Of a stretch of 64,000 nucleotides of DNA, positions 1 to 64,000 are shown piece after piece. The notes beneath the pieces are model-generated. The model made no database searches, had not been told where the DNA came from, and saw nothing but the letters and a program-made list of their open reading frames with translations. Every line of letters starts with the position of its first letter. Positions within the stretch are counted from its first letter, which is position 1. The position numbers were made by a program, and so were the translations under genes. Source of the stretch: Hydra vulgaris (Eukaryota; Cnidaria; Hydrozoa; Anthoathecata; Hydridae); the NCBI RefSeq assembly GCF_038396675.1, contig NC_088921.1, positions 15,412,501-15,476,500 on the forward strand, written 5' to 3'.

Positions 1-732
1 AGCAAAAACTTGTAAAATACAACATTATAATTAAGTTTTAACATTTAGTAGTTACATACCATACCAGCAATCCAATTAGAATTGTGTGCTCAATATTTTT
101 TTAATATATACAATTTTAAACATTCTGGAGCAGAAATGACCAGATGACTAATTACAAAAATCTCATTAATAAATAATTATTTGCAATAGTTATTTGTTCG
201 TGACACTTGGATGGAGAGTGGGTATTGTTTTTAATCTTTTTTTAAAACAGGATCTTTTAGCATGCATCCTCGTTTTATTAGTAGGTACGTGACTATCACG
301 TTTTACGAAACCGAATTTTGTCCTAAAATTTTGTGCCACGTATTTCGTAGTCTCTTCATAGTTAGCGTGCTTGAGGAAGACTTTGTGGAATAACTTTTTA
401 GTATTTGTTATCAACATAGATTATTTTTAAAAAAAAGAATAGTTGAAGCATTAGTTCGATTTGGTTTAAATTATAATCACTTCATATATATTAACGAGTT
501 TATTGATGTCAAAATTTCGACAGTACTTCTGTGGTGATATTAATGTCCAGGATATAGTCTTTTTTTTTTCTATTCAATTTTTTTGTTCAAATTATTCATT
601 TATCTATGCAACTGCCAAATTTCGTTGAAAAATATTTTGTAGCAGTTACCTTATTTCTTGCTGCGCTTTTGTTACCTTATTTACATTTCCCCTGATGGTA
701 GCGTGGGAGACAGAGGGGTGCATTAATTATTT

Positions 733-734
<2 letters not shown>
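1..734. other. AT-rich stretch, no recognised gene
   Basis: No domain is recognised. A 75-codon basic open frame lies on the minus strand at 190-417 (many Lys, Arg and Thr). It has no motif I can name and could be a transposon remnant or chance. Confidence 0.4.
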
Positions 735-2179
<1,445 letters not shown>

Positions 2180-2229
2180 GATTTACTTTATGCAAACTTT
2201 TATTTTACTTTGTAAAAATTAGGTTTGTT

Positions 2230-2230
2230 T

Positions 2231-2261
<31 letters not shown>

Positions 2262-3005
2262 CTATTTATTTCGTCATTTTACACATTTTACAATGTTATC
2301 TATAAATTTAAACAAATATATATAATTACAAGCTGACAGGGGCAAGTAGAAGTCAAAATGACTTATCATCAAGCCCCTTTGTGAAATACAAAAAAAAAAA
2401 GTACAATTAAATTTTACATTTTCCAATATTACATAAAAGAGTGAAATTATTAAAATTAAAAAAAAAAAATTGGTTAGAAATTTTAGAAGGTTAGAGAAGA
2501 ATTTAAAGTTAAAAAAAGAACTTAAAGTTAAAAAAAGAAGAAATTTAAGATAAAGTTAAAATATGAAATAACAAATAAAAAATTACAAATCTGTACATAT
2601 TCGTATACATATTAAAGACAATAAACAAACAAAAAAAAAAAAAATTTAATTCGCTTCATATGCATATACATATTCAATACAATATTAAAATTAAATAAAG
2701 TACATAAAAAATTAAAAATACAAAACTATTTCGATTTTTTTTTTCAAAAAAATGAGAGAATGTACGTAATGTTTAAATTTAGTAAGTGTTTTTTTATAGT
2801 TCTTTTAAATGTAGCAATAGATTTTATTTTTTTCATATTTTCGTCAAGAACTGAATTCCACAAGCGTGGTCCCCGGCATATAGTCGAGAAGTCAGATTTT
2901 TTGAGTGATGTTAGTGGGATGTAGTAATTACTCATTGAATGTCTTGTTTCATATTTATGATTAATTCGAGTAAAACTTTTAAAAAAATATTTTGGAATCA
3001 TTTCA
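2230..3005 (-). pseudogene. CR1-like LINE 3' end (5'-truncated)
   Basis: On the minus strand, 3001-2744 encodes the end of a LINE reverse transcriptase ORF. The tail motif CRGPRLWNS matches the recurrent RGPxLWN block seen in the other LINE fragments of this window (31.7 kb, 38.4 kb). It is followed by an A/T-rich 3' region carrying a small GC-containing inverted motif (aggggcaag ... aagcccctt, about 2338-2382) and ending at a poly-T run (2237-2261, poly-A of the minus strand). Everything upstream of the last ~85 residues is missing, as is typical for 5'-truncated LINE insertions. Confidence 0.7.
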
Positions 3006-3214
3006 TTTTGAAGTTAAATTTTGTTTAGATGAAGTTCCTTTAGAGATGATCAGTCAGTTATATCCCTATTATATGATTTAAGATGATCAGATTTAGTATT
3101 TCGTTATTAACTATTAGTTTTCAAACACAGTTGTTTATTATGCCTATGTAGATTGTTGTCTAACAATATTATTTCTTGTTAGTTGTATTTTCGTATACCT
3201 AAAACTTACATTTT

Positions 3215-3695
3215 CACTCTTTTTTTTCCTAGACACTCTTGATTTAAGTTTAAGAGAAAAGATTATTAAATGGTCAATTAATGTAGCACGTAAAAACAGA
3301 TTTACCAATCGACTGCATCGATGCAAAGTAGGAGATGAGATTTGCCAAAGACAAAAAATCAAGCGCCAAAAAATGGATAAAAAAGAAAAAAGTTGAAAAA
3401 TTTGAATTTTGAAGAATTTATTAATTCATATTAGCACTTGTCCAATGACCAACTATTTGATTTAGAAGTTGCCATGTCAGATAGAATTGTTAGGAAGAAA
3501 CCAGAACATAAATGGTACGATCCAAAAACATGCAAAAGTGTTTTAGCGGCATGGTATGAAAAGTTAATAAAAGAAATAATGACTTCATTTACACCATTTT
3601 TTGCTGGAAAGATGATGACACTGATAATGAAGCTGTTGACTATTGATTGAAAAAGATCCAGCTTGCTGCTGATGTTGTTTCCGTTGAGTTACAAT
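3215..3695 (+). pseudogene. Decayed coding remnant of a multicopy transposon-type gene
   Basis: Plus-strand frames read a lysine/arginine-rich segment (about 3230-3390), then WYDPKT (about 3512) and finally EAVDY, stop, LKKIQLAADVV (about 3630-3680), with frameshifts between them. The segment order resembles the C-terminal part of a repetitive gene family that I associate with cnidarian genomes. The name and class are unknown to me and the assignment is inference. The overlapping minus-strand frame at 3144-3362 shows nothing recognisable. Confidence 0.35.
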
Positions 3696-3711
3696 TTAAT
3701 TAATTTAATAA

Positions 3712-3975
3712 CACTGCAAGTGTTGCGACTTGCCAAAAATGTATTGCAAGTATTGTGACTAGCATAAATAATACAGCAAGTGCTGTGACTTGCATAAATT
3801 ATATAGCAAGTATTGTGACTTGCCTAAATTATAAAGCAAGTGTTGTGACTTGCCTAAATAATACAGCAAGTGTTGTGACTTGCATAAATAATACAGCAAG
3901 TGCTGTGACTTGCATAAATAATACAGCAAGTGCTGTGACTTGCATAAATAATACAGCAAGTGTTGTGACTTGTTA
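3712..3975. repeat. 30-bp minisatellite
   Basis: About nine tandem copies of a 30-bp unit (core gcaagtgttgtgacttgcat) with a few substitutions. Because 30 is divisible by three, it stays open in frames on both strands (10-residue periods), which creates false ORFs. It begins just after the decayed coding remnant ending near 3695. Confidence 0.95.
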
Positions 3976-5104
3976 AATTTTTTGATAGACAGCTCTGGCT
4001 TACTTTCACGTGGTGTCTATCGTTAAAAATAATTAAAACATAGTTTCATTTCTGAAATTAATCATTTTAATCATTCACTAAAAACCAAGACAAAAATATA
4101 TTATATTATCTTTAAAATAGTTATACTTTATTTTTATTTTTTTTAACATTTTATTTATTATTTATTTTGAAACAGGAAATTTGTTTGTTAACCAAACAAA
4201 ATGGCTAGCTCGTTAACTATACTGTATGGTTTTTACTTCTGTTAATGTAATAAACACATGAAAGACTTTATTATAGGTGTTTGCTATACTTGTTTAGAAA
4301 GATGACATGTTTTTTACAGCCAATTGACTTATAATAATAACCTTACAATAGCAGTTGTACAATTTTTTCAGTAATATGTACCCAATTGAATTTTTTCCAA
4401 TTAGTTTTTGGTTTGAGAGGGAAAGGGGCATTAGCATGTACCTTTCTTATGACATATTTACGCACTCCCTTATACTCCACTCTCTTATGATCATGGATGC
4501 ACCACTAATGTATCGTTTAATCTAATGGAATATGGTTTAACTTCTTTGTTGTTGTACTTTAAATATTCAATCAGATTTTTCAAGAATTAAGCATTTTTTG
4601 ATATTATGGTACTTAAACATCATTAACATATCTACTATGAGTTTGACATTCATCTCCCATATTTGGTAGTTGTCTGATATGAATTTTTTTTTTAGTTTAT
4701 TTCTAATTTCATAGTTTTTTTTTTAATTTATAATTCAAATTTTGAAAACAGTAATTGCAATTTTTTTTTTAGGTCATGTGGAGGGGGCATACTCCCCTTC
4801 CGTAATAGAGACACCATTTGTATACTTAAGATTTTGTATAACATAATTTTATATTGTATACTAGTTTTACTCATTTTAGTAAAGTTACAAATATTTATAA
4901 AATCGAGTCGTTTTTGATACTAGGGTGTATCAAACCATCACCACCACACGCACCTCTATTGTTAACATAACCTCTCATATATTTTGGTGATTTACTATAA
5001 ATTTAAAACAACTTTTTTGTATATTTATATAAGTTATGTCTTTATAAAAAATTTATTTTCTGAAAAAAGTATTTAGTTTCATACGGGCAAGGTGGTAGTT
5101 TGGT
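3976..5104. other. No gene recognised
   Basis: AT-rich sequence with poly-T tracts near 4690-4770. No domain, RNA or repeat is recognised. Confidence 0.4.
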
Positions 5105-5623
<519 letters not shown>

Positions 5624-5826
5624 AATAGACACATCAGAAATAAAGACTCATCAGAAATGTTTTTTTGTAAAAAGCATTTCTGATGAGTCTTTATTAATAA
5701 AACACAGTGTAAAATGAAAAAAATATTAGTTAAGTGATTTTCTAATAACATATAATTGCTCTGTTCTTCTAAGAACATTAAGCACTCAATTTTGTAGAAT
5801 TCATTTTAAAGTTGTTTATATATATA
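5624..5826. repeat. Dispersed hairpin repeat, copy 2
   Basis: Same family as 1843-2052: catttctgatgagtctttatt, then the arm with gttaagtgattttctaa, then the attgctctgttctt tail. A second internal hairpin (5642-5664 with 5675-5693) sits where copy 1 has its left arm. Confidence 0.75.
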
Positions 5827-8091
5827 CAGAGCCGGATTTACAGTTTTAGGTGCCCTAGGCCAAAAAATAGCCTGCGGTCCCATATTTAGAAATAATATAT
5901 TAGTTTAATAAAATATAATCTAAGTTTACGTAATTAAATGTTTCATTTCAAGTTTTTTTAAAATATCGTTTAAAATCTACATAATCTTTTTTCTGTATTT
6001 TTCATTAACGAAATCTCTAATCAATGAATCTATATTAATTGACTTCATTTTGTCTGCGTTGCTTGATAATAATGCAAAATTGTTTAACGTTTTTTGTGAC
6101 TTAGTTGATCGTAAATCATTTTTTGTTAATTTTAATTTTGAAAATGACATTTCTCCAGAGCAGTTGGATATCATGAAACATTTGAAAATCCTAAGAATGA
6201 TTTCAGTATTTTGGAAATGTAGCCTCCAATTGTTTTTCCTTTATAAGTTTTTACAAATCCAAATGGGACAATTCAGGAACTTGAGTATTAAAATATTCTT
6301 TCAAATACAAATGTAGATGTTCAATTTCTGCATATAAATTATCATCAATATCTTCCGTGTAGTCTTCCACCAGACGATTAACGCATGTCCTCAGCTTATC
6401 TTTGTTGAATCTCGTGTCTATTAAAAATACAAATTTGTCATTTAGTTCCTGATAGCATTGAGATCTTTCTTTTAAATTTGTAGTAAGATTTTTGATAGTT
6501 TTTAAAAAAAACGTTTGTCTTAAACTCTTCACGTGGACTTAATTGAGGTTAATCTGATCGGTTTTCACCTAATAGCGGTTTCTTATTACGGCGTCTCTTT
6601 TGTAAATAATCTGTCTGGTAACAGTAATTTTGCATCTTGTTCTATTAAATCTAATGTGTTAGTTAATCCAAGAAGATAATCTCAAAGAGAAGAATAAAGT
6701 TCAGCACATGTATCTAAAGTAACAGTTGCACTTTGCAATGATTTAGAAACAGCATTCATTCGTTGCAAAATTTGATCCCATATTATTTGATTTTGACCAA
6801 TCCATTGATTTTGACCAATCCTTCCATTAAATTATTGCAGTTCAGGTAAATGGTTTTGACCAATCAGATTTCAATGTACTACTTGCAAACTGTTCCAAAA
6901 CGCTCCACAACTTTGTAGAAGCAGAGAAAAAATTGTACAGTTCTTGAACAATACAAAAAAATTGATTCCCTCGATGCAGCAATCTACAGCAGCCTAGCTC
7001 CTACCAAGTTAAGAGATGACCTGAACATGGCAAGAATTTTGCCAGCTTATTTAACTCCAAAATTCTAGTTTTCATTCCTTTATATTTTCCAGTCATATTG
7101 CTTGAGTTATCATAAGACTGGCTTCTGCAGTTGCTGATTTCCAAGTTCAATTTTACATTTAAAAGTCCACGGTTGCATTTGCTAAATTTTCCATCGATGT
7201 GAATAAAGTTGACAAATCTTTCAATAGGCTCATTAAGAATTTGATCAATGTAACTCAAGATCACACATAGTTGATCTTTGTGACTGACATCAGGTGTTGA
7301 ATCTACTGATAATCCATAATTTTGATTATAAAACATCGTCGCTGATTGATTGCAAAAATTTTCTTGCCATCAATACGGTTAATTTGTCACATGTATTCTT
7401 TGAGAGGTAGTTTGTTTTTCCAGAACAAGTGTCACCATAATTTTTTTATGTGTTTGGTCAATAAAGGATCAAACTGAGCAATCAACTCAAGCAGACCAAT
7501 AAAATTCCCGTTGCTCTCAGTACCAAAATGCTCTCAGAACCTCTTTCCAGTAGTTTTTTTCTTTGCGAATTTCGTTAAGAAGTTGATTATTTAAAAAAAC
7601 CTTATTATTTTTTCTGTGAAAGTATGCAAAGGAAGCATTTCTGTGGTCTCATGAGTGTTCAGGCCTCTGAATTGATGCCACTAAGTTTTTCCAATCTTTA
7701 TATCCCGTTGAACTTAAAGCACATTTTGAGGGTTCAAAAAGCAGACAAAACAGAATACACAACCTAATGCTGAAGAATATATGAGTCATTCTCTATTAAA
7801 CGTTTCATCATTTACTTTTTTCCCCATAAACAAGTTTTTTGAGCAATATCTATCGCAATATTTAAACATCATTTTAGAGGATTTAAAGTCATAATCCGCA
7901 TTTTGACATTTTAACGGACCGTTCTGTATCCAAAATTGTATATCCTCAGTTCAGAAAGAGTTTCCTAAAGTCCTGAATCACTTTTCCTATTCAATGGCAA
8001 ATTGATAGAAAAACATACCCTCTCCTTATTGAGTTCCATTGTTCGTTTAAAATTTGAGTTTCATTAATTGAGTCCTCTACAAAATCCAATA

Positions 8092-8099
8092 CTTGTTCC
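8092..8099. other. Left target-site duplication of inner hAT
   Basis: cttgttcc directly before the terminal cagtggcgg. It matches cttattcc at the right end in 7 of 8 positions. Confidence 0.85.
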
Positions 8100-11000
8100 C
8101 AGTGGCGGATCTAGCTTTTTGGGGGCCCAGGGCTTAAAAATAGCAAGGGGCCCTAGCCCTACACGAATAAAGATTTTTAATTGATTATGCGATTAATTGA
8201 TTTTCGGTTCATTATTTAAATAAAATGAAAGACAATATTAAAGATTAATTGTTTTTATTATTATTATTCCTATTCACTAACAATCACAAACATCGTAAAT
8301 ATTTAAGCATAATAAATTCATAACAAAAACAAGTTATTTAATTTTAAGATTTTTAATGACGCAGTTTTCGAACCTTTATTAGGGCATATTCCTTTATAAC
8401 CTCATCGTAGTTTGATGACTTTGTAATTTTATGTTCTATGGATAGAAGCATTAAATCAGCCAATCTGTCATCACTCATTGTATTTTTTTGCTTATTTTTA
8501 ATATAGCTCATTCTGGAAAATGATCTTTCTGCTTCACAATTGGTTATAGGCATTGTAAGGAAAATTTTCATTACTGTGTACAAATTCGGAAAAGTATCGA
8601 TAAGGTGTTTGTCATAAATTATTTTTAAAATTTCAGCACAATTAATTTGGCTTTGCTCGTTAACTACAATTATGTTAATATATTCTTTAAAATGAATGCA
8701 TTCGTTTTTCAGCGTGGCAAAATCTTCAATATCCTCTTTATAAAACTTACATGCATTCTGCATACTGGATTCATCTATTATTTTTGTTTTCTTGTTTCCA
8801 ATATCAAATAAGAATTTAAAATTCTCAGAATTTTCCTTGTATATTTTTTTTCTTTTTTGAAATTCATTTTGAAATTTGTCCAAAACGACATTTAAGATTT
8901 CAATTTTAAATTTATTTTTCCCTGTTAAGTTGCTCCCACACCCTGTTGTACCGTCTGAGTATCTTAGTATTCTTTTTCTTTTATCTTTATATTCCGAACT
9001 AAGGTTATTAGTCTAAGTTTTTTCTAATATCTCGTATTGAGTCAATTCGGTGTCGATATTGTTTCTTTTTTCTTTAATGAATCCTTCAAGTGATGAAAGA
9101 AGAGCGGAAGCGTCTAACAAATCTAGTCCGGCTGTCTGTAATTTTTTATTTACTTTATTAATTCTTTCCAGAATTTGTTCCCAAAAAATAACCAAAATTC
9201 CATTTTCCAATGAAGTCATTTTTGAAAATAATGTCTTCGCTTCTTCTCTTTGGTCCATTTTTTCTTGGTCATCGTTTGCAATTGATTTTAAAACCGTTAA
9301 AATTTTTTCAGAATTATTTTTTAAAGCTTTAACAGCTTCATAATGGCTGCACCATCTGGTTTTGCCTAAATTTTTTAGGGTGTGCGTTTTCTCATTTAAT
9401 TTTAAAGCGTCGGTAATTGCATTCCATTTTTTAGTAGAACTTGAAAAAAACACAAATAATTGCTGAATTGTACCGAAAAATATTACAACTTCATGCACAA
9501 CTTTTGCGGCTTCTATCCCTATTAGATTTAAACTATGTGCTGCACACGGTGTACATACTGCCAACTGATTTTCTCTCTGCAGTAGTGCCCTTAAGCCGTT
9601 ATATTGGCCTGACATGTTGGCGGCATTGTCGTAAGATTGGCCGCGACAATTTTTGATGGACAAATTATTTGTATCTAATATTGTTTTGACTACATTTAGT
9701 AGAGATTTTCCAGTATGTGAAGTGATTGGGGTAATTGTTATAAATCGCTCGAATACATCACCTTGATAGCAATATCTTAGTATAATAGCGAGTTGATCAA
9801 CATGAGCCACATTCGGGGTTGAATCAACAACAATCGAATAATATTTTGTCGAATTGACTTCCTCTATAATTGTTTTTGTTACTTTTTTCGCCATTAATGT
9901 AATAATTTCTTCATACACAGTTTTGGTTAGGTAAGAAACAGAGTGTTTTTTTCCTGAACATTTCTGTATGTGCTCTTTAAGAAACGGATCGAATTCAGCA
10001 ATCATATCCAAACAGCCCATAAAATTCCAATTATTTGGAACACTAAATGTTTCATTGTGACCACGAAATGCTAAACATCGTTCACTCAAAAACTTAACAA
10101 CAGCAACAACACGCGTTGTACAATTTATAACGGCGTTCTTGTGCGGCGTAGAATTTTCGTGGAGTATGACATATTCCTCACCATGTTTCCAATCAGAGAA
10201 CCCTTTGGAAAATGTTTGTACGTTTATAGAAAATAATTTGCACATTAAACAATATATGTTTCCTGTGCTTTTCGAATAACATATCCAATTTCTTGACACT
10301 GGCTGTGCATTTTTAGGCCGTTTTTTAAATAGTTCTTCGGAAAAATATCGATTTTGTGTTTTTGAAATTCTGCACGAAGCTGCATAATCACGTTATGGAA
10401 ACCCTTATTTTGAAAATATGTCGTATCTTTGGTTAAACAAAAATTAATGAAATCGCTATTTAATATATCCGGCCATGTGCCCAAATCACAAAAATTATCT
10501 TCGGAGGGCAGTTCAACGATGTATGGGGATGTTTGAATTTCTGATGATTCAAATATTGAAACATTTTGATCATTATTTTTATCTTTAATTTGAGCTGAAG
10601 ATGTTTCGTCGATCTGGGATTGGATTGAAAAGAAGTTGGGTAATGTTTTACATTTTTTTATTGCGTCTTGCTTCTGTTTTGCTAATTTTCTTTTTTGACA
10701 CCCACTTTTATATTCACGACCCGTCATCGTTAAACCTATATAGAAATAAAATTTATATAAATTTTATTTAATATGTTATAATTTTAATACCGAGCGAATG
10801 AAAAATAATCAGCGGAATTTGCACAAATATAAACTTAATCATTCAAAGCTGAGTCGCAGGTGCACTATTTTTAAAAAAGCTAGCAAAGACACTTAACAAT
10901 TTTTCAATACAAAAGCATTTGAAAATCATCGTAGCGATAACAATGCCAATACAATTTTTATTCTCTATTCTAAAAATTTAGTTTTCGTTCGCTTGAATTT

Positions 11001-11165
11001 TCACATACATTTACTTATGTTTGAAATAATTAATTATTTAACAACTTTTACATTTGATAAATGAATATTCACGATAATATGTAAAATTTCTCTTTTCATA
11101 CGGGCCCCTTACTGGTTGGGGCCCCAGGCTTTAGCCCTATTAGCCCATATATAGATCCGCCACTG
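8100..11165 (-). mobile_element. Inner hAT (ZMYM-type) transposon, nearly intact
   Basis: Terminal inverted repeats: cagtggcggatctag at 8100 and its complement (tagatccgccactg) ending at 11165. The ends also share GC-rich subterminal blocks (gggggcccagggc near 8120; ggggccccaggc near 11118). 8-bp duplications flank it, as expected for hAT. It interrupts the N-terminal coding part of the older hAT element, which continues on both sides. Confidence 0.93.
8350..10727 (-). pseudogene. hAT (ZMYM1-like) transposase, one frameshift and one stop
   Basis: Three collinear minus-strand pieces. 10727-10245 starts MTGREYKSGCQKRK and is a basic, low-complexity N-terminus. A frameshift near 10290-10300 leads into 10299-9013. 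That piece starts with the TTF-type zinc finger (SRNWICYSKSTGNIYCLMCK) and then carries the catalytic core with VDSTPNVAHVDQL and CRGQSYDNAANMSGQYNG. A TAG near 9012 interrupts, but the same frame continues into 8883-8353. That last piece ends with the hAT dimerisation motif NCEAERSFSRMSYIK and LADLMLLSIEH. Total coding capacity is about 780 residues, a usual size. Only two disabling lesions suggest recent activity. There is no intron signal at the TAG that I would trust, so I call it a pseudogene. Role: nuclear DNA transposition. Confidence 0.85.
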
Positions 11166-11173
11166 CTTATTCC
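11166..11173. other. Right target-site duplication of inner hAT
   Basis: cttattcc follows the right terminus. One mismatch with the left copy. Confidence 0.85.
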
Positions 11174-11400
11174 TCTTTACTTATGCCACAGTTTGTAAGA
11201 TTAGCTGAAGTTGGTGAATTACCATGACATTCTGCTTTTAATAAAAAAAACTATCAAGTTTTCGATGTTTCTTTATGTTTTCTTCTATTATTGCTTTTTC
11301 CTTTCTTTTTGCAGCTCCACTTTCACAGCATCTTCTGTTAAATCTGTTAAAAGATTCTGAAAATGAACACATTTAATTAATTTAATTGATATTGTTTACG

Positions 11401-12182
11401 AGTACTGATTTTACTAATAGATAACACTCCACTACTTGTTATTATCAAAATTAAGTAAAATAGCCTGCATAAATAAGCGAAAGTTTGTTAAAATTAAACA
11501 GGAAAACAAACGTTAAAAATTTATGAATACTTTTTTCCCAGCGCGCTTATTTACTTTACTTAAAAGGGTCCAAAATATCGCTTAAAGTTTAATTCAAAAT
11601 TTAAAACAATTACTTTCTTCAGATACTAAGATATTTTATTTGAAAGCGTGCAAAATTTTTCTTAAAATAAACGCATTCATTTTATTTTAAATCGAATATT
11701 TTAAAACATTATACACAAATAATAAAAAAACAAATTTATTAACTACCGTTTTAATATCAATCTGGAAAATTAATCAGGCTGTTTTAAATAGTGTTTACTA
11801 CTATTGTAAATCTTACTTAATTAGAAAAACAGCCCTAATTATAGTTATTTTCTTGGTTTGATAAGTTGAACCAAATGATTCTAGAAAATAATATTTGAGA
11901 AGATTGAACTTTTAATAAAAAAAGTAATTAAAAAAACGTCAAATGTTAAATAAAATCGTTGAGTTTATTGTTCGTTAAAGTTATTATTTATATTAATGAA
12001 ATATGTTGCAAAATGCTTTTTGTTTATTTTTGTCTTAAAATATATATATATATTTTTTTTAACGAAAATATTTGGAAAAATAAAAAAGTAAAATTTTTTG
12101 TACACAATTACTTTCTAATAAAAACTTTCCAAAAAGGAAAATTTAATTTTGTTCCAATTAGATTAGGGCCCCTTTTTTTGCT
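11401..12182. other. 5' noncoding part of the outer hAT
   Basis: AT-rich, no coding signal. It lies between the N-terminal remnant and the GC-containing right terminus of the outer element. Confidence 0.5.
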
Positions 12183-12202
12183 GGGCACCTAGGCCATGGT
12201 CA

Positions 12203-12497
<295 letters not shown>

Positions 12498-12519
12498 ATC
12501 TGACTTTTTTCACGTTGTA

Positions 12520-12961
12520 AATTGTTTTGGTTCATATATTAAGTATGTAACTAGAACTATTCTATATTTTTTTCGTTATTATATTTTTTAATTATCTATA
12601 TTTAGAACAATGTTTTTTTAAGTTTTGATTTTAAAGAAAATATATTATCAGAAGAGTGAATATTTTGAAATTAATTTTTTATATAAATGGGACCGCGATA
12701 AGAGAAAGAGATTTGTGAGTTTTTTTCGGGGTACGATAAAGTTAAAAGTTGCTCTTGTGTTAAACTTATTGGTAGTTAAATGAAAGAAGTGTTCTGTTAA
12801 TCGTGATGTAACTAATTCCATTTTGTATTTAATAAATGTTTAGCGCTTTCTTTTCTTTTAATGGAGGTTTGGCATGTGTAAGTTTGTTTTCATGATGCTT
12901 TTTTCTAGAAGCATGTTTCTGTCGTCGATAAAGAGACATTATTTATGTCTTGTGTGTGTTT
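12520..12961 (-). pseudogene. CR1-like LINE, C-terminal part (left of the nest)
   Basis: On the minus strand this reads LYRRQKHASRKKHHENKLTH, then KEKKALNIY, and further down NKFNTRATFNF and SYRG. The same ordered blocks occur in the LINE at 31698-32440 (LYLRQKHASR, MNALNIF, NKYNTRATGNF, TYRG). The piece starts exactly at 12961, the left edge of the inserted element. Its N-terminal neighbour is found at 26086-26395, beyond the 13.1-kb insertion. Confidence 0.8.
12954..12961. other. Left 8-bp target duplication of element P
   Basis: gtgtgttt, paired with gtgtgctt at 26086-26093 (7 of 8). Confidence 0.75.
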
Positions 12962-13064
12962 CAGGGGCGGATCCAGCATTTTTTGGTCTTTGAGATAGCT
13001 AACTTCCAGACATGGAGCAAACTCCAAACATTTATATGTTTATACTTTTGTCAAATAAGGATGC

Positions 13065-13073
13065 TTTCCGAAG
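13065..13073. other. Left 9-bp target duplication of the foldback element
   Basis: tttccgaag precedes aggaggctgaataag. It pairs with tttccgaaa at 25573-25581 (8 of 9). Confidence 0.8.
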
Positions 13074-13990
13074 AGGAGGCTGAATAAGTGCGAATTTCAT
13101 AACTGCGAATCTGCATAAGTGCGAAGCAGTTGCAAAGACTGGCATAAGTGCTAACTGGCACAAGCGCGAACTGGCATAAGAGCGCCAAAAGAATTTGCAA
13201 ACATTGGCATAAGTGCGAACTGGCATAAGTGCGAAGTGGCATAAGTGCGAATCAATTGCAAAAACTGGCATACGTGCGAACTGGCACAAGCGCGAACTGG
13301 CATAAGTGCGCCGAAAGAATTTGCAAACATTGGCATAAGTGCGAACTGACATAAGTGCGAACTGGCATATGTGCGAATCAATTGAAAAAACAGGCATAAG
13401 TGCGAACTGGCACAAGCGCGAACTGGCATAAGTGCGCCAAAAGAATTTGCAAACATTGGCATAAGTGCGAACTGGCATAAGTGCGAACTGGCATATGTGC
13501 GAATCAATTGCAAAAACTGGCATAAGTGCGAACTGGCACAAGCGCGAACTGGCATAAGTGCGCCGAAAGAATTTGCAAACATTGGCATAAGTGCGAACTG
13601 GCATAAGTGCAAACTGGCATAAGTGCGAATCAATTGCAAAAACTGGCATAAGTGCGAACTGGCACAAGCGCGAAATGGCATAAGTGCGCCAAAAGAATTT
13701 TCAAACATTGGCATAAGTGCCTATTGGCATAAGTGCGAACTGGCATAAGTGCGAATCAATTGTAAAAACCGGCATAAGTGCAAACTGGCACAAGCGCGAA
13801 CTGGAATAAGTGCGCCGAAAGAATTTGCAAACATTGGCATAAGTGCGAATTGGCATAAGTGCGAACTGGCACAAGCGCGAACTGGCATAGGTGCGCCGAA
13901 AGATTTTATAAACATTGGCATAAGTACGAATCGGCATAAGTGCGAACTAGCATAAGTGTAAATCATTTGCAAAGACTGGCATAAGTGCAA
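13074..13990. repeat. Left satellite arm of the foldback element
   Basis: A tandem array of a ~16-bp monomer (aactggcataagtgcg) is organised in a higher-order unit of about 125-127 bp. Each unit contains gcgccgaaagaatttgcaaa and a cgaatcaattgcaaaaac segment. Period starts are near 13182, 13309, 13434, 13560 and 13685. The tip (13074-13140) is unique and matches the right tip of the 42-kb copy. The long open frames on both strands are satellite artefacts. Confidence 0.95.
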
Positions 13991-14041
13991 AAAAGTCAGA
14001 ACTATTATTGTGAAAATAAAAGTCACTGATAACTGATAGAG

Positions 14042-14272
14042 AGCCAAGATGGGTCCCGGGGCAAATTTCTTTATAGGCCCTATCTTGGCTGAAAATGAGC
14101 ACCATGTAATGCCAAATTAGCTACTTTTTTTTTTCTCCCATTTTATGGGAGAAAAAAAAAAGTAGCCCGGCTTTCTTTAAGAGACCTGCTCCGGACTCTT
14201 AAAGAAAGCCGGGCCCCAGGACAACACACCCGCCTAATCCTCCCTCTCTACGGCCATGCCGATAACCACTGA
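14042..14272. repeat. Cluster of three hairpins, GC-rich
   Basis: Stem 1 is imperfect: 14042-14053 with 14078-14090. Stem 2 is perfect, 20 bp: 14121-14140 with 14146-14165. Stem 3 is perfect, 18 bp: 14166-14183 with 14196-14213, and it abuts stem 2 directly. A GC-rich tail ends in gccgataaccactg (14259-14272), which looks like a hAT-type terminus (cagtggttatcggc on the other strand). No matching second terminus was found. Confidence 0.7.
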
Positions 14273-15170
14273 AATAACCTCTGAGTGGATACTTAACTAA
14301 ATTTTTACAACTTTTATGTCAACTACATCAACATTACTCTTCACATTTTGATTTTGCTATTGTTAAAGCCATCGGTATCCAATGCAAACCAACCAAATGC
14401 TAAAAATTCAAAAATTAGTTTGAAGATGATATTCATCTCGTGCAAAAAACCAAATAACGATTAATAATTTTTACACTGACCACAAATATTATTTTTAATT
14501 ACATTATTGATAACCCGACGATTACCATTATTTGTAATGATCATTCTCTTTTATACTTTTTATTTTATTTCGGTACGCTTAGTTAAAAACAGCAGGAAGA
14601 TATGTCGAGCAGAACAGTAAGTATCATACCCTTATTGAAGGTTTTTAAAATTTTTAAGTTTCATTTTATAAAAGGTTTTATAAAAGCTTTTAAAAATAAA
14701 TTATGCTCATAAAAATATTAGAATAATTTATTTATGCTATAATAAACATATTCAAAAAAAGCACTATTTTAATATTTGAAAAAACTTTTAAAAACTTCTC
14801 CTTTTGGGTTGCCATAAAGTACGTACGAAGTTATGGGTTTCCATAAAGTACGTTTGAAGTTATTTTTTATAAACTTTTCTGGTTTTTGAAAGTTCATTCA
14901 AAAATTTAATAAAGCAAAAGAGAGCACAACCACAACTGTTGTAAATAACACTATAGTCATTAAATATTGATATTCATTAGAGTCATTAGAATAAACTCAA
15001 GTTTATTACAAAAATAAGCAAGAAGTTGTTCGTCAATATTTATAGTTTTATAGGTTAATAATAACCTATAGGTTATTTTAACCTATAATAATCGAACAAC
15101 TATTTTATAATTGTCCTTAATAACACGTTATTGGTGGTAGCCAGTCGGTTTTCAAAATCTGTAGTATCAG
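14273..15170. other. Foldback interior, no gene recognised
   Basis: AT-rich. A direct repeat of ccataaagtacg is seen at 14812-14823 and 14840-14851, and a small palindrome around 15048-15085 (aggttaataataacct). Confidence 0.4.
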
Positions 15171-15179
15171 TATTTTTTT

Positions 15180-15790
15180 ATTTAAGAATGAAGGCAACGA
15201 CATCAAAAGAATTGATTAGTTAAGGCAAAAAACTGAGGAATATGTTATTAAAAATAAAAATGACTTTATGTCGGCAGATGATGCTGTCGGCAGATAATGC
15301 TGTCGAAATGTTTACATCGAAAACAACGATGTAAAACTTATTCCGTTTGCACCCATTCTATCTATTGCTGGTAGAATATTTGTTTTTAAAATGAAGTCTG
15401 AAAATAAAGACGATTATAAATGCAATCATTATAGATGGAAAAATAATAAGAATAATAAGTTCTAAGAATAGCAAAAAAGGTTTTAAAAAAACTTATTATC
15501 TTACCCAAACTACTGCAGGCCAAAAACATTGTACATCCGCAAATTTCAGTAAACAAGTGTTCATAAAAAAACTACCAAAGGTCTTATTGCTATTATCTAT
15601 TATTAAGGCAATGAAAAATGTGGTGTAACAGATTTGAAACACGGAAACAGTTAAATTGACCATTCATACATTCGCACTGCATCGTCTGTAGTGTCATGTA
15701 TAAAAAAAGTTTTAAAACCAAATAATAAACTACAAAATATTTATGAAAAACTAATGTTTGAATCAAATGTGATTCAAACATTAACAAACG
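15180..15790 (+). pseudogene. Decayed ORF in foldback interior, possible second gene
   Basis: Plus-strand frames contain KLIPFAPILSIAGRIFVFK, then DDYKCNHYRWKNNKNN, then TTAGQKHCTSANF, and finally SYIRTASSVVSCIKKVLK, broken by several stops and shifts. The composition and the Cys/His/Trp-containing block look coding rather than random AT sequence. It resembles N-terminal regions I associate with some animal transposase-linked proteins, but I cannot name the family. It could be an upstream part of the MULE gene, a separate accessory gene, or an unrelated insertion. Confidence 0.35.
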
Positions 15791-15799
15791 AAAAAAAAA

Positions 15800-17250
15800 A
15801 TAGGTCGCGCAGGGTCGTCAAATTTTCATGAGTTTTTTCATAAAAAAAAATAGGCTAGGCTCCTTATGCAGGTAAGAAAACGGTTAAAAAATAACTTTTT
15901 TCGTTGTAATGAGGGTTTTAGGCCACTTTTGAAGATTTAAAAATCGTGTAAACTTAAAATTACCTTAAAATTATCAGCTTACTAGGGAGTTTTTAAAGCA
16001 CATTTTTTATTCAAAATGGCATAAACATTTAAACTAGGAGATTTTAATTAAAAATCTTAAACTTCAATGAAAATGAACTAAAAACAGGTTCTAAAATATG
16101 GAAAATGGTTCATCACAAAGAAAATAAACTATATAATTAGGTTCAATTTCTTTTAAGACCAAAATATGCTTATTTTTTTTTAAGTAAATAAGATCTCTGG
16201 CAATGCTTTTGTATTCATTTTCTGATTTTATTTTTCAACGGATTCATATAGACGATCATTAAAGATGTAACTTTCCATTGAAACTAGTAGATACCGGAGA
16301 GTAGCAGTTTTGAATCTTAGCATATCAAATTTATTTTTAAATAAACATTGCATTTTTAAAGAATAATGAATCTATAATATATAATACGAGAACATTTGGT
16401 TAATTTTTACTTGAGCATCCGTCTAATTTATTCCTTAAATTTTTTTTATCATGATTAGGCGTAATATAAGTACTTGAAATTTTGAATTGGAATATCATAT
16501 ATTCAATATGGAGAGTTATATTTGGATTTTTTTAATATATTTTATGTTATGGTTTTAAGTTATGGTTTACTGCGTTAATTGAATTTCCAAAAATTTTTGG
16601 AAAACCGCTAAGAGAGACTTGAAAATGTTTAATTTATTTATTTTTTTAATTTGCTGTTTTGAACACAAAAAGTTATTTTGCATTTAGCGCATTTATTGTA
16701 ACACTATTATCTTTAAACTTTAAACTTTTTTTTTATTATCTTTAAACTTTTGAACAAAATGTTTAAACTGGATACATACTCAATGACTCAAGTCATATTT
16801 TACTATGAGTTGGTATATTTCATGAAAAAAATGCGAAAAAGTAACATAGGCCCACATTACCCCACTCAGTGGGCAGGGCCATCCCGAACGAATCAAATCG
16901 ATCGTTATTAAATCTATTCTAATATGAAATGATATGAATGAAATTTTTTCTTATTCGGTTGTTTTTTTTTATTTACAGAAGTAAAGAAAACAGTTAAATT
17001 CGAATGGAGAAAGTAATTAAAATAAGTGCTTTGGGTTAAAAATGGAATTTCGTTAATTCGTTTTCAGATAAAACATTCCGGTACAAAGAAGAAGAACTGG
17101 TTGGTGACACACAAAATCGAATTTTTTTAAGTTTAGTTTATAAATGTTAGAACGATTAGTACGTTCTTATTAAATTTAATGTTAACGCTTCAATTTATTA
17201 TATCAAAGTACAAAAAAGTATAGTAAAAGAAAACTTTTCTTTTTTTAGTT
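15800..17250. other. Noncoding foldback interior upstream of the MULE gene
   Basis: AT-rich with no domain. A short hairpin gcccacattaccccactcag tgggc lies near 16849-16873. A pyrimidine tract and AG at 17231-17248 could be a splice acceptor for an unseen 5' exon of the transposase gene. Confidence 0.4.
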
Positions 17251-17260
17251 AAACGTTAAA

Positions 17261-19757
<2,497 letters not shown>

Positions 19758-20041
19758 TTTGCTTGATAAATGTTCATATACAAACTTTTTTGTTGAAATT
19801 TAACAGTATAGTTGTATTCAAAACTAAATTTATTTGAACTTACAAAAAAATATTTTTATTTGAACTTACAAAGAATCATAATATTTACAAATAAAATAAA
19901 TAAATCATAAAACATTAAATTTGAGATTTCGAAATGCAATTTTGTTTGTCGAATAATTAAAAATTACGTTTATTATTTAAAAAAATTGTAGCCACTTAAT
20001 ACTATCATCAATATGAAAGTATCATTTTTACAGACCTATAT
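19758..20041. other. 3' flank of the MULE gene
   Basis: AT-rich, with AATAAA-like signals near 19890. A short direct repeat (tttatttgaacttacaaa) occurs at about 19828 and 19856. No gene. Confidence 0.4.
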
Positions 20042-21228
20042 GGGGCTGTTAATACGTGACAGTTTTAAGGTGGGAGGGGGGATCAGAAAGTGTTACCAAA
20101 TGTCACATGGGAGAGGGGTTAGCTTCAGTGTAACGTGACAAATTTAAAAAAAATTTTATTTTTTATTTTTTTTATTTTAGTTTAGAATATATTTTGCTGT
20201 TTAATAAAATAAGTTACATAAGATTATCACGTAATAAAATATATAAACAAATAAGACAATATAAAAAACAGACCGGGACTCAAAGAAGATATGGGTGATG
20301 AAATACCACCACAATCTTTTCATAGAGCCCCTTGAAAAAATAAAATGTCGTCAAAATGTTCAATTAAACTGCAAATAAAAGTAAGATGTTAAAACTTTAA
20401 ATTTAAATACTCAAGGATTTAAAATATATACACCATTGCATAAATAACTACAAAAGATATGTACAATTAATTTTTCAAAGAATAAAAAAGTAAAACTATT
20501 TTGATAAAACTTAACGGAGTTCTTGTAATTCCTCCGAATTAAAAATGTGTTTTTTTGCTAGCAACTTAAATGAGTTTAATGATTTTACCATATTATCTTT
20601 TTTAGCTTCTATTTTTTTAAAATAGTTCCATATTTTTTGTCCGCGAAATGCTATTGAACACTCTGTAAACTTGTTTAGTTTCTTAGGCAATTTAAAGAAA
20701 TTTGATTGGTTTGTTCTAAGGAAATACTTTTCATTTATATTTTTTTTAAACTTACAATTAAAATTTACTGGAGTTAGGTTATTTGTAAACTTATACATAA
20801 AAATTAGGTGTTGATAAATATTTATTTCATAAATATTCATCATTTTCATGTCAAGCATTAAGGGTTTCGTGTGCTCCCTTCTTTTTTTTCCGTATATAAT
20901 TCTACACGCATGTTTTTGAACACTAAGTATTTTTTTAAGTTTAGTAGTTTGCGTGCTGCCCCATGTAATATTGGCATAACTGATAAAACAATGAATTAAA
21001 GAGAAGTAAATTAATTTAAGACATATAATATTAAAAATTTAAATTTTCATCACAGCGGAACCAATGAAAATGTTAGCGAAAAGTTGAAAAATTGGGTAAA
21101 AATAACGCCACGTCTCATATTGGAAAAAGGGAGGAGGTTGACAGAAAATGTCATAAAATGTCACATGGGGGAAGGGTGGGGTGTCTAAAAACAGCCAAAA
21201 AGATGTTACGTATTATTTGAACAGCCCC
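20042..21228. mobile_element. MITE (family M) split by a LINE 3' end
   Basis: The terminal ggggctgtt (20042) and aacagcccc (ending 21228) match those of the intact 304-bp copy at 39049-39352. So do internal blocks: gtgtcac-like caaatgtcacatggga, cagcggaac, and tctaaaaacagc. The copy is cut between about 20150 and 21030 by LINE sequence. Flanks are tat and taa, compatible with a 3-bp target duplication. Confidence 0.85.
20150..21030 (-). pseudogene. CR1-like LINE 3' end inserted in the MITE
   Basis: Minus-strand coding from about 21010: SYANITWGSTQ, QKHACRIIYG, then 20858-20511 with IYQHLIFMYKFTNN and CSIAFRGQKIWNYF, the usual C-terminal end of the LINE ORF. A 3' region follows, with a GC-containing inverted motif (gggact ... 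agccccttg, 20274-20333). Adenines of the minus strand run to about 20150. Strongly 5'-truncated. Confidence 0.8.
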
Positions 21229-21925
21229 TAACTTAAAAACAAACTAATATTTAAATTAAATCTAAAACCAATTAAAACATTATCATAAAGGTCTTTATTC
21301 TATGTAGTAAAGTTCAAGTTCCGCATAATTGCTTTGCCCGAATAGAGCTGTAACCAGGGGATTTAGGTGGTCTAGAACCCCTTAGTATTTAAAACTATTA
21401 ATTTTCTTTTTAACGAAAAGCTTAATAAAAAATCTTAAAAAATCATATATTGTGATATATCAATTAATGTTTCAAAGAAAGAATGAAACTCCGCAATAGT
21501 CAATAGTCAAATGTAATCAAAAACTTTTGAATATTGATTATTTGTGTTTCATTTAAAATAAACTGAAATTTAAAACCAGTTTAAAATAGTTTGCTTAAAC
21601 TAATTTTCAACTTATTTTAGACAAATGATTTTATATAGTTCTCACTTCTCCCGCTCGCTTGTCCCACTTCTACTCACACCTACACATCAATAAATTTCTG
21701 GAAAAATTATAACACTGCGGGTTTCAATAAATGAAAAATAATTGAAGTAAGAAGTGTTTTAAAATATGAAATTTACATTGCCTATTGTTAAGTTAATAAT
21801 GGTATGAAGGATATGTATATATTTGAACATAATTTTAAAATTTAATTTCAAAAGACAAAAAATGAAAACTGAAAAACTGAAACGGAAAAACTGTTATGAA
21901 AAACTAAATGTAGTAAAACGCGTGA
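21229..21925. other. Foldback interior, no gene recognised
   Basis: AT-rich noncoding sequence between the MITE and a LINE endonuclease fragment. Confidence 0.4.
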
Positions 21926-21929
21926 AAAT

Positions 21930-22905
21930 TTAGTACATACTGATAAAGACCGCAAAAAATAAAAACGTGGCTATAGAGTACATTGAGATCGATTGTATAT
22001 GTGCCACAGCGTAAAAATGACTAAAAAAAGGTTCTCTTCACATTCCGGAGATTATTTGTATAAATTACGACAATTAAAGTAGAAGATGTTAACGTTGTTC
22101 TGGTTGCGCTTTTTATTAGTTGCTTGAAACCATAGAATCTTAACATTGATTTTATTTCAGTGTGATCACTTGACCTCATGTAATTAACATAAATATCTCT
22201 AATTAAAAATTTTTCTAATAAATTAGGTTATTTAGGTTTAGATATCATTTCTGAAAATAGGTTAGAGAAATTGTGGCTAAGGTATTTCGAGTCATCCGGT
22301 AGGCAATATAGGACACAAAACAATATACTCTTCGTCTTTGGAAGTATTTTTTCGAAACAAACGCTCTCTATTTCGTTGGATTTGAGATCGTTACGTCTTA
22401 CCTAGTTTAACTTATTAGATATGTAAACGGCAACACATCCACCACGTCTGTTTTTACGTATGCTGCTTAGAAATGCATAACTCTTGATATGATATAGTTC
22501 ACTAGGGTCGTCCTTGCTTATATGGGTTTATATGGGCGAATATGTCAATGTTTTTGTTGCAGTTAAACAAATAAATGATGCTAAATGTTCCATAGGCCAC
22601 GGATATTTAAATGAAAACATTGTAAGCATTTCATATACAGAATATTTTCAAGTTTCTCCATCACTGAAATAATATGGTTCAAATACATTGGTCCAGGTCA
22701 TAGTTCTATGTCACCTGATAATAATAACATAACTCTTAGGAAAGCATGTTCTTTTAGTATAATTTTATTTTCTGGTTGGTATTGCCATAAAAATATTTGT
22801 ATAAATTTCAACTCAAATTCTATAGTTTCAAGAGATGTTTCAGAATAACATATCAAATTTGAATTTTGTAAGGACGTCACTTTAACAGTTATTGTAGCGT
22901 AGATT
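21930..22905 (-). pseudogene. LINE endonuclease fragment with a 2A-like motif
   Basis: Minus-strand order: an N-terminal leader ending in LLLSGDIEL, TGA, PGPMY (22727-22684), then HLNIRG-like sequence, then SKDDPSELYHIKSYAFLSSI, RRGGCVAVYISN, and further SSDHTEIKSMLRFYGFKQLI (about 22190-22120) and IYTNN. These are endonuclease-domain blocks of a CR1-type LINE. The leader matches the 2A ribosome-skipping signature (GDIExNPGP), with the Asn codon replaced by a stop. Several frameshifts are present; it is dead and has no reverse transcriptase part here. Confidence 0.75.
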
Positions 22906-23105
22906 AGAAGTGTAATATAGATATAGTTAAACTTTTTAAGAAAGTATTCTTAAATACATGCAATATTTATAAAGAAAACAGCTTTAAATTGAAATATTTC
23001 ATATGAACCTGGCTGATGGCGTAGAATAAAGTAATAAAATGATGTAACTTCCAAATCTATTATATTGTTTTTTCTTCTTTTAAAACTTTATATTAAAATA
23101 TAAAG

Positions 23106-23136
23106 TACCCCCCCCCCCCACACACACACACACACA
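23106..23136. repeat. (C)n(CA)n simple repeat
   Basis: A run of about 13 C followed by about nine CA units. Confidence 0.95.
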
Positions 23137-23139
23137 CTA

Positions 23140-23400
23140 CTGTGTGACGTCTAGAAAGACGTCTTTAGTTTATCCGGATACGACGTTCTCAAGACTTTTA
23201 TATGAGTCCAATTTAGGATGTCTAACGGAGAAGAAATCTAATATAAATGAGTACAGCATAGAGCCACCGAACTAGTTACATCAATTAGCCGTTTGTGCGA
23301 TGAAGATCGATCCTCCTAGCACAAACAACTAATTGATGAAGCTAGGTCGGTTGCTCAACGCTACACTCATTTAACTATCATGTCTCTTCAAACCAAGAGG
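23140..23400. repeat. Inverted-repeat block
   Basis: A hairpin with gacgtctagaaagacgtc near 23146. A longer imperfect stem follows: tcaattagccgtttgtgc (23281-23298) with gcacaaacaactaattga (23320-23337). Noncoding, of unknown origin. Confidence 0.6.
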
Positions 23401-23479
23401 GGGGGGGGATCGAACTTTACATTGTCATTTTTTTGGCATATATGTATACATAAAAACAGTGATCGATTAACAAAATGAT

Positions 23480-23845
23480 AGATTATTAGAAATAATTTTC
23501 TAATATTCGTGTTCTAAAATTATGACCATAAAAAGTTTGATTCATTCCCTCCCCCCCCCCCCTCCCCCTTCGATTTGAAGAGATATTAAACTTTGATGGG
23601 TCATAAAAACCGAACACAGCAGATTATTTCTAGAAATTTTAAATTTGTAGATAAATTGAAAATAATTTAATTATGGTAAAGTAACTTCTTTTTTTTTAGT
23701 TTTTTTTGGTTCCCAGGCTGCAATCATTACAGTACTTGGCAAAGCATCCTTATTTGACATTAACATAAACATATACATGTTTGGAATAATTAAACACTAA
23801 AAAATGAGGTCAACGCCCCCTGATGAATCGATATCATTTATAACA
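23480..23845 (-). mobile_element. Degenerate copy of palindromic element family P
   Basis: The central hairpin is around 23560-23585 (C-run plus cttcgatttgaag) and is flanked by aaaattatgaccata and its partner. The right arm has ggttcccaggctgcaatca, gcatccttatttgaca and actaaaaaatg, as in 25930-26070. It ends near acgccccctga (23814-23824). Confidence 0.65.
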
Positions 23846-25104
23846 AAAGACTTGAGCTCAACTATAATCCATATTTGTCCATAAGTTTATTTATGCTTGG
23901 GCTAAGTAAAGTGTTACAAAAACGTTAGGGCATACTAAGAAAAGTACTTTGAAAAAATGCTTGTATAAAAATTAAATTTTCATATCTTTTTTTCTTATTT
24001 CAATATATGGTGTCTTTGACCTAATATGTAGAGTTAAGACATTAGAATAGAAAAAAATTGTTTCTCTGGCTTCATTTTATTTTTCATTTTGACTAATATT
24101 TGAAAAATAAAATATTACCATTTCCCTGGTAAAATTGATATGCTGAACCTAAAAATTAAGTATGGTTAATATTAAATCAGTTTTTGAATGACTAACACAA
24201 TATTGATTTTGCATGGTTTTGCTTACCTCAAGCCCAACTATGCAATGACTAAATTAACACTCAGTAATAAAATTACAATTAAAATTTTATTTTTTTGGAA
24301 ATACGAGTTGATTAAAAATGTTACATTTAAAAAAGTTGACGAACTTGATTTCCTTACAAATTAAAAGTTCACAAACTTAATGTTCAGGCCCGTGTACAGG
24401 CCTGACATATGAACATATATTGCCCGTATACGAACAACAATTGTAAATTGTTAACTATAAATATAGTTTGAAATAAATAAATAAGACATGTAAATTCATG
24501 AACTTTGTTTTAAAAGAAAAAATTTAAAATGTTTTGTGTGATGCTCGGATTAATTGTAGGAACTACAACTTGATTAAATTGGTTGTCACAGCATGCTTTA
24601 CTCTATGTTCACTATGCATGCTCACTGGACAAGTTACAGCAATAAAGAAGAAAATAAGTCAAACTATTAAGTAGTATTTTGATAAACAAAAGCTTGTTTA
24701 TCAAAACGGCAAACAACTTGTAAATATTTTATATAAAGAATATTTTAAACATTGTGTGGAGTAACCTCGTAATTCATTGGAAAGTTCAACAACCTCTTTT
24801 AATACTTTTATTAACAAAGACTGTAACACGAGCCCACTACCGGGCCTAACCAACTTTGGAAAAAACGTTTATTAAAGCCCAATTTATTAGGAGCCTTTGA
24901 TAAAAAAAAAAAAGATCTAAACGGCTTCGTGGCATTGAGGCCACTAAGCCTTATAGAACCCTCACTAAGGTGTCCCGTTCCCGCACAGTTTTTGAACGAC
25001 AACACCAACTTTTAAATTGAGTTTTAGACAAAGAAAATAATAATATTTACTGAGTATTTTTTTAAAATAAAAAAGTTCAAGAGTCCCCACTAAGAAAAAG
25101 TTGA
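23846..25104. other. Foldback interior, no gene recognised
   Basis: AT-rich. A hairpin around aggcccgtgtacaggcct (24386-24403). A moderately GC-rich patch at 24825-24990 (gagcccactaccgggcc near 24830) gives a 65-codon minus-strand frame with no recognisable motif. Confidence 0.4.
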
Positions 25105-25572
25105 AAAATCTATTCGGTGCACTTAAGCAACCGCCCTCTTATTCCAAAATTTTCAAATTTTTTCGGCGCACTTATGTCAGTTCGCACTTATGCCGCACTT
25201 ATGCCAGTTTTTGCAATTGATTCGCACTTATGCCAGTTCGCACTTATGCCAATATTTGCAAATTCTTTCGGCGCACTTATGCCAGTTTGCGCTTGTGCCA
25301 GTTCGCACTTATGCCAGTTTTTGCAATTGATTCGCACTTATGCCACTTCGCACTTATGCCAGTTCGCACTTATGCCAATGTTTGCAAATTCTTTTGGCGC
25401 ACTTATGCCAGTTCGCGCTTGTGCTAGTTCGCACTTATGCAAGTTTTTGTAAGTGATTCGCACTTATGTAAGTTCGCACTTGTGCCAGTTCGCACTTATG
25501 CCAGTTCGCACTTATGCCAGTTGCACTTATGCAGGTTCGCAGTTATGAAATTGGCACTTATTCAGTCGCCCC
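25105..25572. repeat. Right satellite arm of the foldback element
   Basis: The same 16-bp monomer as the left arm, in inverse orientation (cgcacttatgccagtt), with the same higher-order segments (tttgcaaattctttcggcgc). It ends with the unique tip gcaggttcgcagttatgaaa ... cttattcagtcgcccc. About half the length of the left arm. The open frames are artefacts. Confidence 0.95.
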
Positions 25573-25581
25573 TTTCCGAAA
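25573..25581. other. Right 9-bp target duplication of the foldback element
   Basis: tttccgaaa, one mismatch to 13065-13073. Confidence 0.8.
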
Positions 25582-26085
25582 AATGGTTGGAGCCTGGGAA
25601 CAAAAAAAACCCATAATTTTTGCCCCCTGCCCTAAACGTGAGAGCAACAAGTTAATAAAAAAAACAGTTTTCTATTTTTTCACTAGACATATATTCGTCG
25701 ACAAATTTCAAATTTTATAGTAAAAATTTTAGCGTTTAAAAATTATGACCATATAGAAAATAAACCCCCCTCAATTTGAGGGGGTTGGAAATTTTACATG
25801 GTAATAATTTTTGAACGCTAAGAAATTATACTACGAAACTTTAAATTTGTCGATGAATAAGTCTAGTTGAAAATAGAAAAAAAAATTTCATTAACTTGTT
25901 GCTCTCACATTTGGGGCAGGGAGTGGCAAAATTTTGGGGGTTTTTTTGTTCCCAGGCTCTAATCATCGCAATTTTATGCAAAGCATCCTTATTTGAAATA
26001 AGCATAAACATATAAATGTTTGGAGTTTGCTCCATGTCTGAAAGTTAGTTATTTTGATGACTAAAAAATGCTGGATCCGCCCAAG

Positions 26086-26395
26086 GTGTGCTTCCCCAAG
26101 TAATGTTAGCGTATGTAAGATGACTATGTATAAACGAAAAGTAAAGAGTTTTCAAGTTTTTTGTAATAAAAATGGTCAAAGATTTTTAGATATTTGAGTG
26201 TTGATTTAGTTTTTTGTACGTTTATTGATAACTTATTAGCACTGAACCATGTTTTAAGTTGTTGAAGCACAAAGTTGACTCTATCAAAAAGGTCATCAAT
26301 AGAAGAAGATGAATAAAACAGATTTGTATCATCTGCAAACATTATGCAATCAAGATCTGAAGAGGTCATTAATGTATAAAAAGAATATCAAGGGG
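26086..26395 (-). pseudogene. CR1-like LINE, reverse transcriptase part (right of the nest)
   Basis: Minus strand: a weak INDL-like start, MFADDTNLFYSSSS (the catalytic YxDD-type box, intact), LKTWFSANKLSINVQKTK, an internal deletion, then a shifted frame ending YANITWGST at the insertion edge. The protein continues at 12961 with about seven residues before LYRRQKHASR. This is the same spacing as in the LINE at 31.7 kb (WGST, seven residues, LYLRQKHASR). 26086-26093 is also the right 8-bp target duplication. Confidence 0.85.
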
Positions 26396-26399
26396 GAAA

Positions 26400-27327
26400 T
26401 TATATTATATGATTTTATTATATTTATATCATTTTATATTGTCGTTGAATAGAACTGTTTCTTGGATATTTACTTTGTATATTGACTTTATGTTTACGAT
26501 ATTTATTATTTTACTTATATGTATCATTAATCTATTATAGTTAATTGTTACATTGTAGTTGTAAAACTTCCATAAAATAAAAAAGATGCATTGTGCCGTG
26601 CTTTTCCTTATTGATCTGTCGATCTAAGTATGTTTAGCTGTGTTTAGCCCCAAACAGTGAGTTGATGAATTTTTATTTCCCATCGCTTATCTCAAACAGT
26701 CAGGAACAAAGTAGTATATTTTAAATCTATTACATCAAATACATTAGTAATTAAAAAAGTTACCGAGTAAACATGATTTATTTGGTCCAAATGACGGGCC
26801 AGTATGGCTGTAGTTGGCTAACTATTGGCATTCCATGCCAACCATTAACCGACTGTATACCACGTGTTTTTGAATCGTAAAAGTTTCCCATAAGTTTTAT
26901 AAATGTATCGAAAATTATATTTTATTTAAATGTTTAGTCGCATTGTCTAAGTGAATAGAGTCAGTTTAATTTGAAGCAGTTTATCTTTTTTTTTTCTTTC
27001 CAACGCTTTTTTACCTTTTAATTAAACTTTTAAACTCAAACTCTCCTTCACCTTTTAATATAACCGTTATGCTGATAAGTACAAATATTTTACTTTTATC
27101 CATTAGCTACACATTCACATATAAATTTTGACATTTGTTAGAGTTTTTAATTTAATTTCATGATGACATCATTGTTGTATTTGTATTAGACATTTTAGCT
27201 CTATTTTAACTATTATTAAGAGTTAAAATACAGCTAAATGTATATGTGCGTATATAGTAGTATGTTTACGTGTGTATTTCTGTATGTATATGTATATTAC
27301 ATACATAAACATACAGAAATACAGTAT
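26400..27327. other. No gene recognised
   Basis: AT-rich. An inverted repeat tacagaaatac... lies near 27278-27325, just before the next microsatellite. Confidence 0.4.
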
Positions 27328-27440
<113 letters not shown>

Positions 27441-27483
27441 ATAATATGATAATTTATATGTATGCATTTTGTGTTTGAGAGAG

Positions 27484-27646
27484 ACTGAATCTACCACATC
27501 CCTGGTAGTACCGCGCTGAACTTGTTTCTCCCCGCAGCGGCCTTGTTCGTCATGGTTCGTGTTTCGGAGTTATGGAGCTGAAAGAGGGTTACAACCACAA
27601 TTAAGTAGCCTCCTTGTCTGTAGTGGCCTTCTGGGCCTTGGGAAGG
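27484..27646. other. GC-richer island of unknown origin
   Basis: About 160 bp of balanced composition in a strongly AT-rich setting (tagtaccgcgctgaact, ccccgcagcggcctt, cttctgggccttgggaagg). It is open on the minus strand (27660-27491) but no domain is recognised. Candidates are a SINE head, an element terminus or a noncoding RNA fragment. I cannot decide. Confidence 0.35.
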
Positions 27647-27829
27647 TAAATTAACAAAAAAAAAAAGATTTTGTGCATTGCAGTCTTGATTCTTTGTTAA
27701 ATTAAAATTAATTGATGTAAATAAATATTGTTTAATATTTTTGATAAACGACTTATGTATATAAACATATAAAAAGATATGGATTTCAATAAATCTTAAG
27801 TTTAAATATAGTCTTTGATTAGAAAGCAC

Positions 27830-29220
27830 AGTTTGTAAGATTCTTTTAGATTTTTTATTATTCTGTTAAAACAATAGTAATATTACTGGTAATATGTTTA
27901 ATAATAATAGTGAAATTGAAGTGGATAATATTAGGTTCAAAGAAAATATTAATGTAAAAGCTCATAGGCAACTTGAAAATAGTTGTTGTCAAGTAAAAGA
28001 GATAAATCTATGAAATTAATCGTTGTTGAAATATAAGAAATGCTGCTCAGCTAGCAGAAATCTTACTTGCCAGAATTCAGTGTTAAGCAGTAATTTGATT
28101 TTACTTTAGACAATTTAGAACAAAGCAAAGTATAAATTTTACAAATGGTTTTTTTTTTTTTTTTATAATTTTAAACATAATTATGTTCTTTTTTCTTTTT
28201 TTTTTAGTTGCCTTTGTCATTACCATTAGTTTGCTTACTGTTAAAACATGGTTTTAATTTTGTAAATTTAATACGATGTGAAATTTACTCTATTAATCAT
28301 TAGTCAACAGTTAAAGAGAAGCTGGAGCTTAATTAAGAAATGCAAATCAAGGTAAAATCAAGGTAAATCAAGGTAAAAATAATTTTGTTTAGTGATAACA
28401 TAATAAAACCAGTTACCACTATTTGTTGCGTGTTTTTTTACTTTTTTTAACATGCTGCTTTGGAAATACTTTCTTTCACTCCCTCTCTCTCTTAGATGAG
28501 AGGGAAAATTAATAAAACTTTTGTAATTACGGAGTTCTTACGTATTTCTTTATACCACAATTGATAATGACTATTTATATATCGATTGTTCAAATATTGT
28601 AATAAATTAAATCTTTTATAGTCCAAGTATTTTAGTTAATAAAATATCTTATTAAATTGTGGTCTTATTTGCCAGCGTTGCTGCATTTTGTTGTCTAGCT
28701 TTTTTATAATCTTTTCTTTTTTAATTACTCTGGAGACAGTAATGTGTGCTTACAAATATTTTATGCTATGCGTTATTGTTGCTGTGTTTTGTGTCGATAG
28801 ACCTAGGCTGTTATAGCTATTTTTTTATTCTTTTTATTTTCTGTTACTTATCCTAATTCTAATAACAATAAAATGCAAATAATATTTTTTAAATTAAAAA
28901 TTGTAAATTTTTTTTTAATTTCTTTTTTTAGGTATTTGCTTTACTTGACTTTTTTATTTCTTGTACATGTGCTGTGACAGATTTTAAAAATAACTGATGA
29001 TTACGCGGTCTTAATGTCGTTGACTATAAGCAATGATATTACTGATAGGGAGTCAAAGTTAAAATATTGTTTATAAATAAATTTGTATTTAATATTTTAG
29101 ATAATATATCGAGTTATTAATGTTTTTGTTATTATTAATTTAATTTTTCTGGTGCTGAGCAAACAAATTGTTTTTTGTATATCATTTCTCATTTTGATTT
29201 CAAATATGCAACTCATTTTT
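27830..29220. other. No gene recognised
   Basis: AT-rich with long T tracts (28150-28210, 28900-28930). A tandem aaatcaaggta motif is at 28347-28376. No domain or RNA. Confidence 0.4.
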
Positions 29221-29224
29221 AATT

Positions 29225-29400
29225 TTTCAGTTGGGCCGTTAATGGTACCAACAGTTTATAAAACAGTTGGCTTAGTGTTGGTAAAAGAGTTACGTTTTTT
29301 TCACGGTACCAACTAAATAGCCGACTGTTGGCCAAACTGTAGCAAATAATTGGTTATTAAGATCGGGCCAAATACTTACCAACAGTTCAACGTTTACTGG
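29225..29400. repeat. Block of repeated CAACAGT / ACTGTTGG motifs
   Basis: Inverted and direct copies of accaacagtt and gactgttggccaaactgt are interspersed with gggcc at both sides (29223-29229, 29365-29370). It looks like the terminal region of a small inverted-repeat element; boundaries are not clear. Confidence 0.4.
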
Positions 29401-29689
29401 GTAGTAAACAAATTTTAAATTGAAAAGTGTGTTTAACACTTTGCTTTCTCTCATAAAAAAGTTTTGTTTAATATTTGCAGTATCACTATGTTTGTTCATA
29501 TCAGTACTTTTATTGTATCAGAAATTTTGAAAGTCTTTTTAAATCATTTTTAAAATCTTTTTTTTAACTGCATTGCCTGGTTTTTACCGTCGCAATTGAA
29601 CATTTTATTAAAAATTGTTCAATTTACAAATGTATCTGATCACTATCGTAATTAATTATATATAGTAAATTGAACAATTTGTAATGTTT

Positions 29690-29745
29690 AATATGCAACG
29701 ATAAAAATTTGTAATGTTCAATAGCAACGATAAAAATCTGATAAA
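29690..29745. repeat. Short tandem duplication
   Basis: Two copies of a ~25-bp unit (gcaacgataaaaatttgtaa) next to the tRNA-like sequence; probably its tail. Confidence 0.7.
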
Positions 29746-29761
29746 AACTCCTGTCAAATAT

Positions 29762-29839
29762 ATTGGGCTAGTGCTGGCGTCCAACCTTGGACCTCTTGGT
29801 TCAGTGTTGGAAATCTAACCACTGCACCACAGCTGCCTT
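29762..29839 (-). ncRNA. tRNA-derived SINE head
   Basis: The minus strand reads ggcagctgtggtgcagtggt, then ttaga, and about 35 bases later aggtccaaggttggacgcc. These match polymerase III A-box (tggtgcagtgg) and B-box (ggttggacgcc, consensus ggttcgaatcc) positions of tRNA-derived SINEs. The acceptor stem does not pair properly, so a working tRNA is unlikely. The tail is the AT-rich region below 29760. Confidence 0.6.
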
Positions 29840-30062
29840 AAATTACCAAACTTATTTTTATTCGTATTTCAATGGAGTTTTATATGATTTTTTTAAACAA
29901 TTTCATTTTTTTGTATTTTTATTTTTAGTTGTATGAACAGCGAAATATTTGTTGAAAAAAAAAAATTTAACAGCTAAAAAAAAATTTTTTCAAAAATTTT
30001 TTTTGTTAAAACATTTTAAATTATTATTATTATTATTATTTTATTAAACACACTCTGTAAAT
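29840..30062. other. AT-rich spacer
   Basis: Poly-A and poly-T tracts with a (ATT)n run at 30021-30042. No gene. Confidence 0.5.
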
Positions 30063-30965
30063 ATGTTTACAAGGTAAAAATATATAAAAAATAGTTTAAG
30101 ATATATAAAGAGAGAATAAAGTAGATCACTTTAATGAAAGGAATGTTTTCTTCAAGAGTATTTTTGAAAATTGTTCGCTGTTGCTTTGCATTCCAACATT
30201 GAATTGCCTGTACTAAAATTTGATAAGTATCTTCAGGAATTTTATTTTCTGAAATATTAATTTTCACTTTCTTCTTATCCTGAATTAAGTTGTTCATATT
30301 TATCTAATGGATCTTACATAATTCCTTTATGTCACCTAAAAATGAATATTTTAGTGAACAATAGTTAAGCTGAGAATTGATGGTTTCAAAAGTTACTTTA
30401 TTATTTAATAGACGGATAAATAGGTTTATTTTATTTTGTTGTATGTAAGATATCTCCCGAACTTTAAATAGAGAGTTTATATAGTTTTTGCTATACTTAG
30501 AGATATTAAAAAATGACTTGACTGCATTTCTTCCAAGTTTATTAAGTCTTTGCATTGTTGACTCTCTATTTTCACAGAGTTCCAGACCATGCGTTAGCGT
30601 CGGAACTGCTAAAGGTGTATATAATTAAATAACTGAATATGGATGTACAAACCGGATACCAGATTGAATCAGAGTTTGCTCTGTAGTTTGGAAATATGAT
30701 ACCCTATTGTTAATATTTGTTCTATTGAGTGAGGCGAAAATAGATTTTTGTGTATCCCAAATAAAGCCTAGATGATTAAGTTTTTCATTTGGTATTATTT
30801 GATGGTCGTCTAGGGTTATCTTGCAATTAGTTAATTGTCTTTTTTCTGAAAGCAACAGTAATCAGCCTTTCAAGACCAGATAGAGTAGAGCTAATAATGT
30901 CGTCAGCATAGGCAACAACACCTTTAAAGTTTCCATGTATAGAATAGTTTCCATGTACCGACAAC
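30063..30965 (-). pseudogene. LINE reverse transcriptase C-terminal remnant, YADD type
   Basis: The minus strand begins with SIHGNFKGVVAYADDIISST (about 30943-30885), a reverse transcriptase palm with the YADD catalytic box, then GLERLI. After a frameshift come CKITLDDHQIIPNEKLNHLG (30805 region), then NKLGRNAVKSFFNISKYSK and a basic C-terminus (30555-30067). Several stops and shifts. The YADD-GLERLI context differs from the FADDTNLF type of the other LINEs here, so this is a separate LINE lineage. Confidence 0.7.
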
Positions 30966-31059
30966 GTTATCATTTTTTATAGTTTCGAGTAACTTTTCGG
31001 AATGGCAGTCAATTTGAACCAATGGCAAAAATTTGAATATTTATAACGTTTATTTTTTG

Positions 31060-32440
31060 TTTTTTTTTATACGTGTTTTATTTTACAACTACAAAGTAAT
31101 TACAAGTTGCCAATCACTGATTGGCAGTAAAGATATACAAATTTAAATCATAAATATAAAGTTCAAAATATACGAGGTAAATAAAAATATAGTTGCTTAC
31201 AACTCCGAGACATGAATAAAATAAATACCAATTACAACAATATAATAACGTGTAAGTAAAAATAATCCCAGAAATATATCTCTATATTACTCCAATAAAA
31301 ATAAAAAATACAATAAATAAAAATAATCTGCTGATTTTTTGGAGGAGAGTTTAGATGTTTCACTTTAAGTTAATTTACCACATTTCAAGATAATGTTAGT
31401 GTATAAATATGATAAAAACAAAATTCGTGTAAGATTGGTAAAAAGAAATACTTATTTGTAGTCATAGGAAGCTCGCAGAAGACTTAAGTCAGTCTTGTCA
31501 TCGAGTACCTATTTCTTAGACGTGTAATACACATAAAAAATCAGTTGCATACGTGGTATATATATATGTGTTACATATATACCTTGTTATTAATATTATT
31601 TTTATTATCGATTTGTATTAAAAGTTAAGTTGCATTTATTTATTTATTCAAATTTAAAAAAATTCCTTACAGTTGTTTAATTTGATTATTGTAGATTTTA
31701 GCTTTTTTTCAGAGAGTGTTCATTGTTTAAGTTTAATAGTGATTCGTTTCTGGAAACTAATTTGTTAAATAAATAGGGACCACGATATGTAACTGAGAAT
31801 TTTGAGAGTCTTGTTGTTTCAAAAGGTATCTTAAAGTTGCCTGTTGCTCTTGTATTGTATTTATTTATATTGTTTTTAAAAAAGTGTGCTGTAAAATGCT
31901 CTGGAACCAGACTTAGTTTGTATTTAAACATGAAAAGTATATTTTGAAAAATATTTACTTGGAATATATTTAGTGCGTTCATTTGTTCATGTTGAGCATG
32001 AGCAAATTTGCTTTTGTTGTATACTAGTCTTGAAGCGTGTTTTTGACGTAAGTAAAGTGGTTGTAATTTAGATTTGTGGGTACTGCCCCATGCTATATTG
32101 GCATACATGAGATAACTATGCATGAATGAGAAGTAGATAAGAACTCCTATAAACTTTGTATTCAGAGCTCTTTTGGATATATTTTCTATATTAATTGTTG
32201 GTAGGTTCAGGGGTATTTTGTTAATTTGTTGATTAGAGTGAAATAGTATATACTTAGTTTTTTCTATATTGAGTGACAGTTTATTTGATTTAAACCATAT
32301 GTTAACTTTTTTTAGTTCAGCATTTGTTTTTTCATAGAGGTCTTCGATTGTCTTTGACGAGTAAAATAAATTTGTTTTGTCGGCAAACATTATAGTTTTA
32401 AAGATATTAGAGGCGTTTGGAAGATCGTTTATATAAATAA
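31060..32440 (-). pseudogene. CR1-like LINE, 5'-truncated
   Basis: The coding part is 32440-31698 on the minus strand. It carries LFLIYINDLPNA, MFADKTNLFYS (the catalytic box with the second Asp replaced by Lys), LSLNIEKTK and ALNTKFIGVLI. A deletion removes about 30 residues, and it continues with MYANIAWGSTHKSK, LYLRQKHASR, NKYNTRATGNF and YRGPYLFN. About 600 bp of AT-rich 3' region down to 31060 includes a small inverted motif (agttgccaatcactgattgg, 31105-31124). The Lys in the catalytic box means it cannot be active. It serves as reference for the LINE split by the nested elements. Confidence 0.85.
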
Positions 32441-33912
32441 GAAACAAAAGAGAAGCAAGAATGGAAACTAGAATGAAAAGAAAACTAGAAGGAAACAAGA
32501 ATGGAACTAAAATAAGTAACTATGGCTACGAGTCAAAAAAACACAAAATAGCTACAAGCTTAACACAATCAGACAAAAAATTTTTGCTGTAATAAAAAAA
32601 TGTAATAAAAGTAATTGAAAAAGATTTATAGGCTGTCATATGGATTTGAAACTTTGATGTTTTTAATGCATTAAATTAAAGATTTATAGGCAATATAATA
32701 ATAGTTAATGCTGATATATATTTAATATACTGGACAGTTGATGCTAACAACTAATATCAATTTATAGAGTTGTAAATGACTGGAATGTACTAACACAAGA
32801 AATCATCGGGTTAACAAACGTAAATCAATCTAAGAACCACATTGATAAATACTTTAAATCTTAACCTCAAATCTCAGGTCTTGTATATTGTTTTTAATTC
32901 TTGTTAAATTTTTGGCTGTTATTGACTGTTATAGACTGAACTCTACATATTTCAGTTTCAACTCCTATGAGTTACAGCGTCATTTATAACTATAATAACT
33001 TTGTCATAGCCTGGGCTCGTGTTATATTTTATATATAATAAAACACTGCGCAACTCGATTATATTCAGGGTGAAGGCGTCTATGATGGCATAATGCCTAT
33101 GATGGCATACCGGTCATTATTTCATAAATATTGGTTATGACATAAAAGTGATTAGATTAACATGTCTATACTGACTTTACATTAGTTTTAGTAAAAATAC
33201 GTCCTTATGCACTAATATTGCTTTTATAATTAACAAAAATCGATTTCGGGATGTGTTGTTGTATTTTTAATCCCTTTAAATATTTAAGATTGTGATTTTA
33301 TTATTAACTGTGCAAAAATGAAATTTTCATGCATTTTGTTTCCAAGTTTTGTGCATTTAGTGGAATATTTATTTTAATTTTATCTTTTGAACAAGGCAAA
33401 CATTAAAGCTTGTTTAAATGAAAATGATGACTTCTTCCTATGATATCATACTGACGAATTAGGTGTGTTGCAATATTGACGAGTTGAGAAAACCTTTTTT
33501 TTTGTCATAAAAGCAACACTTTTTAGTGAAGTAAAAGGAATTTTTATTTCAGTAAAAAAATTTGCTTCAAAAAACACATAAAACGCAATATCTCTTAAGC
33601 GCATGCGCAAAATTCTACACTGCTGTGTAGCACGAAATGGATAATTAGAATAATTACGCGTAATTTGTGGCATTTCTAAGGAAAGGCTCTAAGGTTAAAT
33701 GAAATCGTCAATTTACCCTTGATGCTAACTAACCCCATCCTCCCCTATGCTATCATAGGAGCAATAGTTGCCCATGACGACATACGTGTGCTTTTTTTTT
33801 AAATAAGAATAACTAATAAAAAAATAAAACTGGTGAAAACTCCTAGGGTTATTATTCTTCTACATGTAACAAAAATGTATCCATATTGAAACTTTTGTTC
33901 TTGGTCTTCGGG
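32441..33912. other. No gene recognised
   Basis: AT-rich. A direct repeat (tctatgatggcat / cctatgatggcat) is at 33078-33102. The minus-strand frame 33673-33446 has no motif. Confidence 0.4.
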
Positions 33913-33913
33913 A

Positions 33914-34285
33914 TACTAAATAATGAAGCTTCAAATTCAAGCATATAATCATAGGCGCCTTTTCCCTAGTTCGTATTCATTCATACATTTGTTTAAATAA
34001 GTCAGATAAGCATCAAATGTTGAAAAACTCAATTATTTACTAGCTGATAAACTCGAGCTAACATTATTAAAAAAACTTTTTAACTCCTCTGCTATATATT
34101 AAAAGTTTTTTTTTTTTGGCAGTGTATTCATCTTAAATTTGTTTATAGCAATAATACAGTATGCATGCGTTGTCGGGGGGACGTCCGCCGGACGTCTTGC
34201 TGACGTCTAGACGTTCGTGAGAAGTCCGGACGTCAGCAAGACGTCCGGATGATTATATGCTTGAATTTGAAGCTTCATTATTTAG
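33914..34285. repeat. Inverted-repeat element with GACGTC cluster
   Basis: Arms 33914-33953 and 34247-34284 are near-perfect inverted copies (core gaagcttcaaattcaagcat). Between them, near the right arm, a GC-rich block with seven or more GACGT motifs contains a perfect 20-bp stem (34188-34207 with 34229-34248) and a 21-base loop. Probably a non-autonomous DNA element. Confidence 0.7.
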
Positions 34286-34324
34286 TCCGGACGTCCCCCA
34301 GACGACGTATGACCACTGGAAATT

Positions 34325-34990
34325 TCTTTAATGGCATTTCATGTTTTTTGAGCATTTTTGTTTTGTTTTCCTAATAATTATAAATAATAAATTTTTGTCT
34401 TTCAAACATGTTTTTTTTCATTTTTGTAGATTTTTTCATTTTGATAAGATTTCTTTTTTAAGAATTTCTCATAAAGCTTTTGTTTTCGTTGTTGAGTAAT
34501 CTTTTGGTTATACAGGGATTGAGTAGTGAATTTAAATTTATAATAATTTTTTGTTCAGGAAATGTTATATTTTATTGCTTACTAAATAGCTCTTAAGCCT
34601 TGTAAGCTTCTTAAGATTGGAAAACGAGATCTTCATCAACAATTGTAAAATTGTAATAAACTGGTTTCATTGATTTGTCGCTTGTAAATAATACAATTTG
34701 AGGTTACAAACATAGTTTGTACTTAAAAATATTGGAAATTGGTTCGTCAAATCAGTCTTCATTATACCTGAGATAAAGCAGGTGTTAAAAAAGTCGTGAC
34801 TTTTTATATTATCTTTATATGTTATTCTTGTCGGCTATAGTTGGAATAAGATTCTAAGAGAGCATCAACAAAATATTTAATGTTTTAACTTGAAGGTTGC
34901 TTTAAAATATCTAAATTAAGCTCACCTAATAAGTAAACATGTTTTCGTGTTTTATTTACTTTTGTGAGAAAAGTAGGTTATAAATATATC
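34325..34990 (-). pseudogene. LINE endonuclease and linker fragment
   Basis: The minus strand reads KTRKHVYLLGELNLDILK, IKYFVDALLE, GIMKTDLTNQFPIFLS, LNSLLNPCITKRLL and FLKKKSYQNEKIYKN. These are the C-terminal half of the endonuclease and the following basic linker of a CR1-like LINE, with many frameshifts. No reverse transcriptase follows; the inverted-repeat element lies next to it. Confidence 0.7.
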
Positions 34991-35109
34991 ATACAGCATA
35001 AACGATGTTTTTAATTTGTATACTTTGATTGTGTATTATTAAGTTATTATTTTTGTTTGTTTGTATTTTTTTCATCAATATTATTTTTTTTATTCATATA
35101 TTTATTTAT

Positions 35110-35480
35110 TTTTTCATCATGACGGGGGCTAAAAGAAGACAATATTTTCCATATCGCCCCGACGTGCTTTCATCAGCAAGCGTGTACAACAATAAAAATG
35201 TGAACATAAGATTACTTTGTATCATATCAAAAATAAATACAAATTTTACAATTATGTAAAGATCAGTTGTTAATCTATAATCAAAAGAAAATCGTAAAAA
35301 AAATAAAATTAAAAATAATTACACCTAAAAACTAAAGATACTTTAATAAGTTAATAGGATAATTTAAAGAAAATTTGAATTAAAGACAAGTTAATAAGAT
35401 AGTTGTTAAAAAAAACAAACTAAAAACTAAAAAAAAAAAAAAATTAAAAAAAAGAATCTTAAACAGAATTTATAATAAAT
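35110..35480 (-). repeat. LINE 3'-UTR copy A
   Basis: Matches 37918-38230 almost base for base over ~300 bp (ggctaaaagaagacaatatt, cgacgtgctttcatcagcaa, aaatacaaattttaca). The small GC-rich motif gggggct ... cgccccgacg is typical of the LINE tails in this window. No coding part. Confidence 0.75.
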
Positions 35481-35489
35481 AAATAAAAA

Positions 35490-37808
35490 TTTATTAGAAC
35501 AAGTTTAAAAAAAAACACATGTTCTAAAGGACATACAGGTCCAATAAATAGACACTGACAATATGCCCTTAAATAAGAAAACAAAGTACATAGAAACAAA
35601 TATAGTTTATAATAGAAACATTCAAGATATCATTCATTTACTTTATTTACAAAATTGCACGATTTTATTTTATTTTTAAAAATACAAATGTTATCAGCAT
35701 TTACTGCTTCTGATGTCAGATTATTCCAGATATTTACAACTCGTTGAGAAAAACAATATTTGCGAATGTCGAGTTGACATCGTTGCTTGCAAATCCTTAA
35801 AGTATGACCACGAGCATAATTATTATTGTTAATTTCGAAAAACAAGTTTTTATCTATGCAAACCAAATTATGCATAACTTTGAAACATATAACTAAATCA
35901 TGTTTTAAACGTCTGAGTTCCAGAGAATCGAAACCAAGCAGCTGTAAACGGCTAGAATAGCTTAAACAACTACTATCGGCATTTTTTTTTGTGAATCGCT
36001 TTTGAATATTTTCAATAGACTTTATTAACATAGTTTGGTGTGGCGACCAAACTGGAGAGCAATATTCAATAATTGGTCTTACATAAGTGGTAAATGCACG
36101 TAATAATATAATAGGATTGCGAGTTTTAAAGCATTTTAAGATTAGGTATGCTCTAGTATTTGCTACATGAGTGACTCTGGCAATGTGTTTTTTGTAGTTT
36201 TGGCGGGAGTCTATAATTACTCCAAGATCTTTTGGGTTAGATGACCATCTAGAATACAAACACCTAACTTGTAATTAAAACTAATACTATTCAATGGAGA
36301 AAACGCTATTCTGTGTGCAAAATATTTCTTGCTGGCAATTGGCAACTGCCAAGTATCCGACCAAATAATTATTCTATCAAGAGCAACAGTTAAATCGTGG
36401 CTATGATTCATATTGTGATACGAACTGTATAATTTTAAATCATCAGCAAAAATTTTTATTGTACATTCAAGATTGTTTACTACAGATGATAAGTCATTTA
36501 TAAATAATAAGAACAAAGTTGATCCTAGCACACTACCCTGAGGTACACCACTAACAATTCGAATCGGATCTGATAAAGCGCTACTAATCTTTACCTGTTG
36601 AGATCTGTCTGTGAGAAATGCAGTGATCCACTTTAAAAGGTTACCACGAATATTGTATAATGAAAGTTTGAATATTATTTTTGAATAAGATACGGAATCA
36701 AACGCCTTTCGGAAGTCAATATATATATATATATATAACATCTGTAATCAGATGATTGTCAAGTGCGGTACTCCAATCGTTAGTAGATTCTAAAAGATTT
36801 GTGCATGTAGAACGTTTATCGAGGAAACCGTTCTGACTAGGAGATATTATGTTATACTTATTTAAATACTCAACAATATGTGAGTTGATAATCAAAAAAT
36901 TGGGGAAACGAAAGCTTTGCGCCATTGATTAGGTAAAACGTTTAATGTAAAACTAGCCTCAAAAATATATGAAAGAGGAAAACATAAAACATGAGCTAAC
37001 TTTTTAAGAATTGCATTAGGTAAACTATCAGAACCAAACGAGGTACTTGGATTAATTCCCATTAGGGTTTTATACACTGACTTCACGGAAAAATGAACCG
37101 TATTAATACTTATTGGATCTTTACCATAAGTGACAATATTAGAAAAATAGCAATTATCGTCCGTAAAAACACTTCCAAAGTGATTATTAAACACGTTAGC
37201 AATTTCTATATTACTGGAAGTGACCTTGTTATTGTTATTTTTGTCTATTAGATGGTGGTGCTTATTAAGGATATTCATTTTATTATTAACATATTTATAA
37301 AACTTGCTAATTTCATTTCCTTCTACTAGGTTTAATTCAATTTTCGATTGGTAATTAATTTTCCATAATAATACTTTGCGGCTTAATATTTTTTAAATGT
37401 ATTTTGGATAGTGATTACTCGTTTTGTTATAATACTTTTTTCTAATAGGTACAAATTCATTAATACCAGTACCAAAAAGCCTTAGAAAAATGCTCCAGCA
37501 ATCCTCAGTTGTACAGGCACAATAAAACTCAAAATCCCAATTTATTTTTGATAAATATAACTCAAGGCTCTTAAAATCAGCATTAGAAAAGTCGTAGAAA
37601 GATTCTGGTTTATTTTCACACTGAAACCGTTCGTATTTATAGAAAATTGGACTTTGTTATGGTCGCTAGTGCTAAAAGGACACTCAACAGATATATCACT
37701 TATGAGAGAACTGTTATTCAAAAAAAACAAGATCAAGAAAACTCATATTGCACGTGGGTCCTTTAACAAATTAGTGCAAATCGAGTACGTTTACCAAATT
37801 TAAGAATA
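35490..37808 (-). pseudogene. CR1/Jockey-like LINE, 5'-truncated, with full reverse transcriptase
   Basis: Minus-strand order: end of the endonuclease (LDLVFFLNNSSLISDIS and CPFSTSDHNKVQFSIN, about 37800-37640), linker, and a reverse transcriptase N-terminal part in 37278-36892 (VKSVYKTLMGINPSTSFGSD). Then come FLDKRSTCTNLLESTNDW (36800 region) and DFRKAFDSVSYSKI (36716). GVPQGSVLGSTLFLLFINDL (36545) and FADDLKLYSSYH (36450) form the catalytic box. C-terminal domain 36259-35630 carries NPKDLGVIID, YVRPIIEYCSPVWSP, LELRRLKHDL and SQRVVNIWN. A handful of frameshifts; the palm is otherwise conserved. A short (TA)n sits at 36719-36737 within the coding region. Role in life: target-primed reverse transcription. 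Confidence 0.87.
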
Positions 37809-37917
37809 TACTATGACATTTATATGTATATTTTATTTTTATTTCTTTTTTTTATTTCTTTTTTTATTTATTTTCGTCATTAAAAAAAAAGAATACAATG
37901 CCGTTTTATATAAATAA
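37809..37917. other. T-rich junction between two LINEs
   Basis: Poly-T and ATTT tracts, consistent with a minus-strand poly-A tail of the neighbouring LINE. Confidence 0.5.
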
Positions 37918-38612
37918 AATTTACATGACCAGGGCTAAAAGAAGACAATATTTGCCTTATCACTACACCCCGACGTGCTTTCATCAGCAAGCGTGTACAA
38001 TCATTAAAATGTAAACATAAAATTACTTTGTACGATATAAAAAATAAATACAAATTTTACAAGTATGTTAAGATCAGTAACTAATCTATAATCTAAAGAA
38101 AATCGTAAAAAGAGATAGTAAAAAAAAAAATAATAACAATTACACTTAAAAATTAAAAATAAGTCAATAGGAGAATTTAAGGTAAATTTAAATTAAAGAC
38201 CAGTTAATAAGATAGTTGTAAAAAACAAAAAAAAAAGAAGACGAAATAAAGAATCTTAAAAAGAATTTAAAAAGAATTTAATTCATTAACATCGTTAAGA
38301 AGTTTTTGTTTTAGTTTTTGTTTGAATAGAGAAAGCGAAGAACAATTTTTCAGCTAGTTATTTCCATAATTTAGGACCTCTGATGGTAATAGAAAATTTA
38401 GTAACCAAATAGTGCATTTTCGGTTGCTCATAATTGTAATTTGAAAATCTTGTAGGGTACTCGTGGTTAATTTTATTGAAAAGTGTATTAAATATTATAG
38501 GAGTTACTTTATTATGAAACTTGTACATAAAAATAAGAATTTGATAAAGGTTCAACTGAAAAACATTAGGTATATGATGATTTTTAAATAGTTCTTTAGA
38601 ATGTGTAAAACG
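37918..38612 (-). pseudogene. LINE 3' end, copy B
   Basis: Minus-strand coding from 38612: FTHSKELFKNHHIPNVFQLN, ILIFMYKFHNKVTP, YPTRFSNYNYEQP and ITIRGPKLWK, the end of the LINE ORF. A 3' UTR follows, shared with copy A at 35110-35480. The start at 38612 is a truncation joined to an unrelated palindromic repeat. The frame continuing upstream to 38684 is not LINE-derived. Confidence 0.8.
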
Positions 38613-38619
38613 ACCTGGG

Positions 38620-38830
38620 TGCGGATTCACAACTTTTGCGTAACTCTTGCGTAGCTGAGCAAAAGTTACAAAAAACTTACGCAAAATATTTTTTGCGTAA
38701 CTATTTGGTATTCACAACTTTTTCGCAGTATTTGCGTAAAGTTAAGGTTGGGCATGAATTACGCAAAATTTAGGCAAAAACTTACCCAAAATTTAAGGCA
38801 AATATTTTATAACTATTTGTATAAAGGAAG
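38620..38830. repeat. GCGTAA palindromic repeat, copy 1
   Basis: Contains ggattcacaacttttgcgta (38631-38650), inverted ttacgcaaaatattttttgcgtaa (38677-38700), and ggtattcacaactttttcgc (38706). Related sequence is at 42905-43105. Probably a small inverted-repeat element. Confidence 0.6.
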
Positions 38831-38924
38831 TAGTTAGTATTACTAATTTCTTTTTTCATTAAGACACATAGGGCAATGTGACCAAACAGTGAATGTTTCT
38901 TTTTTAAAGACAGGGCTTAAATTT

Positions 38925-39002
38925 ACTTACTTTTTACTTAAATTTACTTATTTTTTTTACTTACTTAAATTTACTTATTTTACGTACTTAAATTTACTTA
39001 TT
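38925..39002. repeat. Short tandem repeat
   Basis: Four to five copies of aaatttactta with spacers of variable length. Confidence 0.85.
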
Positions 39003-39048
39003 TTTGTTGTTGTTGTTGCTATATTTAAAAATGTAGCAAAACCATATA

Positions 39049-39352
39049 GGGGCTATCCAAATAATGCGTGACACTCTTATATGGGGTGGAGGTGTTTGAA
39101 AGTGTCACCAAATATCAAATGGGAGAGGGGGTGGTTAGCCACAGTGTGACATGACAAAGTTTTTAAAATTTAAATTCTAATTACAGCGGAACAGTAAACC
39201 TTTAGCATAAAAGTACAAACTCAAAGATATATTTGTTTAAAAATAATGTCACGTCACAAATAGGGCGGGGAGAGATTGTTTAAAATGTTACATATACAAA
39301 GAAGGGAGTCTAAAAACAGCAAAAAAGTGTTTCATTGTATTTGAATAGCCCC
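39049..39352. mobile_element. MITE, family M, complete
   Basis: 304 bp from ggggctatccaaataatgcg to the inverted ...ttgaatagcccc, with ATA on both sides. Internal sub-repeats around gtgacatgaca and gtcacgtcac. No coding capacity. The second copy is at 20042-21228. The 3-bp duplication suggests PIF/Harbinger-type mobilisation (inference). Confidence 0.8.
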
Positions 39353-39496
39353 ATATTGCATATACATGCAATTACTTTTAAAAGTAATAGCATAAACATT
39401 CTTTCAATCTATTTTGAGTATCTATTAGGAAAATAATCAAAATAATTAATAATTGGATTAAAAATGGAACAAATAGGAGTCGGTGGGTTTTTTAAA

Positions 39497-39614
39497 TGAG
39501 ATATCGATTATTAACAAAATGCTACACATCTATTATTTTAAATATAAACATTGCAAGCAAAATCGATTATTAACAAAATGCTACACATATGTTATTTCAA
39601 ATATAAACATTGCA
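39497..39614. repeat. Two-copy tandem repeat, ~63 bp
   Basis: Both copies contain atcgattattaacaaaatgc and aaatataaacattgcaa with few differences. Confidence 0.9.
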
Positions 39615-41334
39615 ATCTAAATGGGTAACAAAAATTGTATTATCCTGGGCTTATATAAGATAATTATTCAGCTTCCTGTATGATGCCATCAGTGAATGCC
39701 CATTAGTTTTATTTAACCCTAACTCTAAACCTGCAGCGAACCTTATTTGTAAACATTACTGGCTAAATAAAGTAGCTAAAATATACAGAAAAATAGCATT
39801 TGAAAGAACTTTTTTTCTATTTTTAATATAAAAAGAAAAAGAAAAACAACATGAAATTAATATTTTGAGGCATTTTTTTGGTGCCCATACCGGTCCTATA
39901 GTACCAAAAAAGGTCTGGGTTCACCCCTAATCAGATCATGCAACTTGTCTTGCATTGCTTCAGGAAATTAAAACAAAATGCTTTAGTTTAGCATACAATT
40001 TCACGTTCATAAAATAATGGAAGTGCTAAACTAAAGTGTTTTTTTTTTAACTTCTTGTTTTCATACTTACTTCTCATACCCTAAGGTATAAGAAAACATC
40101 ATTATAATTGTTAAATTTTCATTTCAGTGGTCTTGTTTTATCATATAATTGACTTGAATCAAAAACACTTTTATTTGCAATAGGGAATGACAGTTTCATT
40201 TAATAAAGAAATTGCTTCAATAAATTAAAGAAATACATTTGAGTATATGCATTCTAGTATATTTGAAACTATTTATAAACAAAATTTCTATTGTCAGAAA
40301 TATAAGGAACATTTTGAAAACATAAGCAAAAGTTCAACAACTTTTCAATAACATAATATGAAAAAGTCATTGTATTTTTCATAATATGTTATGAAAAATG
40401 TTTCAATTATATTAATTAATAAAAGTTGAGTTTGAATTAAAACCCACTTGTTTTTTGTAAGTTTTTTTCCAGTGATATTTCAGATTGAGAATTTATGGTA
40501 CTATATTTGCACGATTAAAAACATAACTTTTATATTTGATGGATAGCGTAAAGTTAATTCTGTGAATCAGGTACATGCAGTATAAAACAGTTTGACTATT
40601 TGACATAACAAGTATTGATTAAATCACAACAACAAGTATTGTAGTAGGTTTTCAAGACACCAAATACAGTACAATCTAATAGCTACAACCAGTGTGAACA
40701 ATATGCTGTCATCTCAAGAGTTGTAATACTATTTTCAACAGCAACAGATAATAATTCTACTCAATTGTGAAAAGCACTATCACTCCATTTGGACTAACTG
40801 ATTTGGAACTTTTTATGGAATTTCTGCTCTTTGCAATAACAAACTACAACAATGAGATTTCATATAGAAATACAAAAAAAAAAAAGATCTACCAAAACAA
40901 TTTAAACTATTAAAGAATATGTATATTATTTGCAAATAACAATATTATTTACCAAGAAATTAGGCTTTAAAAAACAATGCTCTTTTTTTTAATAATTTAA
41001 ATTATCCATAGATATATTTAACATCCTCTGATAATTGAAATAATTAAAAACAGAGCATTATTATTCAAAATAATCTTAATATTGTTAATACCTTTGAATA
41101 ACTGAGATTATCGAAAAACATAGCATCATTATTCAAAGTAAGCTTAATATTTAGGTTATAATACTTTTTTACTTCAGCAGCCTGATTACTCAGAGATAAT
41201 TTTTGCATTTTATTGTATTTTGAAATAGTCTTGTTCTCATTTATAAATAAAAAAAACAATAGATATTTGAAAAACTAATGAATTAATTACATATTTTTGT
41301 GAATATTGTATCTATATTAGCACAAATATTTTCT
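39615..41334. other. No gene recognised
   Basis: AT-rich. A near-palindrome cataatatgaaaaag...ttcataatatgttatgaaaaa lies around 40351-40400. No domain or RNA. Confidence 0.4.
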
Positions 41335-41710
41335 CTCTCACACAGAGAGAATGAGAGACTCTCTCTCTCTTTATGCTAGTTATGCAAGTTAAAGTATATA
41401 CTTCAATAATATTATTGCATATATTTTTGTATAATATAGTACAGATAGTATAGTATAGATACAACCATAAGTTAATATAGTATGGATACATCATAAAGTT
41501 TTGAAGTATGATCATACTTCAAAATTATATAAAAAAAAAAATAGTATGAATACATCATATAGTTAAAATTATATAAAAAAATTATATTAAAAAAAAATAT
41601 AGTATGAATACATCATATAGTTTTGATGTATGACAATAACTAGTTATTAACTTAACTTATTTAATAAGTTATTGACATACTACAAAACTATATGATATAT
41701 CCGTACTATG
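41335..41710. repeat. (AG)n and atagtatgaatacatcat inverted repeats
   Basis: CT/GA repeats at 41331-41371. Then four variants of atagtatgaatacatcatat follow in both orientations. The clearest is a ~44-bp stem (41600-41642 with 41665-41707). Confidence 0.7.
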
Positions 41711-42017
41711 GTCGGATATGTTTTAGCTAGGCTATGAGAGAGTGAACCATCCATTATATAGATTGTGTGTATATTTTTTAACCTTAAATTTAAGGTGAAA
41801 ACAAGCTTTATAAAACAAGTTTATGAAGTACATCTAAATATTTGGTAAATATACTGCTATTGTTGTTGTTGTTTAAAAAAAAACTATAGTTGTATTATTT
41901 AAATAAATAACTTAACGTATAGCAGTATAAAATTAAGATAAAATTATATTTTATTGGGCAATAACAAATAAAATCTGAAATCTTTTATAATAATAAAAAC
42001 GCCATTTTTAAATATTA
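41711..42017. other. AT-rich spacer
   Basis: Nothing recognised. Confidence 0.5.
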
Positions 42018-42026
42018 CAAGATGAT
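42018..42026. other. Left 9-bp target duplication of short foldback
   Basis: caagatgat, identical to 42896-42904. Confidence 0.93.
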
Positions 42027-42895
42027 GGGGCGACTGAATAAGTGCGAATTTCATAGCTGCGAATCTGCATAAGTGCGACTGGCATAAGTGCGAACTGGCA
42101 CAAGCGCGAACTGGCATAAGTGCGAATCACTTGCAAAAACTGGCATAAGTGCGAACTAGCACAAGCGCGAACTGGCATAAGTGCGCCAAAAGAATTTGCA
42201 AACATTGGCATAAGTGCGAACTGGCATAAGTGCGAACTGGCATAAGTGCGAAACAATTGCAAAAACTGGCATAAGTGCGAACTGGCACAAGCGCGAACTG
42301 GCATAAGTGCGCCGAAAGAATTTACAAACATTGGCATAAGTGCGAACTGGCATAAGTGCGAACTGGCATATGTGCGAATCAATTGCAAAAACTGGTATAA
42401 GTGCGAACTGGCACAAGCGCGAATTAGCATAAGTGCGCCGAAAGAATTTGCAAACATTGGCATAAGTGCAAATTGGCATAATTGGCGAATTGGCAAGTTC
42501 GCATTTATGCCAATTCGCACTTATGCCAATGTTTGCAAATTCTTTCGGCGCACTTATGCCAGTTCGCGCTTGTGCCAGTTCGCACTTATGCCAGTTTTTG
42601 CAATTGATTTGCACATATGCCAGTTCGCACTTATGCCAGTTCGCACTTATGCCAATGTTTGCAAATTCTTTCGGCGCACTTATGCCAGTTCGCGCTTGTG
42701 CCAGTTCGCACTTATGCCAGTTTTTGCAATTGATTCGCATATATGCCAGTTCGCACTTATGCCAATGTTTGCAAATTCTTTCGGCGCACTTATGCCAGTT
42801 CGCGCTTGTGCCAGTTCGCACTTATGCCAGTCTTTGCAACTGCTTCGCACTTATGCAGATTCGCAGTTATGAAATTCGCACTTATTCAGCCTCCT
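42027..42895. mobile_element. Short foldback element, complete
   Basis: 869 bp between perfect 9-bp duplications. The left tip is ggggcgactgaataagtgcg; the right tip is the complement of aggaggctgaataagtgcga. Left arm 42027-42483 and right arm 42490-42895 are inverted copies of the same 16-bp-based satellite found at 13.1 and 25.2 kb. They meet around ttggcataattggcgaattg. No coding capacity; it must be moved by a transposase supplied elsewhere. The open frames of 145-221 codons are satellite artefacts. Confidence 0.93.
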
Positions 42896-42904
42896 CAAGA
42901 TGAT
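42896..42904. other. Right 9-bp target duplication of short foldback
   Basis: caagatgat, identical to the left copy. Confidence 0.93.
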
Positions 42905-43105
42905 TTAAAGTTACGCCAAACTCAAGTCAGAAAATAGCAGACGTAACTTTTCTTGCGTAAAGTTTGCTGAGCAATTTTTAGGAAAATGTTGTGAATACCG
43001 TTTTTATACCTTTTTGCGTAAGTAATAACTTACGTAAAAACTTTGGAATTTCGTAAGTTTTTGTTTACGAAAGGTTAGTGAATACCACTTAGCGCAACTT
43101 TGAAT
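42905..43105. repeat. GCGTAA palindromic repeat, copy 2
   Basis: Shares acttttcttgcgtaaagttt, ttgtgaataccg (42992) and gtgaataccac (43078) in inverse orientation with 38620-38830. It ends at the piggyBac TTAA. Confidence 0.6.
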
Positions 43106-43114
43106 TTAACCCAT

Positions 43115-43573
43115 ATAAACCCATGATTTTTAAAATGTGTTTCTTGTCTTTATTTGGTGTGATTTAGGTCCAAATGAACAATATTCATCAACTGTTTCAT
43201 AATTTTTTATATACTTAAGTGAATATAGGTGAAAATATAGGTGTCAGTTTAAACTGACGCTAGCTGCAGGAGGGTACAGGTTTTCTCACGTGTCATATTT
43301 GGCTATGACAAGAAGAATAGTCAAACTCTGAAACCAGGAATCACATGGCAATGTTAACTGATGCAGCATAACTCACAGTGACGTTTAATAACTGTTATTA
43401 ATTATTTCACAAGGCCACTTAGCGAGTGAAAACTGCCCGTTTGACGCAAAAGTGTTCAGAAACAACGAAATGGATGCAAAAAATATCATGAACTTTTAAA
43501 TAGCACATAATAACTGTAATGTCACATTAATGTTAAGTTGCAAAGACTATATTTCATTGACAAAAACAGGCAT
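43115..43573. other. 3' noncoding part of piggyBac
   Basis: No ORF. Subterminal region between transposase stop and TTAA end. Confidence 0.6.
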
Positions 43574-44607
43574 CAGTTATTTGCAGTGGAATGCCTTAAA
43601 GCAACCAGGATGCAGTCCCACATTGCACTTCTCACAGTAGAAGACTGATGTGCCTTTGCAGCCGAGTGCCACACATCGACGCTGTGTACCCTGAGCAATC
43701 CAGTGATCTGTAGCATCTGTGCGTACTTCAGTAAGTACTCGTCGATCTACTGCTACACGAGGTGGCGGATACGGCACTGAATTCTTCTTCATTGATAGTG
43801 TCTGCACATAGGTTTGTGCAATCTGACGTCGAAATGACAGCAGATCATGCTCCGGGGCGCCAGGTATTTTCTCCTGCATACGATACAGCTGGAAGGCGTT
43901 CTGAACGGCCAAATCAACACAAAATCTAAATATTGGCCAATACCATTTCTTTGATCGGTGCTGAATCATATAGCAAGCTAGATTTTGGTCTAGGCGGTCT
44001 ACACCGCCCATCCCATAATTGTACAGTTGTATTACTGAAGGCTGATCAACGTCTATGCGCTTCTTCTGTGCTGATGAATATCTTTTAGCTTAGCGAAGTG
44101 GTGCGACACCAGCGTAAGTTGATGCGACTGTCACAACCTTACTGTCATGCCAGCGTACCAAGCATACATTAGCCTTTTGATCCAGGGCAACGTCATGCGA
44201 GCCACGAGGCAGCTTGTCCATTGCTTTGATGTTTGAGGTTGTCAAACACAATGTGAAAGAAATTACCGTCACGTTTTAGTAAATCTTTTGTGAGATTGAC
44301 CACCACCGATCCACCGAGGCCCAGATCTTTATCTGTCGTGCCGGCACCTTGATATGGGTAGAAATTGATTACATATCCCAAACGAGTTGCTGCCACCCAC
44401 ATCTTATACCCGAACTTGATGGGTTTGCCATGGATGTATTGCTTTGCACCGTGTTTTCCGTAATAAGGGATCATACTTTCGTCGATGCTGATGATTTGTT
44501 CAGGCTGAAAGTTTGCCAGGCAAGCAGCATTGATGGACTGGATAAGAGGGCGGACTTTGGAAAACCTGTCAGTCATATCAAGTTTGTTGTTATTGGCAAA
44601 ATGTAGT
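43574..44607 (-). pseudogene. piggyBac transposase, N-truncated, broken
   Basis: The minus strand starts in the catalytic domain: LHFANNNKLDMTDRFSKVRP, ISIDESMIPYYGKHG (first catalytic Asp), KFGYKMWVAATRLGY and HIVFDN (second Asp). A deletion of roughly 40 residues plus a frameshift near 44235 leads to DKLPRGSHDVALDQ and VRWHDSKVVTVASTYAG. A stop near 44093 and then MGGVDRLDQNLACYMIQ (third Asp) follow. It ends with a Cys-rich zinc-ribbon (CVALGCKG, CEKCNVGLHPGC) typical of the family C-terminus. All three catalytic Asp survive, but the protein cannot be made whole. Confidence 0.9.
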
Positions 44608-44770
44608 GTAGGTTCCACTTTAGCGTCGAAAATAGAAACTACTGAAGTAAACTTTGAGCCATATTTTACTCCTAATAAGACCTCTGAGATCGATAATTAT
44701 GAAATTACTGAAAAGGAACTCTTAGATGCAGTATATCTTTTAAAACTAAACAAAAGTGTGGGGTATGATA
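44608..44770 (+). pseudogene. Inverted LINE reverse-transcriptase segment
   Basis: The plus strand reads NFEPYFTPNK, ITEKELLDAVYLLKLNKS and VGYDK, the start of a LINE reverse transcriptase. It is what should follow the linker of the minus-strand LINE to its right. Here it is inverted, joined 3' end to 3' end. Confidence 0.75.
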
Positions 44771-45960
44771 AAAGTTTTATTTCAATGTTTAGATTTATAG
44801 GAAGATAATTTCCGTCATTTTGTTTCGTGCCAATTACTTCCTTAATTATGTTCCAAGTATTTTTGGATCATTTTTATGTTTTATTAAATGCTCGATATAG
44901 TAATATTCCTTTGATTTTGTAATAACCAGCTCAAAAACACGTTTATAATTTTTGTAATTAGTTTCATTCTTGAAAGTTTTTTTTTTTTGAGAAACTTATT
45001 ATATAATCGTTGCTTTTTTTTTGACGACTTTATAATTCCAGGCGTTATCCATGGATTTAATAATGTTTTTTTTTCACACATTTTGTAACTACAGGAAAAG
45101 CCGTATTGTAAAGTTGTTGTAATTTATCAATAAACTTATCGTACGCCTTGTCTGTGTGTTCAATATCAAGGAAGTCATCCCAATTTAAATCTGATAATTG
45201 AGTATTAAAATTTTTCATGGATTTTTCATTTATATTTCGCGTAATTTTTTTTAACTTTTTGTGCATAAATGTTATCACATTTTTGTGAGATAAGAAATAC
45301 TGGGAAGTGGTCTGAAATGTCGCATTTAAATATTCCTGTTTTTATTTTTGATTTGAATTCATTGGTGATTATTTGATCAATAATTGTTGCGCTTTCTCTA
45401 GTTATTTTTGTGGGCTTATTAATTAGTGGAATATAGCCTTTCTAATATATAACGTTAAAGAAATTATTTATATTTGTATTTAAATGACGCATGTTCAGGT
45501 CAAGGTTTAAATCACCTACAAAATAAATGCTTTTATTTTTGCTTAATTTATTTTTAATTATGTTTTTAATATAATTTTCGAATTGAGCTGGAAGGTGGTC
45601 TGTATAAAACGTGGGATGATAATGTTTTTTGTGGTTTTATTCATTATTACCACACATAGTGATTCACAATCATTAGTGGTTGAGCACAAATCTTTTTTTA
45701 GCATGTATGACAAAAGTTACTTATAAATACACACAAACCCCCTCCATTCTTCCCAGATCCTCTAAATTGATGAATCACTTTATAATTTGGTAGCTGAAAA
45801 TTTGTATTTGTCTCGATATATTCATCAGTACACCATGTCTCGCTGTGACTAATAACTTTAATATTAAATTTAACCTCGCATAAAAATTGTTTAAATAATT
45901 CAAAATTTTTTGAAAAACTCCTAATATTCAAATGCAAAATTGAAAATGAATTTGCATCTA
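44771..45960 (-). pseudogene. LINE endonuclease and linker
   Basis: The minus strand starts LHLNIRSFSKNFELFKQFLC, followed by SETWCTDEYIET, GSGKNGGGLCVFISN, then in shifted frames GDLNLDLNMRHLNTN, ATIIDQIITNEFKSKI and DISDHFPVFLIS, the apurinic-type endonuclease blocks. The linker reads LNPWITPGIIKSSKKKQRLY. It continues as KHKNDPKILGTIIKEVIG to about 44780. Frameshifts near 45700 and 45500. Confidence 0.82.
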
Positions 45961-46935
45961 ATCTAATATTTTGAAATACTTTGTTATTACTAAAAAAATT
46001 AATACCCGGGTCAGAATGTTTATCTAGAAGTATCTTATTTTTATTTTGTAATGAATTAAATTCTGAGTTTGTAAGTTGATTCTGAGTGTAACATTATCTT
46101 CATTCATAAGTAGGGTATTTTTATAAACTGTTAAATCATATTTTTCCGAAAAAAAAAAAAAGAAAAAAAAATAATAATAATAAAAGTAATGATTAGAAAA
46201 AAAAAAAAGAAAAAAAAGTTCTAAATATAAATGATAAAGTAATTAAGCACTCGCTTTATTTTTCCTAAATTCTCTAACTATAAGTTTATCATATTTTATA
46301 GAAGAATATTTACCATTTTTTCTATGCATCTTCATTTCTTCTACGAGTTTTTTCCTTATGACCATTGTTTCAAAAGAAAAGTCTTCGTTGATGTATATTC
46401 CTGATCCTTTAAGTCGGTTAGATGAATGTAGCACTTTTATTTTGTCTTTGTAATGTAGAATTTTAACAACAATTGTTCTAGATTTATTTTTTTCTTTTTT
46501 TCCAACTCTGGGAGCCCTCTCGATATCAACGTTCCTAATATTTAATTCGTTTACAAATAAAATTAATAATTTTTTTTCAGTTTCATCCCAGGTTTCTTGA
46601 TCGTTTTCGGGAAGCCCGTCGATGCGAAGATTATTCCTTCTGAGTCTATCTTCTAGCTTTCGTAATTTATTCTTTTCCTCTTCACCTATACTATTTTTGT
46701 TTTTAATTTTCTTTTCTAATTTGCATACCTTTTTTTCTTGGATGTCTTGAGTAACTGTTAGGCTTTCTTCGATATCTTTATTTGTCTTTTCTAGGATTCT
46801 TACTCTCTTGGTAATTTCTTTAAGTTTAATGTTTACCTTTTCGTTTTCTTTTTTTAAAGAGTCGCAAAGTTGTTTTGATTTATGTATTTCATTAAGTAGC
46901 TCATTTATTTTATCGTTAGTTATTTTTAAGTTACC

Positions 46936-46944
46936 ACTGATAAG
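46936..46944. other. Left 9-bp target duplication
   Basis: actgataag, identical to 48028-48036, inside LINE ORF1. Confidence 0.93.
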
Positions 46945-48027
46945 TAGCAACCAGACAATCTCTAATGGCCTTATTATAAAAGGACAAAAATAGACTTCGA
47001 CAAAGCACTAATTGCAACAATTTTAATTACAACTATCAAAAATGAATTGTCTATAAAAAATGTTTGTCTTTCTAGACAATCATTTTAAAAACGGACACTA
47101 AATAAACAATCTCGATTTTTTAATGAGGTATAGAAGATCTATTTAATATATAATTTGGACCTATAACGAGTAATTAAATTTTCACTGCAGCATCGTTTCA
47201 AAAACTGAAAACGAGCACAAAATTAAAAATACAATTTTTCTAACAGAAGTTCATTTTTTAATTTTTTATCCAGCGTGTGCTGTTGATTAAAAAGTTAATG
47301 TCTATTTAAAAACCTCAAAATGGACTATTTTGTGCTCAATTGAAGTTCATTAATTACTCAGTTCAGTTGTTTTTTTTTTGTGCGTGAAAATTTATTTTTA
47401 AAATGCCCTCTCCAGTTTGGGATTACTTCAAAAAAGTTGAAGGTAAGTTTATCATTTAAAAAATTTTCCTTAGTCACTAAAATCTTTATCACCTTCAATA
47501 AAATTATTTTAAAAATATGTGATCAAGGAGTTGTCCTTTATAAAATGTGGATTAGTAAGTAGAAGATTCCAATAGGTGTTAAAATTTATTTAGGTTTGTG
47601 AATAAAACAATAGTGAAAAAGAAAAATGTTTTTTACTTTCATTTTATTGATGAATATGTACGCAAGTTTTAAACAATAATTAATCATGGGCAATGATCGT
47701 CATTTGGAGTTTTGATGTCATTTCAATATTTTTTTAATATTATAAATTTACTACATAACAATCTTCAAATAATACGGTAATGAAAGATTTCTGGTTTTAT
47801 GAAATCAAGTAAATTTAGACAAAATCATAGACACCAAATAGACAAAAAATTATGCTTTGTAGACTTATGAAGTGAAAATTATTTTTTAACTGAGCAATCT
47901 TAGGACACCATCAAAAATTTGATAGACACAACAAGGACAAAAAATTAAACATTTGTTGTGTCCATTACAACATACAGAATTGTCTATGTCTGTGTTGTAA
48001 GTCTATCCATAGACTAGTCTGGTTACT
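46945..48027. mobile_element. 1083-bp non-autonomous element, 9-bp target duplication
   Basis: Short terminal inverted repeats: tagcaaccagac at 46945 and gtctggttact ending at 48027 (complement agtaaccagac). Perfect 9-bp duplications lie outside, and the ORF1 reading frame is restored by removing the element plus one duplication. Subterminal motifs of the attgtcta / tagacaat type recur near both ends. No transposase. 9 bp points to a Mutator-like mobiliser (inference). Confidence 0.87.
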
Positions 48028-48036
48028 ACTGATAAG
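48028..48036. other. Right 9-bp target duplication
   Basis: actgataag. Confidence 0.93.
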
Positions 48037-48215
48037 CTTAAAGATATCTTTCTGCTGTTTTGAAAACACTTCATGAAAAATATCGCGAACGACATTTGTT
48101 GATATTTGTGTTTCATCTGTATTCCCCGTTTCGTTAGATTTCTTTCGAACATCAATATTTTTTTAATCCATTTTATAGTTTGTTTATTTTTTTTATTAAA
48201 AAAAAAAAAAAAAGT

Positions 48216-48941
48216 TACAAAAAATAATTATTTCCTCTGAATAAAACACATCTGCTTGCCGCAAAAATTAAATGCATACGTATGTAGGGTAGTTAATATA
48301 TGTAGGGAAATGCTACTTACGTAATTTTGCTAAATCTAACGGATTTCATGAGCGGTGCGTCGGATGCGTCGGTGCGTCGGATTTATATAACTTTTTCAAT
48401 ATTTGAAAGATAATTTAATCTGATGAAAATTTGTAAAGAAAAAATTACAATTTTTGATTTTTTTAAAAAGATTTTGCTTAAAATGGGGTAAGTTAAGGAA
48501 TAATGAAAGATAAATTGTGCAATCAACAAATATATGAATATGCATAGTACGAAACTTGGGTGAATCATCAATAAAACTTTCACTAAGAGTACGCGTGTGT
48601 GTAATTTATAAAGTTTTTATTTTATACTCTTTAATGACGTAAGTAAGAGAAGAGAAATAATTAAATAGTAAGAAAGTGTCATAAAATATGAAAATTTTAT
48701 TTTATACAACTACCTTGAACTTTGAAGCCCGATATGAAAGTTACAGATTTAATTCCCGTGAATCTTACTCAACTGCCTCCCAGCAATCTTTTGCTGTGCG
48801 TTGCGTCAACATTCTAATTCTCAAACTTTCATCCGTTAAATGTTTTGTCATGTGATGCGTAGTTTTTGAGAACTTTAATTGCCTAACTTGCCTCTATGCT
48901 TAACTAACCTCGCTCTACCCTATATAATATTTTTTACACGG
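48216..48941. other. No gene recognised
   Basis: A short direct repeat gtgcgtcgga occurs at 48355-48379 (three gcgtcgg-type units). Otherwise AT-rich noncoding sequence. Confidence 0.4.
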
Positions 48942-48999
48942 TTCTGGCGACTAGGTCCTCGAAATCATCTTTGAGATTTCGAGGACCTAGTCGCCAGAA
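48942..48999. repeat. Perfect 25-bp hairpin
   Basis: Arms 48942-48966 and 48975-48999 are exact complements (core ggcgactaggtcctcgaaat) around an 8-base loop. GC-richer than the surroundings. It could be a miniature element or a small-RNA precursor; nothing in the sequence decides. Confidence 0.9.
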
Positions 49000-50118
49000 T
49001 TTTATATATTGTTAGATTGTAAAACTACTATTAATGAATATAAACTAAAAAACAAAAAGAAACCTTGGAACCTTTTCCAAACTGTCACTATTCGAAGAAC
49101 TTTTTGATTGAAGAACCTTTAAAGTTATTTTGAAGTTTTTTAAAAATGACACACATGCCAGTTTCTGTGCAAGACCTTGACATCTGGTTCTTTCCTTTGG
49201 TTGACACAATAAATTATTTACGCATTTATAAAATAAAATTATAAAGCTGAAAAGTTGTGTACGAATGCGTAGTACAGTTATTAAAGTTGCATTCAACTTG
49301 AGTAACTGAACAAATATTTTTGCTGAAAAATCATCATATGCATAGCGAAGGTATATAGACCAAGAAACCAATCAAGCTTTACTTGATGAACTTGAGCTTT
49401 TATCTCTTAGAATAATGAGCAGATTATTGCTGCATGTGGTGTAACACTTTTTTCTTCATTTGTTTGCCAATAGAATTAATGGTTATAAACATATTTAGAA
49501 ATGTAATAATGGAACTGTTGTAGGCGAAACAAATGGAAACGGAAAGGTAGAAGTCTGAAAATAATGATAGCTTTGGATTAAAATCAACCTTTTAACTGTA
49601 TCAATTTTTTTCAAAAATGTTTTTGTTTAACTTTTTATATATTAAAAGTTAAAATAAAAACATTTTTGAAAAAAAATTAATGCAGTTATTTTTAAGGACG
49701 TTTTATAGCAAATATCTTTTTACAACAATCTGCAATGTTTCTAATATAAAGAATGTAAAACTCTACATCTTTAGTCCTGAGTTTTTTAGATAAAAATAAA
49801 ACTGTGGTGGTATACGGGGCTCTGTTAATGGTGCGTCTCTATTTTTTTTATAGGAAAATATGTATATATATCCATCTCTATTTTATATAGGAAACTAGAG
49901 ACTTAAGTATGGAAGGTGGTGTGAACTTTTAAGTTAAAAGTACGGTACTCTGTGGCAAGATTTTTAGAACTTCTTGGAGCACGTTAATAACTAAATAATA
50001 AATAAAAAAAGCGGTAAGCAACTCATACTCAAAAGGAAACCAATCACGGCAAAACACATTTTTTTGTTTCTATGAAAAATAGTCTTAAAAGGCAACCAAA
50101 AGGCTGCATCTGGAAAAA
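49000..50118. other. Upstream region of the CREC gene
   Basis: No second gene recognised. The minus-strand frame 49371-49045 has no motif. A ~32-bp stem (about 49600-49636 with 49642-49674, core ttcaaaaatgtttttgttta) lies about 450 bp before the start codon. The promoter is not identifiable by eye. Confidence 0.45.
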
Positions 50119-55515
<5,397 letters not shown>

Positions 55516-56585
55516 ATGAGATAATATTTTAGAAAGATTTTTTAATTTTATTTTTTAACTTACATAATGTTGCTTGTCGTCAATATCAGTTCTGATTGCA
55601 TTTAACCTGTGTAAATTATCGATCTTGATCTTTTTAAACACCGAAATAGTTTGTTGGATTTCAATATGTAAATGACACATTTAAATATAAAGTGTTTTTT
55701 TGCTACAGTAAGGTTATACGGTAGGTAGAAAGGTCTTTCTTTAGCTAATGCAAAAAACTGATGTAAAAAATAGCGCGCTATTAAATTGGGTATAATTTCG
55801 TCTGACGTGCTTGCTTGTTTGCAAAAACTATGAAAAATCTTTGGGTTCAATAAGATTCATTGGATTCAAATTTACGCTTAACGCTAAAATGTTGTTTTTT
55901 GTTAGATTAGACTCTTGTTAGACTCTACCATAAATAAATCAAACTTTTGCTTATTTGTTAATCTCAAATAGAGTTGTTTCTTGCATGGTAAATCAATCTT
56001 GCGCTTTCGAATCTTGTTAGATAAATTGTTTTTTGTTAAAAAAGTTAAAACATACTGAATTGTTCCAATTAACAAATTTGTTTAATATTCGGTAAAACCT
56101 ATTATTGCCAAGGTTTTTAACATATTATTGCCTACGTTTGTACACTAACGTCTGAAAAATATTTTTGTATGACAAGAGGAAAAAAAAAAGTTATTTAATT
56201 ACAAAACCAGTAAAAAAATATTTTTAATTTCTGTTATATAACAACATATTGTATGATATTTTATTATCAAACAAAATAATTCTAATTGTACTATCTATTC
56301 GCATTTTTTTCAATAAAGTATTTCATATCACAATCTATTCGCATTTTTCCCCACGATGCACCAGTGACATTGAAAAACCAAATGCATTAGTTTTTTTAAA
56401 AAACATAATGAAATTTATTTTTAGGATGATTAACTTTATTAAGTTTTTTAAAAAAGGAATTAAAAGTTGTTGTTTTTTTCGTCAATTAAAATTTTTTTTT
56501 CCACTTTAATCATACGTAGATTTTCAAGCTTTAATCAGTTAAAATTAAAAAAAAGAACTTTTTTTTCTTTTTGCAAGTCAATATG
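55516..56585. other. 3' flank of the CREC gene
   Basis: No gene recognised. Poly-A signals such as aataaa are available near 55931. A direct repeat (tatttcatatcacaatctattcgcatttt-type, tctattcgcattttt at 56296 and 56334) is seen. Confidence 0.45.
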
Positions 56586-56589
56586 GCTC

Positions 56590-57340
56590 TCTACATCATA
56601 ATTTATGCGTAACTAATCTAATAAAGACTTTTGATATTATTTTGTCTTTGATAGTATCTCACCAGCTCTGTATGGCATGATGTTCAGCTCAGTGGTGTTC
56701 CACAAGGTTCTGTTTTCGGCTCGCACCAATGATTTTGCAAAACTTACTGAAACTTCTGAGATATATGCCCATGGTTCTCAACTTTTTTTCTAAAACTTTA
56801 TCGCAGACTAATCATCTTGATTTGCAGGATTGTTTAAGCTTGGCACACGAGTGGTCATACACTTGATTACTTAAGTTAAAAATTTCAAAATGCTGTGTTA
56901 TTCATTACGGTCAAACAAAACCTCATTACAATTAGATTCTGCAAAATAACCAAAAAATAATTCCCAAGATAATTCCTAAGAAAAGATAATTCCTAAGAAG
57001 CTCTACTAAAAAGCGTTTAGGAGTCATTTTTACATATAACCTCAAGTAAAAATGACTCCCGAATCACTTTTTTCCCGAGTTATTTTTACATGTAACCTCA
57101 AGTAAAAATGACTGCCGAATCGCACATTTTAAAACAGACGTCTCTAAATCTTTGCAAATTCTTGGTATGCTAATAAAGATACACTTTAATTGATGAAAAT
57201 ACGGCTCTCAAATTATATAAAGAGTTTATATGACCACACCTTGAATATGGAGTGTCTATTTGGGCTTCTTATGGGGTTTGTTACTAAATAAAGCGAATAA
57301 AAATTGAAAATTGAGTGTCTACTTGGGCTCTTTATAGTAC
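56590..57340 (+). pseudogene. LINE reverse transcriptase remnant
   Basis: The plus strand reads SGVPQGSVFGS-like (about 56690-56720), SQTNHLDLQDCLSLAHEWSY (56800-56860), STKKRLGVIFTYNLK (57000-57045) and LYKEFIRPHLEYGVSIWASY (57210-57270). Typical ordered blocks of a LINE reverse transcriptase with large deletions; the catalytic box is lost. Confidence 0.7.
57018..57125. repeat. Two-copy tandem repeat
   Basis: Two copies, about 60 bp apart, of tttttacatataacctcaag followed by taaaaatgactcccgaatc, inside the LINE remnant. Confidence 0.85.
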
Positions 57341-57716
57341 TTCATCGCCAAAAAAGGTGAATTAAAAAAAACAAAAAATGGAAGAAAAAAAATCTTATTT
57401 AATAAAAAATTTTAGTTTTTTTGAAAAAATTTTACTTTTATTTTATATTTTTTATGATATTTCATAGTGATATCATAATACTCTCCTATATAAACTTAAA
57501 AACTATGGTATCATAAATTCTAACTTAGATCGGTTTAAAAGTTATTTAAAGAATAAGAAACAATACATTTTATATGATGGCAAAAAAACAAATTTAATGA
57601 CAATTAACAGAGGAGTCCCCCAAGGATCAATTTTTGGACCACTTTTATTTCTCATTTATATAAATGACTTGAGTAAATTTTCCAATTTCTTAAATGCAAT
57701 TTTATTTTACAATACA

Positions 57717-57760
57717 TCTTTATTAGAATAAAATACTAACGTATTTTATTCTAATAAAGA
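57717..57760. repeat. Perfect 20-bp hairpin
   Basis: tctttattagaataaaatac, loop taac, exact complement. It sits inside LINE coding sequence. Confidence 0.9.
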
Positions 57761-58239
57761 TATTATTATCTTTATTAGAGTTTTAGATGAAAATGTAACG
57801 TGGAAAGAGCACATACGTTTAATCCAAAATAAAATCTCAAAAAGTATAGGCCTTTTATACAAAGCCAAAAAGTTGTTTAATTAAAATTGTTTGAAGTTAA
57901 TTTACTTTTCTTTTATTCATTGCTATTAAATTACGCCAACGTTGCTTGGTGCAGAACTAATGTATCTTATTAAAAAAAGCTTCTAAACAAACAAAAGCAC
58001 GCTGTAAGAATGTGGATCGCTTCTCGCACACTAAAATTCTTTTTAGCAAATTCAAAATACTCAATGTATTTCAACTTAGTCTATATCATATTCTTATATT
58101 TATGTTCAAAGTAGGTAACAAAATCCATTTTATTCTACATATTTTTTGAAAAAATAAATCATTTATACCCAACAAAATTTTCAAATAACAATTCGTCTGC
58201 CGGAAATACTAGTGCCTGAAAAGAGATTAAAGTTTTCTT

Positions 58240-58310
58240 AATTTATTTTTTACTAAAAAGAGATTAAAGTTTTCTATTCAAAACTTTAATCTCTTTTTAG
58301 TCAAAAATAA
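58240..58310. repeat. Inverted repeat
   Basis: ctaaaaagagattaaagttt and its complement around tctattca, plus a direct copy of gattaaagttttct upstream. Confidence 0.8.
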
Positions 58311-58320
58311 ATGAAGGAAT

Positions 58321-58737
58321 CATAAATTATTATTTTACTAGTATTATAATTTCCGTTTAACACTTTTACTTAAATAGTATTTAAATTTAAAATATATTTA
58401 CTTCATTAAAAGTTAAAAAATATTTGTTAAAAGTTAAAAAATATTTGTTTACAAATTTAATCCGCCATTTGTAAAAAGGGCAAAAAGCGGCTTCACTTTT
58501 CGGATCAAAGTTAGACATCTAGTTATATAATATTTCATTGATTTAACTGGTTTACCTTTTATCATGTTTTTTTATAAAAAAAAAAAAAAAATAGTGATAC
58601 ATTCCATTTATTTTTTAATATTGAATTGTTTTTTGTTTTCTTTGAATTGAATTGACTGTTCAGTAAATAAAAATTATAATCGTACTTTTAAAAACTAAAC
58701 AGTATTTATAAATATATCGTTTTTTTGTAAAAGTTAT
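58321..58737. other. AT-rich spacer
   Basis: No gene. A direct repeat gttaaaaaatatttgtt is at 58411-58447. Confidence 0.5.
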
Positions 58738-60234
58738 GGAATATTTTATAACAAAAATGGAGTATTTTACGGCTTCTGATGCTGATAATCCGATACCAAT
58801 AGTATTAAAGCCCAATCACCAAATGGAGGAAGAAACTCTTGGATATATAGCGGAAGACCCTGCCAATTCATCTTTTTCTTCTACTATCATTTCTCCTAAC
58901 AATGAAAAGTAAATATAAAATATTTGTGTACAAAGATTTCATTAAAATACGTCTTGTGCTCGAATAGTTTTAAAGAGATCATTATTTTTACATTCTAAAT
59001 AAATTCTTGAAATTTCTTTTATTATCATTATCTTTTATTTATTTATTTTTACATCAACTGTGATTATGCATTGTTTTTTTATAATATTCTAAATTATAGT
59101 TTTAATAACATTAATTTTTCTATTTTTAATATGTAGTTTATTAAGTAGTTTCCAATACAATTTTTGTTCTTTTTTGTTCTTTTTGACTTATTGTTACTTT
59201 GATTATATTTTGAAGAAAACTCACAAGAAAAAGACAAAGAAGTTTATTTTCCACTTGTTAACAAGTGGAAAATAAATGTCAGAGAAAAGCAAAGGCAGTG
59301 TGGCAAGGCCTACCTATATAGAAATGGTCAAGAGAGACCAGAGAGAAAAGTAAGAGAAGCTTGTTTTTCAGTTTGTAAACTAAAATGTTTTGAAGTTTTG
59401 AAACGACAGAGTGAAATCCATTCTTGTTCCTGGAACTTAAGTGACACTAGAAAACTTTTATACTCAAAATATAGAAAGATTGTAAAAGAAAAAGAAAAAG
59501 TTCAGGAAATGAAAGACATAAGAAGTTTATAAATATCATTTTGAAAAGAGCGATGTGAGAAGCATATAGCTAATTTTAATAGCGTGGTAAATAAAGTAAG
59601 TGGATTATCAAGGTCCCTTGAGAATGGGAAAATGGTTTTTAGAAAAACTCCTAATCAAGTCTTAGATCAAATCAGAGAACATATAAATAGTTTTCCAACA
59701 GTTGATTCACACTACTGCAGACAGAATATTAACAAAAAATATTTAGAGTCGTTATTGAGTACAATTAAAATGTACTGGTTGTTTACACAAGCTTACCCAG
59801 AGTTCAATGTAAAAAAATATGTTTATTACTCAACTTTTAATACAGAGTTTAATTTGGCATTTTATAAACCAAAAAAAGATTTGTGTGATTTATTTCAAGA
59901 GTGTAAAAACAAAGAAGATGATCAAAAAATACTGACGCATAGAGAGAGAGTAAGCCATTAACTAGACAAGAAAATGTGACCTAGCTAATGTTGCAAATGG
60001 AGATTACAAAATCACAGCAGTTTTAACTTTTGATTTAGAAAAAGAATTTCCCCTTCCAATGGCTAATATTTTTGCATTCTATTATAAAAGAAAATTAAAT
60101 TGCTATAATTTCACATTCCACCGTTCAATGAATAACAAAACTTATTTTGAACTTTGGAATGGATCTATTGGCTGGTAGAGGTGCAAATGAACTTGCAAGT
60201 TGTCTGTATAAACTATTTAAGTTAATCATTCAAG
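58738..60234 (+). pseudogene. Transposon-type gene, unclassified DDE-like family, decayed
   Basis: Exon 1 is 58738-58909 (MEYFITKMEYFTASDADNPI ..., donor aaaa|gtaaat). Exon 2 starts near 59215 and carries a basic block WKINVREKQRQCGKAYL, then CFSVCKLKCFEVLK and SWNLSDTRKLLY. A stop at about 59530 follows. The frame reopens at 59584-59961 with REHINSFPTVDSHYCRQ, NTEFNLAFYKPKKDLCDLFQ and HRERVS. After a shift, ITAVLTFDLEKEFPLPM and AGRGANELASCLYKLF run to 60234, where a hAT terminus cuts it. The blocks SHYCR, FNxEFNLxFxxPKKDxC and RGANE recur in a widespread animal repetitive protein family that I take to be a transposase; I cannot name the superfamily. Confidence 0.6.
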
Positions 60235-60320
60235 CAGGGCCGGATTTAGGGGAGGGCTGAGTGGGCTGCAGCCCAGGGGCCCCCACAAATTCGAGGCCCC
60301 CACAATTTTATGATATTTAA
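60235..60320 (+). mobile_element. hAT-type terminus (left end)
   Basis: cagggccggatttaggggag at 60235 is followed by GC-rich gggctgcagcccaggggccc and a repeated gcccccacaa, as in the ends of the hAT elements at 5827 and 8100. It interrupts the transposase-like coding sequence. The opposite terminus was not found in the window, so the element is either truncated or its right end has decayed. Confidence 0.65.
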
Positions 60321-61228
60321 ATTAAAATACAGAAAAAATATTTTATTTATATTTACACATATTTAATTAAATAATATAATAGATGTATTTACGTTTATTG
60401 ACAATGAATGGTCTCTAAAAATCAAGATAAGATAGTTTATGCCGTCCGCGATCATCAGACTAAACTCATTAGGCAGTATATTATAAAAAATTTGTTAAAA
60501 ATAAATAAATATACAAAAGTAGTTGAACTACTCAACGCCGTTAATGCATGTTCTGGAAAATACACGAATTTTGCGTTTTTATAAAAAGGTTATGTTTGAC
60601 TGCATTTTTTTAGCCCAAATAATTTATTTTTTTTAATTATTTTTTTTTCCCCGAGCGCTTTAATTTGTCTAAAATCAAACAAAGTTAACTTTTTTTTAAA
60701 TTACTAAAGTTTAGATATAAAATTTTTCTTTATGGTTGATGAACCATATTTTGGTATAAAATGGTGCTGCGCTCAATGAAGATAAAACATTAAATTTAGA
60801 AAACAACTTTTTCAAACAAGTTTTAAGTTATATGTTTAATTTCTAACCAGTCATATGTCTGCAAACATATTAAAGGTCGAAAAAAATTAGTTATTTCAAG
60901 TTTAAAATCTGTTTTTTCCATTTTATATGAAAGTTTTTATTAATTTGAGTGTGAAGAACACACTAATTGACATACGACCAGTTAGACTTTTAAAGTTAAA
61001 CCTCTTAATGTTTATTTAAAAGTCTAAGCTCAAAATTTAAACATTACTGTGATATGAACCACCCCTATTTTATAATGCCATAAAACTATTTTACTAAAAT
61101 TCCGGTCTTTAAATTACCATAGATTAATGTAAACATGTAAAATAGCGGGATGAATATAAATTTACTTAACCAAATTTAGAATACAAGTAAGCAACAGATT
61201 TATAATAAAATTAACTCAATTTTTTGTT
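60321..61228. other. No gene recognised
   Basis: AT-rich, possibly the remainder of the hAT element. A short inverted pair cttttaaagttaaacctct and aaaagtctaagct lies near 60990-61028. Confidence 0.4.
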
Positions 61229-61994
61229 ATGTCAGAGCTGTCAATTGCTGATCTTTTAACTTGCGGTTTCTCTAAAGTTGCAATATATATACCTTTAACT
61301 GAAAAACATAGAATCAAACATTTAGTAAATGAAAATTATAAAGTTTTTAGATCAAGAGTGCTAAATCATCAATACAAAATTTATATTGAAAAAAATCCTA
61401 CATTTCACTTTAGCTATGAACAAATAAAAAGAAAAGGCCGGGTTATTGTTAAACATTTAAAAAACTTAGGGAAGACCAGGTCAAAATTGTCTTTGAAAAA
61501 TATTTTGCTTACCTTTTCCAAAGAAAGATTTAATAATTTAGGAAGCTCAAAAATGCTTCATAGCCTTTTTAACTGTCAAGGATGAATAGCTAACAAAAGA
61601 TTAAAATTAGTGTTAGAAATATTTCCTGCCAAATGTAAAAGGTTCAAATATAAAGAAGAAAAAAGACCAATGTATAGGCAGAAAAAACTTTCAATCGCAA
61701 CTCATAAAGCACTGAACAAACTAGAGCAGGATTTTAATAAAACATTTTCCACCACATTCACAAAGGCTATGAAAATCAATATACCTAATCCACAAAATAA
61801 AAAACACAGATATGATGCAAATAAAATAAAAAATGGTATTGAAAATCAATGAAAAGAAACCTCAACAGATAGGTATTTATATACGAAAGCTCAGCAGATA
61901 AGTATTCATAAACACCTGAGTATTTAGATCTATACATAATAAATATTGTTTGTACATACTGTATATACTACACAAGTGTGTATGTGCTTGCTGC

Positions 61995-61998
<4 letters not shown>

Positions 61999-62037
<39 letters not shown>

Positions 62038-62050
62038 TACTCTCTCTCAC
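61999..62050. repeat. (GA)n microsatellite with CT hairpin partner
   Basis: About 18 GA units, then atgta and ctctctctcac, which can fold back. Confidence 0.95.
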
Positions 62051-62611
62051 TTTGTTTTACATGTATAATATATGTATATAACACAAAGTATAATAAAAAA
62101 TTAACTTTTTTACGGCATTTGGTGTTCCTGTATCATTAAGCAATAGAGATAAGCTCCGCCTAACCCATAGTTTTGAAACACAAAAAAATGCGAAAAAAAG
62201 AAGAATATTAAAACTATCAGCTATAAAAAATGTAAGTCAAGTACAAGCAAATGAGTTGGTTAAAAAAAGAATAGTATAACATCAAAACAGATTTGAATTA
62301 AGTCAATATTTATGATTACAATGCGTCATTATGTTAAATTTAGGACTGGCATAAGTCATTAGTTCATCCAGTGATCCCTGGGTGAAGTAGTATGTAGGGA
62401 TTTTTCTACATAAACCAAATAAAGAATCTAGTAAAACCTAATAAATATCAAATAGAGGAAAATTTAACTTACACCATTATAGTTCTTACCAGCTCAAATG
62501 ATCATTAATTATAAATGATGTATGAATTTTTTATAATTTGGACATTTAATTAATGTGTATTAATTAAATGCAACAGATGGCCTTGGTATTATAATTTCAA
62601 GTTGTATATTT

Positions 62612-62613
<2 letters not shown>

Positions 62614-62680
<67 letters not shown>
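62614..62680. repeat. (TA)n microsatellite
   Basis: About 65 bp of TA in a probable intron of the transposon-type gene. Confidence 0.97.
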
Positions 62681-62682
<2 letters not shown>

Positions 62683-64000
62683 TTCATACACACATACTTT
62701 AAAACTCTATTCACATCTAGAAGGAACCTACGAGATGTGGAAACACTCACAGAGCTCGTTTAACAATCCATATGACAAATGTGTTCTAAGTACAGAGAAG
62801 TACTAGCCATTCCTTATGTAGTTATGTTATATACCTTCTAGCATACTACAGAGAAGGATTAAGGATTGAAAGGTGCATATAGTGAGGCTTATACAAAGTT
62901 TTTTTTTTTCTACCACTAATTTAGGGAGAGAAAAAAGCAAAAAACCCTGTCGGTTCTGTTGAGAAATATTCCTGGAAACAAGTTGAGTGTTTGGATGTAA
63001 TTTCATCCTACCCTAATGGTTTTAAAATAAACTTTTCTGAACTAGCACGTAAATTTTCTGTGACAAACAAAAAAGGTAATGGTTTTAAATGTCTGCGATA
63101 TAGTATATTTACAAAAATAATAAACCAATAATAAATGTATTATGCTAATAAACTAGTTTTACCATTTTAACAGTAATAAGTACCAATAAAAAACAAGAAT
63201 TTTAAACAAAATAATTTTTAGGTATTACACCCGCAAACAGAGGCCAAGTACTGAAAAGACTTTTAGAATCTATGAACTGTGATCTAAAAAGATTAAATCT
63301 AAAAAGAAAAATGTCAGACAATACATACCCTGATGGCACTAATATTAATAATATACAGTATAGAAGAAAAAAACGGAGATATTTATTACCTTACCTTCAC
63401 TTATCATTAATAAGTTAAACTTTTCAAATTTTATTAATCATTCATGTTTAAACTCATTTATAGGTTAAACATGCCATACATCAGAGATATATCTTTGCCA
63501 TGCGAACCAACTAATAAAAAAATAAAGCAGCAACTCAAAAAAAAATAGACGATGGAACATATAATTCAGGGGAAAAGATTGTACCCCAAAGATATGAAAA
63601 AGTATTTATATCATCTGAAAATCAAACAATTACAAAAAAAGGGGTTCATATTGAAGGCAGAAAAATTTTCTTAAAAGATATAAGACTAAATATGTTCAAA
63701 GACCATGAGATTTTTATGAAAGTTCAAAACGATAATGAACTAGAAGCACTTTCTCAAAGGCAAATTGTTGATGCTCTTGAATTCAGGAATATAAAGATGA
63801 ATATGACACCCTAACTAAAAAAGAGCTGATAAATATACTTAAAACTTATGAAAGAACAAGGAATTTAATGTTTTGGTATGATTGCTCCAGTATATCTAAT
63901 CACACTCACTTTCTTGTTACTGTTAGCGTAATGTATGATACAGCCATATTTTTAAGTAGCTTTGAATATAAACAAAAGTATGGAGAGAATATAAATGTTC

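Follow-up and report, generated by a model that had tools for sequence, protein, structure and literature searches.

The 12.5-kb stretch at 13073-25572 of the window (the whole 64,000 nucleotides of Hydra vulgaris DNA that were analysed) is one mobile element, with tip B at its left end and tip A at its right, and not two stray arrays. Based on the sequences of this stretch and its relatives, it is very probably a gene-bearing copy of a Hydra family of cut-and-paste Mutator-like elements (MULEs), the TIRs of which have grown into foldback satellite arms. A sequence-only reading of the window had proposed a single foldback-like element between 13.1 and 25.6 kb, in agreement with the common tips, the 8/8 duplication, the empty site and the collinear copies described here. 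The features of the element and of a short relative are:

13065-13072, no strand: left target-site duplication TTTCCGAA, 8/8 with 25573-25580
13073-25572, + strand: whole element, defined by tips, duplication and empty site; copies on C1 and C4 are collinear
13073-13079, + strand: tip B motif GAGGAGG, then CTGAATAAGTGCGAATTTCATA; 236 exact genome copies of GGAGGCTGAATAAGTGCGAATTTCATA
13080-13991, + strand: left satellite arm, a 126-bp higher-order repeat of ~16-bp units (TRF, self-BLAST)
13992-17260, + strand: left non-coding interior, including the arm-adjacent DNA at 14000-14700
19758-25116, + strand: right non-coding interior, collinear with the C1 and C4 copies
~20050-21229 and 23389-23780: nested pieces in the right interior, the latter a family-P piece
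25117-25565, - strand: right satellite arm, inverted (TRF, self-BLAST)
25566-25572, - strand: tip A motif GGGGCGA (inward reading); 209 exact genome copies of GGGCGACTGAATAAGTGCGAATTTCATA
25573-25580, no strand: right target-site duplication TTTCCGAA, 8/8 with 13065-13072
42027-42896, - strand: 870-bp gene-less copy, arms only, with flanks AAGATGAT at 42019-42026 and 42897-42904

Tips, arms and target-site duplication

The two tips are unequal: GAGGAGG (B) and GGGGCGA (A) are each followed by the common CTGAATAAGTGCGAATTTCATA, and as a rule an element carries one of each. The core TGAATAAGTGCGAA, with at most two mismatches, has 51 matches in the window relative to 0.66 expected, and only four of these (13081+, 25551-, 42035+ and 42875-) contain the tip-specific TGAATAAG. 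The exact matches to tips B and A listed above were counted across the Hydra vulgaris genome (911 Mb); reversed-pattern controls gave 0 matches for tip B and 0 for tip A. A search of viral contigs with the exact tip and unit patterns returned 0 matches, as did a search of genome contigs with the exact unit pattern. In the window copy, tip A carries one change, at GTGCC.

The inverted satellite arms that had been described at both ends are recovered by TRF, which finds 6.3 copies of the 126-bp higher-order satellite in the left arm (13084-13881) and, at 25138-25547, similar repeats in inverted orientation. By self-BLAST, the left and right arms match at ~84% in inverted orientation, and the match to the 42-kb copy is 86-94%. 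This copy, rightly recognized before as a short relative with one tip of each kind, has its tips in the order opposite to that of the 12.5-kb element. As a single strand, it is predicted to fold into a long hairpin (-486.5 kcal/mol versus a mean of -151.9 kcal/mol for 20 shuffles). Tip pairing was assessed on C1-C6 (6 of 15 contigs), for which the tip lists are complete (97 of the 236 B tips and 95 of the 209 A tips). On these contigs, an A tip faces 62 of the 97 B tips at a distance of 273-1062 bp, and for 31 there is no exact facing A tip within 30 kb. Other arrangements within 1.5 kb are rare or absent (wrong strand, 1; outer side, 0; B-B, 0; A-A, 2).

Exact 8-bp duplications flank both the 12.5-kb element (TTTCCGAA) and the 42-kb copy (AAGATGAT). 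In 23 short pairs, drawn from loci L001-L030 (30 of 41 matches, ranked by similarity to the left end of the window element), the duplication is exact at 8/8 in 16, 7/8 in three, 9/9 in two and lacking in two; an 8/8 match at a fixed pair of places has a chance probability of 0.0003. The length is set at 8 bp because, as seen in the genome copies, the G that precedes AGGAGG belongs to the element itself. A 9-bp duplication, which the sequence-only reading had favored and for which flanks with one mismatch do exist, was rejected: if tip B is taken as 6 bases, agreement at the ninth base is limited to 3 of 19 pairs with an 8/8 or 7/8 duplication, which is close to chance. The paired tips that a genome search had been expected to reveal were found, but with duplications mostly of 8 bp rather than 9 bp. 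As had also been proposed, removal of the stretch restores a family P arm. The joined flanks align across the junction, apart from a 6-bp gap there, to the partner arm in inverted orientation (404 of 509 columns) and to the copy at 5104-5459 (78%).

Further copies in which the arms surround the MULE gene had been anticipated, and six gene-bearing copies, including that of the window, could be read at both ends. In five of these (12.5-22.7 kb; the window, C1, two on C4, and C7), tip B precedes the gene and tip A follows it, and the duplication is exact at 8 bp. The sixth, C8:55.767, has its tips the other way round with respect to the gene and shows no clear duplication. Unrelated ends, named beforehand as evidence against a single element, bound the gene in none of the six. 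The DNA adjoining the left arm (14000-14700) lies upstream of the gene and on the same strand at 26 of 31 gene loci, and is reversed at 0. These 31 loci were obtained from 121 protein matches, one per locus, with further exons of listed loci and matches of ~27-33% identity (other MULE families) left out. For the arm-adjacent DNA, 34 long pieces of 93 matches were kept; second pieces, short self-hairpin matches and five matches of ~80-107 bases were set aside. In the two copies compared (C1 and C4), the interiors are collinear from arm to arm at 90-98% identity, and the C4 copy is without 20156-21030 (window coordinates). The family-P piece at 23389-23780 is absent from the C1 copy and mostly kept in the C4 copy. 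All three copies with compared interiors are damaged: the window copy by a stop at codon 8, the C1 copy by loss of 16968-19306 and C4:13.49 by loss of 17824-18653.

The transposase and its RING

The RING-bearing MULE gene previously placed between the arms is upheld by a four-exon model with a MULE domain (PF10551, Pfam 6.1e-12, above the cut-off) and a RING (3.1e-8). Annotated, near-identical Hydra vulgaris proteins bear out this model:

17261-17872, + strand: exon 1, FLYWCH-like finger and first catalytic Asp; in-frame stop at codon 8
18170-18367, + strand: exon 2, second catalytic Asp and CxxH
18508-18868, + strand: exon 3, catalytic Glu
19126-19757, + strand: exon 4, linker and C-terminal IAP-type RING

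In an alignment of 26 sequences, D243, C264 and H267 are invariant, and D181 and E369 are conserved in at least 90%. A CxxH between the second D and the E is a mark of MULEs, and the MULE domain, the DDE residues with CxxH, and a duplication (8 bp) within the 8-11-bp range together place the element among them. The FLYWCH-like stretch has no Pfam FLYWCH match on the Hydra protein; it aligns with P0034, P0032 and P0023, in which Pfam recognizes FLYWCH, and both C and HxH are kept in this alignment. The RING is of the C3HC4, IAP type and ubiquitin-ligase-like; RING models match the Hydra transposase, and no PHD model does so at E up to 1. Due to the stop at codon 8, the window copy itself is probably unable to make the full protein, though in trans its ends may still serve. 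The paralog P0001 reads through the stop position. Neither this stop nor the FLYWCH-like part and the nested insertions had been mentioned in the sequence-only reading.

In the proposed mechanism, the FLYWCH-like stretch would bind either the tips or the ~16-bp repeat units, and the DDE domain would cut at both tips and insert with an 8-bp stagger; the short copies would move in trans. The RING would recruit an E2 enzyme, and the resulting ubiquitination of the transposase itself or of its partners would set the transposase level.

Alternative origins of the arms and the RING

By chance, two satellite arrays or two independent insertions of arms alone could have come to lie around a host gene or a MULE element unrelated to them. 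Arms do occur without the gene, and on C1-C6 the short pairs (62) outnumber the gene loci (9 of the 31 listed). This explanation is nonetheless scarcely credible given the 8/8 duplication common to both ends, the restored empty site, the recurrence of both tips and an 8/8 duplication in four further copies with the gene, and the linkage of the gene with arm-adjacent DNA. It was rejected, as the arm-to-arm collinear copies refute it unless all are assembly errors of one kind. It is likewise very improbable that the arms, which do resemble a 126-bp higher-order satellite, are host satellite DNA entered or captured by a MULE with its true ends inside: the duplications adjoin the outer tips and not the inner edges, and pairing is between an A tip and a B tip. 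Around the gene, inner ends were sought as 14-base ends agreeing at 11 or more positions, with an exact duplication: lengths of 8 and 10 bp yielded 0 pairs each, and 9 bp yielded 1, which is low-complexity. At 10/14, the scan gave 5, 4 and 2 pairs for 8, 9 and 10 bp, respectively; 20 plain shuffles of the 8-bp case at this setting gave a mean of 1.4 and a maximum of 5. An inner MULE with its own ends was rejected based on the lack of a convincing inner pair and the collinear interiors.

If a foldback MULE is accepted, it might still be a true cnidarian relative of Drosophila FB-NOF with a NOF-type transposase as its driver. Tandem-repeat inverted arms around a gene would fit, and MULE-NOF is among the repeat families annotated in a Hydra genome paper (PMC12220107). 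The duplication of 8 bp rather than 9 bp, and the FLYWCH-like stretch with its hemipteran FLYWCH-MULE relatives, which point to Phantom-type MULEs, make this descent unlikely. The RING, in turn, is possibly, though not probably, a fusion without function in transposition. Exon-4 dN/dS is 0.91 among 11 copies, namely the window copy and 10 further loci; of 16 such loci tried, six lacked a plus-strand match and were set aside. For the RING part, the value is 1.9, on few changes; therefore, the recent family shows no visible purifying selection. In contrast, the RING label appears on 18 of 25 non-Hydra matches of the first protein search, the C-terminal placement is as in Hydra in seven scanned RING-labelled non-Hydra proteins and in A. 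pisum P0030, and the cysteine/histidine pattern is present in all seven proteins tried. MULE-RING proteins are found in the pea aphid, a planthopper and 17 further database proteins, and the named non-Hydra relatives are hemipteran insects and one snail. We tentatively suggest, as a somewhat doubtful reading, that a MULE branch across animals, and perhaps other eukaryotes, has an IAP-type RING fused to the transposase end and drives the Hydra foldback family, with the RING serving as a self-limit (or in host repressor removal) via ubiquitin. Ubiquitin-based self-control of cut-and-paste transposons did not appear in the portions of the literature searched.

Comparison with known systems

Foldback MULEs are an already known kind; what is new is a transposase that ends in an IAP-type RING, inside a foldback element of ~12 kb. 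Some foldback families, such as Tetris, are described without their moving enzyme (PMC4079207). In Hydra, a laboratory animal, a single genome supplies the enzyme gene along with the two tips, the length of the duplication and many short copies. Therefore, both the arm sequences needed by the transposase and a ligase role of the RING on the transposase can be tested. The element also illustrates that a transposon end can resemble, and perhaps seed, satellite DNA.

In Drosophila FB elements, the inverted arms are long and built of tandem repeats, a gene may or may not lie between them, and the target duplication is 9 bp. The Hydra family shares such arms and an optional gene, and differs in its duplication, which is exact at 8 bp in 16 of 23 pairs and 9 bp in 2 of 23. 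Both PMC4079207 and the reference list of PMC8277862 cite FB and FB-NOF. Rehavkus is described in PMC6446971 as MULE-like, with a minisatellite before the 3' inverted repeat, a PHD finger and a 9-bp duplication. The likeness to Hydra lies in a MULE-like transposase with a zinc finger and in tandem repeats at an element end, whereas Hydra has a C3HC4 RING, an 8-bp duplication and satellites at both ends.

The Phantom subclass of Mutator reportedly combines FLYWCH with a MULE transposase (Marquez and Pritham 2010), and some of its members are reported to have foldback-like or sub-terminal inverted repeats. Phantom is cited in PMC3169594, PMC6446971 and PMC4079207, and a table in the second of these gives it a duplication of 8-10 bp and lists no RING in that entry. 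The Hydra element is similar in its foldback-like termini and in its 8-bp duplication, which falls within this range, and differs in its RING.

The closest match is Tm1, a Mutator/Foldback family of root-knot nematodes (Meloidogyne). As described in the available part of PMC3169594, the arms of Tm1 are composite and built from tandem units of ~14 bp, and its two 7-bp tip motifs (A1/A2, CGGTTAA/CCTACCC) are unequal, generally with one per end. Tm1 also has duplications of 8-10 bp (mostly 9), a spliced FLYWCH + MULE transposase gene and short non-autonomous copies; one copy has the same motif at both ends. Tm1 and the Hydra family share unequal outer tips, one of each, tandem-repeat arms, a spliced MULE gene and short copies. 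In contrast, Tm1-A measures 2.6 kb (Hydra, ~12 kb), is a single element per isolate examined (Hydra, five gene copies with both ends and the same polarity), and is described in that part of the source with no mention of a RING. The Hydra family differs further in its 8-bp duplication, its 126-bp higher-order arms, its IAP-type RING, and its unit and tip sequences (GAGGAGG/GGGGCGA). The link to Drosophila FB-NOF in particular, drawn in the sequence-only reading, is not supported: with its unequal tips and FLYWCH-like finger plus MULE domain, the Hydra element fits MULEs of the Phantom type whose ends are foldback-like, Tm1 foremost among them, at least as well as FB-NOF, where kinship to Phantom is judged by anatomy and published description and NOF is set apart by description.

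Arms, tips and target duplication

In the large element (13073-25572, + strand), TRF finds a 126-bp repeat of 6.3 copies at 13084-13881 and, inverted, a repeat of the same kind at 25138-25547. Each 126-bp arm unit is made up of ~16-bp subunits. The internal CATAAG is replaced by the outer motif TGAATAAG at four sites: both ends of the large element and both ends of the gene-less, arms-only 42-kb copy (42027-42896, - strand). Outside this motif the ends are unequal, with AGGAGG on one side and GGGGCGA on the other. The tips run from B (GAGGAGG) to A (GGGGCGA) in the large element and from A to B in the 42-kb copy, which has 870 bases, one tip of each kind and exact 8-bp flanks, and which folds back onto itself along most of its sequence. 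The inverted satellite arms (13.1-14.0 and 25.1-25.6 kb), the two different tips and the short copy that the sequence-only reading had claimed are thus borne out.

Exact tip B (27 bases) occurs 236 times and exact tip A (28 bases) 209 times in the host genome (G000, 911.5 Mb, 15 contigs), with no copy of either reversed pattern. The window's own A tip carries one change and is absent from the exact list. Pairing was counted on contigs C1-C6, where the site lists are complete (97 B, 95 A). An A tip lies opposite at 273-1062 bp (median 715) for 62 of the 97 B tips and at 3.9-22.7 kb for 4 more; 31 have no facing exact A tip within 30 kb. The exceptions on these contigs are one A tip inside on the wrong strand and two A tips facing A tips; no A tip lies on the outer side of a B tip, and no B tip faces another. 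The coupling of one A with one B in nearly every facing pair suggests that the ends play different parts in the reaction.

The duplication length was determined from 23 short pairs in loci L001-L030 (30 of 41 genome matches), with tip B set as GAGGAGG. Flanks agree at 8/8 in 16 pairs, 7/8 in 3 and 9/9 in 2, with none in the remaining 2. With the shorter tip used earlier, the ninth base agrees in 3 of the 19 pairs having 8/8 or 7/8, and a G precedes AGGAGG at 31/31 such tips in these loci (the search query itself contained the G). These counts set the usual target duplication at 8 bp, in place of the 9 bp previously proposed; it is exact at the large element (TTTCCGAA) and at the 42-kb copy (AAGATGAT).

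The gene-bearing unit

A protein search of G000 gave 121 matches, among which 31 loci of the transposase family were counted, fragments included. The placement of the MULE gene between the arms, also claimed before, recurs in four further copies with the same order, B upstream and A downstream of the gene, as in the window.

Gene-bearing copies elsewhere in the genome
C1 22894199-22909554: exact facing tips, 8/8 duplication CATTTTTC; gene placed by coordinates, interior aligned below
C4 13481152-13497923: exact facing tips, 8/8 duplication TATACATT; gene placed by coordinates, interior aligned below
C4 33871107-33893849: 22.7 kb, exact facing tips, 8/8 duplication GTTTTTTT; gene placed by coordinates
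C7 about 13545133-13558447: 8/8 duplication TTTTTTAA

Two of these four duplications are almost homopolymeric and carry less weight. One-ended copies are concordant, with A downstream of the gene at C2:17.98 and C4:49.1 (18 kb away in the latter) and B upstream at C9:41.44 and C8:52.709. At C8:55.767 the tips are reversed (A 5' and B 3' of the gene), and its flanks have no in-register duplication, only an out-of-register TAAAAC in common. C8:52.756 has tip B 3' of the gene and an outer flank nearly identical to that of C8:55.767; the two probably derive from a regional duplication after a recombination event. C8 holds ten of the 31 gene loci, at 50.1-61.0 Mb, and the two with a common outer flank are the two with gene-reversed tips. 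At C1:10.35, the 9 kb of upstream sequence that were read show no arm unit.

The C1 element matches the window at 94-98% over 13073-16967, 19307-22210, 22467-23388 and 23781-25547; missing from it are 16968-19306, which hold most of the gene, and 23389-23780. The C4:13.48 element is collinear with the large element at 90-97% but has gained and lost several segments independently; 20156-21030 is one of its losses, while most of 23389-23780 is kept. By this collinear alignment with both elements, the interior was inherited as a single unit that later took up insertions and suffered losses. The 701 bases that border the left arm on its inner side (14000-14700) lie upstream of the gene on the same strand at 26 of the 31 loci, and within 25 kb no case contradicts this arrangement. 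The loci without it are C14:39.59, C6:32.95, C8:50.12, C8:52.756 and C3:5.98, the last a diverged gene copy. At C9:33.25 and C12:22.64, non-homologous stretches occupy the expected place of the left interior, which is found farther upstream.

Repeats in and around the interior
12965-13072 + 25581-26082: family P, palindromic (about 620 bp with flanks joined), host of the large element
5104-5462: family P
23389-23780: family P, within the large element
14120-14214: two adjoining hairpins just inside the left interior, present in several other copies
20050-21229: nested inverted-repeat element, ends GGGGCTGTT...AACAGCCCC; similar copy at 39062-39352
20511-21038: LINE-like fragment inside the nested element, no Pfam match

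The segment 20156-21030 of the nested element is also absent from the C8:52.756 relative.

Transposase, related elements and neighbours

Four-exon transposase gene (+ strand, GT-AG model)
17261-17872: exon 1
18170-18367: exon 2
18508-18868: exon 3
19126-19757: exon 4

The model has 600 codons before the final stop, and codon 8 is itself a stop. Its start and exon junctions agree with a Hydra paralog (P0001), which has no stop at that position, and with the compared protein P0002. Four annotated Hydra vulgaris proteins share 88-96% identity with the encoded protein, which identifies the host as Hydra; Pfam matches are MULE (6.1e-12) and RING (3.1e-8). Across 26 sequences, no variation occurs at D243, C264 and H267 and very little at D181 and E369. 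Pfam FLYWCH has no match at the N-terminus of the Hydra protein; P0034, a compared protein that does match it (3.3e-6), aligns with this N-terminus from residue one and shares its GY.Y, two Cys and HxH. The RING resembles BIRC7 (8.8e-11), BIRC3 and BIRC2 chains up to the last residues, C-terminal tail included; in IAPs, the C-terminal RING tail serves dimerisation. The AlphaFold2 model of P0001 has a mean pLDDT of 74. Values reach 90 or more at 176 of 516 residues, chiefly within the catalytic part, and drop to about 41-57 across the N-terminal 60. MULE and RING are both labelled on 18 of 25 non-Hydra matches (17 unnamed proteins and one from Nilaparvata lugens), and also on one Acyrthosiphon pisum protein.

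Exon 4 of the window is 99.84% identical to those of C7:13.55 and C9:41.24, so the family probably spread recently. Its dN/dS of 0.91 among 11 copies is the value expected of copies drifting after insertion. The family is built as a unit, with unequal tips in pairs, 8-bp duplications and a linked gene, and it has short derivatives. Judged from sequence, the encoded DDE enzyme would move the element by cut-and-paste, the FLYWCH-like stretch may recognise the arm units, the short copies would be mobilised in trans, and the RING may regulate the system.

Among related elements, L075 (C6:42617300-42621420) is a 3.9-kb element with both tips, an 8/8 duplication CAATAAAT and a different interior, a candidate for either captured cargo or a nested insertion, with a 670-residue open frame (no Pfam match above cut-off). 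The arm-only relative at L022 120-661 is diverged: its tips are GGAAGG and GGGATGA and its units are altered, which points to an older subfamily. At L026/L069 (C9 about 41450475-41450536), ~60 bp lie between the B end of a gene-bearing element and the A end of a short copy distinct from it.

Neighbouring features in the window
3707-3979: 30-bp tandem array AATAATACAGCAAGTGTTGTGACTTGC, internally symmetric
8353-10763 (-): hAT transposase pieces, DUF4371 and hAT dimerisation domain
31698-32519 (below the curated cut-off) and 36217-36747: reverse transcriptase fragments, probably LINE
43577-44696: piggyBac-type transposase fragments, DDE_Tnp_1_7

Comparison with known systems

MULE-MuDR and MULE-NOF are among the repeat families named in a Hydra genome paper (PMC12220107), so MULEs in Hydra are not new as such. 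Among the open-licence papers listed for Hydra foldback or Phantom MULEs and for MULE transposases with a RING finger, no title or abstract describes the present family or a RING-fused foldback MULE. Phantom is listed without a RING by Dupeyron et al. (PMC6446971), and Ghost has one in a separate ORF; Rehavkus carries a PHD finger, and a C3HC4 ring finger is given for one Phytophthora element. The suggested filing as a cnidarian FB-NOF-like system is unsupported, and the large element is instead classed among Phantom/Tm1-like foldback MULEs, its transposase bearing a RING. Phantom elements are said to include foldback-like termini, as cited in PMC3169594, and Tm1 of root-knot nematodes, described there, has nearly this anatomy at a smaller scale.
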